Assembly (NCBI RefSeq): GCF_012932915.1
Contig: NZ_VCQU01000001.1
Location: 806,001-870,000 of the forward strand
DNA length: 64,000 nucleotides
Reading direction: 5' to 3'
Source: Antrihabitans stalactiti
GTDB lineage: Bacteria; Actinomycetota; Actinomycetes; Mycobacteriales; Mycobacteriaceae
A program made the position numbers and the translations under genes. Shown piece by piece: positions 1 through 64,000 of the stretch; the stretch's first letter is position 1; each line of letters starts with the position of its first letter. A model generated the notes under the pieces. That model saw only the letters and a program-made list of their open reading frames with translations, searched no databases and was not told where the DNA came from.

Positions 1-12
1 AGTTCTGTTGCG

Positions 13-447
13 ATGAGCCTCGGTACCGAACAACAGGCCCTCGTCGACGCCCTGGCTGCCGAGTACGCCGCCGTGTATGCCTACGGCGTGATCGCTGCGT
101 TCTCGAATCCCCAGCGCGCACAACTGATTGCGACTGCCGCGGCCGCCCATCGTGCTCGACGTAATTCGACCATCGACGCCTTGGTGGCCGCAGACGTGGA
201 CGCGCCCCCGGCCGCGCCCGCCTATGCCCCGCCGTTCCCGGTGAACGATCCTATTCCCGCCGCACAGTTCGCGATCGCGGTAGAAAACGATTGCGCGGTC
301 GCGTGGCGGTCGCTGATCGAACGGGCCCAGTCCGAGGCCACACGCAAAACCGGCATCGACGCCCTGACCGAAACGTCTGTGCGCCTGGCGAACTGGAAAC
401 AGATATTGGGAACGACACCGTCGACGGTGCCGTTCCCGGGTTCCTGA
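13..447 (+). CDS. Ferritin-like DUF4439 domain protein
   Basis: A 144-residue, alanine-rich, almost wholly helical protein without a signal peptide or membrane segment. The opening stretch EQQALVDALAAEYAAVYAYG followed by AHRARRN resembles DUF4439 proteins, which are ferritin-like four-helix bundles; the E and H residues would be candidate metal ligands, but no complete diiron site can be proven by eye. From memory, M. tuberculosis carries a comparable Ala-rich protein (Rv2844) close to proS. Here it is followed by a palindromic element and a convergent MFS gene. The ATG at 13 is the first start in frame, but only 12 bases of upstream sequence are available, so the start could lie further left. 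The family is clear; the molecular function is unknown. Confidence 0.7.
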   Translation: MSLGTEQQALVDALAAEYAAVYAYGVIAAFSNPQRAQLIATAAAAHRARRNSTIDALVAADVDAPPAAPAYAPPFPVNDPIPAAQFAIAVENDCAVAWRSLIERAQSEATRKTGIDALTETSVRLANWKQILGTTPSTVPFPGS

Positions 448-451
448 ACAC

Positions 452-495
452 CCGTGCGCGAGTCTCACCCCGCCAGGGGTGAAACTCGCGCACGG
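452..495. terminator. Palindromic element 1 (bidirectional terminator candidate)
   Basis: Two 20-base arms around a 4-base GCCA loop; the left arm reads CCGTGCGCGAGTCTCACCCC and the right arm is its reverse complement except for one position, which is a C-A mismatch on the plus strand and a G-U wobble on the minus strand. It fills the gap between the stops of two convergent genes (447 and 503). No U-tract follows, which is common for actinobacterial terminators. It belongs to the dispersed family described in the findings. Confidence 0.7.
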
Positions 496-502
496 TTCGG
501 GG

Positions 503-1936
503 TTACTTCTTCGGCATCCGCGCCGCGGCGATTGCGGCAATTCCGACCGCACCCATCCCGACCAGCAGCGCCGGGCGGAGCGCGTCGGCGTAGCCGCCGG
601 GTGCGAGGGTGCCGTCGAAGCCGAGGAAGACCGCGGTCAACAACGCGATTCCGACTGCGATGCCGATCTCACGGATGGTCGAGTTCGCAGAGCTGGCCGT
701 TGCGTGGTCCACGTCGGCCATGTCGGCGAGAACCGCAGTGGCACTTGGGGCGAAGGTCAAGCCCATGCCCACACCTGCCATGACGAACGCGGGAACGGTG
801 TCGAGGTAGTGGACGCCGGGCACGACGATCAGGGCCATCCAGCCGAGCGAAAGCGTTTGCAGCACAAGACCTGCGAGTAGCAGCGGACGAACGCCGAGAC
901 GTGGTAGGAGCATTCCGGCAATCGGAGCGACGATCATCGGCGCCGCGGTCCAGGGCAGCGTACGAATGCCGGCTTCCAAAGGCGTGTAGCCCATTTCGAT
1001 CTGCATGAACTGCGAAAGCAGGAAGACCGCGCCGAACATTCCGAGCGAGAAGCCGAAGCCGACGATGTTGGCGATGGAGAAGCTTCGCGAACGGAAGAGC
1101 CGCAGCGGGAGAACCGGGAACTCGACGCGCAGTTCACGAGCAACGAAGACCGCGAGCAACACAGCTCCTGCCGCCAGCGATCCGAGGACCGACAGCGAGG
1201 TCCAACCGTCGTCGTTGCCGTGCACGATGCCCCAGACTGCGGAGAAGATCGCAGCGCCCGCGAGCAGGGTACCGATGACGTCGAGCGGCTTGGGCTGCCC
1301 GACCGACTCACGAAGTGCGAACAGCACCAACGGGATTGCAGCCAAGGCGACGGGCACGTTCAGCCAGAAGATCGCCTGCCAGGAGACGCCGTCGACGACC
1401 GCGCCGCCGACCACCGGACCGAGCGCGACGCCGAGGCCGGACACGCCACCCCAGACGCCGATGGCCAACGCGCGCTTCGACGCAGGGACCGCTCCGGCGA
1501 GCAGAGCGAGGGAGAGCGGCATGATGCCCGCGGCGCCGACACCTTGAATGGCCCTGGCAGCGATCAGCATCCCTGGCGTGGTCGACAGTGCGGAGGCGGC
1601 GGACGCGAGAGTGAAGAGCGTGATCCCGCCGATGAACACCCGTCGGCGACCGAGTCGGTCACCGAGGGTGGCGGCGGTGAGCATCAAGGTTGCGAACGCG
1701 AGTGTGTAGGCGTTGACGAACCACTGCAGCTGGCCGACGGAGGCGTTCAGGTCGGCACGAATGACCGGCAGTGCGCTGGTCATCACGAGATTGTCGAGAG
1801 TCGCCATGAACATCGGCAACGACGCCGCAATCATGGCTAGCCAGATAGGGACGGTCCGCGAGTGGCGCTGCTCGGATGCAGTTACAGGCGCCGCAACGAC
1901 GGCGGGAAGTTCGGGTGGATCGGCAACGATGGTCAT
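503..1936 (-). CDS. MFS drug efflux transporter, DHA2 (14-TM) family
   Basis: A 477-residue inner-membrane proton antiporter. The order is a short cytoplasmic N-terminus, TM1 with MATLDNLVMTSALPVI (the DHA2 motif D1 region), the loop motif GDRLGRRRVF (motif A) and GVSGLGVALGPVVGGAVVDG (motif C of antiporters), consistent with a 14-TM drug exporter of the QacA/EmrB type. The start was set at the ATG at 1936, which has AAGGAG six bases upstream; a longer reading frame to 1978 exists but has no such site and would run through the putative operator. It is divergent from a TetR regulator 71 bp away, which probably represses it. The substrate cannot be deduced. Confidence 0.9.
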   Translation of the reverse strand: MTIVADPPELPAVVAAPVTASEQRHSRTVPIWLAMIAASLPMFMATLDNLVMTSALPVIRADLNASVGQLQWFVNAYTLAFATLMLTAATLGDRLGRRRVFIGGITLFTLASAASALSTTPGMLIAARAIQGVGAAGIMPLSLALLAGAVPASKRALAIGVWGGVSGLGVALGPVVGGAVVDGVSWQAIFWLNVPVALAAIPLVLFALRESVGQPKPLDVIGTLLAGAAIFSAVWGIVHGNDDGWTSLSVLGSLAAGAVLLAVFVARELRVEFPVLPLRLFRSRSFSIANIVGFGFSLGMFGAVFLLSQFMQIEMGYTPLEAGIRTLPWTAAPMIVAPIAGMLLPRLGVRPLLLAGLVLQTLSLGWMALIVVPGVHYLDTVPAFVMAGVGMGLTFAPSATAVLADMADVDHATASSANSTIREIGIAVGIALLTAVFLGFDGTLAPGGYADALRPALLVGMGAVGIAAIAAARMPKK

Positions 1937-1960
1937 CGTGGCTCCTTGTAAGCATCGAAT

Positions 1961-2015
1961 GATAACTAACGCTTTCAATGTAAGTAATCGACTGATAACA
2001 TGTCAACATGTCAGT
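1961..2015. promoter_or_regulatory. Divergent promoter region with inverted repeats (TetR operator candidate)
   Basis: Between the MFS and TetR genes lie two inverted repeats: GATAACTAAC / GTAAGTAATC (1961-1970 and 1980-1989, 8 of 10 pairs, 9-base spacer) and ACTGA / TCAGT (1991-1995 and 2011-2015) enclosing two ACATGT hexamers. The second overlaps the TetR start codon. The region is AT-rich compared with its surroundings. By the usual logic of TetR/MFS pairs one of these is the operator; which one is not decidable from sequence. Confidence 0.45.
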
Positions 2016-2625
2016 CGAAGAAACTTTGGAGAAGCCCGCGACGAGGATGGCGGCAGCCGATCGGCGCGAGCTGATTCTGCAGGCCGCTACTCGCGCATTC
2101 GCCAAAGGCGGATATGCCGGGACCAGCACCGATGCGGTCGCGCGAGAAGCGGGCGTCTCCCAGCCCTACGTGGTCCGGATGTTCGGAACGAAGGTCGAAT
2201 TGTTCCGCGAGGTGTACGTCCGCTCTTCCGACATGGTCATGGCGACGTTCGACGCGGCGCTCGACGAACTGGACATCGAGCCCGAGAGTCAAGCGTTCTG
2301 GGACTCACTCGGCGCGGCCTACAGCGAGCTGATCAGCGACCGCGACCTACTCCTGGTCATGATGCACGGCTTCAGCGCCGCTTCGACGCCCGAGATCGGC
2401 GCGGCAGCTCGTAAGTGCATGTCAGCAACCTACAAGCAACTGCGCGACCGCACGGGTTGCACGCCGGAACAAGCCCGCGGCTTCATCTCGCATGGAATGC
2501 TCCTGAACATCCTTCTTGCCATGAACGCCCCCGACTACGCCGCGGAGGATCCCGCTCTCGCGGAGCTGTCGGTCTGCGCGTTCGGACCGACGCTGGATGC
2601 AGCCCTCACCGACCCGACGACCTAG
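2008..2625 (+). CDS. TetR family transcriptional regulator
   Basis: A 205-residue repressor. Residues about 18-65 form the helix-turn-helix domain: RRELILQAATRAFAKGGYAG, then TSTDAVAREAGVSQPYVVRMF with the recognition helix around SQPYVVRMFGTK. The C-terminal two-thirds is the variable ligand-binding/dimerisation domain. The gene is divergent from the DHA2 efflux gene and very likely regulates it and itself, with a toxic compound as inducer. The ATG at 2008 places the initiation region within an inverted repeat, suggesting autoregulation. The downstream hydrolase begins 8 bp after the stop and may be cotranscribed. Confidence 0.9.
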   Translation: MSVEETLEKPATRMAAADRRELILQAATRAFAKGGYAGTSTDAVAREAGVSQPYVVRMFGTKVELFREVYVRSSDMVMATFDAALDELDIEPESQAFWDSLGAAYSELISDRDLLLVMMHGFSAASTPEIGAAARKCMSATYKQLRDRTGCTPEQARGFISHGMLLNILLAMNAPDYAAEDPALAELSVCAFGPTLDAALTDPTT

Positions 2626-2633
2626 CGAGCGAC

Positions 2634-3476
2634 ATGTCCGAACAGTGGTCACGCGCAACCACCGACGACGGCCAGACCTTCGTCTATGCGGAGAAAGGCT
2701 CCGGGCCGCTGGTTGTGCTGTGGCACGGATTCCCCGACACCCCGCACGGCTGGTCCAATATTGCGGACAAGCTAGCGGATGCCGGCTACCGCACCGTCGC
2801 ACCCTGGCTGCGCGGCTACCATCCGGACACGATCGTCGAAGGACGCGGCTACGACTCGCTCACCCTCGCCAAGGACACCTCGGCGCTGCTGGACGCGTTG
2901 GATGAGAAGGATGCCGTCGTCGTCGGCCACGATTGGGGTGCGCTGCTCACCTGGGGCGCAGCGGCATTGACGCCCGATCGGGTCCGCGCCATCGTTCCGA
3001 TCGCAATCCCCCACCCCGCGCTGCTCCCCCGCGAACCGATAGTGCTGTGGCGCGCACGCCACTTCGTCGGATTGAAGTTGCCGTGGGCGACGTGGGAAGT
3101 ACGGCGCAACGACTTCGCCTACCTCGACATGATCTACCGCCGCTGGGCTCCCAACTGGAATGGTCCGGCACGTGAGCAGGCGATCGCCGACGTCACAGCC
3201 TGCTTCACCGACGACCGCTCGCTGAACGGAGCACTCGACTACTACCGGGCGTTGAGTCCAAAACCGCCTGCCGGACTGCCCAAAGTTCCGAAGACGCGAG
3301 CACTTGTCGTCGGCGGCACGGTCGACATCGTGGCAGCCAAGTACTTCGAGCAGAGCGCGGCCAAGCTCGGCGACGGCGCCGAATCGCTCATTGTCGACCG
3401 CGCCGGCCACTGGCCGCATCGTGAAGGCGAAGCCGAATTCGTCGAACGACTGCTCGGCTTCCTCGCCACGCTCTAG
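2634..3476 (+). CDS. Alpha/beta hydrolase, epoxide hydrolase-like
   Basis: A 280-residue soluble alpha/beta hydrolase. WHGFPDTPHGW provides the oxyanion HGFP motif, GHDWGALL the nucleophile elbow with Asp as nucleophile (typical of epoxide hydrolases and haloalkane dehalogenases rather than Ser esterases), and DRAGHWPHREG the catalytic His near the C-terminus. A cap domain lies between (roughly residues 125-205). The ATG at 2634 directly precedes the conserved N-terminal strand; a longer frame beginning at 2415 overlaps the TetR gene and was not used. The gene follows tetR after 8 bp, so it may be part of the same inducible response. Its stop overlaps the stop of the convergent O-methyltransferase by 4 bp. 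The substrate is unknown. Confidence 0.82.
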   Translation: MSEQWSRATTDDGQTFVYAEKGSGPLVVLWHGFPDTPHGWSNIADKLADAGYRTVAPWLRGYHPDTIVEGRGYDSLTLAKDTSALLDALDEKDAVVVGHDWGALLTWGAAALTPDRVRAIVPIAIPHPALLPREPIVLWRARHFVGLKLPWATWEVRRNDFAYLDMIYRRWAPNWNGPAREQAIADVTACFTDDRSLNGALDYYRALSPKPPAGLPKVPKTRALVVGGTVDIVAAKYFEQSAAKLGDGAESLIVDRAGHWPHREGEAEFVERLLGFLATL

Positions 3477-4138
3477 CCGGTCACAAGCGCGAAAGCGAGA
3501 CCGTCCCACCCCTTCGCACCGACCGTCTGCAGTACGGTCGCATCCAATCGTGGTTCGTCGCGCAGTAATTCGAGCAAATCACGGCTCGCGCGTGCTTGCG
3601 GATTCGTCGTCTCCGGATCGGCCACCGCTCCACCACGGACGACGTTGTCGACGATGATCACCGAGCCTGGACGGGTCAGTCGTAACGCCCACTGGACGTA
3701 GTTCGAGTTGTTCTCCTTGTCGGCGTCGATGAAGACAACGTCGAACGGCTCGCCCTCTGTCTCGAGGCCTGGCAGCGATTCGAGTGCGGCACCGACGACG
3801 ATGTCGACCCAGCCGCCGACGCCTGCGCGGTCCAGGTTGGTGCGCGCCACAGCAGCATGCTTGGGGCTGTACTCGAGAGTCACGACGCGACCCTGTTCCC
3901 CCACGGCGCGCGCCAACCAGATCGTGCTGTAGCCACCGAGCGTGCCGATTTCCAGCACCCGTTTCGCCCCTACCGACTTCGCCAGCAGATGCAGGAACTT
4001 GCCTTGCGCGGCGGAGACGTCGATGGCCGGCAGGCCGCCCGCCGCGTTCGCGCCGAGCGCATCGGTGAGGGTCGCGTCCTCGCCGACGACCGTGTCGACG
4101 ATGTATTGGTCGGTCTCTTGCCAAGTCGGTGTCGTCAT
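3473..4138 (-). CDS. SAM-dependent O-methyltransferase (catechol/caffeoyl-CoA OMT-like)
   Basis: A 221-residue class I methyltransferase of the O-methyltransferase family 3 type. Motif I is VLEIGTLGGYSTIWLA (SAM binding), the acidic loop is TLEYSP, the metal/catalytic region is DVVFIDADKEN, and IIVDNVVRGG follows, as in metal-dependent catechol O-methyltransferases. It lacks a signal peptide. It is 21 bp downstream of the AcuI-like reductase on the same strand, so probably the last gene of an operon with that gene and the acyl-CoA dehydrogenase. It ends by overlapping the stop of the opposing hydrolase. The natural substrate is unknown; a small catechol is the family default. Confidence 0.88.
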   Translation of the reverse strand: MTTPTWQETDQYIVDTVVGEDATLTDALGANAAGGLPAIDVSAAQGKFLHLLAKSVGAKRVLEIGTLGGYSTIWLARAVGEQGRVVTLEYSPKHAAVARTNLDRAGVGGWVDIVVGAALESLPGLETEGEPFDVVFIDADKENNSNYVQWALRLTRPGSVIIVDNVVRGGAVADPETTNPQARASRDLLELLRDEPRLDATVLQTVGAKGWDGLAFALVTG

Positions 4139-4159
4139 GACATCGATTGTGCCGTCAGG

Positions 4160-5158
4160 TCAGAATCCGCCCGCGACCGCTACGACGCCACGGCCCGACT
4201 GCTCCCCCGCACGAATGCGATCGAGCACGCCCACCACATCGCGGACCGGCACCTCGTTGGTAACCGCCTCGAGGTGCGGCGGCAGCAGGTCGCTCTCGAT
4301 CCGCGACCACAGCGCCCGACGGTGTTCGATCGGCAGCAGGACCGAGTCGATCCCGATCAACGACACGCCACGAAGGATGAACGGGAGCACGGTGGTCGGC
4401 AATGCCGCTCCACCGGTGAGCCCGCTGGCCGCGACAGCGCCGCCGTATTTCACGGTGCTGAGCACGTGCGCAAGGGTTTTGCCACCGACGCAGTCGACGG
4501 CGGCGGCCCACTGGGCTTTGCCGAGCGGTCGCGGCTTGGCGTCGGGGTCCTCCGGAAGCCGACCGATGATCGACGATGCGCCGAGCGATTCGAGCAGCTC
4601 CTTTGCGTCGGCCTTGCCGGTCGACGCCACGACCTCGAACCCGGCCGCGGCGAGCAGGTCGACGCTGACGCTGCCGACGCCACCGCTCGCTCCGGTGACC
4701 AGCACCGGACCGTCGCTGGGCGTGAGCCCGCGGTTCAACAGGGCTTCAACGCTCAGCGCCGCGGTGAAGCCGGCGGTCCCGATGGTCGCGGCCTGGCGGG
4801 TCGTCAGATCGCCAAGCGCGACAACCCATTCGGCGGGCACGCGGGCGAGTTCGCCGTAGCCGCCGTGCTGCGCGGTCCCGATGTCGTAGCCGTGGGCGAC
4901 GACCCGGTCGCCCGGCTTGAATTGCGGATCCTCTGACGCCTCGACCACACCAGCGATATCGATGCCAGGAATGATCGGGTACTCGCGTACCACTCCGCCT
5001 TTCGGCGTCACGGCAAGCGCGTCCTTGTAGTTGACGCTGGAGTACTCGACACGGATGGTGACCGCACCGTCGGTGAGGAACGACTCCTCGACCGTCTCAG
5101 CGGAAAGAGTGATGGCGCCGTCGCTTTCGCGGGCAACCAGAGCGGAAAAAGACATCAT
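4160..5158 (-). CDS. Zinc-free quinone oxidoreductase, acrylyl-CoA reductase (AcuI/YhdH)-type
   Basis: A 332-residue medium-chain dehydrogenase/reductase. The N-terminal GroES-like domain contains RVEYSSVNYKDALAVTPKGG, the signature of the YhdH/AcuI group; the Rossmann domain has VLVTGASGGVGSVSVDLLAA for NADPH binding. Catalytic and structural zinc ligands are absent, as expected for this group. Known members reduce acrylyl-CoA to propionyl-CoA. Two tandem ATGs (5158 and 5155) are possible starts and overlap the stop of the acyl-CoA dehydrogenase (ATGA-type overlap), so the two are translationally coupled, hinting at a shared acyl-CoA pathway. The same strand continues into an O-methyltransferase. 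Substrate specificity remains an inference from the family. Confidence 0.85.
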   Translation of the reverse strand: MMSFSALVARESDGAITLSAETVEESFLTDGAVTIRVEYSSVNYKDALAVTPKGGVVREYPIIPGIDIAGVVEASEDPQFKPGDRVVAHGYDIGTAQHGGYGELARVPAEWVVALGDLTTRQAATIGTAGFTAALSVEALLNRGLTPSDGPVLVTGASGGVGSVSVDLLAAAGFEVVASTGKADAKELLESLGASSIIGRLPEDPDAKPRPLGKAQWAAAVDCVGGKTLAHVLSTVKYGGAVAASGLTGGAALPTTVLPFILRGVSLIGIDSVLLPIEHRRALWSRIESDLLPPHLEAVTNEVPVRDVVGVLDRIRAGEQSGRGVVAVAGGF

Positions 5159-6888
5159 GGCCTCATTTCGTATGCACCGTCGTAGCTGCGGACCTGTTCC
5201 CACACGCGACCGAAGCGGTCCGCGTCGACGGCGGGCTTGCGGATAACTCCGAGCGCCCAGTCCTGCTGCGCTTGCGTCGACGACGGCTTGCCGTGCAGCG
5301 CAACCGCGTACGACGAGAAGTCGCGGACCTGGAAGTCGAAGATCGAATCGAGAAGGTCCCGGTCCAGGCCGATGATCTCGGCCTGCTCGAGGATGAGCTG
5401 GCCGTACACGATCAGCGAGAACAGGTGACCGACGTTGAGCAGAAAGTCGAGGTCCTTCTGCTGCTCTGCGTCAGGTCCGGCGGTGGCGAGCAAGGTCTTG
5501 AGCGCCTTCGCCTGCTCGTAGAAGACCGCGACGTTGGGCACCTCGATGTTGCGCTCGTATGCCGGAGTCCAGTCGGCGAATTGCACCTTGCCTGCACCAC
5601 GCGCGGGACCCTGCGCCCAGAAGAAGACGTCGTCCGCCGGGTCGGTACGGGTGCCGATCTCGGGATATTCCGCCGGGTTGAACAGGTAGTTGGGCATGAA
5701 CTTGAGAACCTGGGCGACATTGACGTGCACCGTGCCCTCCAAGCGCGGGAGCGTGCCGATGTAGCGCGCAGCCTCGCAGAAGTAGGTGTTCTTCTCGAAG
5801 CTTTTCGCCGCGAGGACGTCCTGCAGCAGGGTCATCACGACCTCACCCTCGGACGTCACCTTCGACTTCGTGACCGGGTTGAACAGCAAGTAACGGCGAT
5901 CGTCGAGGCTGGCGCTGCGGAAGTAGTCGATTGCGCGGGTGCTGAACAGCTTCATCGCGATCAGGCGGCTGTAGGCGTCGACGAAGTTGCCGCGCACGTG
6001 CGGGAAATCGGTCACCGGGTTGCCGTACAGGATTCGGTTCTGGGCGTGCGTGATCGCTTCGTAGAACGAGTGCTCGCACATGCCGACCGAGCCCGAACAC
6101 AGGTTGAACTTGCCGACGTTGACCGTGTTCAGCGCCGACGAGAACGCGTCGGGTCCGGTGTTGAGGATGTCTTCCTGTCGCACCGGGTAGTTGTCGAGCC
6201 GGAAGGTGCTGACGTACATCTGCCCATGAATGACGTTGTCGATCAGCTCGTAGTTTTCGTGCTGGCTGTCCGCGGCGAACCAGATGTAGCCGTCCGCGCC
6301 CTCGATGTCGTTGCGGCGACCGAACACCGAGACCGTGCTCGCAATGTTGCCGTTGCCGATGTAGTACTTGGTGCCGCTCGCACGGAAGGCGATGCCCTCT
6401 TCGTCCGACGGGGTGAGGATGAGGTCGGTGGAGTAGACGTCTGCACCGTGGTCGCGCTCGGAGAGTCCGAACGCCATGACGCCGCCGTCTTCGAGCTGCT
6501 GCGCGGCTTCCTTCTTTGCGGCGTCGTTGTCGCTCATCCAGACAGGGCCCAGACCGAGAATGGTGACCTGCTCGGCGTACCAATATGCGAGACCGTAGAA
6601 GCCGAAGATCTCACTGAGCGCGGCGTTGCGCGAAGTATCCCAACGCTTGTTCGGATTGCCGTCGGCGTAGGCGGACGGCGTCAGGAACGTCGCGAAGATC
6701 TTCTCGCTCTTGATGAATTCGAGGAAGTCCGAGACCCACACGGCATCGAGATCGTCTTGCAAGAGTTGACGTTTGCCGCGATTCTCGAACCAGTCGATCA
6801 GCGCGCGCAGTTGGCGGCGAGTCTCCTCGTCGAACTGTTGCGGGTCGTAGGTGTTCGGATTCAGCAGCAGATCGCCAGCACTTGCCAC
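5155..6888 (-). CDS. Acyl-CoA dehydrogenase, large FadE-type
   Basis: A 577-residue FAD-dependent acyl-CoA dehydrogenase, longer than the usual 380-400 residues. The mid domain carries GVMAFGLSERDHGADVYSTD and ASGTKYYIGNGNIA, equivalents of the FAD/substrate-binding beta-domain (the T-E-x-x-x-G-S-D region is here LSERDHGAD), and the all-alpha C-terminal domain has SGSVGMCEHSFYEAI plus a long extension. The catalytic base cannot be assigned confidently. The start is the GTG at 6888, preceded by AAAGGG at a suitable distance. It is the first gene of a coupled operon with the AcuI-type reductase and probably the O-methyltransferase. It lies just downstream of the proS terminator element. Confidence 0.85.
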   Translation of the reverse strand: MASAGDLLLNPNTYDPQQFDEETRRQLRALIDWFENRGKRQLLQDDLDAVWVSDFLEFIKSEKIFATFLTPSAYADGNPNKRWDTSRNAALSEIFGFYGLAYWYAEQVTILGLGPVWMSDNDAAKKEAAQQLEDGGVMAFGLSERDHGADVYSTDLILTPSDEEGIAFRASGTKYYIGNGNIASTVSVFGRRNDIEGADGYIWFAADSQHENYELIDNVIHGQMYVSTFRLDNYPVRQEDILNTGPDAFSSALNTVNVGKFNLCSGSVGMCEHSFYEAITHAQNRILYGNPVTDFPHVRGNFVDAYSRLIAMKLFSTRAIDYFRSASLDDRRYLLFNPVTKSKVTSEGEVVMTLLQDVLAAKSFEKNTYFCEAARYIGTLPRLEGTVHVNVAQVLKFMPNYLFNPAEYPEIGTRTDPADDVFFWAQGPARGAGKVQFADWTPAYERNIEVPNVAVFYEQAKALKTLLATAGPDAEQQKDLDFLLNVGHLFSLIVYGQLILEQAEIIGLDRDLLDSIFDFQVRDFSSYAVALHGKPSSTQAQQDWALGVIRKPAVDADRFGRVWEQVRSYDGAYEMRP

Positions 6889-6952
6889 GGGTCTCGCCCT
6901 TTCGTAGGAAATCGCGCACGACCTTACCAGCGGGTAGGAACGCCTCCGGCCC

Positions 6953-6992
6953 GTGCGTGAGTCTGGCCCCCAGAGGGGCCAAACTCACGCAC
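6953..6992. terminator. Palindromic element 2, downstream of proS
   Basis: Arms of 18 bases, GTGCGTGAGTCTGGCCCC and its near reverse complement, enclose a CAGA loop. The single mismatch (plus-strand C opposite A, minus-strand G-U wobble) is at the same stem position as in element 1. It starts 6 bp after the proS stop codon and is followed 65 bp later by the start of the next minus-strand gene, so it probably ends proS transcription. Confidence 0.7.
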
Positions 6993-6997
6993 AGTTG

Positions 6998-8743
6998 CTA
7001 TTTGCCCCGGACCGCTGCGAGCACTGCCTCTAGCGCTTGGTCCCCGCCGACCTCGGTGCTGTCGCCGGTGAAGCGGTCGCGCACCTCGACCTTGCCGTCT
7101 GCCCAACCGCGCCCGACCACCACGATCAGCGGCACTCCGATCAGCTCCGAATCCTTGAACTTCACGCCCGGTGAAGCCTTGCGGTCGTCGAGCAGAACCG
7201 ACAGCCCATGCGAGTCGAACTGTGCAGCGAGTTGTTCCGCACCTGCGCGCGCCGAGTCGTCCTTGTTCGCGATGACGACGTAGACGTCGAACGGCGAGAC
7301 CTCGCGCGGCCAGCGCAAACCTTTCTCGTCGTGCTGCTGTTCGGCGATGACGGCGACGAGCCTGGAGACACCGACACCGTAGGACCCCTGGATTAGCCGG
7401 ACCGGCTTGCCGTTCTCCCCGAGCACGTCGACCGAGAACGTGTCGGTGTACTTGTAGCCGAGCTGGAAGATGTGCCCGATCTCGATGCCGCGCGCAGACA
7501 CCAGCGGACCGCGACCGTCCGGCGACATGTCGCCGTCGCGAACTTCCGCGGCCTCGATGGTGCCGTCCGGAGTGAAGTCGCGACCGGCGACGAGGTCGAC
7601 GTAATGCTTGCCAGGCTCGTCCGCGCCGGTGATCCACGAGGTCCCGTCGACGACTCGCGGATCCACGAGATAGCGGACCTTGTTGGCCAGCAATGCCTTC
7701 GGACCGATGTAGCCCTTGACGAGGAACGGGTTCTTGGCGAAATCCTCGTCGGTCAGCATCGTGAACTCGGCGGGCTCCAAGGACGCACCGAGGCGCTTCT
7801 CGTCGACCTCGCGGTCACCTGGGATGCCGATACCGAGGATCTCCGTCGCACCGTCGGGATGGCGCAGCTGGACGAGGATGTTCTTGAGCGTGTCCGCAGC
7901 AGTGACCGTGCGGCCCAGATTCTGATTGGCCCACTCGACCAACGTCGCGATGGTCGGCGTGTTCGGAGTGTCGTGCGCGACGGCTTCGGGCTGACCTTCG
8001 ATCGGAATCGCGTTCGGCGGAGTCGTCCTCACTGCTTCGACGTTCGCCGCGTACCCGGACTCGATGCACCGGACGTAGGTGTCCTCACCGACCGGGCTCT
8101 CGGCGAGGAACTCCTCGGACGCGCTGCCGCCCATCGCGCCAGACGTGGCCGCGACGATGACGTACTTGATGCCCAAACGAGCGAAAATGCGCTGGTAGGC
8201 CTCGCGGTGATCGTGGTAGCTCTTCTTCAGCCCGTCCTCGTCGAGGTCGAAGGAGTACGAATCCTTCATGACGAATTCGCGGCCGCGCAGAATGCCAGCG
8301 CGTGGACGTTCCTCGTCGCGGTATTTGGTCTGAATTTGATACAGCGTGACCGGAAGGTCCTTGTACGAGTTGTATTCGCCCTTCACGGTCAGCGCGAACA
8401 GTTCCTCGTGCGTCGGTCCGAGCAGGTAGTCGGCGCCTTTGCGGTCCTTGAGGCGGAACAGCCCTGGTCCGTACTCGGTCCAGCGGTTGGTGGCTTCGTA
8501 CGGTTCGCGTGGCAGCAAGGCAGGCAGGGAGATCTCTTGCGCCCCGATCGCGTCCATCTCTTCGCGGACGACGCGCTCGATCTGGCGCAGTACTCGGAGC
8601 CCGAGCGGCAACCACGAGTACACGCCGGGGGCTATGCGACGGACGTAGCCGGCGCGGACCAAGAGCTTGTGGCTCGGTACCTCGGCATCGGCAGGATCGT
8701 CGCGAAGCGTACGCAGGAACAGCTGGGACAGACGGGTGATCAC
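6998..8743 (-). CDS. proS: Prolyl-tRNA synthetase (bacterial type, with editing insertion)
   Basis: A 581-residue class II aminoacyl-tRNA synthetase that charges tRNA-Pro in the cytoplasm. Motif 1 is in [22 protein letters not shown], motif 2 in [22 protein letters not shown] (R-x-E loop), and motif 3 in [13 protein letters not shown]. The insertion between motifs 2 and 3 (about residues 230-390) is the INS domain that hydrolyses misacylated Ala-tRNA, marking the full bacterial-type enzyme. The C-terminal anticodon-binding domain begins near [12 protein letters not shown]. The start is GTG at 8743, matching the family N-terminus [17 protein letters not shown]. It is divergent from yaaA by 36 bp and ends at palindromic element 2. 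Confidence 0.97.
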
Positions 8744-8779
8744 GGACAGCCAGAGTAGTCGCCGGTACCGTAGTCGCTT

Positions 8780-9523
8780 GTGCTGGTGCTGCTGCCTCCT
8801 TCGGAGACCAAGTCCGATGGCGGAAAACAGGCCCCCTTGGACCTCGACGCGCTGTCGATGCCGAAGCTGACGCCGACGCGCGAACGGCTGGTTGCTGCGT
8901 TGGTCGAATTGGCCGCCGACGTCGACGCATCAACGAAGGCGTTGGGCATCGGCCCCAGTCAGCTCGCCGAACTGCAACGCAACGCCACCCTGCGGACCAG
9001 CGCGACACGACCGGCGCTGGAGCGCTACACCGGCGTCCTGTACGACGCGCTGGCGGCGAAGTCGTTCACCCGGGTGCAACGGTCCAAGGCCTATGCCCGA
9101 TTGGCAATCGGGTCCGCGTTGTTCGGTGCGGTCCGTGCGGACGACCCGATTCCCGCCTACCGCTTGTCCGGCGGCTCGAAGCTGCCAGGGTTTGGAACGT
9201 TGAGCTCGGTCTGGCGCGACGACCTCGCTGCCGCACTGCTCGACGAGGCCGACGGTCAGCTCGTCGTCGACCTACGGTCCGGGACGTACCAACAGCTGGG
9301 TCGGGTCCCTGGTGCGGTCACTGCCACCGTGCTTACCGAGACGCCCGACGGAACCCGCACGGTCGTCAGCCATTTCAACAAGCACCACAAGGGATTGCTC
9401 GCTCGCGCACTCGTCCTTACCCGCGCCGACCCGGTCGACGTGCGCGGCGTCGCACGCATCGCCGCGAAAGCCGGTCTGCGCGTCGAGGTCGTCTCGGCCT
9501 CGGAATTGGTCGTGCTGACCTAG
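8780..9523 (+). CDS. yaaA: YaaA/DUF328 (UPF0246) peroxide-stress protein
   Basis: A 247-residue soluble protein. The N-terminus [15 protein letters not shown] and the C-terminal [16 protein letters not shown] are the signature segments of the UPF0246/YaaA family, which in E. coli limits intracellular iron and so reduces oxidative DNA damage during peroxide stress. Further conserved pieces are YTGVLYDAL and [17 protein letters not shown]. The GTG at 8780 fits the family N-terminus exactly. The gene is divergent from proS and is followed at once by palindromic element 3. The biochemical activity is not established for the family. Confidence 0.88.
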
Positions 9524-9527
9524 AACT

Positions 9528-9567
9528 GTGCGTGAGTTTGGCCCCCAGGAGGGCCAAACTCACGCAC
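9528..9567. terminator. Palindromic element 3, downstream of yaaA
   Basis: Perfect 17-base arms, GTGCGTGAGTTTGGCCC and its exact reverse complement, around a 6-base loop. It starts 5 bp after the yaaA stop and precedes the VOC gene by 25 bp. Unlike elements 1 and 2, the stem position that is mismatched there is fully paired here. Confidence 0.7.
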
Positions 9568-9592
9568 GGGCGCGAAACGCTAGGTTTGTGAG

Positions 9593-9976
9593 ATGCCGAA
9601 TCCAGTCGTCCATTTCGAGGTCATAGGCAAAGATCCCGCGCGGCTCCGCCAGTACTTCGGCGAACTGTTCGGCTGGGAGTTCGACGTTCCGTCTCCGGTG
9701 GCGCAAGAGGTCTCCGATCCCGACAGCTACGGGTTCCTGGACCTCGTCGCGACAGAAGACGGCACGGGAATTCGCGGCGGGGTGGGCGGTGGGAGTAGCT
9801 ATGAACCCCACGCGGTGTTCTACGTGGGCGTCGACGATGTCGAGGCGGCGTTGCAGAAGGCCGAAGAACTCGGCGGTACGCGGGTCATGGGTCCGGCGCG
9901 GTCACCGAGTGGCCTTGTCGTAGGCCACTTCACCGACCCCGAAGGCACACTGCTCGGAGTCGCAGGCGTTCGCTGA
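9593..9976 (+). CDS. VOC (glyoxalase/dioxygenase superfamily) protein
   Basis: A 127-residue single-domain protein of the vicinal oxygen chelate fold: the N-terminal beta-alpha-beta unit VVHFEVIGKDPARLRQYFGE with LFGWEF, then HAVFYVGVDDVEAALQKAEELGG and FTDPEGTLLGVAG. The His at residue 7, the His of EPHAVFYV and the Glu of DPEG are candidate metal ligands. Members act as lyases, dioxygenases or antibiotic-binding proteins and homodimerise. Nothing in the context (between yaaA and the convergent efpA) tells the substrate. Confidence 0.82.
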   Translation: MPNPVVHFEVIGKDPARLRQYFGELFGWEFDVPSPVAQEVSDPDSYGFLDLVATEDGTGIRGGVGGGSSYEPHAVFYVGVDDVEAALQKAEELGGTRVMGPARSPSGLVVGHFTDPEGTLLGVAGVR

Positions 9977-9989
9977 GGGAGCCACAACT

Positions 9990-10029
9990 GTGCGCGATTT
10001 TCACCCCCGGGAGGGTGAGACGCGCGCAC
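9990..10029. terminator. Palindromic element 4, between convergent VOC and efpA genes
   Basis: Imperfect 17-base arms: left GTGCGCGATTTTCACCC, right arm complement GTGCGCGCGTCTCACCC, with mismatches clustered in the middle of the stem and a loop of about 6 bases. It sits between the stops at 9976 and 10033. It is almost identical to element 5 inside the chelatase gene, forming a subfamily. Confidence 0.65.
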
Positions 10030-10032
10030 GGG

Positions 10033-11511
10033 TCAGCCGCGGTGCGCCGCCTCCTGCGCCTCGTGCGCCAGGGCGACCTGCTGCGGAGTGAATCGGATGA
10101 ACAGCGCGACCGCACCGGCAATGACCGCGCAGCCCGCGCAACCGACGAGAGCGAAGGTGTAGCCCTCGCCGAGTGCCCAGAGTTGATGCGGGTCCATATC
10201 CGACGCCGGACCGTTCGTCCCGCCCAAAGACAACGTTCGCGACGTTGCAGCCGCTCCGATGACGGCGAGGGCGAGCGGGCCGCCGAGGGTCTGCGCAACC
10301 TGCGTGATGGCCGTCAACGGACCGATTTCCGCAGGTCCGACGCCCGCGACAGCACACAGCGGCAACGGAACGACCGCCATGCCGACGCCGAAACCAATCG
10401 CGACGATGGGTACGAAGAGGTTGCCGAGGTAGGTGGCGGTGCCGTCCAGGGTCGACCCGTACAGCAGTCCGGCCACCATGATGGCGCCGCCCGTGATCAC
10501 CAACCAGCGTGCCTGGATATGGACCGCCAGCTTGGACGCCACGAACGCGGACGCACCCATGCCGAACGCGAAGGGGATGAAGGCCAAACCGGCTTTCAAC
10601 GGGCTGTAGCCGAGGATGTTCTGCACGAATTGAGCGACGTAGATCGCCATGCAGAACATGACCGCGCTGGCGAAGAAGATTGCGATGAACGTAGCGACGC
10701 GGTCGCGGTTGGCGAACAGCGAGAAGGGAACCAGTGGATTGTCGGCGTTGCGCTCGACGACGAGGAACACAGCGAGCAGGACCAGGCCGGCGACGAGTGC
10801 GCCGAGCACCCAGCCGCTTCGCCAACCGAGTTCGGGACCTTCGGAAATGCCGAAGACAATCGCCGTGCAGCCGAGAGTCGCAAGAACTGCGCCCTGCACG
10901 TCAAGCGACAGCCGTTCGTGATCGGTCTCGCGCAAAGCCAAGAAGGCCAGGCCGACGATGACGAAGCCGATGGGCACGTTGATCAGGAAGATCCAGCGCC
11001 ACGAGACTTGAGTCAGCGCGCCGCCGACGATCAGGCCGGCAATCGAGCCGATTCCCGTCATGGCGGCAAAGATCGCAAAGGCTTGATTTCGTGCCGGACC
11101 CGGCGCGAACGTCGTGGCAACCAGGGCCAGCGCGGTCGGTGCAGCGATCGCGGCGCCAGTGCCCTGGAGTGCCCGCGCGGCGACCAGTGTCGCTTCGTTG
11201 AAAGCCAGACCGCACAGCAGCGACGACACGGTGAACATGGCGACGCCGACGATGAACATCTTTTTGCGGCCCCATGCGTCGCCGATGCGGCCACCGAGCA
11301 GCATCAAGCCACCGAATGCCAGTGCGTAGGAAGTGACTACCCAGTTGCGACCGGCATCGGAGAGACCGAGGTCGTCTTGCAGCCGAGCGAGCGCGAGGTT
11401 GGCGACGGTGCCGTCGAGCACCACCATCAACTGCAGACCGCTCAACACGATGATCGCGAGGCCGAGGACGCGCGTTGTCGCTGGATGAGTCACTGCACTG
11501 TGGTCAGACAC
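10033..11511 (-). CDS. efpA: MFS efflux protein, EfpA-like (QacA/DHA2 family)
   Basis: A 492-residue 14-TM inner-membrane transporter. Seen are LQLMVVLDGTVANLALARLQ (TM1 with the DHA2 D1 motif), GGRIGDAWGRKKMFIVG (motif A), and GIGSIAGLIVGGALTQVSWRWIF (motif C). The assignment to EfpA rests on sequence character and on position: in M. tuberculosis efpA lies, from memory, between proS and the cysG/cob genes, exactly as here. EfpA in mycobacteria is an essential-type transporter linked to drug tolerance and lipid export. The start is GTG at 11511, 22 bp after the stop of the uroporphyrinogen methyltransferase gene, so it is probably the last gene of the cobalamin run. Confidence 0.85.
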   Translation of the reverse strand: MSDHSAVTHPATTRVLGLAIIVLSGLQLMVVLDGTVANLALARLQDDLGLSDAGRNWVVTSYALAFGGLMLLGGRIGDAWGRKKMFIVGVAMFTVSSLLCGLAFNEATLVAARALQGTGAAIAAPTALALVATTFAPGPARNQAFAIFAAMTGIGSIAGLIVGGALTQVSWRWIFLINVPIGFVIVGLAFLALRETDHERLSLDVQGAVLATLGCTAIVFGISEGPELGWRSGWVLGALVAGLVLLAVFLVVERNADNPLVPFSLFANRDRVATFIAIFFASAVMFCMAIYVAQFVQNILGYSPLKAGLAFIPFAFGMGASAFVASKLAVHIQARWLVITGGAIMVAGLLYGSTLDGTATYLGNLFVPIVAIGFGVGMAVVPLPLCAVAGVGPAEIGPLTAITQVAQTLGGPLALAVIGAAATSRTLSLGGTNGPASDMDPHQLWALGEGYTFALVGCAGCAVIAGAVALFIRFTPQQVALAHEAQEAAHRG

Positions 11512-11533
11512 GGGTGTTTACGTTACCGAGCGT

Positions 11534-12739
11534 TCACGAAAAAGCCGCTACTGCCCCGATAACGATGATGGCAGGCGGGCGGATGTTCTCCTCGCGAACT
11601 CGTGCCGCAACGGTGGCCAAATCAGCCCGAACAACGCGCTGCCCACGCAGCGTGCCTTCTTGAATCACGGTCGCGGGAGTCTGCGCGTCGCGGCCCCCCG
11701 CAACGAGTGCGGTTGCGAACTGTTCGATCCGCTCCACTGCCATGAGCAGCACAATTGTGCCGCGCAGCCGGGCGAGGGCGGGCCAGTCGACGAGCGAATC
11801 CGGGTGATCAGGAGCGACGTGACCGCTGACGACGACGAACTCGTGGGTCACGCCGCGATGAGTCACCGGAATCCCGGCGGCGGCGGGCACGGAAATCGCG
11901 CTGGTGATTCCCGGCACAACGGTCACCGCGATGCCCGCGGCGGCGCATGCTTCGAGCTCTTCGTAGCCACGACCGAAGACGTACGGGTCGCCACCTTTGA
12001 GGCGGACGACGAACTTGCCCGCCTTGACGCCGTCGATGAGCGCGTTGTTGATGGCCTCTTGCGCCATCGCCCTGCCGTAAGGAATCTTGGCCGCGTCGAT
12101 GACCTCGACGTGTGGACCCAATTCGGCGAGGAGTTCGGGCGGCGCCAAACGGTCGGCGACGACGACGTCCGCGCGTGCGAGCAGACGACGACCCCGGACC
12201 GTGATCAGGTCCGGATCGCCCGGACCGCCACCGACCAGGGCGACCCCAGGCACTACTGGTTCCGACTCGGCTACCACTGTTCCCGACTGCAACGCCTCCA
12301 GCAACGCCGTACGGACCGCTGCGGACCGTCGATGCTCACCCTGCGCCAAGACGCCGACCGACAGTCCGTCGTAGCGCCCGGTCGCCGGTGTGACGGCGGT
12401 CCCCAAGCGGGCGATGTCTGCGCGGACGCAGAAGATGCGGTTGCGTTCGGCCTCCGCGACGATCGCGGCATTGGTCTCCGGCTCGTCCGTGCAGGCGATC
12501 GCGTACCAGGCATCGGAGAGGTCGCCGTCTTGGTATGGCCGCAGCACCACATCGATCTGACCGGCGGTCGCCATCCCCTCGACCGCGGGCGTCACCACCC
12601 GGCTTACCACTCGCACGCGAGCACCAGAGGAAATCAGCAGGCCGAGGCGGCGTTGGGCGACGGTCCCGCCGCCGACGACGACGACGCGGCGACCGGCAAG
12701 GTTCAGCCCGACCAGGTAATTCGACGATTCGTCCGACAC
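11534..12739 (-). CDS. cobA: Fused precorrin-2 dehydrogenase / uroporphyrinogen-III C-methyltransferase
   Basis: A 401-residue two-domain enzyme for the first steps of the corrin/siroheme branch. Residues about 1-150 are a SirC/Met8-like NAD-binding domain (GRRVVVVGGGTVAQRR); residues about 160-400 are the SAM-dependent uroporphyrinogen-III methyltransferase, with VALVGGGPGDPDLITVRG, the central VRLKGGDPYVFGRG and VVPGITSAISVPAAAGIPVT. It makes precorrin-2 and may oxidise it to sirohydrochlorin; unlike E. coli CysG the order and short N-part give no clear separate ferrochelatase. The gene lies between the CobE/CbiG-like gene (31 bp gap) and efpA. M. tuberculosis names the homologue cysG (Rv2847c, from memory). 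The start is GTG at 12739. Confidence 0.92.
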   Translation of the reverse strand: MSDESSNYLVGLNLAGRRVVVVGGGTVAQRRLGLLISSGARVRVVSRVVTPAVEGMATAGQIDVVLRPYQDGDLSDAWYAIACTDEPETNAAIVAEAERNRIFCVRADIARLGTAVTPATGRYDGLSVGVLAQGEHRRSAAVRTALLEALQSGTVVAESEPVVPGVALVGGGPGDPDLITVRGRRLLARADVVVADRLAPPELLAELGPHVEVIDAAKIPYGRAMAQEAINNALIDGVKAGKFVVRLKGGDPYVFGRGYEELEACAAAGIAVTVVPGITSAISVPAAAGIPVTHRGVTHEFVVVSGHVAPDHPDSLVDWPALARLRGTIVLLMAVERIEQFATALVAGGRDAQTPATVIQEGTLRGQRVVRADLATVAARVREENIRPPAIIVIGAVAAFS

Positions 12740-12770
12740 CGGAGAGACATTACGGGAGCGCTCGGCTGCG

Positions 12771-13133
12771 TCAGCGCACCCGCCGAGCAGCAGCGACGAC
12801 GACGTCGCGGGTCACACATTTCGGCACAACCAGCTCGCCGCCGCCGGCCGCGAGGATCGCTGCGGCCTCGGCGACGCTGGCGGTGTCGAGGGCTTGGGCG
12901 ACGCGGGGTGAGGGATTCGGGACCTCCACGGTCGCCAATTCGGCTGCTGTGAACGACACGATCGCGACGCCGAGCGACTCGGCTGCGCGGATCAAGCCGC
13001 ACTCGGCGCTTCGCTTGTCGATCGTTGCGAGACACTCGATTCGCTGGCCGTCGACGGCGTCGCGTATCGCATCGAGGATCGCCGCCGTGTCGACGCCTGG
13101 CCGCATACCCACTCCGATGACGAGGTCAGACAC
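12771..13133 (-). CDS. CobE/CbiG C-terminal domain protein
   Basis: A 120-residue protein matching the CbiG C-terminal (CobE) family: GVGMRPGVDTAAILDAI, then ECLATIDKRSAECGL, SFTAAELATVEVPNPS, ALDTASVAEAAAILAAGGG and PKCVTRDVVVAAAR. CobE/CbiG takes part in the middle of cobalamin synthesis (C20 acetyl fragment removal in CbiG; CobE is less well defined). The start was chosen as GTG at 13133, within the sequence overlapping the end of cobB by 8 bp (GTGTC-TGA), which removes a basic, unconserved stretch read through cobB in another frame. It is coupled to cobB upstream and precedes cobA. Confidence 0.8.
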   Translation of the reverse strand: MSDLVIGVGMRPGVDTAAILDAIRDAVDGQRIECLATIDKRSAECGLIRAAESLGVAIVSFTAAELATVEVPNPSPRVAQALDTASVAEAAAILAAGGGELVVPKCVTRDVVVAAARRVR

Positions 13134-14502
13134 CAGCTGCCTCCGTCGCGAATGTCGCTGCAGCACGGACGAATCGGCGGACCGTCGCCGGGTTTCCCGC
13201 CGGATGGGTGTGCAGGTACGACGCATGGACCGAGCCGCTGACGACACCCTCGCGCGCCGAGCCACCAGCCGGACCGCGCCAACCCCACGCAGGGGTCGAC
13301 GCCGCGGGTCCGGTGATTCGGGTGCGATGGAACTCGTGGCCGGTCACGCGGTCACCGACGGACCACAGCGGCGAGTCGGTCAACGCGACCGCGTCGCGAT
13401 AGCCCAGCGTCAGGTGGGGGCCGAATTCTGCGTCGACGTCGACGACGCCCGCCATCGGATGACCGTCGAGTGACCGCGCGAGGTATAGCAGCCCGGCGCA
13501 TTCGGCGTGGATCGGCAGACCGTGGCGGGCGAGGTCTGCGACGTGCGTCAGCAGCGACCGGTTGGCCGACAAATGCTCCGCATACTCCTCCGGAAACCCG
13601 CCTGGCAGCACGAGCCCGGCTGTACCAGAAGGCAATTCGTCGTGCAGCGGGTCGAACGACACGACCTCCGCACCGGCGGCAGCCAGTAGTTCACGATGCT
13701 CGGCATAACCGAAGGTGAAGGCAGAGCCGCCTGCGATGGCGATCGTCGGCTTACTTTCCGTTGCTTCCGCGTCACCCGGATCCCACGCCGGGACTGTCAC
13801 GTTCGCCGTCGCCAACTCGACAATCGCGGCGACATCGACGTGCTCGGCGATCAGCGTCGTCATCGCATCCACTGCTGCGACCGCCGCGGCACCATGCTCG
13901 ACGGCGGGGATCAGCCCGAGATGCCGCGACGGCACAGCGAGTTCGGCGATCCGCGGCACGGCACCCAGCACGGGCAGCCCGACGCGTGCGGCAGCATCAC
14001 GAAGCACTTGCTCGTGGCGCGCGCTACCAACCCGGTTGAGGATCACCCCGCCAATGCGGACCTCCGGGTCGAATGTCGTGAAGCCGTGCAGAACTGCCGC
14101 CAGGCTCTGGCTGTGCCCCCGCACGTCGACGACGAGGACAACTGGTGCGCCGAGCAGCGCCGCGACCTGCGCGGTCGAGCCTTCGGCAGCAGGGGCCGGA
14201 TTCGCATCGGAGATCCGTCCGTCGAACAGCCCCATCACACCTTCGACGACCGCGATGTCGCAGCCTTCGCAACCATGCCGGTAGAGCGGTCCAATGCGGT
14301 CCGCACCGACGAGAACCGGGTCCAGGTTTCGCCCGGGACGACCGGCCGCGAGTCCGTGGTAGCCGGGATCGATGTAATCCGGACCCACCTTGAAGGGCGC
14401 GACAACGTGTCCGGCGCGACGCAACGCGCCCATCAAACCCGTTGCCACAGTGGTCTTTCCGCTGCCGGATGCCGGTGCGGCGATGACAACTGCCTTCGTC
14501 AC
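13126..14502 (-). CDS. cobB: Cobyrinic acid a,c-diamide synthase
   Basis: A 458-residue glutamine- and ATP-dependent amidase that adds amides to the a and c acetate side chains of (hydrogeno)byrinic acid. The N-terminal half is a P-loop domain (APASGSGKTTVATGLMGAL; PFKVGPDYIDPGYH; EGVMGLFDGR); the C-terminal half is a class I glutamine amidotransferase with HAECAGLLYL (nucleophile Cys) and a late His in SVHASYLHTH. The start was set at the GTG at 14502, which overlaps the cobO stop in a GTGA junction; the longer frame upstream reads through cobO out of frame. It sits in the order cobO-cobB-cobE-cobA. Confidence 0.94.
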   Translation of the reverse strand: MTKAVVIAAPASGSGKTTVATGLMGALRRAGHVVAPFKVGPDYIDPGYHGLAAGRPGRNLDPVLVGADRIGPLYRHGCEGCDIAVVEGVMGLFDGRISDANPAPAAEGSTAQVAALLGAPVVLVVDVRGHSQSLAAVLHGFTTFDPEVRIGGVILNRVGSARHEQVLRDAAARVGLPVLGAVPRIAELAVPSRHLGLIPAVEHGAAAVAAVDAMTTLIAEHVDVAAIVELATANVTVPAWDPGDAEATESKPTIAIAGGSAFTFGYAEHRELLAAAGAEVVSFDPLHDELPSGTAGLVLPGGFPEEYAEHLSANRSLLTHVADLARHGLPIHAECAGLLYLARSLDGHPMAGVVDVDAEFGPHLTLGYRDAVALTDSPLWSVGDRVTGHEFHRTRITGPAASTPAWGWRGPAGGSAREGVVSGSVHASYLHTHPAGNPATVRRFVRAAATFATEAAGV

Positions 14503-15113
14503 CACTCGATGCCCCGCTGCCCTTTGCGGCCCGCATCCATCGGATGCTTGAGCTTGGTCATCTCGGTCACGAGATCGGCGGCGTCGAGCAAAGCTTGCGG
14601 GGCGTCGCGGCCGGTGATCACAACATGCTGATTGCCGGGGCGATCGGTCAGCGTTGCGACGACGTCTGCGACATCGATCCAGCCCCACTTCAGCGGATAC
14701 GTGAACTCGTCGAGGACATAGAACCGATGCGTTTCCTCGCCGATGCGCCGCTTGATTTCGTGCCAGCCCTCCAGGGCCGCGCTCGCGTGGTCGTCGTCGG
14801 AGCCCTTCTTCCTGGTCCACGACCAGCCTTCGCCCATCTTGTGCCATTCGACGGCACCGCCGACGCCGGTTTCGCCGTGCAGACGACCGAGGGCACGAAA
14901 GGCGGCTTCCTCCCCCACCTTCCATTTCGCGCTCTTCACGAACTGAAAGACGCCCACGTCGAAGCCCTGATTCCACGCTCGAAGGGCCATGCCGAACGCC
15001 GCAGTGGACTTGCCTTTGCCTGGGCCGGTATGGACCGCGAGGATCGGCAGGTTGCGCCGCTGCCGGGTGGTCAAGCCGTCGTCAGGGACCGATTCCGGTA
15101 CGCCCTTCGGCAT
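14499..15113 (-). CDS. cobO: Cob(I)yrinic acid a,c-diamide adenosyltransferase
   Basis: A 204-residue CobA/CobO/BtuR-type corrinoid adenosyltransferase. The P-loop is VHTGPGKGKSTAAFG; further family segments are GVFQFVKSAKW, FYVLDEFTYPLKWGW and HVVITGRDAPQALLDAADL. It transfers the 5'-deoxyadenosyl group of ATP to Co(I) corrinoids. It begins 1 bp after the chelatase stop (TGA-C-ATG) and its stop overlaps the cobB start, so it is translationally coupled on both sides. Confidence 0.95.
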   Translation of the reverse strand: MPKGVPESVPDDGLTTRQRRNLPILAVHTGPGKGKSTAAFGMALRAWNQGFDVGVFQFVKSAKWKVGEEAAFRALGRLHGETGVGGAVEWHKMGEGWSWTRKKGSDDDHASAALEGWHEIKRRIGEETHRFYVLDEFTYPLKWGWIDVADVVATLTDRPGNQHVVITGRDAPQALLDAADLVTEMTKLKHPMDAGRKGQRGIEW

Positions 15114-15114
15114 G

Positions 15115-16947
15115 TCAGGCGACCGCCTTGGTTGCGCTCACGACGGCCTGCGGCGTCAACTCGTCCAGTCGAAGGTAGGTGCCGCGCAGTTCGGTGGCGA
15201 GTTCGCGCGCGAGGCCGAGCCGGATCATGCCGCGTTCGCAGTCGACGACCACACTCGCGACGTTCTCCCGCGCGAGCAGTCGACCGGCGACCTTCGCGCG
15301 GTGGACAGGGTCGACCCCACCCGTGGCGCGGCCGTCGGTCAGCGTCACCACGAGGGCGCGACGAAGCGGATCGCGAACACGCTCTCGCAGGACGACCGCA
15401 CGCGCACGCAACAGTCCTTGTGCCAGCGGGGTTTTCCCGCCCGTCTGCATCGAGGCCAGCCGCCGCACGGCGATCTCGACCGACGAGGTCGGAGGCAGCA
15501 CAAGCGCCGCTTTCTGACCTCTGATGGTGATTACCGCGACCTTGTCCCGGCGTTGGTAGGCGTCGCGAAGCAACGACACGACCGCACCGGTGACCGCACT
15601 GAGGCGGTCACGCGCGGCCATCGAGCCGGAAGCGTCGACGACGAAGATCACGAGATTGCCTTCCCGGCCTTCTCGATGGGCACCGCGGAGGTCCTGGGGT
15701 TCGAGCACCAGCCGGCCCTGCACACGTCCGCGCGCGTGCTGGTGCGACGCAGCCGCGAACACAGTGCCGAGGAGGTGCAGTCCTTTGTCTCGCTCGGTCG
15801 TCGGGCGAACGACGCGACCATGCCGCCCCTGGGCACGCGAACGACGACCGGGCGCACCTTCCCCGACGCCAGGCACTTCCAGCCGCGGCGGCTTCACAGA
15901 CTGTGCGCGATTTTCACCCTTGGGAGGGTTAGACGCGCGCACGGGGGGCTGGCCGCCCCCGTCGGGGCCACCGTCATCTGGACCGTCTCCGCCATCCGGA
16001 CCGTCACCGTCGCCTTCCGGCTCAGGCGGCTGTGGTTGCTCGTCTGCATCACGCAACGCCTCGTCGAGAGCTTCGGGGTCCAAGCCGGGCTCGTCGAAGG
16101 GGTCACGGCGACGACGGTGCGGGAGGGCAAGTTCACAGGCGACGCGGACGTCTTCCTCCTCCACTGCAGTCGCACCACGCCAAGCAGCGTGGGCGGTCGC
16201 GGTGCGAGAGATGACGAGGTCCGCACGCATGCCGTCGACGTCGAACGCCGCACACACCGACGCGATGCGGCGCAGTTCGATGTCGCTCAACTCGACCTCG
16301 TCGAGTGCGTCGCGCGCCGCTGCGATCTTCTTGGCTAGGAGACGGTCGTCCTCGGCGTAGCGGGCGGCGAAGGCGTCGGGGTCGCGTTCGTAGTCCAGCC
16401 GACGTCGAACCACCTGCATTCGCACGTCCACATCTCGCGACGCAGTGACGTCCACGGCCAAGCCGAAGCGGTCCAGCAGTTGTGGCCGCAACTCCCCTTC
16501 TTCGGGGTTCATGGTTCCCACCAGCACGAAACGCGACGGATGCGAGTGGGAGACGCCGTCGCGTTCGATGTGGACTCGGCCCATCGCCGCGGCGTCGAGC
16601 AACACGTCGACGAGATGGTCGTGCAACAGGTTCACTTCGTCCACGTACAGGACGCCCTCATGGGCGGCCGCGAGCAAACCAGGCTGAAATGCCTGCTCGC
16701 CGTCGCGCAACACCTTCTCGAGATCCAACGACCCGATCACACGGTCTTCGGTGGCGCCGATCGGTAGCTCGACCAGCCGCGACCGACGCGGACCGGCCTC
16801 GTCGGCGACGGGTGGCAACAGCGCAGCCAATGCGCGGACGATCGTGGATTTGGCGGTCCCCTTCTCGCCCCGCACGAGAACACCACCGATGCCTGGGTGC
16901 ACGGCGCACAGCACCAGCGCCAACCGCAGCCGATCCTGACCGACCAC
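15115..16947 (-). CDS. Mg/Co chelatase: fused AAA+ (ChlI-like) and VWA (ChlD-like) subunit
   Basis: About 610 residues. The AAA+ domain has [20 protein letters not shown] (Walker A), [18 protein letters not shown] (Walker B) and [20 protein letters not shown] (sensor/Arg finger region). An acidic, Pro/Gly-rich linker follows ([20 protein letters not shown]), then a VWA domain with [11 protein letters not shown] (MIDAS DxSxS). Given neighbours cobO and cobB, a role in cobalt insertion is likely, although the large CobN subunit is not in the window. Two oddities: palindromic element 5 is embedded in frame in the linker (15903-15942), and the start is unclear. Homologues begin just before the segment [10 protein letters not shown], yet no ATG/GTG/TTG exists there in frame; GTG at 16947 is the nearest usable codon, and the frame stays open further upstream through a 30-bp tandem repeat. 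Confidence 0.85.
15903..15942. repeat. Palindromic element 5, embedded in the chelatase coding sequence
   Basis: Left arm GTGCGCGATTTTCACCC; the complement of the right arm reads GTGCGCGCGTCTAACCC. This is one base different from element 4 and has the same pattern of internal mismatches. On the minus strand it is read in the chelatase frame as [13 protein letters not shown], within the low-complexity linker between the AAA+ and VWA domains. The reading frame is not broken. Confidence 0.8.
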
Positions 16948-16971
16948 CGCGCTGAACGGAAACTCAGCCCC

Positions 16972-17031
16972 GGCGACATCCCCCGTCGCTTCGCTCGCCC
17001 CGACGACATCCCCCGTCGCTTCGCTCGCCCC
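16972..17031. repeat. 30-bp direct tandem repeat at the chelatase start region
   Basis: Two copies of a 30-base unit (16972-17001 and 17002-17031), differing at a single base (GGCGAC versus GACGAC at the unit start). It occupies the gap between the GNAT stop codon and the first conserved chelatase residues. Translated in the chelatase frame it gives two copies of [10 protein letters not shown] 10-residue unit keeps the frame. Confidence 0.8.
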
Positions 17032-17036
17032 GGCGA

Positions 17037-17507
17037 TTAGAAACCACCCCGACGCATCGGGACGTGCGGAATGCCGTCTTCGATGAATTCGGGACCGTCG
17101 AGCTTGAACCCGTGCCGGGAGTACATGTCGACAAGGTAGGTCTGCGCGTTGATGCGACAGTTCGTCGAGCCGACCTCGGCCAATGCGGCCTGCAGCAGCC
17201 GGGTCGTGTGACCGCGTCCGCGCGCTGTCGCGGCCGTGCACAGCCGACCGATCCGGAACGATTTCACGCCGTCGTCGTGCTCTTCCAGCAGCCGGAGGGT
17301 GCCTATGATCTCGCCCTGTTCCTCCAGCCAGAAGTGACGTGTTTCGACCAGCAGGTCGCGACCGTCCAACTCCGGATACGCGCACTTCTGCTCGACCACG
17401 AAGACTTCGACACGAAGCTTCAGCAGCCGGTACAAAGTCTCCGTACTCAGGTCGAATGCCCACGAACGCTTGAGGGTTGCCTTCGGAGCTACGAGATCAG
17501 CCATCAT
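17037..17507 (-). CDS. GNAT family N-acetyltransferase, ElaA-like
   Basis: A 156-residue acetyltransferase. The segments [61 protein letters not shown] (the acetyl-CoA-binding R/Q-x-x-G-x-G/A equivalent is ARGRGHT) and [16 protein letters not shown] define the ElaA subgroup. Substrate unknown. The tandem ATGs at 17507/17504 follow AAAGG; the gene begins 12 bp after the mqo stop and is followed immediately by the chelatase region. The order mqo-GNAT-chelatase is the same as I recall for Rv2852c-Rv2850c of M. tuberculosis. Confidence 0.85.
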
Positions 17508-17519
17508 GGCCTTTGACTA

Positions 17520-19070
17520 TCACACCGGAGCAGAGTCGGCGACTTGGGCATCCGCCTCAGGCTCCGGCTGTGGTTCCGCGACCGGCTCGTCACGAAGCTG
17601 AAGCGTCTTCGACGTCCAGGCCCACACCTCGTCGAACAGCGCGGGATTCGTCGCCAGTTTCACGCCCAGCGAAGGAATCATTTCCTTGAGCTTGGGCTCC
17701 CAGCCGCTGTACTCCTTCGAGAAGCAGCTCTTCAATACATCGAGCATTGCGGTGACCGCGGTGGACGCACCCGGCGATGCGCCGAGCAGGCCGGCGATGC
17801 TGCCGTCTTCTGCCGTGATGACCGCCGTGCCGAATTCGAGGACACCGCCGACGCCCTTCTTGCGGATGACCTGAACGCGCTGACCGGCGGTGATCAGCTC
17901 CCAATCCTCGGCAACCGCCTCGGGAACGAACTCCGACAGCGTGCGGACCTTCTTCGCGTTCGACGCCAGCAATTCGCTCACCAGATACTTGGTCAAGCCG
18001 AGTTCGGTGAGTCCGACGCCGATGAGCGACGTCAGGTTGTTCGCACGAATTGACCGGAAGAGGTCTGTGTTGCTGCCTTCCTTGAGGAACTTCGGCGACC
18101 AACCCGCATACGGACCGAACAGCAGGCCAGGCTTCTTGCCGATCACGCGGGTGTCGAGGTGAGGAACCGACATCGGCGGTGCGCCGACTGCAGCCTTGCC
18201 GTACACCTTCGCGCCATGCTGCGCGATGAGTTCGGGATTGGTGCTCCGGAAGAACGCACCGCTGACCGGGAAGCCGCCGAAGCCCTTGGCTTCCTTGATG
18301 CCTGCCTTCTGCAGGAGCGGTAGCGCGCCGCCGCCGGCCCCGACGAAGACGAACTTCGCGTTGATGTGCTTCTTGGCACCGGTGCGGTTGTTGACGACCT
18401 TGAGATTCCAGCTGCCGTCGGACTGCTTCTTCAGGCTTCGCACGTCGTGGCCGAAGTACACCTTCGCACCGGACGACGACAGGTAGTTGAGGTACTGCTT
18501 GGTGAGTGCGCCGAAGTCGACGTCCGTGCCCCCCTCGGACCAGTTCAACGCGATGGGATCGCTGAAATCGCGGCCTTTGCCCATCAGCGGAAGCCTGCGG
18601 GTGAACTCGGCGGGGTCGTCGATGTACTCCATGCCGGGAAACAACGGGTTGTCGCGCAGCGCTTCGTAGCGCTTGCGCAGGTAGGTCACATTGTCTTTCC
18701 CATGCACGAAGCTCACGTGCGGAATCGGGTTGACGAAGTCCTTCGGGTCGTCGAGCACGCCGTTCTCGACCGCGTGGGCCCAGAATTGCCGCGAGACCTG
18801 GAACTGCTCGTTGACCGTGATGGCCTTCGACACGTCGACCGATCCGTCGGCGTTCTGCGGCGTGTAGTTGAGCTCGCACAGCGCCGAGTGGCCGGTGCCT
18901 GCGTTGTTCCAGGGGTCGGTGCTCTCGGCAGCAGCGGCGTCGAGCCGCTCGAAGAGCATCACGTCCCAGTCAGGCTGCAATAGCCGCAGCATTGCTCCGA
19001 GGGTCGCGCTCATAATGCCCGCCCCCACGAGCACAACATCGGTCTTCTGGACTGCGGCTGCATTCGACAC
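17520..19070 (-). CDS. mqo: Malate:quinone oxidoreductase
   Basis: A 516-residue FAD-dependent, membrane-associated enzyme that oxidises malate to oxaloacetate and passes electrons to quinone. The FAD-binding start is [20 protein letters not shown]; family hallmarks are [49 protein letters not shown] and [19 protein letters not shown]. The C-terminal tail is acidic and proline-rich ([14 protein letters not shown]), beyond the conserved domain. The start was set at GTG 19070 just before the conserved core; a longer frame to 19175 has no supporting features. It is divergent from the hydrolase/mtr pair. Confidence 0.96.
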
Positions 19071-19182
19071 TGGAATTTCGATCCTCGTCCTCGTGCGTGG
19101 GTTGTCTAGGGCGCACGCGCTACGGTACCCGGCGGCAATACACCCGTTATTGTGCACCTCGCTATGCGGTATCACCGCCCGC

Positions 19183-19195
19183 TAGATTGGAATTG
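19183..19195 (+). promoter_or_regulatory. Candidate -10 element of the hydrolase-mtr pair (leaderless)
   Basis: TAGATT at 19183-19188 fits the actinobacterial TANNNT -10 consensus and ends 6 bases before the GTG start at 19195, so a transcript would begin at or next to the start codon. No good -35 hexamer is present. Leaderless mRNAs are common in this group. Confidence 0.35.
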
Positions 19196-20247
19196 TGACG
19201 CAAACCCCTGACACAGGGTCAACGGTCCGATCCGCATCCGGTCGAGCCGAATGGGTTCCTGACGTTCTCGGCGACGACTATCAGCGAACGACCATTCCAC
19301 TCGGCACAGACCCGGACGGCGAAGGTCAGATCGAAGCAACTCTGGTCCGATTTCGGCCAGCCAATTCACGGCCGGCGAGCGCCGGTCCAGTCCTCTACAT
19401 CCACGGCAGATCCGACTACTTCTTCCAGCGCCACGTCGCGGAATACTTCGCCGAGCGTGGATATGCGTTCTATGCCCTGGACCTGCGCAAATGCGGCCGG
19501 TCGACGCGGCCGGGTCAGACGCCGCACTATGTGACCAACTTCGCGTATTACGACCGCGAACTCGATGAGGCGATGCGTATCATTCGCGGCGAATCGGCAG
19601 GCGCACCCGTATTGCTCGTCGCGCATTCCACCGGAGCGCTGACCGTGTCGCTGTGGATGAACCGGAAGAACCGATCGAGCGCGGGGCACGGCGTTTCCGG
19701 GATGATTCTCAACAGTCCATTCTTCGATCTGCCGGGTCCGGCATATCTGCGCAGCATTGTGCTCACCGCATTCATCGAAGGAGCCGGTTGGCTGCGCAGC
19801 CACAGCGAAATTCCCAGGACCAGCGGCGACGACGCCTACGGGGCGAGCATCCATTCCAGCCTGCGCGGTGAATGGGATTACGACTTGGATTGGAAGCCGC
19901 TCGGCGGCTACCCGGTCCAGTTCGGCTGGCTACGCGCGGTCCGGCGGGCGCACAAGGCGGTCCAGCGTGGTCTCGATGTGGGCGTACCGACGTTGATCTT
20001 GCGCTCCAAGCTGAGTAGCCGCGCGAAGCAGTTCGGCGACGAAATCGACGTCGTCGATGCTGTACTCGACGTGACGCAGATCCAGCGGTGGGCGGGGTGC
20101 CTCGGTGATCGAACTACTGTCGTACCGATCACCGGCGCCCGCCACGACGTGCTCCTGTCCGCCGCAAAACCGCGGGCCAAGGCGTTCGCGGAGATCGGCA
20201 ATTGGCTCGACTGGCTGCACACCTATCTGGACGAGGCGGATACATGA
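19195..20247 (+). CDS. Alpha/beta hydrolase (lysophospholipase-like; Rv2854-type)
   Basis: A 350-residue serine hydrolase. VLYIHGRSDYFFQRHVAEYF provides the oxyanion HG motif, ALDLRKCGRS the following strand, VLLVAHSTGALTVSLW the nucleophile elbow (Ser in G/A-H-S-x-G), and GARHDVLLSA the catalytic His. No signal peptide or membrane anchor is visible. Its stop overlaps the start of mtr (ATGA), so the two are coupled; this hydrolase-mtr pairing recalls Rv2854-Rv2855. A monoacylglycerol lipase or lysophospholipase activity is plausible from the family. The start is GTG at 19195, probably leaderless. Confidence 0.85.
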   Translation: MTQTPDTGSTVRSASGRAEWVPDVLGDDYQRTTIPLGTDPDGEGQIEATLVRFRPANSRPASAGPVLYIHGRSDYFFQRHVAEYFAERGYAFYALDLRKCGRSTRPGQTPHYVTNFAYYDRELDEAMRIIRGESAGAPVLLVAHSTGALTVSLWMNRKNRSSAGHGVSGMILNSPFFDLPGPAYLRSIVLTAFIEGAGWLRSHSEIPRTSGDDAYGASIHSSLRGEWDYDLDWKPLGGYPVQFGWLRAVRRAHKAVQRGLDVGVPTLILRSKLSSRAKQFGDEIDVVDAVLDVTQIQRWAGCLGDRTTVVPITGARHDVLLSAAKPRAKAFAEIGNWLDWLHTYLDEADT

Positions 20248-21635
20248 CCGACGATCAGCACTTCGAGCTCGCGATCATCGGGACGGGTTCTGGCAACACG
20301 ATCCTGACGAAGCAGTTCGCGGGCAAGAAGGTCGCACTGATCGAGGAAGGCACGTTCGGCGGCACCTGCATCAATGTCGGCTGCATTCCGACGAAGATGT
20401 TCGTCTACGCCGCCGAAGTCGCACAAACCATTCGGCACTCGGCGCGCTACGGCATCGATTCCAGTCTCGACAAGGTCCGATGGACCGACATCATCGACCG
20501 CGTCTTCGGCCGGATCGATCCGATCTCGGTCAACGGTGCCCAGTTCCGGAGCACAGGAACGCCTGGGACGACGCTGTTCACAGCTCACGCGCGTTTCGTC
20601 GGGCCACGGAAACTCGCGTTGGCCACCGGCGAGATCATCACTGCCGATCAGGTCGTCATCGCGGCAGGCTCACGAGCGATCGTCCCACCCGAAATCGCCG
20701 ACAGCGGTGTGCCTTTCCACACCAGCGACGACATCATGCGGTTGCCCGAATTGCCCGAGCGACTGGTGATCATCGGCGGTGGCTACATCGCAGCCGAGTT
20801 CGCGCACGTGTTCTCGGCGTTCGGGGTATCGGTCTCGATCATCGCCCGCGGCGAGAAGTTGCTGCGCCATCTCGATCACGACATCGCCGACCGATTCACT
20901 GCGCTCGCGCAAGAGAAGTGGGATGTCCATCTGGGCAACACGGTGCGGACCGTACACAAGGTCGAGGGCGGCGGCATTTCGGTCGAACTCACCGACGGCA
21001 CGCGAGTCGACGGCGACGCTCTGCTCGTTGCGGTAGGCCGCGTCCCGAACGGTGATCGGCTGGACCTGCAGGCAACGGGCGTCGACGTCGACGATGCCGG
21101 TCGTGTCGTCGTCGACGAGTACCAAAGGACCACGGCAAAAGGCATTTTCGCTCTCGGCGACGTGTGCTCGCCGAAGCAGCTCAAGCACGTCGCCAATCAC
21201 GAGGCGCGGGTGGTGCGCGACAACTTGCTGCGCGACGCGTGGGCTTCCACCGACGGCTTGGTCCGGGCCGACCACCGCTTCATCCCGTCCGCCGTCTTCA
21301 CCGACCCTCAGATCGCCGACGTCGGCATGACCGAGGAGCAGGCCCGCGACGCTGGTCTCGACATCGCGACCTACGTGCAGGACTACTCCGATGTGGCATA
21401 CGGCTGGGCGATGGAAGACCACGAAGGCGTCTGCAAGGTGATCATCGAACGCGGAACCGGCAAGATCTTGGGCGCTCACGTCATGGGTGCGCAGGCACCG
21501 ACCGTGATTCAGCCGTTGATCCAGGCGATGCAGTTCGGGCTCGACGCGCGGTCGATGGCACGAGGTCAGTACTGGATCCATCCCGCGCTTCCCGAGGTGG
21601 TCGAGAACGCGTTGCTGGGCGCACTGAAGCATTAA
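20244..21635 (+). CDS. mtr: Mycothione reductase
   Basis: A 463-residue flavoprotein disulfide reductase. FAD site ELAIIGTGSGNT, redox-active disulfide GGTCINVGCIPTK (Cys-4x-Cys), NADPH site LVIIGGGYIAAEFAHVFSAFG, second FAD segment GIFALGDVC, and the C-terminal dimer interface with YWIHPALPEVVENALL (catalytic His-Glu, HPxxPE). The N-terminus IIGTGSGN, rather than the usual GGGPGG, is characteristic of mycothione reductase. It reduces mycothiol disulfide with NADPH, which implies mycothiol as the main thiol. The ATG at 20244 overlaps the hydrolase stop; a longer frame from 20202 is unsupported. Confidence 0.95.
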   Translation: MTDDQHFELAIIGTGSGNTILTKQFAGKKVALIEEGTFGGTCINVGCIPTKMFVYAAEVAQTIRHSARYGIDSSLDKVRWTDIIDRVFGRIDPISVNGAQFRSTGTPGTTLFTAHARFVGPRKLALATGEIITADQVVIAAGSRAIVPPEIADSGVPFHTSDDIMRLPELPERLVIIGGGYIAAEFAHVFSAFGVSVSIIARGEKLLRHLDHDIADRFTALAQEKWDVHLGNTVRTVHKVEGGGISVELTDGTRVDGDALLVAVGRVPNGDRLDLQATGVDVDDAGRVVVDEYQRTTAKGIFALGDVCSPKQLKHVANHEARVVRDNLLRDAWASTDGLVRADHRFIPSAVFTDPQIADVGMTEEQARDAGLDIATYVQDYSDVAYGWAMEDHEGVCKVIIERGTGKILGAHVMGAQAPTVIQPLIQAMQFGLDARSMARGQYWIHPALPEVVENALLGALKH

Positions 21636-21639
21636 CGCT

Positions 21640-21681
21640 CGTGAGTCTTTTAGGAGTCCAGGGACTCCTAAAAGACTCACG
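21640..21681. terminator. Palindromic element 6, between convergent mtr and hydrolase genes
   Basis: Perfect 20-base arms, CGTGAGTCTTTTAGGAGTCC and its exact complement, with only AG between them. It begins 4 bp after the mtr stop and ends 5 bp before the opposing gene's stop. The outer half (CGTGAGTCT) matches elements 2 and 3; the inner half is different and AT-richer. Confidence 0.75.
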
Positions 21682-21686
21682 ACCGC

Positions 21687-22232
21687 CTACCAGGAACTAG
21701 TCCGCAGCACGATCTCGGTCGCCATCTCGTGGCTCGCCTCGGCCGGGATGTTCGCTATCCCGTCGAGTGCGACGACGCGAAAATCGGAGTACACGTACCG
21801 CCCGCTCTGGTCCGCCTGCTGGCGGGCATCGGCGTGGCCGACCATGACCGTCGTCGGCAGTTCGACTGGCGCACAATCGGAACCGAGGACCTTGGGATGG
21901 GGCCGGTCGGTGACGACGAGGCTCGCGAACCGGCCGAAGCTGCGGGCGGCGAGCAACCAGGCGAGCTCCGCCCCTTCCCGTGCGCCGACGAGATTCGCCC
22001 AGCCGACCTTGAGCTGATCGAGCATCGCCAGGACGGCGGCCTCGTCGAGGCCCTCGATCGACTCGGGCGCCACGGTCCGTAGCCCGGAGTTGTGCAGTCG
22101 CGCGGCGACTGCGTCGTAAACATCGGCGGGATCCCCCGCACCGGGGAGCAGCAACACCACATGGCTGCTCTCCGGACCGTTCAGACGAACATCGATCCCA
22201 GCTTCACCGGCCCCGACCCGGACACGTTCCAT
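21687..22232 (-). CDS. Small alpha/beta-hydrolase-fold protein
   Basis: A 181-residue protein with an alpha/beta-hydrolase-like start, VVLLLPGAGDPADVYDAVAARLHNSGLRTVAPE, and a strand-turn-helix WANLVGAREGAELAWLLAAR where the usual Ser nucleophile is replaced by Arg (V-G-A-R-E-G rather than G-x-S-x-G). A late His in EASHEMA is in the expected place. The missing nucleophile suggests a non-catalytic or altered member. It is divergent from the first MaoC hydratase by 55 bp. No function is assigned. Confidence 0.65.
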   Translation of the reverse strand: MERVRVGAGEAGIDVRLNGPESSHVVLLLPGAGDPADVYDAVAARLHNSGLRTVAPESIEGLDEAAVLAMLDQLKVGWANLVGAREGAELAWLLAARSFGRFASLVVTDRPHPKVLGSDCAPVELPTTVMVGHADARQQADQSGRYVYSDFRVVALDGIANIPAEASHEMATEIVLRTSSW

Positions 22233-22287
22233 GACATTCGAAGGTACGCGAAAGTCGGCCTTTTCATGGTCGAGTACTGTCGCGCCG

Positions 22288-23310
22288 ATGGAGAACCTGA
22301 CGATCGATTCCGCGGCTCTGGTGGGCCGGGGCTATCGGATGGTGGACTACTACGAGGTAGGCCGGGAAAAGATTCGCGAATTCGCCCGTGCAGTGCAAGA
22401 TTTCCAGCCTGCACACTGGAGCGAAGACGCCGCTGCCGACCTCGGTTACGACCGGCTGATCGCACCCGTCACCTTCGGCTCGATCATTTTCATGATCGTC
22501 AACCGTGCACTCTTCGACGGTTTGGCGGGCTACGACATGAGCCAACTCCTGCAAGCCGATCAGATCCTCGAACTGCACCGACCCGTCGCCGCTGGTGACC
22601 GTCTGGTCTGCAGCGTCGAACTGTCGTCGTTTCGGCGGGTCGCCGACAACGACTTCATCGTCGTCAAGAACGTCCTGGCCACCCAAGACAACGAACTCGT
22701 GCAGGTCTCGCACACCACCGTCGTCGCGCGCACCGGCGACGAAGTCGACCCGGCGATCGCTGAAGCAGCCGAAAGCGTTGTCATGCATGGGGTCTCGCTC
22801 GCCGATCGACTCAGCGCCACCGACGGCGCGAAGCTGATCGAGACAGTCGAGGCACCCCAGATCGCGCCTGCCACGCACATCCCGAGAACGAGCATGCGTT
22901 TCGAAGACCTGTCGGTCGGCGATGTGTTGCCGTCGAAACCGCTCCGCGTGTCGCGCGGCGACCTCGTCAACTACGCCGGAGTGGCGGGCGACCCGAATCC
23001 GATCCACTGGAACGACGGACTTGCTGCGCTGGTCGGGCTGCCGAACGTCGTAGCGCACGGCATGCTCACCATGGGCATGGCGGCGGGTTTCGTCACATCC
23101 TGGCTCGGCGATCCGGCAGCGCTGACCAAATTCAGCGTCCGCTTCACCGGCATCGCACCGATCGATCCGCACAAGCCGCAAGCGATCGAATTCACCGGCC
23201 GAATCAAGTCGCTCGATGCCGACAAACGTACCGCCGTCGTCGCACTCGCCGCGCACTACGAAGAGCGAAAGCTGTTCGGTCGAGCAACAGCCGAGGTACG
23301 CCTCCGGTGA
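22288..23310 (+). CDS. MaoC-like (R)-hydratase, double hot-dog (HadAB/HtdX type), copy 1
   Basis: A 340-residue protein with two hot-dog domains. The N-terminal domain (about 1-150; [27 protein letters not shown]) resembles the HadA/FAS1-type dehydratase N-domain; the C-terminal domain (about 200-340) is a MaoC domain with [18 protein letters not shown], containing the hydratase-2 catalytic Asp and His. Such proteins dehydrate (3R)-hydroxyacyl-ACP/CoA, in this group often in fatty- or mycolic-acid elongation. The ATG at 22288 precedes the conserved N-terminus; a longer frame from 22231 is unsupported. A close paralogue follows after 24 bp in the same direction. Confidence 0.85.
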   Translation: MENLTIDSAALVGRGYRMVDYYEVGREKIREFARAVQDFQPAHWSEDAAADLGYDRLIAPVTFGSIIFMIVNRALFDGLAGYDMSQLLQADQILELHRPVAAGDRLVCSVELSSFRRVADNDFIVVKNVLATQDNELVQVSHTTVVARTGDEVDPAIAEAAESVVMHGVSLADRLSATDGAKLIETVEAPQIAPATHIPRTSMRFEDLSVGDVLPSKPLRVSRGDLVNYAGVAGDPNPIHWNDGLAALVGLPNVVAHGMLTMGMAAGFVTSWLGDPAALTKFSVRFTGIAPIDPHKPQAIEFTGRIKSLDADKRTAVVALAAHYEERKLFGRATAEVRLR

Positions 23311-23334
23311 CGGTGCGTGCGCGATACTGAATTC

Positions 23335-24363
23335 GTGGAAGATTCGGCGTTCGATCCTGCAGCGTTGGTGGGCCAGCACTACCGGTCCGATGACTATTAC
23401 GAGGTCGGGCGCGAAAAGATCCGCGAATTCGCGCGCGCAATCCAGGACCTTCATCCGGCGCACTGGCGCGAAGCCGATGCGAAAATACTCGGCTACGACG
23501 CCCTACTCGCGCCGCTGACCTTCCTGTCGATCGTCAGCATGCTGGCCCATCGCAAGCTGCTCGACGCGATGGTCGGCTACGACTTCAGTCAGTTCCTGCA
23601 AGCAGACGCGGTCCTCGAATTGCATCGGCCGATCATGGCGGGCGATCGACTGGTCTGCGATGTGTCCATGGAGTCCTACCGGCAATACGCGGGCAACGAT
23701 TTCTTCGTGACGAAGAACGTCGTCACCACCCAGGACAACGAACTCGTTCAGACGACCTATACGACGATCGTCGCCCGGACCGGTGACATCGTCGATCCTG
23801 CGATTTCGCGCAGAGCGGCGAACGTGATCATGTCCGGCGTCTCCCACGACGACCGGCGCAAGGCGGCACTAGGTGCGGTCCCGATCGCCGAGCGAGCCGA
23901 CCCCGGACCGCCGCACGAGCCGCCGCCGCACGAGCCACGCACCGATCATCGCTTCGACGACCTCGCGGTCGGCGACGAACTCCCACGCCAGATTGCGAGG
24001 GTTACGCGTGGTGACCTGGTCAATTACGCGGGCGTATCCGGCGACCCCAACCCCATTCACTGGCACGACAGCGTTGCCGCTCTCGTCGGCCTGCCGACCG
24101 TCGTGGCGCATGGCATGTTCACCGCCGGCCTCGCTGCGGGCTACCTCACCTCATGGTTGGGCGATCCCGCGGCGGTGACGAAGTACAGCGTCAGGTTCGC
24201 GGGATTTGCACCGGTCGAGGCGGAGGAGGCGGTGTCGTTCGAATTCAGCGGGCGAGTCAAATCCCTCGACGCCGATCAACGCAGCGCCGTCATTGCGTTG
24301 GGCGCAACCGCCGGTGGCCGAAAGCTGTTCGGCCGCGCGACTGCCGAGGTGCGCCTCTCATAG
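23335..24363 (+). CDS. MaoC-like (R)-hydratase, double hot-dog, copy 2
   Basis: A 342-residue paralogue of the preceding gene, aligning along its full length: [31 protein letters not shown] and [18 protein letters not shown] are nearly identical between the two, while the linker ([15 protein letters not shown]) has diverged and is Pro/His-rich. The MaoC active-site Asp/His pair is intact. The GTG at 23335 was chosen by alignment with the start of copy 1 (ENLTIDSAALVG / [12 protein letters not shown]). Its stop overlaps the last bases of the convergent cobQ reading frame, and palindromic element 7 lies directly behind it. Confidence 0.85.
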
Positions 24364-25908
24364 TCGTGAGTCTTTTAGGAGTCCCTGGACTCCTAAAAGA
24401 CTCACGAGGGTGGGTAGGTCGGCGGGCGGGCCGTTGTGGATCAGGCCGAGGATTGCGTCGATGTCGACGTGCTGCTCCACCAGGTCGGCGAGCAGATCGA
24501 GCTGGGCTTCGCGAACCGCAGCGACCGAGGTATCCGGCGCGACGGTGAAACCCGTTCTGCCACTGTGCCGTGCAACGTCGGTGAGGAAGGTGCGACGAAA
24601 GTCGTCGCTCTCGAAAAGGCCGTGCCAATGAGTTCCGACGACCGCCCCGCGCACACTGCCTTCGGGCTGACCGTCGGACTCGAGCAAGGCCGTGTCGCCG
24701 TTGTGCGTCACGCGACCGTGGTGAATCTCGTAGCCGTGCACCGGAGTTCCGGCCGCGTGCCCCTCGACGCGGGCCAGGACTTTCGCATCCTCGAACTTGA
24801 CCGCCAGGTCGAGCGCATCCAGGCCTGCCACCTCACCGGCACCGGATTCGACGTCGTCGACGATCGTGCGACCCAGCATCTGGTACCCGCCGCAGATGCC
24901 GAGGATCGGCTTTCCCGCAGCCGCCCGATCGACCAGCACATCCGCAATCCCGTTGGCGCGCAACCATGCCAGGTCGGCCACGGTCGACTTGCTGCCAGGC
25001 ACCACGACAAGGTCCGCACCGGCCAACCGAGACGCTTCGCTCACCCAACGGACCGAGACTCCCGGCTCACACGCCAGGGCCTCGATATCGGTCGAATTCG
25101 AAATCCGTGGCAGCCGAATCGCAGCGACGGTCAGCCACTCGCTCCCGTACGGCTTTCCGGGCCGACCGACGGCAGTGTCGGCGACCGTGCCCAACGAGTC
25201 CTCCGCGTCGAGCCACAGGTCGTTGCTGAACGGAATGACGCCATACGTGGGCCGACCGGTGAGCTCGCGTAGGCGCACCAAGCCCGGCTCCAGCAGCGAC
25301 ACATCGCCGCGGAACTTGTTGATCACAAATCCGGCGATCAGCGCTTGGTCTGCTTCGTCGAGAATCGCAACTGTGCCGAACAAGTGGGCCAGCACTCCCC
25401 CGCGGTCGATATCGCCGACCACGATCACGGGCAACGATGCCTCCTGCGCCAGCCCCATGTTCGCGAGATCGGTTGCGCGCAAATTGATCTCGGCAGGCGA
25501 ACCGGCACCCTCACAGATCACGATGTCGAATTCCGCTCGCAGCGAAGCCAATTCAGCCGCTACGACGGACCGCAGCTCCTCGCGACGGGTGAAGTAGTCG
25601 CGCGCACCGACCGACCCCACGGCCCGACCGCGGACCACCAACTGAGACGTGCGGTCACTGCCCGGTTTCAACAGCACGGGATTGAACCGGACGCTCGGTT
25701 CCAGACCGCAGGCCTGCGCCTGCAGCGCCTGCGCGCGGCCGATCTCGCCGCCGTCGAGCGTCACCACAGAGTTGTTGGACATGTTCTGCGCCTTGAACGG
25801 CGCGACGGAAAAGCCCCGCCGCGCGAGCAACCGGCACAGCCCGGCGACGACGACACTCTTGCCCGCATCCGACGTGCAGCCGGCGACGAGCAGGGCGCCA
25901 CCGATCAT
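24358..25908 (-). CDS. cobQ: Cobyric acid synthase (glutamine-hydrolysing)
   Basis: A 516-residue amidase adding amides at corrin side chains b, d, e and g. The N-terminal ATP-binding domain has [20 protein letters not shown] and [13 protein letters not shown]; the C-terminal triad-type amidotransferase has [13 protein letters not shown] (nucleophile Cys) and a late His in [11 protein letters not shown]. It is longer than usual because the last 17 residues ([17 protein letters not shown]) are encoded by palindromic element 7 and its flanks. Its stop overlaps the stop region of the opposing hydratase. The start overlaps the map stop (ATGA), so it is coupled to map. Confidence 0.94.
24365..24406. 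repeat. Palindromic element 7, forming the 3' end of cobQ
   Basis: Perfect 20-base arms CGTGAGTCTTTTAGGAGTCC and complement around CT; identical in the arms to element 6. It begins 1 bp after the stop of the plus-strand hydratase, yet the minus-strand cobQ frame runs through it and ends just beyond at 24358. It may still act as a terminator for the plus-strand gene. Confidence 0.8.
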
Positions 25909-26771
25909 GGAAGGGTCAGGATCTCAGCGCCCGTATCGGTGACGACCAGCGTGTGTTCGAACTGCGCAGTCCATTTGCGGTCTTTGGTGACGACGGTCCA
26001 GCGGTCGGGCCAGATGGTGTAGTCGATATTCCCGAGGTTGATCATCGGCTCGATAGTGAACGTCATCCCTGGCTCGATGATCGTCTCTACCGACGGCTCG
26101 TCGTAGTGCAAGATCACCAGACCGTTGTGGAATGTCGTTCCGATGCCGTGACCGGTGAAGTCCCGGACCACGCCGTAGCCGAACCGATTCGCGTACGCTT
26201 CGATGACCCGACCGACGACGTTGAGCGCGCGACCCGGTTTGACCGCCTTGATCGCCCGCATCGTCGCCTCATGGGTGCGTTCGACGAGCAGGCGGTTCTC
26301 TTCGGACACGTTGCCGGCGAGGAAGGTTGCATTGGTATCGCCGTGCACGCCATCGATGTAGGCAGTGACGTCGATGTTGACTATGTCGCCGTCTTCGATC
26401 ACCGTCGAGTCGGGGATCCCGTGGCAGATCACCTCGTTGAGCGACGTGCAGCACGACTTCGGGAAGCCCCGATAACCCAGCGTCGACGGGTAGGCACCGT
26501 GATCGAGCATGAACTCGTGCGCGATGCGGTCCAGCTCGTCGGTCGTCACTCCCGGCGCGACCGCCTTACCCGCTTCCTGGAGCGCCCCTGCCGCAATCTT
26601 GCTCGCGACCCGCATTGCTGCGATCGTCTCAGGCGTTTGTACCCAAGGCTCGCTGCCTTCGACAGCCTTCGGCTTCCAGACATATTCGGGCCGCGCGATG
26701 CGTTTGGGTACCTCACGTATCGGCGTGGGCGTGCCCGGGACCAGCGGTTTGCGGGCAGTCGGAGCAGACAT
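25905..26771 (-). CDS. map: Methionine aminopeptidase, type I (MapB-like)
   Basis: A 288-residue cytosolic enzyme that removes N-terminal Met from new proteins. Metal ligands are visible in [19 protein letters not shown] (two Asp), [11 protein letters not shown] (His), TIEPMI (Glu) and [10 protein letters not shown] (Glu), and the substrate His in [14 protein letters not shown]. The N-terminal extension (about 40 residues, Pro-rich, with [11 protein letters not shown] and RPEYVW) corresponds to the SH3-ligand-like extension of mycobacterial MapB (Rv2861c). It is 30 bp downstream of the mycolyltransferase-like gene and overlaps cobQ by 4 bp. Confidence 0.95.
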
Positions 26772-26801
26772 GGCTACCAGACTATCCGCAACCCGCCGAG
26801 G

Positions 26802-27791
26802 CTAAACGCCCAGCGACGCCGCGATGATCGGCCAGGAGCGATGGAGATCGTCCTGCCAGTAATCCCACGAGTGCGTTCCTGCAGGCCGGAAGTTGTAGGT
26901 CGCCGGGATGCCGAGCGAGTCGAGCTTGGCTTGCAACGCCCGGGTGCACGCGTTGACGATCGTCTCGATGCTGCCGCCGACGAGCATCTGGCTCAACAGC
27001 ATCCCTGGACTGCCCTCGACGTTGCGGCCACCGAGATTGTCGAACTGACCAGGCAACCCGTTGCCAGCCGAGATGTAGAGCGCCGTACCGCGCAACTTGT
27101 CGGCATTGAGCAGCGCGTCGTTCCGTAGCCATTCCGGACTTCCTTCGGGGCCCCACATGTTCATCGTGTTGCCACCGCCACGGACCTCGACGACAGCACG
27201 CACGAACGCGGAGCCGAGGGGATCGCTGGTGCCGGCGCACCCGCTGTACGCCGATGCGCTGCGATAGAGACCGGGCGCCTGCTCGGCGAGCGAGAGCAAC
27301 GCGCTGGCCGACATGGAGATGCCGGCGATCGCGTTGAGACCGTTCGTCCCGAGCATGGAATTGATGGCAGGCGGGAGTTCCTGCGTGAAGAAGGTCGTCC
27401 ACTTGTTCCGGCCGAGAACCGGGTCGTCGCGCAGCCAATCGGTGTAATAGCTCTGCTTGCCGCCGATCGGGATCACGACGTTGACCTTTTTGTCGGCAAC
27501 GAAGCTCGCGACGTCGGTATGCACCAACCAGTCCCACGGCGGTTCTTCGCCGCCTGCTGCACCGTTGAGCAGGTAGAGCGTCGGCCGCGGCACACTCGCA
27601 TCGTTCGGCCGAATGATGTTGAGACGGATATCTCTACCCATGGCGGGCGAATAGACCGACACGTCCATGACGTTGGGCGCCGGGTCGGCGGACGCACCAC
27701 CAGCGGCAGCGACCGGCGCCACGAGGGCAGCGACGAGCACTGCGGTCTGCGCGCCACGCTTCAGTGCGCGGGTGAAATCAGCGCGATGCAA
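26802..27791 (-). CDS. Secreted antigen-85/mycolyltransferase-like esterase
   Basis: A 329-residue exported protein. The N-terminus ALKRGAQTAVLVAALVAPVA with AAAGGASADPAPN is a Sec signal peptide, cleavage likely after ASA. The mature part shows the esterase D/antigen-85 fold: VYSPAMGRDIRLNIIRP, YLLNGAAGGEEPPWDWL, nucleophile AIAGISMSASALLSLA (G-x-S-x-S), and GTHSWDYWQDDL with the catalytic His, the hallmark of mycolyltransferases. It would transfer mycolates to trehalose or arabinogalactan in the cell envelope. The start used is TTG at 27791, which overlaps the end of NRPS1 by 14 bp; this makes cotranscription with NRPS1 likely. Whether it acts on the NRPS product is unknown. Confidence 0.85.
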   Translation of the reverse strand: MHRADFTRALKRGAQTAVLVAALVAPVAAAGGASADPAPNVMDVSVYSPAMGRDIRLNIIRPNDASVPRPTLYLLNGAAGGEEPPWDWLVHTDVASFVADKKVNVVIPIGGKQSYYTDWLRDDPVLGRNKWTTFFTQELPPAINSMLGTNGLNAIAGISMSASALLSLAEQAPGLYRSASAYSGCAGTSDPLGSAFVRAVVEVRGGGNTMNMWGPEGSPEWLRNDALLNADKLRGTALYISAGNGLPGQFDNLGGRNVEGSPGMLLSQMLVGGSIETIVNACTRALQAKLDSLGIPATYNFRPAGTHSWDYWQDDLHRSWPIIAASLGV

Positions 27792-30700
27792 GGTTGGTAC
27801 CCACCTTCGATCCGATGTTGCCAGGACTGCTTGTACTGCTGAGTTCGAGCGAAGCGTCGACGATCGGACCGATCGTTGCCAACGCCGCCACCGTCGTCAT
27901 CCGCCAGTGTGTCGCCTCGACCGCGTGGTTGCGAACGTCGCCGCTGACGAACGGACGCCAAAGATCTGCCAATCTTGTTCCCGTCGGATCGTCCTCGACC
28001 GCCGTGAAGAACACAAGGTCTCCTTCGAAGACGGTCGGCTGATGCCGCCGAAGTACGTCCGATGTGCCGATCGCGGTGCGCAACATCCGCTCGATTCGTC
28101 CCGCGGTCAGTGCTGCGAACGGACCGGGCAACTGGGCGAGGAACGCGGCAGCCGTTTCCGGTTGCAGCTCGGCCGTGTCGATCTCCAGACCGTCCAGCTC
28201 GATGCCGAGACCGCCGAGCAGGTCGGTCGGCGCGGGTGCTGCCGCGGACATGTCGTCGAGCTCCACGCCGAACCCGCTGTCGAGCAACCCGAGGAACGCC
28301 ACCTGGTGCCCCAGCACCTGCAACCGGACCGCGATCGCATGAGCGATCACGCCACCGAGCGACCAACCCAGCAAGCGATAGGGTCCGGCGGGTTGGATCG
28401 AGAGGATTTCGCGGACATAGCGATCGGCCGACTCATCGATCGTCGGCGCGCTCACGACGTCCTCGGTCACCGACGGCGACTGCAGCCCGTAGATCGGCCG
28501 GTCGTGGTTCAGATGCGGAATGAGACCCGTGTAGCACCACGACAGTCCGACGACCGGATGGATACAGAACAAGGGACCCGCAGCCGACGCACCGACGCGC
28601 ATCGGCAGCACCACATCCAGGGACGAGTCGCGACCGGTCTGGTCGGCCTCGCTGATGCGGCGCGCGATCGAGGCCGGCGTCGGGTCGGTGAACAGCCACA
28701 GCAGCGGCACATCGATCCCAGCGTCGTCGCGAAGCTGCGCGACGAGGCGCGTTGCAAGCAAGGAATTCCCGCCTAGGGCGAAGAAGTTGTCGTCGAGGCC
28801 GACGGATTCGACGCCGAGCAGCACACCGAACGCCGAGGCGACGGAATGTTCGAGCGGGGTGCGCGCACCCCGATGGATCGCAACGGCGAAATACGGCTCC
28901 GGCAGGGCTTTTCGGTCCAGCTTGCCGGTCGACGACACCGGCAGCTCGTCCAGCACGACGACCGTCGACGGCACCATGTAACTCGGCAACACCGATCGCA
29001 GCCAGACTGTCACAGCGTCCTTGTCGATGTCGGTCCCCCCGACGTACCCGACCAGTTGCTGACCGAGTCTCGGATCGTCGCGCACCACAGCGACGGCGCG
29101 GACCACTCCTGCGAATCGACTCATTGCCGATTCGACCTCACCCAATTCGACTCGCTGCCCTCGCAGCTTCACCTGGAAGTCGGTGCGTCCCACGTACTCG
29201 AGCACACCGTTCGCCGTCCAGAAGGCCAGATCGCCTGTGCGATACATGCGTTCACCGACGTGGAACGGGCTTGCGACGAACCGATCAGCCGTCAGATCAG
29301 GACGGCCCACGTACCCCTGCGCCAGTTGCGCACCGGCGAGATACAACTCTCCTGGCACGCCGATCGGGACTGGGCGCAATCGCTGGTCCAGCACGAAAAC
29401 CTGTGTGTTCCAGACGGGTACACCGATCGGCACCGACGATCTGCCTGTGCCGTTCGGCTCGAAATAGGTGACGTCGATTGCCGCCTCGGTCGGTCCGTAG
29501 AGGTTGTGCAGAGCCGCATTCGGCAGCACCGCGCCGAACACGTCGGCCGTGTGCGTCGGCAATGCCTCCCCGGACGCGACGACGTGCCGCAACGACACGC
29601 AGTCCAGCACGGCCGGTTCCGCCAGGAATGCACCCAACATCGACGGCACGAAATGCGCGACACTGACGCGCTCGTCGACGATCAAACGAACCAGATACGC
29701 GGGATCGCGATGCCCGTCGGGGGCAGCGATCACCAGGCGCGCGCCAGTGTGCAACGGCCAGAACAACTCCCACACCGATACGTCGAACGTCGCGGGCGTC
29801 TTGAAGAGCACCGCATCGTCGCGATCGATCGGGTACTCGTGCTGCATCCACGCGAGCCGGTTCACGACAGCGCTATGGCTGACGGTGACGCCCTTCGGCC
29901 GACCCGTCGACCCTGACGTGAACAGCACGTACGCCGCATTGCCCGGCCGCAGTGGACTGCGTCGGTCTGCGTCGGTGATCGGCGAGCCGGCGTAGGAATC
30001 GAGACCAACGACGTCCGAGGCATGAAGCACGACAATCGGTTCCGCGGATTCGAGCAGCAACGCTGTTCGCTCGTGCGGCTGATCCTCGTCGATCGGCACG
30101 TAGGCGGCACCCGTCTTGATCACCGCATAGACGGCCACCAGCAACTCCACGGACCGACCGATCGCGATGCCGACCAACTCTCCAGGGCCTGCCCCTGACC
30201 CGATCAGCTGCCGCGCCAAGCGATTCACACGCGCGTCGAACTCGCCGTAGGTCAACGACGTGCTACCACACACCAATGCCACGGAATCCGGTGCAGCGCT
30301 GACCTGTTCGTCGAACAGATCCACCAGCGTCGCCACCGGCACGGCGTGGTCGGTCGCATTGCGGTCCAACAGAATGTGCGAGCGCTCATCGTCGGATGTG
30401 AGTTCGAGGTCACCGATCGGAGTTGCCGCATCGGTGCCGACCTGGTCGAGAATTCGCGCGTACATGTCGGCGAATCTGCGCACCGTGGACTCGTCGAACA
30501 GGTCGGTGGCGTAGGTGAACGAAGCATCGAGCAGGCCCGGGTTGCCGTCCTCGTCGAATCGGCTGCTCACGGTGAGGTGCAGATCGAATTTGGCTACGGG
30601 AAGCTCGAATTCGATGGGAGCGACGGCAAGACCGTGTAGTTCGCCAGCGACCACGGGAAGGTTCTGCAGGGTCAACGCCACCTGGAACAACGGGTGTCGC

Positions 30701-33700
30701 GCCGTCGACCTGGTCGGGTTGAGGACTTCGACCAGCCGCTCGAACGGAATATCGCTGTGCCCGAACGCTGCGAGGTCGACATCGCGGGCGTGATCGAGCG
30801 TTGCCGCGAACCCCGCGGCGGGATCCAGCGTGGTCCGCAACACGAGCGTGTTGACGAACATGCCGATGAGCTGGTCGAGTTCGGGCTCGCCGCGCCCTGC
30901 GACCGGTGCACCGATCGCCACATCCGTGCTGGCCGTCAGCCGCGAGAGCAACACCGCGAGAGCCGAATGCAGAACCATGAACAACGAAGAGTTGTGCTGC
31001 GACGCCAGCGCGAGGAGTGAGTTGTGCCGGTCGGCGTCGATGGCGAAGTTCACCGTAGCGCCGGCATAGCTCTGCAACGCCGGTCGCGAGCGGTCCGTCG
31101 GCAGGTCGAGCTGGTCGGGAAGGTCGGCGAGTTGCTTTGTCCAGTAGGCGATCTGCTCGGCTGCGAGCGACTCCGGGTCGTCTTCGCGGCCCAGAATGCG
31201 TCGCTGCCACAAGCTGTAGTCGGCGTATTGGACGGGTAGCGGTTGCCAGGTCGGCGCGGTGCCTGCCGACCGCGCAAAGTACGACGCCATGACGTCGGTC
31301 GCGAGGGGCGCGAGCGACCAGCCGTCCGCACAGATGTGATGGACGACGATCACCAGGACGTGCTCGTCCGGTGAACCGGCAACCTGGAACAGCGCCGCAC
31401 GCAGCGGCACTTGCTCGGTGAGGTCGAACCCGGCCATCGCGAGTTCGGCTGTGGCACGGCGAATCCGGGACTCGTCGGCCGTGATCGGCGTCAGGGTCGG
31501 GACCACGTCCGCTGCGGGCCTGATCACCTGATGCGGTCCGTGCCCGGACTCGGGATAGACGGTCCGCAGCGATTCGTGCCGGTCGACCACATCGGCGAAC
31601 GCCGCCTGCAGTGCGGCCACATCAAGTGCGCCGGTCAGGCGAAGCGCGAGCGGGAGGTTGTTGGCCCCCGACGTCGGGTCGAGCCGGCCCAGGAACCAGA
31701 TCCGTTGCTGTGCAGGCGATAACGGAATTTCAGCAGGCCGCTCCCCTGCGACGAGTCGTGGTCGATCGGTGCGCGCGACCTCGTGCACGGCGACGGCGAA
31801 CGCCTGCACGGTCGGTGCGTCGAACAACACCCGCACCGAAACATGGCGGCCCAGTTCGGCTCCGACGCGCGCAACGACCTGGGTCGCCGAAAGCGAGTTA
31901 CCGCCGAGGGCGAAGAAGCTGTCGTCCAAGCCGACCCGCTCGGCTCCCGTGACATCGCCGAACACGCCGGCAACGACAATTTCGGTGTCGGTGGTCGGCA
32001 GCCGGAAACTGTGGGTCGCCGAACCGAAGACGGGTTCGGGCAGCGCCTTTCGGTCTAGCTTGCCGGTCGCGGTCAGCGGGACATCGGCAATAGGAATGAT
32101 TTGCACCGGCACCATGTACGCGGGCAACACCCGGCGAAGCTCCTCGAGTGCGGCACCAGGGTCGACCGTCGCACCTGGGAACGGGCGAATGTAGGACACC
32201 AGCACAGTCTGTCCCGCAACCTCGTGCCCGACCGTGACCGCGAATTCCACGCCCGGATGCGCGCAGAGCGCGGCATCGATCTCGCCGAGCTCGATGCGCA
32301 GGCCACGGACCTTCACCTGGAAATCGCGGCGTCCGACGAACTGCAGCTCGCCGCTCGCCGACCAGCGCACCATGTCGCCCGTTCGGTACATGCGGTCGCC
32401 CGGGTCGCCGAGGCCGCTGGCGACGAATCGTTCCGCGGACAGCGCCGCTCGCGACAAATAGCCTCGCGCCAACGCCGGACCGGCCAGGTACAGCTCGCCG
32501 ACGACGCCCACCGGTACCGGGTGCAGCCGCGAATCCAGTACTGCAACACCGAATCCGCGGACCGGACGACCGATCGACACGGGCGCGCCAGCGACCAACG
32601 GGTCTGTGCAGGTCGCCCACACCGTCGTCTCGGTCGGACCGTACCCGTTGAACATGTGCCTGCCGGGCGCCCAGCGGGCGACCAGTTCGGGCGGGCAGAC
32701 ATCCCCGGCGACGATGACTGTCGTCACCGTGTCGATGCCCCGATGGTCGACCGACCCCAGTACGGCGGGCGTGACGACAACATGCGTCACCGCGGCGTCG
32801 ACGAGTAACGAGCCGAGTTGCGCCCCACCGATCACGTCCTGCGGAGCGAAGACGACCGTCGCTCCCACACCGAACGCCATCAGATTCTCGAAAACCGTCG
32901 CATCGAAACTGGGCGATGCCGCGTGCAGGACACGGGAATCGGACGTGACCGCGAACCGGGTGCGTTGCTCGTCGACGAGGTTCGCCAGTCCGCGTTGGGT
33001 GACGCCGACGCCTTTGGGGAGCCCCGTCGATCCCGACGTGAAGATCACGTACGCCAGGTTGCCGGGCAGCACGGGCGCGCGGCGCTCGCTGTCGGTGAGC
33101 GGTGCGGCCGACTCGCTCGACGAAGCATTGTCGGCCTCGTCGAAAGTCGACCAGTGCACGGCGCTCGGCAGGTCTACGCCCGCCTCCGTGAGTCCGAATG
33201 CCGCGGCGGAATCGGCGAGAATCCGAACGATCCGCTCCTGTGGCAACCTCGCGTCGACCGGCAGGAACGCCGCGCCCGTCTTGGTAACGGCCCACATCGC
33301 GACGACGAATTCGACCGAGCGTCCAAGTCCGAGGGCCACACACATGTCGGAGCCGACGCCCAACCCGATCAGCCAGCGAGCGAGCCTGTTCGAGCGCTCG
33401 TCCAGTTCACGGTAGGTCGTCTCCACACCGTCGGCCCACAATGCGATCGCGTCGGGATCGCGGTTCGCGGCAGCCGCAAACACCTCAGGCAACGTTCGCT
33501 CGTCCAGACACGGCGCCCCGCGCACCGGCGCGAGGGCCATGCGGTCAGCAGTTTCGAGGATGTCGATGTCACCCACCGGCACTGTGGGCTCGGCGACGAC
33601 CGCAGCAAGAATCCGGACGAACATCGCGGCAAAGGACTGGACCGTCGAGTCGTCGAAAAGGTCTGTTGCGTAGGTGAAGACGCCGCGATAGCCGTCACCG

Positions 33701-36700
33701 GTTCGGTGCGGAACCAGCGTGAGTTGCAGATCGAACTTTGCGACGTGCGGATCGATCAGCTCGATCTGTGTACGCAGCCCAGGTAGATCGAACTCTGTGA
33801 GCGCCGCCTCGTCCAGCAGGAGTGCGACCTGGAACAGCGCGTGCCGACCACGGTCACGTGGCATTCCGAGGACGTCGACCAACTTCTCGAATGGCACGGC
33901 GCTGTTGCCCAACGCAGCGAGATCGACGTCCCGCGTTCGTGCCACTATCTCGGAAAATCCTGCTGCCAAACCGATTTCGGTCCGCAGGACGAGAGTATTG
34001 ACGAACATGCCGATGAGTTGATCGAGTGCGGGATCGCCACGACCGTCGACTGCCGTCCCGATGACGATGTCGTCACTGTCGGAGAAGCGGCGCAGCAACA
34101 CCGCGAGCAGTGCATGCGCGACCATGAAGACGCTGGCGTTGTTGTCGCGCGCGAGATCGCGCATGCCGCGATGGAGTTCTGCCGAGATCGCGAAATCGAC
34201 TGTGCCACCGCGGTGCGACGGCTCGGCGGGACGTGGCCGGTCCGTCGGGAGGGCTGTCCGGTCCGGCAGTCCGGCCAGGGTCCGACGCCAGTACGCCAAC
34301 TGCTCGGCCATCGCCGATCCGGCTTCGCCTTCACTGCCGAGTAGCTCCAACTGCCACAACGTGTAGTCGGCATACTGCAACGGGATCGGGTCCCATTGCG
34401 GCGCTTCATGGCTCGCGCGTGCGCTGAACGCCCGCATGACGTCGATGGCCATGGGCGGTATCGAACCGCCGTCCGATGCGATGTGATGCAACACGACAGC
34501 GAGGACGTGCTCGTTCGAGTCGAGGCGGAACAGCGCCAGCCGCAACGGCATGTCGGTGGTGATGTCGAACCCACGCATTGCGAATTCAGTTAGCCGGCTC
34601 GGCAATTCGCCGGCAGTGACCGGCCGGACGGCCAGGTCGGCGACAGTGCCGTCGGCAGCATGAATTAGCTGGTACGGACCCTGCGCCGTCTCAGGATAGG
34701 TCGTCCGCAGCGATTCGTGCCTGGCGACGACGTCGGCCAATCCCGCTCGCAGGGCAGCCACATCCAGTTCGCCGACGAACCGGACGGCGAACGGCAAGTT
34801 GTACGCAGGAGATTCCGGGTCGTATCGGTTGAGGAACCAGATCCGCTGCTGCGCAGGCGAAAGCGGCACGCGATCCGGCCGTACGCGCGGACCGAGCACC
34901 GGCCGCTTTCGGCCCGACTTGGCAACGTCGGCAAGCCGAAGGGCGAGTTCGCCTGGGGTCGGCGATTCGAACAACAGCCGCAATGGCACATCTATGTCGA
35001 GTGCCGCCCCGATCCGCGAGGCGACTCTCGTTGCGATCAGCGAATTTCCACCGATTGCGAAGAAGTTGTCGTCGAGACCCACGCGGTCGCGACCGAGCAC
35101 CTCGGCCAGTGTCGCGACGACGGCCTCCTCGACCGCGTTGGTTGGCGCACGGTATTCCGGCGCCGAGTAGTGCGGAACCGGCAGTGCCTTGCGGTCGAGT
35201 TTGCCGGTCGCTCCGAGCGGAAACTGCTCCAAGACAACGATGTCCGGCGGCACCATGTAGCTGGGCAAGCGCGCAGTGAGGCGCTGGCGGAGCACACCGA
35301 CATCCACGACGATGTCGTCGCCCGCTCTCGTGACGTACGCGACCAACCTGGCCTGGCCCGGCGCGTCCTCTCGAACAAGCGCGACGGCCTGACCGATCTC
35401 GTACTGATCGAGCAATGCCGCTTCGATCTCACCGAGTTCGATCCGGAGACCGCGAAGCTTGACCTGAAAGTCCGTGCGGCCCAGGTATTCCAGGGCGCCA
35501 TCGCGGTTACGCCGAACTAGGTCACCGGTCCGGTACATGCGCTCACCCGCAGGTCCGGCTGGGTCGGCGACGAAACGGTCGGCGGTGATGCCCGGTCGGC
35601 CCTTGTAGCCGCGCGCCAGTTGCTCACCTGCCAAATACAGTTCACCGGCAACGCCGACCGGCACGGGGTGCAGCCGCTCGTCGAGGACGTACGCGTCGGT
35701 GTTCCAGACCGGCCCGCCGATCGGAATCGTGGCATAGGTTGTGTCAGCGGCTATTTCGAAGTAAGTCGCGGTGACGGTGACCTCGGTCGGACCGTAGAAG
35801 TTGCCGAGCCGAAGGCCCCGTTCGGTCGCGCTGCGGGCAGTGGTGGGCGAAATCGCCTCACCACCGACGTAGATCATGCTCAGGCTGTCGGGCAGCGTGA
35901 GTTCCGGCGTCGTCAGCACGATGTCCAACATCGACGGGACGAACTCGGCGATCGTGACGCGCTCGCGGTCGATCACGTCGATCACGTGGGCGGCATCGAG
36001 GTGACCGTCGGGGCGCAGGACAACCAGCCGACCGCCGACCCCGAGCACGGCGAATACTTCCCACACCGACACGTCGAACGTCACCGGCGCTTTGAGCAGC
36101 ACGCGATCGGCTGCGGTGATCGGCAGGTCGGTCTGCATCCAGCCCAGCAAGTTGACGGCCGCGCGATGGGAGACTTCGACACCCTTCGGCCGACCGGTCG
36201 ATCCCGACGTGAAGATCACGTACGCCGCGTTAGACGCGTGCAGTCGCGCGACTCTGTCGACATCGCGGACCGGCGTCGAGTCGACCTGCGATAGGTCAAG
36301 AGTGTCGACCTCGAGCGAGACGTAACCGTCGACCGCGAACCGGCCCGCCGTCGTCAATACACAAGCGCATGTGGCCGATTCGAGAACGTAACGCGTCCGC
36401 TCGACCGGCTGGTCGGGGTCGATCGGAACGTACGCCGCGCCCGCCTTGACGACGGCGTAGATTGCCACGAGGAGTTCGACGGAACGGTCCATGGCAACCG
36501 CGACCGTCGACTCCGGACCGATGCTGTTCGCAATCAACAGCCGTGCCAGCTGGTTTGCCCGGCTGTCGAATTCGGCATAGGTAAGGGTCGCGTCCTCGGC
36601 AACGATGGCGACGGCATCCGGACTGCGCAGCACCTGCTCGTCGAACAGGTCCAGGATTGTCAGGCCCGGCACCTCGACTGCAGCGCCGACGAGCGCCGAG

Positions 36701-39700
36701 GGCTCCTCACTTCCGAGGACAGCGATGTCACCGATCGGGGTAAGTGGCTGTTGGACAACCGAATCGAGGATCAGGCCGAACCGCCGCACGAACCCACGCA
36801 CGGTCTGCTCATCGAAAAGATCGGTGGCGTAGTTGAACACGACACCGATTCCGCCGACCTCGGGCCGTTCGGTCACTGTGACGCGCAGGTCGAACAGCGC
36901 GAGTCCGGTGTCGATCTCCTCGGTCTGGGCACTCAATCCAGGCAATTCGACCGCCGTCGTATCGACGTTCGCGGCAGCGAGCATCACTTGAAACAGCGGG
37001 TGATGCGCAGTCGAGCGAGCCGGATTCAACACCTCGACCAGTCGCTCGAACGGGATATCGTTGTGCCCGAAAGCACCGAGCGCGACCTCGCGGCACGTAG
37101 ACAGCAGAGTGGCAAACGACTCGCCGGGATCGACCTGCGTGCGCAGCACCAGGGTGTTGACGAACATGCCGACGAGATCGTCCAATTCGCGTTGGCCGCG
37201 GCCGGCGACAGGCGTGCCGACTGCGATGTCGCGACCTGCGCCGAGCCTGTTCAACAGCACCGTCAACGCAGCGTGCATGACCATGAATACGGTCGACTCA
37301 TGCTGTTGTGCAAGCACTTTGATGAGCTGGTGGGCATGCGGATCGATGTCGAATTCGATGCTCGCGCCACGGTACGACGCGACCGGTGGCCGAGGCCGGT
37401 CCGTCGGCAATTCGATGCTGTCGGGCAGCCCGGCCAAGGTTGCCTTCCAATACTCGAGCTGACTACCCGCGAGCGAGTCGACATCCTCGTCGCTGCCGAG
37501 CAGGTCATGGTGCCACAGTGAGTAATCCGCGTACTGCACAGGAAGTGGAGCCCACACCGGTTCGACACCAGCACATCTCGCGACATACGCAGCCACGACA
37601 TCTTTGGCCAGCGGACCCATCGACCAGCCGTCGGCACTGACGTGGTGGACCACGATCGCAAGGACATTTTCGTCGGGGCCTGACGCGACGAGCAGCGCTC
37701 GGACCGGTACCTCGTGCACGAGATCGAAGCCGCGAGAAGCGAATTCACGGAGGATTTCGGATAGTTCCGCGGGGCCGCTTGCCGTGACGACTGGCAGCGC
37801 GAGGTCGATGTCGTCGACGACGACCTGGTGCGGTCCAGCATCGGAATCCGGATACAGCGTCCGCAGCGATTCGTGCCGAGCGACGACATCACGCATCGCA
37901 GTGGCGAGCGCCGATACGTCGAGCGCTCCGGTCAGCCGCACGGCGAAAGGAATATTGGCTGCGGCGGACGACGGATCGAGCCTGTTCAGGAACCACAGCC
38001 GACGCTGGGCAGGTGAGAGCGGAACGATGCTCGGGCGCGGACCGACCGCCAACCGGCGTGCGGAGCTGCCGCCCAATGCGAGTTGCGCGTCCACGCGCGA
38101 CGCCAGACCGGCAACCGTCGGCGCCTCGAACACGTCACGGACGACCACGTCGGCCGACAGTGCCGCGCTTGCGCGAGCAGCCAACTGCGTTGCGGTCAAA
38201 GAGTTTCCGCCGAGCTCGAAGAAGTCGTCGTCGATACCGACGGCGCTCGCACCCACGATGTCGGCCATCGTGTCTGCGATCAGTCGCTCGGTGACGGTGC
38301 GCGGCGCGCGATACGGTGCGTCGGTGGTGAAGACCGGCTCGGGCAACGCTTTTCGGTCGAGCTTGCCGACCGGCGTGAGTGGAATTCGGTCGATCTCGAT
38401 GATGTGCGCAGGAACCATATGCGGCGCAAGTGAACCGGCGATATGGGCGCCCAATTCACCGACGTCGACCGTGCACCCGTCGGCAGCGACGACGTAGGAC
38501 ACCAGACCGGCGGCCCCACGCGTCGGCGTGTGCAGCACCGTCGCCGCGAATCCGATCGTGGGATGTGTTACGAGCGCTGCGTCGATCTCACCGAGTTCGA
38601 TGCGGAAACCACGCACCTTGACCTGCGAGTCTGTGCGACCGATGAATTCGAACGATTCGGCGCCACGGGTCCAGCTGACCGCGTCACCCGTTCGGTACAT
38701 CCGCTCCCCCGGTGCACCCCACGGGTTTGCCACGAATCGCGCAGCAGTCAATCCAGCACGGCGGTGGTAGCCGCGTGCCAGTCCGGCGCCGGAAATGAAA
38801 ACTTCACCGACCGCACCGACCGGCACGGGCCGCAAGCGCGAGTCGAGCACGACCATGCCCGTTCCGCCGATCGGTCCGCCGATCGCGGCGCCATCACCCG
38901 GAGCGACGGCATCGCTGATCGCCGACATGATCGTCGTCTCCGTCGGCCCATAGGCGTTGAAGAATCGTCTCGCGCCCGCCCACCGATCGATGAGGTGCGT
39001 CGGCACCGTTTCGCCACCGACCAGGAGATGAGTCAGGCAGTCGAGCCCCGTCGGATCGACAGACGCGAGCGCGGACGGCGTCATGAACGAATGGGTCACC
39101 TGGTGCTCGGTGATGACAGCGTGCAATTCGTGGCCGCCGAACACACCGGGCGGCGCGATCACCAGCGTCGCGCCTGCTCCGAAAGCCAGGAGGTATTCGA
39201 AGACGGACGCGTCGAAGCTGGGCGAGGACACATGCAGGACGCGCGATTCGCTGCTCGTCGCGTACCGCTCGCGTTGCTCGATCGCGAAATTGTGCAGTCC
39301 CGAATGCGTGACCGCTACACCTTTCGGGCGACCCGTCGATCCCGAGGTGAAGATGAGGTAGGCGACGGCGTCCATGTGTACATCGACGGAGACTGCGCTG
39401 GGCTCCCCTGAGCCTTCGCCGTCATCGATGACCAACCAGTCGAGGGTCGCAGGCAGGAGGTCATGGTCGGCCGCGGTCGTGATGCCGATGATCGCCCCGG
39501 AGTCGTCGAGCATGTGCGCGACGCGCTGCGAGGGATAGTCGGGATCGACCGGAACGAATGCGCCGCCGGATTTCGCGACGGCCCAGATTGCCACAATCGA
39601 TTCGATGGAACGTCGAAGTGCTACCGCGACATAGGTTTCCGGTCGCACACCGCGCTCGACCAAGAGCGCGGCCAGTCGATTCGACCGGTCGTCGAGCTCG

Positions 39701-41178
39701 CGATAAGTCAGCGATGTGCCTGCACTGGTGACTGCGATCGAATCGGCGTGCTCGGCTGCAGCGGCGGCGAAGAGCTCGGGCAGAGTCAGCGTCGAACCGC
39801 CGGGCCGACCCAGCCGCGGCGCGAGGCGTGCGCTCTCTGTGTCGTCGATCAGGTCCAGGTCGGCGACCCGGACGGTCTCGTCGGCCGACATGAACTGTTC
39901 GAAGAACCGCACGAACCGCGAATGATGTTCGGTCAGCTCGTCGACGTCGTACCGATGCGGATTGGCTTCGAAATCGATGTGCGTGCGTTGGCCTGCGACG
40001 GACGGATACAGGTTGACCGCGAAGTCTTCGACGGGGCCGGTCGACAGGACATGGAATTCGCCGATGACGTCGCCGAGCCGGATCTCGCTGTGAAACAGCA
40101 TGATGTTTACGACCGGACCGAAAAAGCCGCGCTCGGCGGGCGGGTAGCCGCTGTCGTTTCGGATGTCCTCGTGCCGGTAGCGCTGGTGCCGCAGCGCCCC
40201 GACCAGCGCCGTCTGCGCTGCCGTAATCAATTCAGCGACGGTCGTGGACTCCGTCACGTGCAGTCGCAAGGGCACGATGTTCGACATCATCCCGCCCGAG
40301 TTTCGCAACGCGATCGAATTCCGGGCCGTGACGGGCAGGCCGAGGACGATGTCGTCGGACGCCGTCATCCGCGCCAGATACGCGGCAAAGCCGGCCACCG
40401 CGAGCGGCGCCGCGCTGGACCGTTTGGCGACTTGGTCGAACAACTCCGACGCAGCTGCGGACAGCGCGTCGGTGCAGACGAGGGACTCGGCGGACAGCCC
40501 GGCCGGTGGACGTCGTGACAGGCTCGGGGGCGACGGGAATCCCTCGGTCTGCCCGATCCAGTACTGCTGGTCTTTGAGGAAGCGGTCCGAGATTCGGTAC
40601 TTGTGCTCGCTCTCGGCGATCGCCGACTGCGGCAGCGCGCGACTCGGCGGGGCGGGGCTGCCGGTCTTGGCCGCCGTGTAGAGCTCGGCAACGCGATGCA
40701 TCAGGTTCATCGCACCGAGACCGTCGATGCCGATGTGGTGGATGCGCGCGAACCAGTAGTAGTGGTCGTCGGCGAGACGAAGAATGGCCACTGAGCCGAG
40801 CCGGTCGGTCAGGAGGTCGAGCGGCGCGGCGGCTGCATCGCGCAACCACGCCTGCGCAGCCTTTTCGGGGTCCGCGGCAGCGCGAAGATCGTGCTGGCTG
40901 ACCGTCATGTCGAGGCTCGGGTCGAAGATCTGCCGAGGCTCGCCGCCTTCCTCGATTATTCGCAGCGTCGCCGTTCCGAACTCGGCGCCTGCGATCGGTC
41001 CGACGGCGGCGAGCAGGTCGGCGTCGAAGTCGCCACGGATCTCGACATACTGCGAGATAGTGATCGGGACATCGCCAGCGAGTTGTTGAGCGTGCCAGAG
41101 CCCGAGTTGCGCAGGCGACAGCCGGAACGACCGACCTGTTTCGCCTACCAAACCACACCCGACTTCACGACGCGACAC
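27778..41178 (-). CDS. Four-module NRPS (C-A-T)x4-TE with EntF-like starter C domain
   Basis: 4466 residues. C domains with HHxxxDG near residues 146, 1176, 2229 and 3278; A domains with the TSGSTG core near 610, 1652, 2709 and 3749; T domains with LGGNS serine near 993, 2046, 3094 and 4139; thioesterase with GWSLGG serine near 4273 and a late His (EATHWRM). No epimerisation or methylation domain. C1 (RHQRYRHEDIRNDSG, FGPVVNIMLF, STGPVEDFAVNLYP) strongly resembles the EntF C domain, which accepts an aryl group from a separate carrier protein. Specificity residues by alignment to PheA: A1 DAFFLGAIMK (aliphatic, weak), A2 DVWEYGFVTK (acidic residue in the pocket, perhaps a basic side chain), A3 DAFVIAGVWK (unclear), A4 DVWHVSLIDK (serine, strong). 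The product is therefore probably an acyl- or aryl-capped tetrapeptide with Ser last. No MbtH, dihydroxybenzoate or PPTase gene is in the window. Start GTG 41178 is tentative. Confidence 0.93.
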   Translation of the reverse strand: MSRREVGCGLVGETGRSFRLSPAQLGLWHAQQLAGDVPITISQYVEIRGDFDADLLAAVGPIAGAEFGTATLRIIEEGGEPRQIFDPSLDMTVSQHDLRAAADPEKAAQAWLRDAAAAPLDLLTDRLGSVAILRLADDHYYWFARIHHIGIDGLGAMNLMHRVAELYTAAKTGSPAPPSRALPQSAIAESEHKYRISDRFLKDQQYWIGQTEGFPSPPSLSRRPPAGLSAESLVCTDALSAAASELFDQVAKRSSAAPLAVAGFAAYLARMTASDDIVLGLPVTARNSIALRNSGGMMSNIVPLRLHVTESTTVAELITAAQTALVGALRHQRYRHEDIRNDSGYPPAERGFFGPVVNIMLFHSEIRLGDVIGEFHVLSTGPVEDFAVNLYPSVAGQRTHIDFEANPHRYDVDELTEHHSRFVRFFEQFMSADETVRVADLDLIDDTESARLAPRLGRPGGSTLTLPELFAAAAAEHADSIAVTSAGTSLTYRELDDRSNRLAALLVERGVRPETYVAVALRRSIESIVAIWAVAKSGGAFVPVDPDYPSQRVAHMLDDSGAIIGITTAADHDLLPATLDWLVIDDGEGSGEPSAVSVDVHMDAVAYLIFTSGSTGRPKGVAVTHSGLHNFAIEQRERYATSSESRVLHVSSPSFDASVFEYLLAFGAGATLVIAPPGVFGGHELHAVITEHQVTHSFMTPSALASVDPTGLDCLTHLLVGGETVPTHLIDRWAGARRFFNAYGPTETTIMSAISDAVAPGDGAAIGGPIGGTGMVVLDSRLRPVPVGAVGEVFISGAGLARGYHRRAGLTAARFVANPWGAPGERMYRTGDAVSWTRGAESFEFIGRTDSQVKVRGFRIELGEIDAALVTHPTIGFAATVLHTPTRGAAGLVSYVVAADGCTVDVGELGAHIAGSLAPHMVPAHIIEIDRIPLTPVGKLDRKALPEPVFTTDAPYRAPRTVTERLIADTMADIVGASAVGIDDDFFELGGNSLTATQLAARASAALSADVVVRDVFEAPTVAGLASRVDAQLALGGSSARRLAVGPRPSIVPLSPAQRRLWFLNRLDPSSAAANIPFAVRLTGALDVSALATAMRDVVARHESLRTLYPDSDAGPHQVVVDDIDLALPVVTASGPAELSEILREFASRGFDLVHEVPVRALLVASGPDENVLAIVVHHVSADGWSMGPLAKDVVAAYVARCAGVEPVWAPLPVQYADYSLWHHDLLGSDEDVDSLAGSQLEYWKATLAGLPDSIELPTDRPRPPVASYRGASIEFDIDPHAHQLIKVLAQQHESTVFMVMHAALTVLLNRLGAGRDIAVGTPVAGRGQRELDDLVGMFVNTLVLRTQVDPGESFATLLSTCREVALGAFGHNDIPFERLVEVLNPARSTAHHPLFQVMLAAANVDTTAVELPGLSAQTEEIDTGLALFDLRVTVTERPEVGGIGVVFNYATDLFDEQTVRGFVRRFGLILDSVVQQPLTPIGDIAVLGSEEPSALVGAAVEVPGLTILDLFDEQVLRSPDAVAIVAEDATLTYAEFDSRANQLARLLIANSIGPESTVAVAMDRSVELLVAIYAVVKAGAAYVPIDPDQPVERTRYVLESATCACVLTTAGRFAVDGYVSLEVDTLDLSQVDSTPVRDVDRVARLHASNAAYVIFTSGSTGRPKGVEVSHRAAVNLLGWMQTDLPITAADRVLLKAPVTFDVSVWEVFAVLGVGGRLVVLRPDGHLDAAHVIDVIDRERVTIAEFVPSMLDIVLTTPELTLPDSLSMIYVGGEAISPTTARSATERGLRLGNFYGPTEVTVTATYFEIAADTTYATIPIGGPVWNTDAYVLDERLHPVPVGVAGELYLAGEQLARGYKGRPGITADRFVADPAGPAGERMYRTGDLVRRNRDGALEYLGRTDFQVKLRGLRIELGEIEAALLDQYEIGQAVALVREDAPGQARLVAYVTRAGDDIVVDVGVLRQRLTARLPSYMVPPDIVVLEQFPLGATGKLDRKALPVPHYSAPEYRAPTNAVEEAVVATLAEVLGRDRVGLDDNFFAIGGNSLIATRVASRIGAALDIDVPLRLLFESPTPGELALRLADVAKSGRKRPVLGPRVRPDRVPLSPAQQRIWFLNRYDPESPAYNLPFAVRFVGELDVAALRAGLADVVARHESLRTTYPETAQGPYQLIHAADGTVADLAVRPVTAGELPSRLTEFAMRGFDITTDMPLRLALFRLDSNEHVLAVVLHHIASDGGSIPPMAIDVMRAFSARASHEAPQWDPIPLQYADYTLWQLELLGSEGEAGSAMAEQLAYWRRTLAGLPDRTALPTDRPRPAEPSHRGGTVDFAISAELHRGMRDLARDNNASVFMVAHALLAVLLRRFSDSDDIVIGTAVDGRGDPALDQLIGMFVNTLVLRTEIGLAAGFSEIVARTRDVDLAALGNSAVPFEKLVDVLGMPRDRGRHALFQVALLLDEAALTEFDLPGLRTQIELIDPHVAKFDLQLTLVPHRTGDGYRGVFTYATDLFDDSTVQSFAAMFVRILAAVVAEPTVPVGDIDILETADRMALAPVRGAPCLDERTLPEVFAAAANRDPDAIALWADGVETTYRELDERSNRLARWLIGLGVGSDMCVALGLGRSVEFVVAMWAVTKTGAAFLPVDARLPQERIVRILADSAAAFGLTEAGVDLPSAVHWSTFDEADNASSSESAAPLTDSERRAPVLPGNLAYVIFTSGSTGLPKGVGVTQRGLANLVDEQRTRFAVTSDSRVLHAASPSFDATVFENLMAFGVGATVVFAPQDVIGGAQLGSLLVDAAVTHVVVTPAVLGSVDHRGIDTVTTVIVAGDVCPPELVARWAPGRHMFNGYGPTETTVWATCTDPLVAGAPVSIGRPVRGFGVAVLDSRLHPVPVGVVGELYLAGPALARGYLSRAALSAERFVASGLGDPGDRMYRTGDMVRWSASGELQFVGRRDFQVKVRGLRIELGEIDAALCAHPGVEFAVTVGHEVAGQTVLVSYIRPFPGATVDPGAALEELRRVLPAYMVPVQIIPIADVPLTATGKLDRKALPEPVFGSATHSFRLPTTDTEIVVAGVFGDVTGAERVGLDDSFFALGGNSLSATQVVARVGAELGRHVSVRVLFDAPTVQAFAVAVHEVARTDRPRLVAGERPAEIPLSPAQQRIWFLGRLDPTSGANNLPLALRLTGALDVAALQAAFADVVDRHESLRTVYPESGHGPHQVIRPAADVVPTLTPITADESRIRRATAELAMAGFDLTEQVPLRAALFQVAGSPDEHVLVIVVHHICADGWSLAPLATDVMASYFARSAGTAPTWQPLPVQYADYSLWQRRILGREDDPESLAAEQIAYWTKQLADLPDQLDLPTDRSRPALQSYAGATVNFAIDADRHNSLLALASQHNSSLFMVLHSALAVLLSRLTASTDVAIGAPVAGRGEPELDQLIGMFVNTLVLRTTLDPAAGFAATLDHARDVDLAAFGHSDIPFERLVEVLNPTRSTARHPLFQVALTLQNLPVVAGELHGLAVAPIEFELPVAKFDLHLTVSSRFDEDGNPGLLDASFTYATDLFDESTVRRFADMYARILDQVGTDAATPIGDLELTSDDERSHILLDRNATDHAVPVATLVDLFDEQVSAAPDSVALVCGSTSLTYGEFDARVNRLARQLIGSGAGPGELVGIAIGRSVELLVAVYAVIKTGAAYVPIDEDQPHERTALLLESAEPIVVLHASDVVGLDSYAGSPITDADRRSPLRPGNAAYVLFTSGSTGRPKGVTVSHSAVVNRLAWMQHEYPIDRDDAVLFKTPATFDVSVWELFWPLHTGARLVIAAPDGHRDPAYLVRLIVDERVSVAHFVPSMLGAFLAEPAVLDCVSLRHVVASGEALPTHTADVFGAVLPNAALHNLYGPTEAAIDVTYFEPNGTGRSSVPIGVPVWNTQVFVLDQRLRPVPIGVPGELYLAGAQLAQGYVGRPDLTADRFVASPFHVGERMYRTGDLAFWTANGVLEYVGRTDFQVKLRGQRVELGEVESAMSRFAGVVRAVAVVRDDPRLGQQLVGYVGGTDIDKDAVTVWLRSVLPSYMVPSTVVVLDELPVSSTGKLDRKALPEPYFAVAIHRGARTPLEHSVASAFGVLLGVESVGLDDNFFALGGNSLLATRLVAQLRDDAGIDVPLLWLFTDPTPASIARRISEADQTGRDSSLDVVLPMRVGASAAGPLFCIHPVVGLSWCYTGLIPHLNHDRPIYGLQSPSVTEDVVSAPTIDESADRYVREILSIQPAGPYRLLGWSLGGVIAHAIAVRLQVLGHQVAFLGLLDSGFGVELDDMSAAAPAPTDLLGGLGIELDGLEIDTAELQPETAAAFLAQLPGPFAALTAGRIERMLRTAIGTSDVLRRHQPTVFEGDLVFFTAVEDDPTGTRLADLWRPFVSGDVRNHAVEATHWRMTTVAALATIGPIVDASLELSSTSSPGNIGSKVGTNLASR

Positions 41179-41386
41179 TCCCGATTGACGACCCCTCCCC
41201 GAAGAGGCCTAAGTAACAACAGTGCCTGGAGTCACACGAGCCCAGCACGACGTCACAGCTCACATATCCATGCATTGTTTCGCCTTTTGCGCCAAATCCG
41301 TTACACCCGAGCGCAAAGCGGACGAAACGCGCGTCGCGCGCAACGACCGAATTCGCATCGGGGCATGACGATGCCACAATCGCCTC
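41179..41386. promoter_or_regulatory. Divergent intergenic region upstream of NRPS1
   Basis: 208 bp between NRPS1 (minus) and the nucleotidyltransferase (plus). It must carry the NRPS1 promoter. A GGGGAGGGG stretch on the minus strand lies about 15-20 bases before the GTG at 41178. No convincing iron-box (DtxR/IdeR-type) palindrome or strong -35/-10 pair was found by eye. Confidence 0.3.
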
Positions 41387-42406
41387 ATGGCATTGCCAGC
41401 GAGCGTCGTGGATGTGTGCGACAGGATAGCCGACGCATCCGACGACGCTGCACTGGTGGCGGCGGTCGGAAGCGCTCGCCGAGTCGTTGTCGAAGCTCGT
41501 CGGGACGGCATACCTGCGACGCGGTTGGCAGCGTCCTGGTCCGCGATCGCCCGGACCGCGATCGCCTCTGCGACCCAGTTCGGCGTGCCTGCGGGCGGCA
41601 GCGACATCACCTGGTTCGTGTCCGGCAGCACAGCGCGCGACGAAGCATTGCCCGGTTCGGACGTCGAATCCTTGCTCGCAATCGACGACCACACCGACCC
41701 GGCGACAGCGATGGCGCACGCCGCATCGGTGCATGCGATTCTGGACCGCTGCCGACTGCGCGGCGACGACAAAGGCGCCATCGGTTCGCGCGCACGGTTC
41801 TGTCGGACCTATACACAGTGGTCAGAGGGCATAAAAGCCTGGACGACCGCGCCGCACGCCGACCGCGGAGTCGTGATGGCCGGTCTGCTTGCCGATTCAC
41901 GCGCCGTCACCGACGGCGACGACGTGCTCGCGCTTCGCCTCGGCGACAACATCCGAAAGCACGACCGTGCGCTGCCGGTCATGCTGAGCGATGCGTTGGC
42001 GGTCCGTGCGCCGACGTCGTGGCGGCTGCGAATCTTCGCAGGTGGCGACGACGTGATGGACCTGAAAGCGGCCGCGATCGAACCGGTCGTGCAGATCGCG
42101 CGGTGGGCTGCGCTGAGCTGTGGCTCGACCGCTCTCAGGACGGTCGATCGGCTGACGGACGCGTCGGGTACCAAGTTCCTCGACGCCGACGACGCCAAAG
42201 TGCTACGCGAGTGCTACACGATAGCCACTCGAATCCGGTGGCATCACCGCGCGCCCGCCTGGCTCGACAAGCAGCCGTTCCGTGAGGAGTTGACCCTGTC
42301 GGATCTGCCCCCGCACGACCGTGCCCTTCTGCGTGGTGTCGGTCGCGAGATCAACGGAATCCGCCGCAAGCTCGCCTATCTCGCCTCGACCTCGTCGTTC
42401 GGCTAA
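41387..42406 (+). CDS. DUF294-type putative nucleotidyltransferase
   Basis: A 339-residue protein. TWFVSGSTARDEALPGSDVESLLAI matches the GlnD/DUF294 nucleotidyltransferase motif G-S-x-x-R-x-E-x-x-x-x-(S/T)-D-x-D, except that the second acidic residue is Glu (SDVE). The remaining part, including DLKAAAIEPVVQIARWAALSCG, is the DUF294 C-terminal helical, substrate-binding-like domain with a characteristic arginine-rich region. There are no CBS or cyclic-nucleotide domains, which other family members carry in front. No substrate is known. It is divergent from NRPS1 and upstream of the MerR gene on the same strand (59 bp gap). Confidence 0.65.
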   Translation: MALPASVVDVCDRIADASDDAALVAAVGSARRVVVEARRDGIPATRLAASWSAIARTAIASATQFGVPAGGSDITWFVSGSTARDEALPGSDVESLLAIDDHTDPATAMAHAASVHAILDRCRLRGDDKGAIGSRARFCRTYTQWSEGIKAWTTAPHADRGVVMAGLLADSRAVTDGDDVLALRLGDNIRKHDRALPVMLSDALAVRAPTSWRLRIFAGGDDVMDLKAAAIEPVVQIARWAALSCGSTALRTVDRLTDASGTKFLDADDAKVLRECYTIATRIRWHHRAPAWLDKQPFREELTLSDLPPHDRALLRGVGREINGIRRKLAYLASTSSFG

Positions 42407-42429
42407 AGGCGCAGTGCTAACTGTACCCA

Positions 42430-42465
42430 TTGACAACTGGCACATTTGACGCTGTACTAAGTGCC
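42430..42465 (+). promoter_or_regulatory. Candidate sigma-70 promoter of the MerR-DUF445 pair
   Basis: A perfect TTGACA (42430-42435) is followed by a 17-base spacer and TGTACT (42453-42458). Transcription would begin about 42464-42466, at the GTG start codon of the regulator, giving a leaderless message. The TTG of the -35 box is in frame with the gene, so a naive gene call would start there and be 12 codons too long. Confidence 0.5.
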
Positions 42466-43389
42466 GTGGCACGAAGAGGATCGGGTGCGAGCAACCCGTC
42501 GCATCTCAATCCGGTGGCAGCCGCTCTCGAGAGTGTGCGGAAGGCACCGCGTCGAGTTCGTCGACAATCACGCGACGCGATCCGCGCCGCGGTGCGCCAA
42601 CTTGTCGACGCCGCAGCGCAGCAGCCGTCGGCGGTCGGCGGTAGCGGCGAGTACCGCATCGACGACCTCGCCAGACGGGCAGGCACCACGACCCGAAACG
42701 TCCGCGCATATCGCGAACGCGGCCTGTTGCCGCCGCCGCGACGGGTCGGCAGAGTCGCCTTCTACGACGAGTCCCACGTGGCGCGCTTAACTCTGATCGC
42801 GTCGATGCTCGACCGCGGATACAGCATCTCCCACGTCCGCGAAATGCTTACCGCTTGGGAAGAAGGCAAGGAACTCGGCGACGTCCTCGGGATCGAAAAG
42901 GCGTTGGTCGGCAAGTGGACCGAGGACCGGCCCGTAACCATGACAGTCGACGACGTACGCGGGCTGGCCGGTGATCAGCATGCACTCGATCGGCTCGTCG
43001 CACTCGGCCTCGTGCGAATCGATGGCACCAGCGCAACGGTCACGCGGCCGAAACTGCTCGACGCGTTTCGTGAGATGCGCGAGTACGGCTTGAGCACGGA
43101 CCTCGTCCTCGACGTCCACGAAAAAGTCACCCCGCGCCTGGAAGAGATCAGCCGCATTCTCGTCGAGGCCGGCGCCCTCCATGTCGCCGGACGATTCGAC
43201 CCGAAGGGCGGACTGCCCGACAACACCGACATCGCCGAACTGGTCACGATGCTGGTCCAATTCCGCTCACTCGCCCTTACGTCGGTCACCGAGACGCTCG
43301 CCGCGTCGATCGAGACGACCATCGAATCCGTCGTCGGCGACTTTCTCGCCAAGTTCGTGCTCGAGCAATCCGACGAAGACGCGACCTGA
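42466..43389 (+). CDS. MerR family transcriptional regulator with N-terminal extension
   Basis: About 307 residues. The MerR winged-helix domain starts only after some 60 residues: YRIDDLARRAGTTTRNVRAYRERGLLPPPRRVGRVAFYDESHVARL, followed by the second HTH-helix region GYSISHVREMLTAWEEG. The preceding part is basic (RKAPRRVRRQSRDAIRAAVRQL), which is unusual. The C-terminal 180 residues have no cysteine metal-binding motif and form an all-helical effector or oligomerisation domain. The stop overlaps the DUF445 start (TGATG), so it probably controls that membrane protein. The inducer is unknown. GTG 42466 was preferred because the upstream TTG lies in a promoter hexamer. Confidence 0.85.
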   Translation: MARRGSGASNPSHLNPVAAALESVRKAPRRVRRQSRDAIRAAVRQLVDAAAQQPSAVGGSGEYRIDDLARRAGTTTRNVRAYRERGLLPPPRRVGRVAFYDESHVARLTLIASMLDRGYSISHVREMLTAWEEGKELGDVLGIEKALVGKWTEDRPVTMTVDDVRGLAGDQHALDRLVALGLVRIDGTSATVTRPKLLDAFREMREYGLSTDLVLDVHEKVTPRLEEISRILVEAGALHVAGRFDPKGGLPDNTDIAELVTMLVQFRSLALTSVTETLAASIETTIESVVGDFLAKFVLEQSDEDAT

Positions 43390-44732
43390 TGTCGTCCGGA
43401 ATGTTCATCGACTGGGAGCACGTCACCGGGCAATCGAAACTGGTCATCGAACTGGTGACCATCCCGATCTTCTCCGCCGTCGCGGGCCTGATCACCAACT
43501 GGACCGGCGTCTGGATGTTGTTCGCTCCGGTGACGTTCAAAGGATTCCGCCTTCCCGGCCTGCAGATGATCTACCCCTACCTTCCCCGCAGGGTCCAGGT
43601 GCTGCCGATCTTCGCCGAAGGCACGCAGTTCGGGTTCCAGGGCTTCATTCCGGCGCGGACAGAGAAGATGGCATCGCTGACCGTCGACAAAGCGATTGCC
43701 AAAATCGGCGGTCCGGCCGACTTCTATCGACAACTCGAACCCGAAGCGATCGCAGCACAATTCGCCGCCGTGATCGCTGACGATCTGCGTCCGACCATCG
43801 ATTTCGTGATGGCCCAAGGCTATCCGCAGCTGTGGAACGACCTCCCGCCGCAATGGCGGGAGATGTTGTATGCCCGTGTTGCAGAAGAGCTTCCGACAAT
43901 CGCCGATCGGTCGTTCGCGGCCATCGGCGAGCACATCGACGAGTTGATGAACGTCAAGACCATGATCATCGACTACCTCCGAGAACGTCCGGAAATGATG
44001 AAAGACATCATCTACAACCTCGGCGGTCCGGAGTTGCGGTTCATGGTCTGGAGTGGATTGCTCGGATTCCCATTCGGTCTCGTGCTGGCTCTCTATCTGC
44101 AGGTGCACCACGCTGTGCCGTTCCTCGGCCAGATCCCTGCGGCAGTGATGGTTCTGCTCGGGACGGCGGCAATCGGCGTCGCAGTCAACATCATTGCCGT
44201 CCGGGTGGTGTTCACTCCGGCCATAGCGAAGCCATGGTTCCTATGTCTGTGGCGCCAAGCACTTTTCGCGAAACGGCAAGACGAAGCGGCCACCGACCTC
44301 GGCCACGCGATTGCGCACCAGATCGTCACGATGGAAACGATCGTCAACCACCTCGTGCACGGTCCCAACGCCGACAAGACACAGCGAGTAATCCACATCG
44401 CCCTGCGCGAGGAAATCGATCGAATCCTCGGGCGAATGAGACCGATGGTCAAGGTCGCCGTCGGTGGTCGGCGCCTGACTGCGATACACCAAGGGTCGAC
44501 GACGAGTGCCATCGCCTTGGTCCCGACCCTCGCGGACAACCTCGACTTCAGTCGAACCCAAGCAGACAAGATCGATCGTCTCTGCGCACAGAAACTGCGT
44601 GACCTGCCACCCACCGAATTCGTCGACCTGCTCTACTGCGCTGTCGAGCAGGACGCCTGGCTGCTCTACCTCCACGGCGGAGTCCTCGGCTTCGTCGTCG
44701 GACTCGCGCATCTGGTGATCTTCGGCGCCTGA
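43389..44732 (+). CDS. DUF445 family membrane protein
   Basis: A 447-residue integral membrane protein. TM segments: residues about 18-45 (ELVTIPIFSAVAGLITNWTG), a pair in the middle (WSGLLGFPFGLVLALYLQV and AAVMVLLGTAAIGVAVNIIA), and one at the C-terminus (LLYLHGGVLGFVVGLAHLVI). TNWTGVWMLFAPVTFKG near the N-terminus is the conserved DUF445 signature (TNWxAVxMLF-like). Long helical soluble segments lie between. The biochemical role is unknown; relatives include B. subtilis YheB. It is translationally coupled to the MerR regulator and followed by palindromic element 8. Confidence 0.82.
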   Translation: MSSGMFIDWEHVTGQSKLVIELVTIPIFSAVAGLITNWTGVWMLFAPVTFKGFRLPGLQMIYPYLPRRVQVLPIFAEGTQFGFQGFIPARTEKMASLTVDKAIAKIGGPADFYRQLEPEAIAAQFAAVIADDLRPTIDFVMAQGYPQLWNDLPPQWREMLYARVAEELPTIADRSFAAIGEHIDELMNVKTMIIDYLRERPEMMKDIIYNLGGPELRFMVWSGLLGFPFGLVLALYLQVHHAVPFLGQIPAAVMVLLGTAAIGVAVNIIAVRVVFTPAIAKPWFLCLWRQALFAKRQDEAATDLGHAIAHQIVTMETIVNHLVHGPNADKTQRVIHIALREEIDRILGRMRPMVKVAVGGRRLTAIHQGSTTSAIALVPTLADNLDFSRTQADKIDRLCAQKLRDLPPTEFVDLLYCAVEQDAWLLYLHGGVLGFVVGLAHLVIFGA

Positions 44733-44739
44733 CCCCCAC

Positions 44740-44789
44740 CCCTCGTGAGTCTTTTAGGAGTCCAGGGACTCCTAAAAGACTCACGAGGG
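44740..44789. terminator. Palindromic element 8, between convergent DUF445 and SDR genes
   Basis: Perfect 24-base arms: CCCT joined to CGTGAGTCTTTTAGGAGTCC, and the exact complement, around AG. It lies between stops at 44732 and 44794. The core is the same as in elements 6 and 7, with a longer outer stem. Confidence 0.75.
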
Positions 44790-44793
44790 TGCT

Positions 44794-45645
44794 CTAACGA
44801 ATTGGCAAACCCTCGATCCCGGTGAGCGCGACGCTGCGGTTGTACAGGTCGTCCTGCTTGGCCTCGTCGCGGGCGGTGCGGCTGACCGGAGTCGGGGGCT
44901 GCGCGGTGTGGAAGCTGCCGGACTTGCCTAGGTACTCGCTCGAAAGCGACAGGTCCGCAATAAGTTTCGCGGCCTTCTCGGGCGAGATGAGGCCGAGCTT
45001 GATCACTCGGTAGACGAGGGACGGTAGTTCACGCCAGATCTCGGAGTCGACGCCGCCGGGATGCAATGCGTACGTACTGATGCCATCGGGCAGCCGCCGA
45101 GCGAGCGTGTTGCTGAACATGAGATTGGCCAATTTGGACTGCGTGTAGGCGTTGAACGAGATGTAGCGCTTGCGACCACGGAACGTGCTCGGGTCGATCC
45201 TGCCGACGTTGTGCGCGATCGACGACAGATGGATGATCCGCGCATCACCGGTGTCGGCTGCGGCAGCTTCGAGCTGCGGCAGGACGAGGTGCGTCAGGAG
45301 GAATGCGCCAAGGTAGTTCGCGCCGAACTGCAGCTCGAAACCTTCCTCGGTGTACTGCTGCTTCTGCGGGACCGCACCCGCGTTGTTGACCAGCACATCG
45401 ACCTTGGGATGTTGCTGTGCGAGGTCTGCCGCGAAGCGGTGAATGTGCTCGAACGACGACAGGTCGACCGACATTATGTCGACGTCGGCGCCTGGCGTCC
45501 GACCGACGATCTCGTCGCGCGCAGCCTCCGCCTTGGTCTGGTTGCGGCAGGCCAGCACCACCTTCGCCCCTCGGCTGGCCAGTTCGTGGGCGGACGCCAG
45601 CCCGATGCCGGAATTACCTCCGGTTACAACGACAGTTTTGGACAC
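44794..45645 (-). CDS. Short-chain dehydrogenase/reductase (retinol dehydrogenase-like)
   Basis: A 283-residue classical SDR. TVVVTGGNSGIGLASAHELA is the cofactor site (TGxxxGIG); LVLACRN with a conserved Arg suggests NADP(H); VLVNNAGA is the NNAG motif; IIHLSSIAHN contains the catalytic Ser and YTQSKLAN the YxxxK motif. LHPGGVDSEIW follows. This set fits the WW-oxidoreductase/retinol-dehydrogenase-like group. The start is GTG at 45645, 9 bp downstream of the GntR stop on the same strand, so it may be cotranscribed with the regulator. Substrate unknown. Confidence 0.88.
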   Translation of the reverse strand: MSKTVVVTGGNSGIGLASAHELASRGAKVVLACRNQTKAEAARDEIVGRTPGADVDIMSVDLSSFEHIHRFAADLAQQHPKVDVLVNNAGAVPQKQQYTEEGFELQFGANYLGAFLLTHLVLPQLEAAAADTGDARIIHLSSIAHNVGRIDPSTFRGRKRYISFNAYTQSKLANLMFSNTLARRLPDGISTYALHPGGVDSEIWRELPSLVYRVIKLGLISPEKAAKLIADLSLSSEYLGKSGSFHTAQPPTPVSRTARDEAKQDDLYNRSVALTGIEGLPIR

Positions 45646-45654
45646 TGCGACAGC

Positions 45655-46362
45655 CTAATCACGGAGCGTTGCTTCGAACGCGACACGGTCGCCGCGGAAC
45701 AAGGACCGCACTCGTTCGATCGGCACACCAGCATCATCGATCGTCCGGCGATGCATCAGCAACATCGGCATCGCGGTGTTCGACTCGAGCAGTGCGGCCT
45801 CGCGTGGCGAGGCGAGCACGGTCTCGATGCGTTCGGTGGCCGAGAAGAACCGAACTCCGCCTTCTCGAAGGGCTGCGTACAACGACGTCAGCGGGTCGAA
45901 GTTCGCGACCAGATCGCCGAAGCGTTCCTTGGACAGGTACGTGCTTTCGAGCCCGACGCGGTCGCCGTCGGTCAGGAGGACGCGTTCGAGATGAATGACC
46001 AATGCTCCCGGCGCGATCCCCAGGTCGGCGGCAATATCGTCGTCGGCGACGACGTCGTCCAGGCCGACCAGAATTCGGCCCGGGGTTCGACCTTGACTCA
46101 CCGCGCCCTCGGTGTACGAGCGCAATGAAAGCGGTTGCGTCAGTTTTGGTTTGGACACGACCGTACCTCTGCCGCGCCGCTCGATCCGCCCCTCGACCAG
46201 TAGCTCGTGCAGCGCCTGCCGGACCGTTTCGCGGGCGACCTCGAACCGCGCTGCGAGTTCACGCTCCGGCGGGACCGAGTCGCCGACCGACAGTTCGGCG
46301 AGGATGTGGTCGAGCTCTGTCCGCACGTGATAGTGCTTCGGCAGCCGCTCGGTCGAATTCAT
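45655..46362 (-). CDS. GntR family regulator, HutC subfamily (aminophosphonate operon repressor)
   Basis: A 235-residue regulator. The N-terminal winged-helix domain (about 5-75) has HYHVRTELDHILAELSVGDSVPPERELAARFEVARETVRQALHELLVEGRIERRGRGTVV. The C-terminal UTRA effector-binding domain (about 90-235) includes LSLRSYTEGAVSQGRTPG, LGIAPGALVIHLERVLL and ESTYL. HutC-type members (PhnF, DasR, NagR) bind TGGTCTAGACCA-like palindromes, two of which lie in the intergenic region to the divergent FAD oxidoreductase. It very probably represses the aminophosphonate operon and itself, with a phosphonate or phosphate ester as effector; that ligand is inferred from context only. Confidence 0.88.
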   Translation of the reverse strand: MNSTERLPKHYHVRTELDHILAELSVGDSVPPERELAARFEVARETVRQALHELLVEGRIERRGRGTVVSKPKLTQPLSLRSYTEGAVSQGRTPGRILVGLDDVVADDDIAADLGIAPGALVIHLERVLLTDGDRVGLESTYLSKERFGDLVANFDPLTSLYAALREGGVRFFSATERIETVLASPREAALLESNTAMPMLLMHRRTIDDAGVPIERVRSLFRGDRVAFEATLRD

Positions 46363-46381
46363 GCCGCACAGGCTACCCGAG

Positions 46382-46397
46382 ATTGGTCTATACCAAT
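46382..46397. promoter_or_regulatory. GntR/PhnF-type operator 1
   Basis: ATTGGTCTATACCAAT; the other strand contains TGGTATAGACCA, which I recall as the binding motif of mycobacterial PhnF. It lies 20 bp upstream of the regulator start codon, a position suited to autorepression. Confidence 0.75.
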
Positions 46398-46428
46398 TGT
46401 TAACCGGAAGTTTTCAGTTCGCTCACTC

Positions 46429-46444
46429 ATTGGTCTAGACCAAT
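46429..46444. promoter_or_regulatory. GntR/PhnF-type operator 2
   Basis: A perfect 16-bp palindrome, ATTGGTCTAGACCAAT, centred 47 bp from operator 1 and ending 17 bp before the start codon of the FAD oxidoreductase gene. It is positioned to block transcription of the catabolic operon. Confidence 0.8.
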
Positions 46445-46461
46445 CTGGCAATGTCTCTCGC

Positions 46462-47586
46462 ATGCGATTGGTCATCATCGGCGGCGGGATCCTCGGAACC
46501 GCACATGCCTTGGAAGCGATACGACGTGGTCACGACGTCGTACAGCTCGAGCGGGAAAAAGAAGCGCGCGGCGCGACGGTCAGAAACTTCGGACTGGTCT
46601 GGGTATCCGGCCGAGCGGACTACGAGATCGACGCGACGCTTCGCTCCCGCGAGTTGTGGGAACAGATCGGAAGGGAGTCCGAGATTGGTTTCCGCCCAAC
46701 GGGTTCCATCACTCTGCTGCGGACCGACGCCGAAGTTGCTGTCGCTGAAGAAGTCGCGGCACGCTCCGATGCGGGCGTGCGCGGATTCACAATGCTCGAT
46801 CCCGCCGAAGTCACAGCGATCAACCCAGCGCTGCGCGGTAAGTTCCTCGCCGGGTTGCACTGCACCCGCGACGCTGCCGTCGAGTCGCGCGTTGCACTGC
46901 CGGCCATTCGCAAGTACCTGGACAGGTCCGGCCGCTACACCTTCCATGCGGGCACCGAAGCACGAGCGGTCACATCGACGACGAACGGTGCGACCGTCCG
47001 CGACGATCAGGGCCGCACCTTCGAGGCCGACATCGTATTGCTTTGCCCCGGAGCGCAGTTGAGCGGTTTGACCCGCGAGCTGGCGGGCGAACTCCCCATT
47101 CGCCGCGTGCGTCTGCAGATGATGCAGACCGCTCCACTCGGCGAACCGCTCACCACCGCAATCGCCGACGGCGACAGCTTCCGCTATTACCCCGGTTACC
47201 ACGGCAGCGCGGTGGACACCTTGCAAGCAACTCAGCCGCAAGACGCCATCGCCGACGAGCACCGCATGCAACTCCTCTGCGTTCAACGCGTCCACGGCGG
47301 CCTGACGATCGGCGACACCCACGAGTACGACGAGCCGTTCACCTTCGACGTCGACGAGGCGCCCTACGCCTACCTGACCGGCGTGGTCGAGGAACTGCTC
47401 GGTCGCAAGCTCCCACCGGTCGTAAGGCGTTGGGCCGGTGTGTACAGCCAATGCCTCGACCGCACCGAGCTCGTGCACCGCAAGCAGGTCGACGACTCGA
47501 TCTGGGTCGTCGCCGGACCCGGCGGCCGAGGCATGACCCTCGGCCCGTTTCTCGGCGAGCAGACCGCCGACCTCATCAACCTCTGA
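46462..47586 (+). CDS. FAD-dependent amine oxidoreductase (TIGR03364-like, phosphonate-associated)
   Basis: A 374-residue DAO-family flavoprotein. MRLVIIGGGILGTAHALEAIRRGHDVV is the ADP-binding Rossmann motif; GATVRNFGLVWVSG and the C-terminal VVAGPGGRGMTLGPFLGEQ are conserved FAD contacts. Members of this clade are genetically linked to the PhnX-like hydrolase next door and are thought to deaminate an aminophosphonate (2-aminoethylphosphonate or an N-methyl derivative) to phosphonoacetaldehyde, taking the place of the transaminase PhnW. It is the first gene of the operon, 15 bp before the hydrolase. The ATG at 46462 begins the Rossmann strand; the longer frame to 46207 would run through the operators and the regulator gene. 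No good ribosome-binding site is visible. Confidence 0.85.
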   Translation: MRLVIIGGGILGTAHALEAIRRGHDVVQLEREKEARGATVRNFGLVWVSGRADYEIDATLRSRELWEQIGRESEIGFRPTGSITLLRTDAEVAVAEEVAARSDAGVRGFTMLDPAEVTAINPALRGKFLAGLHCTRDAAVESRVALPAIRKYLDRSGRYTFHAGTEARAVTSTTNGATVRDDQGRTFEADIVLLCPGAQLSGLTRELAGELPIRRVRLQMMQTAPLGEPLTTAIADGDSFRYYPGYHGSAVDTLQATQPQDAIADEHRMQLLCVQRVHGGLTIGDTHEYDEPFTFDVDEAPYAYLTGVVEELLGRKLPPVVRRWAGVYSQCLDRTELVHRKQVDDSIWVVAGPGGRGMTLGPFLGEQTADLINL

Positions 47587-47601
47587 TCAACAGGAGTCAC
47601 A

Positions 47602-48330
47602 TTGTCCACCAACCCAATTCAACTAGCCGTGCTGGACATGGCTGGCACCACGGTCGAAGACGGCGGGCTCGTCATCAGTGCCTTCGAGAAGGCCGCCGAC
47701 GCTGCGGGCATTCCTGACTCCGGCGACGAACGCGAGCGCGCTCGCCAGTACGTGATCGACACGATGGGGCAATCCAAGATCGTCGTGTTCCGCGCAATTC
47801 TCGGCGACGAAGAGCGCGCGCAACTGGCAAACCAGGCCTTCGAAGACGCGTACAACGCGCTGATCGAAGAGGGTGCCGCAGCCCCGATCGCAGGAGCCGT
47901 CGAGAGCATCGAGAGACTTCGCTCTTCGGGCATCAAGGTCGCCCTTACAACAGGTTTCAGTCGCGGGACTCAGGACAAACTCCTGGCCGCCCTCGGCTGG
48001 GAAGACATCGCCGACCTCACCCTCGCCCCATCCGACGCCGGTCGCGGCCGGCCCTACCCCGACATGGTTCTGACCGCCCTCCTCCGCCTAGGCATCGACG
48101 GCGTCGACAACGTTGCCGTGCTGGGTGATACGACCAGCGACGTCGAGACCGGACTGCGTTCAGGCGCGCAAATCGTCGCCGGAACCCTCACCGGCGCGCA
48201 CGACGAACAGCAACTCCGAGCGGCCGGCGCCACCCACGTTGTAGCCTCCGTCACCGATTTCGCCGAACTCGTTCTCTCGCATCATCACTCCCCCACAAAC
48301 ACAGAAAGCCGATTCCATGCGAATGCGTAG
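47602..48330 (+). CDS. Phosphonatase-like HAD hydrolase (TIGR03351-type, PhnX-like)
   Basis: A 242-residue HAD-superfamily enzyme. The nucleophile motif is VLDMAGTTVEDGG (DxAGT as in PhnX rather than DxDxT); the cap domain contains TMGQSKIVVFRAIL, with the Lys that in PhnX forms a Schiff base with phosphonoacetaldehyde; LTTGFSRGTQDKLL is motif II; GRGRPYPDM has Arg in place of the usual motif-III Lys; VLGDTTSDVETGLRSGA is motif IV. All catalytic features needed for C-P bond cleavage are retained. Expected products are acetaldehyde and phosphate. The start is TTG at 47602 with CAGGAG seven bases upstream. The end overlaps the next gene by 14 bp. Confidence 0.88.
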   Translation: MSTNPIQLAVLDMAGTTVEDGGLVISAFEKAADAAGIPDSGDERERARQYVIDTMGQSKIVVFRAILGDEERAQLANQAFEDAYNALIEEGAAAPIAGAVESIERLRSSGIKVALTTGFSRGTQDKLLAALGWEDIADLTLAPSDAGRGRPYPDMVLTALLRLGIDGVDNVAVLGDTTSDVETGLRSGAQIVAGTLTGAHDEQQLRAAGATHVVASVTDFAELVLSHHHSPTNTESRFHANA

Positions 48331-49363
48331 CCTCCTTCCCAAGGTCGCGGTCATTGCCGTTGCCGCAACAGCCCTTTCGCTCACCGCAGCTTGTGGTGGC
48401 ACCGGCAGTTCCGACGCCGACTCGATCACCCTCTACAGCGTCGACGGACTCGCCGACTGGTACAAGGACCGCTTCGACAAGTTCAAGACCCAGACCGGCA
48501 TCTCGGTGAACGTGGTCGAGTCGGGATCGGGTGAGGTGGTTGCCCGGCTGGAGAAGGAGAAGGCGAACCAGCAGGCAGACCTGATCATCACGCTGCCACC
48601 GTTCATTCAGGAAGCGGCACAGAAAGATCTGCTGGTACCGAGTGGAATCGACACTTCGGCAATACCTGCCGACGAAAAGGATTCCGCCGGAAAGTACTTC
48701 CCGATCATCAACAACTTCCTGTGCTTCATCGCCAATCCGGCCGCCAACCCGGCACCGGTCAAGTGGGACGACCTGCTGACCGAGCAGTTCAAGGGCAAGC
48801 TCCAGTATTCGACCCCCGGCCAGTCCGGTGACGGCACAGCAGTATTGCTGCTGCTCCAGCACTTGCTCGGCAAGGAAGGCGCCCTCGCGTACCTGAGCAG
48901 CTTGCAGGCGAACAACGTCGGTCCCTCGTCCTCGACCGGCAAGCTCCAGCCGAAGGTGAGCAACGGTGAACTGCTCGTCGCGAACGGCGATGTGCAGATG
49001 AACCTTGCGTCGATCAAGAACAGCGGCTCCAAATTCAACGTCTTCTTCCCCGCCGCCGCCGATGGCAAGCGCACCACCATCGCGATCCCCTACTTCACCG
49101 GCCTGGCGAAGAACGCTCCGCATGCGGACAAGGCCCGCAAGCTCATGGAGTTCCTTCTCTCCGAGGAATCGCAAAAGACGGTTGGGCCTCAGGCACTGGG
49201 CGTTTCGGTCCTCGATGCGGTGCGCAAGGCAAGCGGACCCACCGAGGGCGTCACCCCGACGGCGCTGCTCGACGGTGTCGACGTCTGGCAGCCCGATTGG
49301 GAAAAGGTGCGCGCCGACCTGAAAGCCGACGTCGAGGCATATCAGAAAGCCACAGGTAGCTGA
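48317..49363 (+). CDS. ABC transporter substrate-binding lipoprotein (2-aminoethylphosphonate type)
   Basis: A 348-residue type II periplasmic-binding-like protein. The signal peptide KVAVIAVAATALSLTAACGG has a lipobox (LTAAC), so the mature protein is anchored outside the membrane. The body (SITLYSVDGLADWYKDRFDKF, ITLPPFIQEAAQ, GKLQYSTPGQSGDGTAVLL) resembles the iron/2-aminoethylphosphonate (Fbp/PhnS) binding proteins. The context (PhnX-like enzyme and PhnT/U/V-like transporter genes) points to an aminophosphonate ligand. The start is ATG at 48317, inside the end of the hydrolase gene. Confidence 0.88.
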   Translation: MRMRSLLPKVAVIAVAATALSLTAACGGTGSSDADSITLYSVDGLADWYKDRFDKFKTQTGISVNVVESGSGEVVARLEKEKANQQADLIITLPPFIQEAAQKDLLVPSGIDTSAIPADEKDSAGKYFPIINNFLCFIANPAANPAPVKWDDLLTEQFKGKLQYSTPGQSGDGTAVLLLLQHLLGKEGALAYLSSLQANNVGPSSSTGKLQPKVSNGELLVANGDVQMNLASIKNSGSKFNVFFPAAADGKRTTIAIPYFTGLAKNAPHADKARKLMEFLLSEESQKTVGPQALGVSVLDAVRKASGPTEGVTPTALLDGVDVWQPDWEKVRADLKADVEAYQKATGS

Positions 49364-49365
49364 TC

Positions 49366-50523
49366 ATGTCGGAGACCAAGGTTTCGACGCCGGCCGCCGT
49401 CAAGGGTGCGGTTGATTACTCCACTCCCGCAATCATTTTCGATCGAGTGACCGTCACCTATGGCCGCGGCAAGAACGCCACCCACGCCCTCGTCGATTTC
49501 AACCTCAAGGTCGGACAGGGCGAGACGGTCGCGCTGCTCGGACCGAGCGGGTCGGGCAAGTCGACCGCACTCAAGGCACTGGCCGGGTTCGCGCGCCCGA
49601 CCTCGGGGACCGTGCGGCTCGGCGACAAGGACGTCACGAATCTCCCACCCGCCAAACGCGGAATCGGCGTCGTCGTCCAGTCCTACGCACTCTTTCCGCA
49701 TATGCGGGTGAGCGAGAACGTCGCATTCGGACTAAAGGCGCACAAGGTGCCTCGCGCCGACATCGCCGGTCGGGTTGCCGAAGCGCTGGAGATGGTCGGC
49801 ATGTCCGCGTACGCCACGCGGCTACCGCGCGAGCTTTCCGGCGGTCAGCAGCAACGGGTCGCCATCGCACGAGCACTGGCGATCCGCCCGAAGGTCCTGC
49901 TGCTCGACGAACCGCTCGCCGCGCAGGACGCACAGCTGCGGATCTCGATGGTCGCCGAACTGCAGCAATTGCGGAAAGCGTTGCCGGACACAGCGATGCT
50001 GTACGTCACGCACGATCAGTCCGAAGCGCTCGCGCTCGCAGATCGCATCGTGGTCATGCGTGACGCCAAACTGGTCGACGTCGACACCGCCGACAACCTG
50101 TGGACCCGTCCGCCGACTAGTTTCACCGCCGCATTCCTCGGTGGTGCGAACTTGATTCCGTGCACGGTGGGGCGAGTCATCGGCACGTCGGCGTTGGTGA
50201 CGGTCGGCGATTCGACGCTGCCCGCCGAGGCCCCGCAGCCGAGTGTCGGCAAAACCGATTGGTCACCAGGAAGTTCCGCGTTGCTGTGCGTCCGTCCCCA
50301 CGCGTTGACCGTCGGACCGCCGACGGAGGCCGGTGCGCTGCGGGCACGGGTGACGGCGGCGGTGTGGCGTGGCTCCTCGACGCGACTGACGCTCGCTGTC
50401 GCCGGACTGCCCGACCAGCTCATCGAGGCCGACGTACCCGGTCAGGCGCAGTTCGCACTGGAAAACGAAGTGGGCGTGCGCTTTCCCGCCGTCGCCGGGG
50501 TACTCGTGCAGGTGCCGGCGTGA
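49366..50523 (+). CDS. phnT: ABC transporter ATPase (PhnT-like)
   Basis: A 385-residue cytoplasmic ATPase. Walker A GPSGSGKSTALKAL, Q-loop VVQSYALFPHM, signature LSGGQQQRVAIARAL, Walker B VLLLDEPLAAQD, switch His in YVTHDQSEA. The C-terminal 130 residues form a TOBE/OB regulatory domain (CVRPHALTVG). The normal D-loop sequence LSALD is here LAAQD. It powers uptake of the ligand bound by the upstream lipoprotein. It starts 2 bp after that gene and overlaps the following permease by 4 bp (GTGA). The symbol follows the 2-aminoethylphosphonate system and rests on context. Confidence 0.87.
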   Translation: MSETKVSTPAAVKGAVDYSTPAIIFDRVTVTYGRGKNATHALVDFNLKVGQGETVALLGPSGSGKSTALKALAGFARPTSGTVRLGDKDVTNLPPAKRGIGVVVQSYALFPHMRVSENVAFGLKAHKVPRADIAGRVAEALEMVGMSAYATRLPRELSGGQQQRVAIARALAIRPKVLLLDEPLAAQDAQLRISMVAELQQLRKALPDTAMLYVTHDQSEALALADRIVVMRDAKLVDVDTADNLWTRPPTSFTAAFLGGANLIPCTVGRVIGTSALVTVGDSTLPAEAPQPSVGKTDWSPGSSALLCVRPHALTVGPPTEAGALRARVTAAVWRGSSTRLTLAVAGLPDQLIEADVPGQAQFALENEVGVRFPAVAGVLVQVPA

Positions 50524-51410
50524 CCACCGTCTTGGATCGGCCCGTCGCGCCACCGCCCGCAACCCGCAAAGAACCGTCGAAGTGGGGCGGTGCACTCTGG
50601 ACCCTCCCGCCACTGATCGCGGTGCTCGTGTTCGCGGTCTATCCGGTCGCCAAGGTGCTCGCCGTGTCGCTCGATGGCGAAGGCAGCAGCACGTGGAGCG
50701 GAGTCCTCGGCTCCGACCTCTTCCGCAGCGCTCTGTGGCGGACCGCCGAGATTGCAGTCCTGTCCACATTGGGCTGCCTCGTGCTGGGCACGTTCATCGC
50801 GATTGTTCTTGCGTTCGTGCCGTTTCCGGGGTCGAGGTTCGTCGGCCGCGTCATCGACACGATCCTGGCGTTGCCGTCGTTCCTGATCACCCTCGCCTTC
50901 ACCTTCCTCTATGGGACCGCGGGCGCGTTCAACGCCCTATACATGAATATCTCGGGCCAAGACAAGCCGCTGCTGGATTTCCTCAACACACCAACCGGGG
51001 TGATCGTCGCCGAAATCACCTTCTTCACACCGTTCGTCGTTCGTCCGTTACTCGCGTCGTTCGCGCAACTACCGCGCGAGCAGCTCGACGTCGCAGCCAG
51101 TCTCGGCGCCTCACCCTGGACCGTGTTGCGCACGGTCGTGTTGCCCGAAGCGTGGCCTGCTCTCATGGCCGGCGGCAGCCTCGTGCTGCTGCTCACTCTC
51201 AACGAGTTCGGCATCGTGTTGTTCACCGGCGCAAAGGATGTCATCACCTTGCCGGTTCTGATCTACACCCGTGGCATCGTCACGTTCGACCTACCCGGCG
51301 CTGCCGTGATTGCCACGGTCCAGGTGGCGCTGTCGTTGACGCTGTACGGGCTGTATCGGTTGATCTTCGCCCGCGTCATGGCAGGTCGCACTGGAACGAA
51401 GGAGGCCTGA
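50520..51410 (+). CDS. phnU: ABC transporter permease (PhnU-like)
   Basis: A 296-residue inner-membrane protein with about six TM segments (for example LPPLIAVLVFAVYPVAKVLA, STLGCLVLGTFIAIVLAFVP and AEITFFTPFVVRPLLASFA). The EAA loop that contacts the ATPase is EQLDVAASLGASPWTVLRTV. It belongs to the binding-protein-dependent permease family next to the second permease, together making the channel. GTG 50520 overlaps the ATPase stop; the much longer frame starting at 50160 is out-of-frame overlap and was rejected. Confidence 0.86.
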   Translation: MTTVLDRPVAPPPATRKEPSKWGGALWTLPPLIAVLVFAVYPVAKVLAVSLDGEGSSTWSGVLGSDLFRSALWRTAEIAVLSTLGCLVLGTFIAIVLAFVPFPGSRFVGRVIDTILALPSFLITLAFTFLYGTAGAFNALYMNISGQDKPLLDFLNTPTGVIVAEITFFTPFVVRPLLASFAQLPREQLDVAASLGASPWTVLRTVVLPEAWPALMAGGSLVLLLTLNEFGIVLFTGAKDVITLPVLIYTRGIVTFDLPGAAVIATVQVALSLTLYGLYRLIFARVMAGRTGTKEA

Positions 51411-51411
51411 G

Positions 51412-52209
51412 ATGCTGTTGTGGACCACTCGTAGCAAGGCAGTGGTGCTCGGCGTTTTCGCGCTCATCGTGCTGGTCGTATTCGTCGCACCGATTGCGAC
51501 GGTTGTCGCTGCGGCACTGGCGGGTTCGTGGACCGGTCCGTTGCCGTCGGACCTCGGCTTCTCCCATTTCGACGAAGCCCTGTCCGGTGACAACGTCGCG
51601 AGCATGACCGTGAGCCTGCAGACTGCGTTCATCGCGGGCGGACTCGCTCTCGTGCTCGGCACGTGGGCAGCGTTGGCGGCACGCGAGGCCCCGATGTGGC
51701 TGCGCCGAATTACCGATGCGGTGTTCCATTTGCCGATCGCGATTCCGTCGGTCGCGATCGGGCTCGGCCTGCTGATCGCGTTCAATTCGAAGCCCCTGCT
51801 GTTGGGCGGCACGAAATGGCTTGTGATCATCGCGCACGCAGTTCTGGTGCTGGCCTTCGCATTCAGCGCGGTCTCCGCAGCGCTCGACCGCCTGGACCCG
51901 GCATACCGCGACGCCGCCGAGTCGCTAGGGGCAGGACCGGTGCGCGTGCTGACCCAGGTCACGCTCCCGCTGCTTCTGCCTGCTCTCGGTGCTGCCGCAG
52001 GCCTCGCGGTCGCGCTGTCGATGGGCGAGCTCGGCGCCACGGTCATGGTGTATCCGGCGACGTGGAAGACCCTGCCGGTCAGCATCTTCGGGCTGACCGA
52101 CCGTGGTCAGGTGTTCCTCGCCGCAGCCGACACGACGCTGCTGCTTCTGGTCACGCTGCTCGCCCTGCTCCTGCTCGGCCGGATTCGAGGCAAGGCTGCA
52201 CTTCGCTGA
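51412..52209 (+). CDS. phnV: ABC transporter permease (PhnV-like)
   Basis: A 265-residue inner-membrane permease with about six TM segments (VVLGVFALIVLVVFVAPIAT, TAFIAGGLALVLGTWAALAA and others) and the EAA loop DAAESLGAGPVRVLTQVTLP. It begins 1 bp after the stop of the partner permease and closes the operon; palindromic element 9 follows 7 bp after its stop. Confidence 0.86.
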   Translation: MLLWTTRSKAVVLGVFALIVLVVFVAPIATVVAAALAGSWTGPLPSDLGFSHFDEALSGDNVASMTVSLQTAFIAGGLALVLGTWAALAAREAPMWLRRITDAVFHLPIAIPSVAIGLGLLIAFNSKPLLLGGTKWLVIIAHAVLVLAFAFSAVSAALDRLDPAYRDAAESLGAGPVRVLTQVTLPLLLPALGAAAGLAVALSMGELGATVMVYPATWKTLPVSIFGLTDRGQVFLAAADTTLLLLVTLLALLLLGRIRGKAALR

Positions 52210-52216
52210 ATCACCC

Positions 52217-52268
52217 ACCCTCGTGAGTCTTTTCGGAGTCTATAGACTCCGAAAAGACTCACGAGGGT
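52217..52268. terminator. Palindromic element 9, between convergent phnV-like and ABC-2 permease genes
   Basis: The longest copy: perfect 26-base arms with no loop bases, beginning ACCCTCGTGAGTCTTTTCGG. Compared with elements 6-8, two base pairs of the inner stem differ (A-T to C-G and C-G to T-A), both with matching changes on the other arm, so pairing is kept. Confidence 0.8.
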
Positions 52269-52274
52269 TAGCGG

Positions 52275-53153
52275 CTAGCGACGGCTCGCTCGGCTGAAGC
52301 CGATGACCGCGGGGATGCCGAACACCACGACCGCACCGAGGGACCAGAGCAACGTGCCGATCAACGGACCTTGCAACGGACCACCCAGCGACAGTGCACG
52401 CATGGTGTCGATCGCGCAGGTCAGGGGCTGGTGTTGCACGAGCGGTTTTATCCATTCCGGGAACGCGGGAAGCAGCACGAACCCGGTGCTGAAGAACATC
52501 AGCAGCGAACTCAGCAGCGAAACACCTTCGACCAAGGTTGCTTTCGCACTGAACACCGCGATCGAGGTGACGAGGGTGGCGAAGCCCAGACCGAAGATCA
52601 GCGTCACACCGATGAACAACAGCGCGGCGGGAAGGCCCTGCTCGAACCGGAAACCGAGCACATACCCGACGATGACGATCACGATGGTACCGATCGTGAT
52701 TCGGACCAGTTCGGCCAGAATTCGCGACACCAAACCGGATGCGCGGTGCACAGGCAGCACCCAGAACCTGGCCAACAAGCCTGCCGCACCTTCACGACCG
52801 AGCGTGATCGCACCCGCCGTAGAGCCGGCCATGATGCCAGCCAGGGCCGTCATCGGAACCGTGCCGTACAGCGCGCAATGCTCGGTTTTGCCTTCGCACA
52901 GTTTGAACAGGTTGGCGAAGGTCTGAATCTGGTTGCCGAGCACCATGTTCAGGATGATCAGCAGCAGCGCAGGAAAGACCAGGGACTGAATGACCGTGAG
53001 TGGGTCGCGCAACCAACGCAACAGCAGCCGCTGGACCTGAATCAGCGTCTGCGGGAAGAACTGCAGCAGCGAGTTCTCTTTCTTGGTGCGATCGATCCGT
53101 TTACCGGGCGCCCGCTCGACCGCGGTGGCGCCGTTTTTCGTAGCAGACGTCAT
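52275..53153 (-). CDS. ABC-2 type permease (DrrB/DrrC-like), second of two
   Basis: A 292-residue inner-membrane protein with about six TM segments, among them VIQSLVFPALLLIILNMVLG, ALLFIGVTLIFGLGFATLVTSIA and VSLLSSLLMFFSTGFVLLPAF. RFWVLPVHRASGLVSRILAEL is the ABC-2 conserved loop. A basic N-terminus of about 40 residues precedes TM1. It is the last gene of the NRPS2-exporter operon; its ATG overlaps the stop of the first permease (TGATG). It probably pairs with that protein to export the NRPS2 product. Confidence 0.87.
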   Translation of the reverse strand: MTSATKNGATAVERAPGKRIDRTKKENSLLQFFPQTLIQVQRLLLRWLRDPLTVIQSLVFPALLLIILNMVLGNQIQTFANLFKLCEGKTEHCALYGTVPMTALAGIMAGSTAGAITLGREGAAGLLARFWVLPVHRASGLVSRILAELVRITIGTIVIVIVGYVLGFRFEQGLPAALLFIGVTLIFGLGFATLVTSIAVFSAKATLVEGVSLLSSLLMFFSTGFVLLPAFPEWIKPLVQHQPLTCAIDTMRALSLGGPLQGPLIGTLLWSLGAVVVFGIPAVIGFSRASRR

Positions 53154-53971
53154 CAGGCCCTCCGGGAATTCGCACGGATGGAGATCGGGACGAACACGAC
53201 GATCATGCCGATCGCCCAGGCGAGCGGCGGACCCATCAACCCCCAGGTCACGCCTTCGCCGAGCGTCGGATCGCCACCCAGCCCGCGCAGCGCGTAGGAG
53301 AACTGCGACACCGGCTGATTGCGCACGAAACCTTGCAGATAGCTCGGGAAGATGCTGACCGGCGCGAAGCCTGAGGACAACAGGCCGAGGATCAGCTGCG
53401 GCAGGGTCAGGATCTGCGTGGTGGCTTCCGGACTCGACGACAGCGAACCGAGCACGTCACCACCGAGAGCCAGCGCGGCGCCGACCAGCAACGCGAAAGC
53501 GAGGAAGCCGACTGTGTATTCGATGCGGTCGGTGAATCTGAAGCCGATCACGTACCCGCAGATGATCGCCGCGATGACCGACACGATGCACCGGAACATG
53601 TTCGACGCCATGCGTGCCGCGAGCGGGATTGCGGCGCCGATCGGCATCGCGCCGAATCTGCGGTTGATCCCCTCGACGGCATCGGTCGACGCCCGAAACG
53701 CTGCAGTGATGCCGGTGAACGACAACGACTGCAGCATGATCAGCGGCATCAGGAACTGGGCGTAGGAGATCGAGTCCCCGAGTTGCAGGTCCATGACTTT
53801 CTGCAGCGGGATGAAGAAGCCGACGGTGAAGACCAGTGGGGCGAGGATCGCCGTCAACACCTCGCCCGACCGCAACGAGGGTGCGATCAACCGCAGCGTG
53901 AGCACCCACCACTGCTGGAACGACGACAGTTCAGGCCGGGTCGTCGCCTTGGCCTTGACCTGCGTCGTCAC
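53153..53971 (-). CDS. ABC-2 type permease (DrrB-like), first of two
   Basis: A 272-residue inner-membrane protein. TM segments include VLTAILAPLVFTVGFFIPLQ, FLMPLIMLQSLSFTGITAAF, IVSVIAAIICGYVIGF and FLAFALLVGAALALGGDVLG; GINRRFGAMPIGAAIPLAARM is the ABC-2 loop. PQLILGLLSSGFAPVSIFP is the conserved C-terminal segment. The start was set at GTG 53971, in a GTGA overlap with the ATPase stop; the longer frame to 54520 is read through the ATPase gene and rejected. Confidence 0.86.
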   Translation of the reverse strand: MTTQVKAKATTRPELSSFQQWWVLTLRLIAPSLRSGEVLTAILAPLVFTVGFFIPLQKVMDLQLGDSISYAQFLMPLIMLQSLSFTGITAAFRASTDAVEGINRRFGAMPIGAAIPLAARMASNMFRCIVSVIAAIICGYVIGFRFTDRIEYTVGFLAFALLVGAALALGGDVLGSLSSSPEATTQILTLPQLILGLLSSGFAPVSIFPSYLQGFVRNQPVSQFSYALRGLGGDPTLGEGVTWGLMGPPLAWAIGMIVVFVPISIRANSRRA

Positions 53972-54969
53972 TGCTTCGCCGCCAAGCTTTTGGCGTCCGC
54001 GGAGTCGTCGGCCACCTCGGCAACGTGACCGGTGAGCGAGAGAAAAACGTCGTCGAGCGAGGGCCGCCGAAGTGCGATGTCGACCAGGTCGATGTTCGCG
54101 TCGTCCAGCCTGCGCAACGCTTCGGCGAGCGTCTTCGCACCGTCCGGGGCAGGTACGGCGAGCCGGTCGGACTCCGGTGTGATGGCGCTCCGATAGTCCT
54201 CGGGCAACAGCGATCCGAGGGCGGCAACGATCGACGGGATGTCTTTCAGGTTGAGCGGCACCACCTCGCAGTAGCTGCCGCCGGTGCGCGACTTCAGTTC
54301 GTCCGCGGTGCCCTCGGCGATCACCGTTCCGTGGTCGATCACGATGATCTTGTCGCTCAGCGCGTCGGCCTCTTCGAGGTACTGCGTCGTCAGCAACGTC
54401 GTGATGCCCAGGTTCTTGAAGCCGGCGACGAGATCCCAGACGCTCTGCCTGCTTCGTGGGTCCAGACCGGTCGTCGGCTCGTCGAGGAACACGACATCGG
54501 GTTGGACGACGAGCCCGCACGCGATGTCGATACGACGACGCATACCGCCGGAGTACGTCGAGACGCGTCGGCCTGCAGCGGCTTCGAGGTCGAACTCGGT
54601 GAGCAACTCCTTGGACCGCGCCTTCGCCTCGCCTTTGCTCAACCCCATCAACCGCCCGAACATGACGAGGTTTTCGGCACCGGTGAGCATGTCGTCGAGC
54701 GCGGCGTACTGCCCGGTCAGCATGATCGACCGGCGGACCGCGGACGCGTCCTTCACGACGTCGTGCCCGGCAACGACCGCGCGGCCCTTGTCCGGCTGGA
54801 TCAACGTCGTGAGGATGTTGACGGTCGTGGTCTTACCCGCGCCGTTGGGTCCGAGGACGCCGAGCACTTGGCCGCGTTCGACCTCGAACGTGACACCCCG
54901 CAGCGCCTTCACCTTCCCGAAGGACTTTTCGATCCCTTCGACGATGACGGCTTGATCGGATTCTGACAT
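53968..54969 (-). CDS. ABC exporter ATPase (DrrA-like)
   Basis: A 333-residue ATPase. Walker A GVLGPNGAGKTTTVNIL, Q-loop MLTGQYAALDDMLTGAENL, signature VSTYSGGMRRRIDIACGL, Walker B VVFLDEPTTGLDPRSR, switch His replaced by Gln (TTLLTTQYLEEAD), which is normal for the DrrA group. The C-terminal DrrA-type domain contains IALRRPSLDDVFLSLTGH. Such systems export antibiotics, siderophores or lipids. The ATG overlaps the NRPS2 stop (TGATG), a direct link between the synthetase and its likely exporter. Confidence 0.92.
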   Translation of the reverse strand: MSESDQAVIVEGIEKSFGKVKALRGVTFEVERGQVLGVLGPNGAGKTTTVNILTTLIQPDKGRAVVAGHDVVKDASAVRRSIMLTGQYAALDDMLTGAENLVMFGRLMGLSKGEAKARSKELLTEFDLEAAAGRRVSTYSGGMRRRIDIACGLVVQPDVVFLDEPTTGLDPRSRQSVWDLVAGFKNLGITTLLTTQYLEEADALSDKIIVIDHGTVIAEGTADELKSRTGGSYCEVVPLNLKDIPSIVAALGSLLPEDYRSAITPESDRLAVPAPDGAKTLAEALRRLDDANIDLVDIALRRPSLDDVFLSLTGHVAEVADDSADAKSLAAKQ

Positions 54970-57900
54970 CAGGACTCCACTCGTGGGGCGAGGTATTCAT
55001 TGACTACGCGTGCGATTTCGGGAAGAACTGCGGGAGAGGTCATTCTGTCGTGGTTGGACTCGACGAAGTAATTCGTGATTTCACCCGAAACGACGCCCCG
55101 CCACGACTCCACTGCCGAATTCAGGTCGTCGTTCTCGAGCGTGGGTGTGAAGAACACCATGTCGCCGTCGTAGGTCGGCGCATCGTATCCGGCAAGCATC
55201 CACTGAGATCCGTTGTAGCAGTGGGTCAGTCGATCGATGAGCACTGCATCCACAAACGAAGCACCTGGAAGCTTTTCGCGAAGAGCCGCTGCTGCCTCTT
55301 CTGCGGTGAGGTCCTCACGCTCGGCTTCGAAGCCGAAGATCGGCGCGTACTCGTAGACGAGCTGGCCCGGCGTGATCTGCGGACCAGGATCGGCGGACCG
55401 CTTGTCCAGGCCCGCATCGAGGTTCGCGAGCAGGTTGACCTCCTCGCCCTCCTCGCGCAGCTTCGCGGCGATCGCCTGGGCGATGAATCCGCCGAGCGAC
55501 CACCCGAGCACGTTGTACGGACCGTTCGGCTGGACGGCGCGCATTTCGGTGACGTAGCGGTCGGCGTACGCGTAGAGCGTGCGTAACGGGTCGCCACCGG
55601 TGAGTTCGGGAGCCTGCAGACCGTAGATCGGCCGTCCTTGATCGATCAGTTCGGCGAATCCGGCGTAGCACCAGGCCAATCCGGACGCTGGGTGAACGCA
55701 GAACAACGGCTCCCCGTCGCCGGTCGCCCTGATCGGCAGGATCACACCGAGGAATGCCTCGGCAGGATCGTCACTGGTCACGCCCGCTCTGGCGTTCGCT
55801 TCGGCAGCCTCGGCCAAGCCCTCGACCGTGCGGCGCTCGAACACGTCGGCCGCGGAGATGACGAGACCGCGCTCCTTCGCCTTTGAGACGAGCCCGATCG
55901 TCATGATGCTGTCGCCGCCGAGGTCGAAGAACGAATCGTCGGCGCCGACTTGCGCCGCGCCGAGCAATTCCGCGAACACCTCGGCGAAGGCGATCTCGTT
56001 CTCTGTCGTCGGAGCCCGGAACTCGCGCGCCTCGAACACGGGCGCAGGCAACGCCTTTCGGTCCAGCTTGCCGACCGCGTTGATCGGAATCGCGTCCAGC
56101 GCCACGATCGAACTCGGCACCATGTAGTTGGGCAGCGTCGCGCCGACCCGCTCTTTCAGGTCGGCAATGTCGAGTGTGACACCTTCTGCCGGAACGACAT
56201 ACGACGCAAGAACCGTGGCCCCTGTCGGGCCTGGCACACCCATTGTCGTCGCGAACTCGATGTCGTCCTCGCGCATGAGGGCGGCGTCGATCTCCCCGAG
56301 CTCGATTCGCAAACCGCGCACCTTGACCTGGAAGTCACTGCGCCCCACGTAATCCAACTTCAGATCGTGGGTCCATCGGACGACGTCGCCGGTGCGATAC
56401 ATCCGCTGGCCGGGATCGTAGGGATGGGCGATGAAACGGCTCGCGGTCAGGTCCGGGCGGTTGTGATAGCCGCGCGCCAGCGACGAACCGGCGATGTAGA
56501 GCTCGCCTGCCACGCCTATCGGGACCGGACGCAACCGTGCGTCGAGCACCAACGACGTCGAGCCGTGCACCGGACCACCGATCGTGATCGGCTCGCCTGG
56601 GACCAGTGGGTTGATGCCGGTGGCAACGATCGTGAATTCGGTTGGTCCGTAGAGGTTCACCATCGTGCGTCCCGGCGCCCACCGCGACACGAGGTCCGCA
56701 TTGACGGCTTCGCCACCGACCGCCAGGACGTCGAGACCGTCGACCTCCGTCGGGTCGAGTGTGGTCAACGCAGAGGGCGTGATCAGTGCATGCGACACCT
56801 TCTCGCGCGTCATCAACCGCGCCAAATCGGAGCCGCCGAACACATCAGCAGGCGACACGATGAGCGCCGCGCCGGAACCGTAGGCCATCAGCACCTCGAA
56901 CACCGATGCATCGAAGCTCGGCGACGCAACGGCGAGGACGCGTGACGACGAGTCGATGCCCATCCAATCCTGCACCATCGCAACGACGTTCATCAGCCCG
57001 CTGTTTGTGACGACAACGCCCTTCGGCAGTCCCGTCGAGCCTGAGGTGTAGATCAGGTACGCGGCGCTGTCGAGATGGATCGGGCTGGTCCGGTCTGCGT
57101 CGGTAATCGGTGCCGACGAAATCTTCTCGAGCCGGTCCGCCAGCGCGGGATCGTCCATGACGATCCAGGACGCGGTGTCGGGCAGATGATCTCGATCGGC
57201 GGCCATGGCGAGTCCGGCGGTTGCCCGGCTGTCGTTGAGCATGTGTTCGATCCGCTCGGGCGGATGATTCGGATCGACCGGAACGTAGGCGGCGCCGGTC
57301 TTGATGACAGCCCACACACCGAGAATGGACTCCATCGACCGTTTCAGCGCGAGCGCTACGACCGTCTCGGGACCTGCCCCCGCGTCGATCAGCAACCGCG
57401 CCAACTGATTCGAGAGTTCATCGAGTTCGCGGTAGGTCAGGCTGTCGCGAATCGAGTGCCGACCGGACAACTCGCCGTACGTCATCGCCGGCTTGTCGGC
57501 GTTGGCCGCCGCTACGGTGGCCAACATCTGCGCGAACGTGACCGGCTCCGGCGCGGCCGGACCGTGCACGGGAACGAGCGCTGCGAACTCGTCGTCGTCG
57601 AGAAGATCGACGGTACCCACGACGACGTTGCGGTCGGCACACAACGCATCGATGATCCGCGTGTACCAACCACCGAATCGGCGAGCCGTCTCCGACTCGA
57701 ACAAGTCGGTGGCATAGGTGATCTCGCCCTCCAACCCCTCTGGAGCGTTGTCGGCACCGAACTTCTCCCGCAACGTCAACGACAGATCGAACTGCGACGA
57801 ATCCCGTTGCAGGTCTTCGACGGTGACGGTCAATCCGCCGAGATCGATCACCGGCTCATCGAAGTTCTGCAGCGACAACGACACCTGAAAGATCGGATGA

Positions 57901-60900
57901 TGCGCCGTCGACCGCGCCGGGTTCAGCGCCTGCACCAGCCGCTCGAACGGAACATCGGCGTTCGCGAACGCATCCAGGTCCGACGTACGGACCTGCTCGA
58001 GCAACTGCGCGAACGTCATATTCGGATCGACCTGTGCCCGCAACGCCAAGGTGTTGACGAACATCCCGACCACGTCGTCGAGGACCTGCTCACCTCGACC
58101 CGCGATCGGCGTTCCGATCGTCACGTCCGGCGAACCGGCGACACGTGACAGCAACACCGCAAGCGCGGCGTGGACAACCATGAACACGCTGACGTTCTCG
58201 GCCCGCGCGCGCTCCACGATGCGGGCATGTGTACCTGCGTCTATGGCGAACGGCAGGTCCACGCTGTGCCCCGACTGCACCGCGGGTCGCGGCTTGTCGA
58301 TAGGCAACTCCAACTGATCGGGCAGATCAGCGAGCGTCGTCTTCCAGAAATTGATTTGCTTGGCCGACAACGACTCCGGGTCCGACTCCTCGCCGAGCAC
58401 CTCCCGCTGCCACAGGGAGAAGTCCGCGTACTGGACCTCGAGCGGATCCCAGAACGGTTCCACTCCTGCGGCTCGCGCCGCGTAGGCGCTCACCAAGTCG
58501 CGCGCCAACGGCGTCATCGACGTGCCGTCTGCACTGATGTGATGCACGACCAAGACGACGACATGCAGCTGCGGACCCAACTGGAACAGTTTGGCCCGCA
58601 ATGGCGTCTGGCGCGTCACGTCGAAACCGGCACCTGCGACCTCAGCGACGGCCGCCCGCAGCTCCTCACCGTCGGCAACGACCACCGGCGTCAGATCCGG
58701 TGCGGCAGCAGTGGCGTCGAGCACCTGCTGGGTCGGGCCCTGGGCATCGGCCGGATAGATGGTCCGCAGGCTCTCGTGCCGATCGATCACATCGGCGACG
58801 GCAGTCTGCAGCGCACGGATATCCACCGGTCCGGTCAGTCGCAAGGCCGCGGTGATGTTGTAGGTCGCCGACCGAGGATCGAGCTGGTTGAGGATCCACA
58901 TTCGTTGCTGCGCAAACGACAACGGCACTCGAGCCGGGCGCGGACCTGCCACCAACGTGGTCCGCTCGGTCCCGCCACCATCGGCGATCCGCGACGCGAG
59001 CTGGGCAGTGGTCGGAGCGTCGAACAGATCACGCAGCGTCACAGACGATCCCAACGCGGCATTGATCCGTGCGATCACCCGGGTCGCGATCAAGGAGTTG
59101 CCACCGAGATCGAAGAACGAGGCATCGATGCTGACCCGCTCGACCTCGAGTACCTCCGCGATCACGTTCGCGACCGCACGTTCGACGTCGGTGCGCGGCG
59201 CGAGGTACTTTCGGCTTGTTACCGCAAAGTCCGGCACTGGCAGCGCTTTACGGTCCAGCTTGCCGACCGGTGTCAACGGAATATCGTCGAGCACGACGAT
59301 GAAACCGGGGACCATGTAGCCCGGCAAAGATGCGGCGATCCGTTCCCGCAATCGTTCGGTGTCCAGCGTGATCCCCTGTGCGGGAAGCACATACGCCACC
59401 AGCACGGTCGAGCCTGCCGGACCTGCTCGACCGATCGTCGCCGCGTACTCGACCTCCTCGTCGCGGGCGAGCACCGCGTCGATTTCGCCGAGCTCGATCC
59501 GCAGACCGCGGATCTTCACCTGGAAGTCGCTGCGGCCCATGTATTCCAGCGTGAGCGGTCCGGCTTCAGCGGTGGCACCGGTCGCCTCGACCCAGCGAAC
59601 CATGTCGCCGGTGCGATACATCCGCTCCCCCGGCGCGGTCGGATTGGCGATGAACCGGGTGGTCGTCATTTCCATCCGGTTGAAGTAGCCGCGCGACAGC
59701 GCCGGACCTGCCAGATACAGCTCGCCGGACACGCCGAGCGGCACCGGGCGCAGCCACGTGTCGAGGACCATCAGCGATGCGCCACGAATCGGGCCGCCGA
59801 TCGTGATCGGCTCACCTGGCAGCAATTTGCCCGAAGCTGTTGCCCAGATACTGAATTCGGTCGGTCCGTAAAGGTTCAGCAACGTCCGCCCGACCGACCA
59901 GCGGTCGACCAGCTCAGGACCCGATGCCTCGCCGGCAACGGTCAACGTCTGCAGGGTGTCGAGATCGGCAGGGTCCATCGTCGCCAGTGCCGACGGCGTG
60001 ATGACCGCGTGAGTGACACCCTCGGTGCGCAACAGGTTTTCGAGGTCGGGGCCGCCGTAGACATCGGGCGGTGCGATCACCACGCGACCGCCTGAGCCGT
60101 GCGCGCACAGCAGCTCGAACACCGACGCGTCGAAGCTCGGCGACGCCACCTGCAACATCCGCGACGTCGACGTGAGGTTCATCTGCTCGCGTTGCGCTTC
60201 GGTCAGGTTCGCCAGACCACGGTGGCTGAGCAGGACGGCCTTCGGCTTGCCGGTCGAACCCGAGGTGTAGATGAGGTACGCGGTCTGGTCGACATGGATG
60301 GGTGCACCACGTTCGGCGTCGGTGATCGGTGCGTCTGAAATGGTCATGACGCGACGGATGGTGTTGAGATCGTCGAGCAGCAACCAGTCGATGGAACCCG
60401 GCAGCTTCGCACCCAGAGTCGTTGTAGTGACGCCGATCGTCGCCTGCGAATCGGACACCATGTGCTCGATCCGCTCGGGCGGATGGTTCGGGTCCATCGG
60501 CGCGAACGCCGCACCGGTCTTCGCGACAGCCCAGATGCCGACCACCGACTCGACCGATCGCGTCAGCGCCAACGCAACGAACCGGTCCTGCTGTGCGCCG
60601 TGCCGCAGCAAAACGCGGGCGAGCCGGTTGGACCAGCCGTCGAGCTCACGGAACGTCAGCTCGGTGTCGCCCGAAATTGCCGCAACAGCATCGGGATCCA
60701 CCTGCGCGGCGGCTGCGAGGATCTCTGGCAGCGTGATGACGTCCAGCTCGGGCAAGCCTACGACCGGGAACAACTGGGCGCGCTCGTCGGGATCACACGA
60801 TTGCAGCGACGCAACCCGCGCGGTGGGGTTCTCCGCAACCTGGGTGAGCAGACGCACGAAACGGTGCAGCAATCCTTGTGCCGCATCGGTACTCAAATCG

Positions 60901-63900
60901 TCTGCGAAGTATTTGAAGACGAGCTTCAATTCGCCCGAATGCTCGGGAATCACCATGAGGTTCAACGGATACGGCGTCGCGTCGGTACCCTCGATGTCGA
61001 CGATCCGCATCCCGGCGACATCCATCGTTGCCGCGAGCGCATCGGTATCGATCGGGTACGACTCGAAAACCGTGAGGGTGTCGAACAATTCGGGCAGCCC
61101 GACGGCCTGGTGGATGTCGGCCAACCCGATGTGCTGATGGTCCAGCATCGTCGCCTGGTTCGACTGAATCCGCACCAGTAACTCGGTCACCGTCTCGGCC
61201 GGGTTCAACTCCACTCGGACAGGGACCGTGTTGATGAACAACCCGACCATGTCCTCGACACCCGCCAACTGCGGCGGCCGACCCGAGACCGTCCCACCGA
61301 ACACCACATCGGTCCGACCGGTCAGCAAGGCCAGCAGCAACGCCCACGCAGCCTGGACCGCTGTGTTGACCGTGACACCGGACTGGCGGCCGAGGTCGGC
61401 AAGCCTGGTCGCCGTTGCGGCGGGCAGTTCGAGCGAAACTTGGCCCGTCTCAGGGGTTTCGATGTCAGCCAGCGTCGGGACCGCACGCGTCGGCGTGTCG
61501 ATTCCGGAAAGCGCCTCCGCCCACGCGGCTTTCGACGCTGCCAAATCCTGATCTTTCAGCCACGCCAAGAATTCCCGGTAGGACCGTGCCGGTGGCAGCA
61601 CCGACATGTCACCCGAGGTGACATAGAGCGTCAACAGTTCTCGCACCAGCAGCGGTGTCGACCAGCCGTCGAGCGCAATGTGGTGGTTGGTCAGCAACAG
61701 CTTGAAGGTGTCTTCACCGGTTCGGATCAACGTGAACCGGAGCAACGGCGGCGCGGTGAGGTCGAAGCGTGTCGTCGCGTCGGCAGCGATGACCCGTTCC
61801 AGCTCCAGCGTGCGCTCGGCCTCGTCCTCGATCGTCGTGAGATCGACTTCGGCCCATGGCAGTTCGGCTTCGGGCAGCACGATCTGGCGTGGTCCGTCGA
61901 CGGACTCGACGAAGGCCACGCGCAAGTTCTCGTGCCGGACGACCAAGCCCTGCCCGGCCTGCCGCAACCGCTGCGCATCGACCGCGCCCTGGAGCGTCAG
62001 CGTCGCCTGCACCGTGTAACCGTCGGCAGTGTCGGTGTCGTAGAGCGCGTGGAACAGCAACGCCATCTGCAGCGGCGAGAGCGGCCACACGTCGACCATC
62101 GTGGGGTACTTGGCTTCCCACAGATCGATCTGCGCCTGCGTCACGTCGACCAAATCGAAGTCGGACGGGGTCCGTCCACCCGCATTCTCCGTTTGGGCGT
62201 GATCGGCGAGTGCTGCCAGCGCCACACCCCACAACTCCGCGAGTTCGGTCACCTCGGCGGCGCTGATCACCTCGGACGCATAGGCCCACGTCACCGCGAT
62301 TCGGGCGCCGTCGTCGGCATCTTCGGTGATCGCGTTGATGTCGATGACGGCCGGCAACGCCATGTCCGCACTCTGCGTCGACGCGAACTGCTTCGGAACG
62401 AACGGACCTTCCAGACCTCCAGTTCCGGTGCGGCCCAGGTAGTTGAAGCTGATCTGCGGTGTCGGACCCACCGCGAGCAACGGTCCGGCTTCCGGGTCGA
62501 GGTAGCGCAGCATTCCGTAGCCGACACCACGGTCCGGCACCGAGCGCAACTGCTCCTTGATCGCCTTGATCGACGCACCCGCTCCCGGACCGCCGGCAAA
62601 CGCATCATCGAGATAGATGGCCGACAAGTCGAGCGCCATCGGATACACGCTGGTGAACCAGCCGACGGTGCGAGCGATGTCGGCGCCGGGAACGATGGCC
62701 TCTTCGCGGCCGTGCCCTTCGAGGGTGATCAGGGTCTTCGTCGTGTCGACGCCACGATCACGCCGCCACCGCATGACCGCCATGGCCAAGCCGGTCAGCA
62801 ACGCATCGTCCGCGCCGCAATGGAACCGTTCGGGCACCGTCGTCAGCAGCACGCTCGCAACTTTCGACGGGATCGTCGTCTGCAGTTGCTTCATCGTCGA
62901 ATGCACGTCGACCGTGGGATCCATTGCTCGTGCACCGAGCGCGGGGTCTTCTGTTTCCAGCATGCGTTGCCACGTAGGAAGTTCCGCGGCGCGTGCCGCG
63001 AGCAGCTCGCTGTCTCGTTGGCCGTGCGCCCACCGCCGGAACGACGTCGCGACCGGCTGCAACGACGGCTGCTGCCCGCTGATGAATTGAGTCCATGCAG
63101 TTGCCAAGTCCGGCAACAGGATTCGCCATGAGACACCATCGACGACCAAGTGGTGCAGCACCATCCAGAAGAAGCCGTCGGCGCCATCCCGATCGATCCA
63201 GACGAACCGTGCGACAGCACCCGAACCGGGATCGAGCAAGTCGGCCGCGCGCTGCAGTTCGCGATCGGCGACGACGTCGATGTCTTCGTCCGCGCCGGCT
63301 CGAACATGCTCGACCAGCGTGGTCGCGTCGATAGTGCGGACCGGTTCGACGACGATGTGCCAACCGGTGTCGGCGTCGTTGATCAACCGCGATCGCAGCA
63401 TGTCGTGATGATCGAGCAGGGCCTGCACTGCCCCGGCGAGATTCACTTCGTCGACACCGGGCGGCAACGGCAGCAACACGGACTGGCTGAACCGGTCGAA
63501 GGACCCCGCCGTCTCGACCATCGCCGCGATGACCGGTGTGATCGGCACGTCGCCGACGCCACCGCCAGGCAACTCGACGAGTTGCTTCGCCGCGTCCACC
63601 TCGGTCGCGACCGCAGCCAGACCGGCAATCGTCTTGCGCTCGAACACATCCCGGGCCGAGAATGCTAGTCCGGCAGCCTTCGCACGCGCGACCAGCTGAA
63701 TCGAGACGATGCTGTCGCCACCGAGGGCGAAGAAGCTCTCGTCGACCCCCACCGATTCCAACCCCAGCACGTCCGCGAACAACCGCTCCAACACCTCTTC
63801 CCGAGGGTTGGACGGGCCGCGGCCAGCCACGGTCCGGGAGCCGAAGTCGGGTGCAGGCAACGCTTTACGGTCGACCTTGCCGACCGGAGTCAGCGGAACC

Positions 63901-64000
63901 GTGTCCAGCACCATAATCGACGCCGGCACCATGTAGCCGGGCAGGAACTCGCCGACGTAGGCCTTCAATTGCTCCGGCACCAGGGAGACACCCGGCTTGC
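54969..64000 (-). CDS. NRPS, 3' part: (A)-T-E-C-A-T-C-A-T-TE, open at the window edge
   Basis: At least 3010 residues are visible; the 5' end lies beyond position 64000, since the frame is open to the last base and starts inside an A domain (GYMVPASIMVLD, PVGKVDRKALP). Landmarks: T serine LGGDS (63708-63722); epimerisation domain HHLVVDGVSWR (about 63130-63160); C domain HHIALDGWS (about 61665-61690); A core TSGSTGKPK (about 60245-60270); T LGGNS (about 59095-59110); C HHISADGTS (about 58515-58545); A core TSGSTGLPKG (about 57020-57050); T LGGDS (about 55908-55922); TE GWSLGG (55491-55508). The E domain implies a D-residue before the last two. Code residues by alignment: DAFVTALIWK and DAFLAGLIVK, no confident amino acid. 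Its stop overlaps the ABC exporter ATPase, so the product is probably exported. It has its own TE, so it likely makes a product separate from NRPS1. Confidence 0.93.
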   Translation of the reverse strand, partial: KPGVSLVPEQLKAYVGEFLPGYMVPASIMVLDTVPLTPVGKVDRKALPAPDFGSRTVAGRGPSNPREEVLERLFADVLGLESVGVDESFFALGGDSIVSIQLVARAKAAGLAFSARDVFERKTIAGLAAVATEVDAAKQLVELPGGGVGDVPITPVIAAMVETAGSFDRFSQSVLLPLPPGVDEVNLAGAVQALLDHHDMLRSRLINDADTGWHIVVEPVRTIDATTLVEHVRAGADEDIDVVADRELQRAADLLDPGSGAVARFVWIDRDGADGFFWMVLHHLVVDGVSWRILLPDLATAWTQFISGQQPSLQPVATSFRRWAHGQRDSELLAARAAELPTWQRMLETEDPALGARAMDPTVDVHSTMKQLQTTIPSKVASVLLTTVPERFHCGADDALLTGLAMAVMRWRRDRGVDTTKTLITLEGHGREEAIVPGADIARTVGWFTSVYPMALDLSAIYLDDAFAGGPGAGASIKAIKEQLRSVPDRGVGYGMLRYLDPEAGPLLAVGPTPQISFNYLGRTGTGGLEGPFVPKQFASTQSADMALPAVIDINAITEDADDGARIAVTWAYASEVISAAEVTELAELWGVALAALADHAQTENAGGRTPSDFDLVDVTQAQIDLWEAKYPTMVDVWPLSPLQMALLFHALYDTDTADGYTVQATLTLQGAVDAQRLRQAGQGLVVRHENLRVAFVESVDGPRQIVLPEAELPWAEVDLTTIEDEAERTLELERVIAADATTRFDLTAPPLLRFTLIRTGEDTFKLLLTNHHIALDGWSTPLLVRELLTLYVTSGDMSVLPPARSYREFLAWLKDQDLAASKAAWAEALSGIDTPTRAVPTLADIETPETGQVSLELPAATATRLADLGRQSGVTVNTAVQAAWALLLALLTGRTDVVFGGTVSGRPPQLAGVEDMVGLFINTVPVRVELNPAETVTELLVRIQSNQATMLDHQHIGLADIHQAVGLPELFDTLTVFESYPIDTDALAATMDVAGMRIVDIEGTDATPYPLNLMVIPEHSGELKLVFKYFADDLSTDAAQGLLHRFVRLLTQVAENPTARVASLQSCDPDERAQLFPVVGLPELDVITLPEILAAAAQVDPDAVAAISGDTELTFRELDGWSNRLARVLLRHGAQQDRFVALALTRSVESVVGIWAVAKTGAAFAPMDPNHPPERIEHMVSDSQATIGVTTTTLGAKLPGSIDWLLLDDLNTIRRVMTISDAPITDAERGAPIHVDQTAYLIYTSGSTGKPKAVLLSHRGLANLTEAQREQMNLTSTSRMLQVASPSFDASVFELLCAHGSGGRVVIAPPDVYGGPDLENLLRTEGVTHAVITPSALATMDPADLDTLQTLTVAGEASGPELVDRWSVGRTLLNLYGPTEFSIWATASGKLLPGEPITIGGPIRGASLMVLDTWLRPVPLGVSGELYLAGPALSRGYFNRMEMTTTRFIANPTAPGERMYRTGDMVRWVEATGATAEAGPLTLEYMGRSDFQVKIRGLRIELGEIDAVLARDEEVEYAATIGRAGPAGSTVLVAYVLPAQGITLDTERLRERIAASLPGYMVPGFIVVLDDIPLTPVGKLDRKALPVPDFAVTSRKYLAPRTDVERAVANVIAEVLEVERVSIDASFFDLGGNSLIATRVIARINAALGSSVTLRDLFDAPTTAQLASRIADGGGTERTTLVAGPRPARVPLSFAQQRMWILNQLDPRSATYNITAALRLTGPVDIRALQTAVADVIDRHESLRTIYPADAQGPTQQVLDATAAAPDLTPVVVADGEELRAAVAEVAGAGFDVTRQTPLRAKLFQLGPQLHVVVLVVHHISADGTSMTPLARDLVSAYAARAAGVEPFWDPLEVQYADFSLWQREVLGEESDPESLSAKQINFWKTTLADLPDQLELPIDKPRPAVQSGHSVDLPFAIDAGTHARIVERARAENVSVFMVVHAALAVLLSRVAGSPDVTIGTPIAGRGEQVLDDVVGMFVNTLALRAQVDPNMTFAQLLEQVRTSDLDAFANADVPFERLVQALNPARSTAHHPIFQVSLSLQNFDEPVIDLGGLTVTVEDLQRDSSQFDLSLTLREKFGADNAPEGLEGEITYATDLFESETARRFGGWYTRIIDALCADRNVVVGTVDLLDDDEFAALVPVHGPAAPEPVTFAQMLATVAAANADKPAMTYGELSGRHSIRDSLTYRELDELSNQLARLLIDAGAGPETVVALALKRSMESILGVWAVIKTGAAYVPVDPNHPPERIEHMLNDSRATAGLAMAADRDHLPDTASWIVMDDPALADRLEKISSAPITDADRTSPIHLDSAAYLIYTSGSTGLPKGVVVTNSGLMNVVAMVQDWMGIDSSSRVLAVASPSFDASVFEVLMAYGSGAALIVSPADVFGGSDLARLMTREKVSHALITPSALTTLDPTEVDGLDVLAVGGEAVNADLVSRWAPGRTMVNLYGPTEFTIVATGINPLVPGEPITIGGPVHGSTSLVLDARLRPVPIGVAGELYIAGSSLARGYHNRPDLTASRFIAHPYDPGQRMYRTGDVVRWTHDLKLDYVGRSDFQVKVRGLRIELGEIDAALMREDDIEFATTMGVPGPTGATVLASYVVPAEGVTLDIADLKERVGATLPNYMVPSSIVALDAIPINAVGKLDRKALPAPVFEAREFRAPTTENEIAFAEVFAELLGAAQVGADDSFFDLGGDSIMTIGLVSKAKERGLVISAADVFERRTVEGLAEAAEANARAGVTSDDPAEAFLGVILPIRATGDGEPLFCVHPASGLAWCYAGFAELIDQGRPIYGLQAPELTGGDPLRTLYAYADRYVTEMRAVQPNGPYNVLGWSLGGFIAQAIAAKLREEGEEVNLLANLDAGLDKRSADPGPQITPGQLVYEYAPIFGFEAEREDLTAEEAAAALREKLPGASFVDAVLIDRLTHCYNGSQWMLAGYDAPTYDGDMVFFTPTLENDDLNSAVESWRGVVSGEITNYFVESNHDRMTSPAVLPEIARVVNEYLAPRVES

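Follow-up and report, generated by a model that had tools for sequence, protein, structure and literature searches.

Does the palindrome that lies in frame within a cobaltochelatase-type gene of Antrihabitans stalactiti belong to that gene, or to a repeat that has spread through the genome? The palindrome, element 5, is an imperfect one of 40 nt at positions 15903-15942 of the window (the whole 64,000-nt stretch of DNA under analysis). It reads GTGCGCGATTTTCACCCTTGGGAGGGTTAGACGCGCGCAC and lies in frame inside an uninterrupted minus-strand ORF that ends at 15115. This ORF (15115-16968, minus strand) is of the cobaltochelatase AAA+/VWA type: it matches TIGR02442 (putative cobaltochelatase) with 730.7 bits, below the cut-off of 779.45, has the Pfam domains AAA_lid_2, Mg_chelatase and VWA_2, and is directly followed downstream by genes of the CobO and CobB/CobQ types (Pfam matches CobA_CobO_BtuR and CbiA/GATase_3). 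Its start codon is uncertain because of a 30-nt direct repeat (..CCCGTCGCTTCGCTCGCC..) at the ORF start, at 16986-17030; the core of that repeat, TCGCTTCGCTCG, occurs five times on the plus strand of contig C1, which includes the window, and two of the five are those at 16986-17030. Element 5 lies between the AAA_lid_2 and VWA domains, where the palindromic core encodes a 13-residue stretch (chelatase residues 343-355) preceded by P and followed by Q. Letter counts over 102 asymmetric copies of the repeat, together with the translation, extend this to 15 codons (15901-15945), made up of the core and the conserved family flanks, CC before and AG after. In a predicted model of the protein, pLDDT is below 50 over residues 323-396. 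The initial annotation had placed a palindrome in frame at a tolerant site of this gene, and both the ORF, which is uninterrupted, and the predicted model bear this out.

Near-identity to an intergenic palindrome, element 4 (9990-10029, between convergent genes), had also been claimed. The two sequences agree at 37 of 40 positions and differ at three, and the window holds two matches to the element at three mismatches or fewer, itself included, against a mean of 0.00 in 100 shuffles. The likeness is real, but element 4 is not alone in it: with 86 bases around element 5 as the query, at least 50 places in the genome are among the matches listed (40 of 128 first-look candidates were scored), and the best of those listed, apart from the query itself, is C1:966866 with 96% identity over 45 nt. 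It could be argued that the in-gene match is ordinary coding sequence whose resemblance to the repeat is due to chance or to convergence in linker composition. The linker is of low complexity, hypervariable and unremarkable in length, and the residues PVRE stand at the Pks13-like site described below in the congener G003 too, a genome where the repeat was not found. However, no match as close as that to element 4 is expected in shuffled sequence and the conserved flanking letters of the family match as well, so that this explanation, already contradicted at the DNA level, has next to no probability. Judged on the sequence, the DNA match to the family, flanking letters included, is the decisive evidence of the origin of element 5.

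The repeat to which elements 4 and 5 belong, family I, is abundant in the genome that holds the window (G000; 6.76 Mb in 26 contigs). The family I pattern gave 140 forward matches and a slightly different pattern 151; the palindrome matches both strands, so these counts mean about 140-151 sites. A search of 41 genomes with the first pattern returned matches solely in G000 and in G023 (8 forward, 7 reverse), and the pattern was not found in the congeners G001, G002 and G003, which together with G000 are the four genomes of the genus that were compared. Plasmid and phage collections held no match to a 52-nt query from 9984-10035. Individual copies were described by reading contig C1 completely (1,174,072 nt, including the window) together with stretches around copies listed elsewhere, which gave 119 copies of family I and 48 of a second palindrome, family II; the copies outside C1 come from the matches listed and are not a random sample, and 106 of the 119 fit the ~140-site pattern. 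Besides those discussed individually, the window has by sequence reading a family I copy at 9528-9567, 4 nt behind a plus-strand stop codon.

Every one of the 119 family I copies is 40 nt long, with 38-42 nt allowed in the search, and the unit, which ends in CC/CT and AGT(T), measures 40-46 nt. A conserved and partly unpaired CGTC occupies core positions 8-11, where it is enclosed by an additional outer stem of 7 bp. The mismatches in the stem are themselves conserved, with positions 11:30 paired in 19 and positions 8:33 in 36 of 111 copies, and this points to copying of one sequence, not to selection for a perfect hairpin. The copies also occur as larger units. Doublets at C25:17818 and C23:216892 match over 107 nt including a 19-nt spacer, with two differences, abrupt ends and unrelated flanks, and ten of the 11 adjacent pairs less than 400 nt apart are inverted, nine of these ten with their starts 58-68 nt apart.

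A synteny comparison (101 and 68 gene pairs) covered five distinct spacers with family I or family II copies, in G001 or G003. At C1:806454 (454-493) a family I copy lies between convergent genes in a spacer of 55 nt, where the spacers of G001 and G003 measure 23 and 8 nt; these two genomes lack the element there, and each has a different hairpin, CTGGGAACGG.., at the end of the neighbouring gene. At C1:812953 (6953-6992), where a family I copy follows a minus-strand stop codon at 5 nt, the corresponding spacer of G001 has a palindrome of that genome's own dialect and no hairpin was found in the orthologous spacer of G003. A family II palindrome (TCGTGAGTCTTTT..) between convergent genes at C1:827639 (21639-21682) sits in a spacer of 51 nt; the orthologous spacers, 5 nt long in G001 and 11 nt long in G003, yielded no hairpin. 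At two further sites it is G001 that bears its own element and G000 that has the short spacer (90 vs. 38 nt and 51 vs. 16 nt). At C1:781908 (family II) the spacer of 105 nt has a counterpart of 124 nt in G003, which is not shorter, and at C1:652529 the spacers are 7 vs. 13 because both stop codons lie within the element.

Several traces of a moving agent were looked for. Flanking identical words of 2-9 nt, as left by target duplications, showed no excess over 119 copies and 16 choices of unit ends. The Y1 transposase domain (Y1_Tnp, PF01797) had no match in G000, with 5 of 14 control genomes positive. With a MITE of a resident IS in mind, neighbouring copies 400-4000 nt apart on C1 were also inspected by eye; the ORFs that they enclose resemble normal genes of the host. 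Our preferred explanation, to which we give a probability of about 0.78, is that element 5 represents a REP-like palindromic repeat specific to this lineage, which is dispersing in this genome as units of ~46 nt and inverted doublets of ~107 nt, and which is kept within genes rarely, at flexible sites with an open frame.

The position of the copies relative to genes was analyzed with gene calls from a home-made codon-usage finder, whose start positions are approximate; a few distances between -40 and -57 probably reflect erroneous calls. Family I copies lie between convergent genes in 49 cases, between tandem genes in 58 and between divergent genes in 6, with 4 more flagged in genes and 2 at the ends of the stretches read; convergent or tandem spacers thus hold 107 of the 113 classified intergenic copies. 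Divergent spacers account for 37% of the intergenic sequence on C1; against that share, the copies strongly avoid them (p = 3e-15 over the full set, 9e-7 within C1). Most copies are found from -31 to +25 nt of the upstream stop codon (95 of 119 in family I, 40 of 48 in family II), several of those outside this range being second members of doublets, and family I copies in tandem spacers follow the upstream stop at a median of 7 nt. The called stop codon lies inside the element in 37 of the 167 copies of both families. Read in frame, the copies at gene ends encode predicted protein tails: at C1:652529 a host protein of 631 residues ends in ..CARALPSQG from the element, compared with a 624-residue orthologue in G001 (86% identical) that stops 7 residues earlier, and at C1:1139698 the element-derived tail is PVRASHPQRG.

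The preference for 3' ends fits a mobile repeat, and it fits a terminator as well. Family I could consist of transcription terminators or mRNA 3'-end stabilisers under selection, the in-gene copies being accidents of gene conversion or cases where a gene has grown over a terminator. In addition to the very strong placement, the hairpins are strong (-40.7 kcal/mol for the RNA fold of 448-499, an intergenic family I copy, and -30.7 for the other intergenic copy folded), and at C1:812953 the copy lies opposite a palindrome of a different dialect in the spacer of G001. However, the hairpins have no U-tract, as TTTT occurs within the next 12 nt in 1 of 156 gene-end readings of family I and in 1 of 71 of family II. 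There is no orientation bias either; an expected orientation with transcription was dropped, with 20 tandem copies lying with and 24 against it and 14 symmetric ones unscored. The conserved unpaired stem positions, the orthologous spacers that yielded no hairpin (for C1:827639 in both G001 and G003, for C1:812953 in G003) and the presence of one doublet at two unrelated loci also speak against this explanation, and published REPs are likewise placed at 3' ends in the account of PMC3733652. We consider it improbable, and the view of the intergenic copies as terminators finds little in the U-tract and orientation counts to lean on.

Compatible with the preferred explanation is a later domestication, in which the family spread as a mobile element, copies at gene ends now take part in termination or mRNA protection, and copies inside genes weakly attenuate. 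The same placement that suits a terminator suits this scenario, and the hairpin of the element 5 coding strand is stable for its composition (-20.5 kcal/mol over 52 nt, z -4.86), but its stem is weaker than those of the two intergenic copies folded and no U-run stands behind it. We regard domestication as rather unlikely. Translating ribosomes probably melt the hairpin within the chelatase gene, and strong attenuation by element 5, a question that the initial annotation had raised for the VWA part and the downstream CobO- and CobB/CobQ-type genes, is therefore unlikely.

How exceptional is the position of element 5? On evidence from both sides, genes contain three of the 119 copies read for family I and not one of the 48 read for family II. 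Nine of the 167 copies were in-gene candidates by coding score, and three were kept. C1:1068727, C1:1151795, C1:781911 (family II) and C22:477446 turned out to lie 2-22 nt behind the stops of genes in another frame, and C22:281432 is intergenic on inspection. The family I copy at C1:1079718 has diverged; it falls within a LuxR-type AAA ORF, in a doubtful 5' portion that probably precedes the real start. A protein-level match at C23:216928 belongs to an intergenic doublet. The three copies retained are the one in the chelatase linker (15903-15942, minus strand), one at C22:213183 in the protein P0002, where it reads PVRASHPPRGEIRAQ, and one at C3:192258 in a Pks13-like polyketide synthase, where it reads PVRESEPQEGENRAQ and lies in the C-terminal extension of the KS, before the acyltransferase domain. 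P0002 has no Pfam or NCBIfam match, and its orthologues in G001, G002 and G003 are 57-64% identical.

All three copies have one orientation and one frame, P-VRxSxPxxGExRA-Q. The same frame is used by a copy of the G003 dialect (G003:C12:238366-238411, reading PVRGWRVPGLANRAQ) that forms, in frame, some of the linker of a PabA-PabB fusion, with the glutamine amidotransferase part on one side and the anthranilate-synthase-I-type part on the other. Most family I copies leave four of the six core frames open (111, 115, 108 and 100 of 119), and the frame used by the in-gene copies is hydrophilic, as is one frame that is not used. The agreement over four cases, three in G000 and one in G003, is suggestive but not proof. 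Going further, one could propose that the repeat super-family is adapted to coding, in that dialects with differing cores keep P-V-R ... R-A-Q in one frame through their outer arms and in-gene copies act as ready-made hydrophilic linkers or tails. This is speculative and, in our judgement, improbable; if true, mobile DNA would regularly provide these actinobacteria with sequence for linkers between domains.

The initial annotation had element 5 adding its residues to the linker, which a clean and copy-specific insertion of 13-14 residues relative to orthologues would have supported. The lengths do not support this. From RDPFDEPG to GVGEGAPG the chelatase has 71 residues here, compared with 83 in G001, 72 in G002 and 69 in G003, and by a second measure the linker is hypervariable, ranging from 68 to 144 residues across 98 measurable chelatase loci with 78 in our protein. 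At the element site P0002 has 28 residues vs. 24 in both G003 and G001, and the Pks13-like protein has 36 vs. 33 in G003, 54 in G001 and 60 in G002, so these two copies lengthen their hosts by at most 3-4 residues relative to the nearest relatives. The PabA-PabB stretch of G003 is 74 residues long, compared with 73-85 in six relatives. Thus, in none of the four cases (chelatase, P0002, Pks13-like, G003 PabAB) was the host seen to be clearly longer than its relatives. Orthologues sharing the residues would have pointed away from a mobile copy; when this was checked, the motif PVR[AEG].{3,8}[NI]RAQ was absent from all frames of the 109 loci retrieved with the chelatase as query. From these comparisons element 5 appears to have taken over the place of linker sequence rather than purely adding length. 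Since the linker has not grown, the copy would have arrived together with a loss of older linker sequence, or have been followed by one.

Family I is accompanied by related palindromes with distributions of their own. For the family II palindrome (TCGTGAGTCTTTTNGGAGTC..), G000 gives 194 forward matches, and G001 a single match with three mismatches. By sequence reading the window contains it at a gene end (24364-24407) and between convergent genes (44743-44786 and 52221-52264), in addition to the copy at 21639-21682. Nine of the gene ends listed take their stop codon from a family II arm, and the proteins end in S in nine of nine cases and in PS in seven of nine. Rfam gave two sub-threshold matches to a microRNA family at a family II palindrome, which were taken as chance. 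At 27778-41151 and about 56000-64000 the window also has a very long ORF and repeats spaced about 3.1-3.2 kb apart, which look like modules of a putative large multimodular synthetase. A third dialect, GTGCGCGGTTGGCGAGTC..GACTCGCCAACCGCGCAC, has 51 matches in G003 and 44 in G023, and a search for its pattern across the taxonomic family was positive in 20 of 201 genomes and 4 of 31 genera, and negative in G000. What the dialects have in common are either the outer arms (GTGCGCG..CGCGCAC, or the family II arms in G001) or the inner cores (GAGTCCAGGGACTC).

Inverted doublets with short spacers are known as REPINs or BIMEs and are tied to RAYT transposases. The doublets of family I have the same form, and one of them occurs as a unit at two loci, but in contrast to the REPIN/BIME-RAYT systems G000 has no match to Y1_Tnp. 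Like intrinsic terminators, family I places a hairpin shortly behind the stop codon; unlike them, it has neither a U-tract nor a preferred orientation. The closest likeness in behaviour is to REPs, which Di Nocera et al. 2013 (PMC3733652) describe as GTAG- or CGTC-tagged palindromes of 20-40 bp in high copy, located mostly between convergent or unidirectional ORFs near the upstream 3' end and forming dimers in opposite orientation. Their termini supply stop codons, for in-gene copies the authors argue that flexible linkers or loops tolerate them, and CGTC-type REPs are described as having no known transposase, alongside the RAYT transposases of which that text also treats (PMC3733652). Family I matches this account (PMC3733652) with its 40-nt core at ~140 sites, its 3'-end spacers and inverted dimers, the stop codons that it supplies and its copies in probable linkers. 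In contrast to the GTAG and CGTC REPs described there (PMC3733652), it has no unpaired terminal tag, its CGTC being internal at positions 8-11, and because the defining terminal tag is absent we did not place it in either super-family. The match to Y1_Tnp missing from its host genome sets it apart from the GTAG type as well. This host is an actinobacterium, and eight actinobacterial name stems have 0 occurrences in the main text of PMC3733652.

The initial annotation had compared the repeat to the Rickettsia palindromic elements (RPEs), and a dispersed family with that kind of behaviour is indeed what we find. RPEs are about 150 bp long with nearly half of them in ORFs, as stated in PMC10969869, and some of them (RPE-4, RPE-6) are short CGTC REPs according to PMC3733652. 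As in these accounts of RPEs (PMC10969869, PMC3733652), family I palindromes lie in frame in unrelated genes and encode a recurrent peptide. They differ from RPEs as described there in their unit of 40-46 nt and in that 3 of 119 copies are in genes, a comparison made by description and not by sequence. Among the matches listed from the open-access literature, no such family was described in Actinomycetota. Taken together, family I is a REP in its behaviour and looks like a new, dialect-forming REP-like variant in actinobacteria.

A simple course of events could account for the distribution. A putative enzyme would copy the units, perhaps via a hairpin intermediate, and copies may survive mostly at the 3' ends of genes because insertions elsewhere get removed. 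Retention inside a gene would be rare, as it needs both an open frame and a flexible site, and element 5, with its 15 predicted residues in the AAA+/VWA linker, would be such a case.

Palindromic repeats in frame within genes are familiar from Rickettsia and from many Proteobacteria; our results add an actinobacterial lineage, in which related species have dialects of their own and no REP-type tyrosine transposase was found. How REPs that have no known transposase are moved thereby becomes testable in another group. The copies in linkers and at protein ends are also natural experiments on how these parts of proteins take up foreign sequence.
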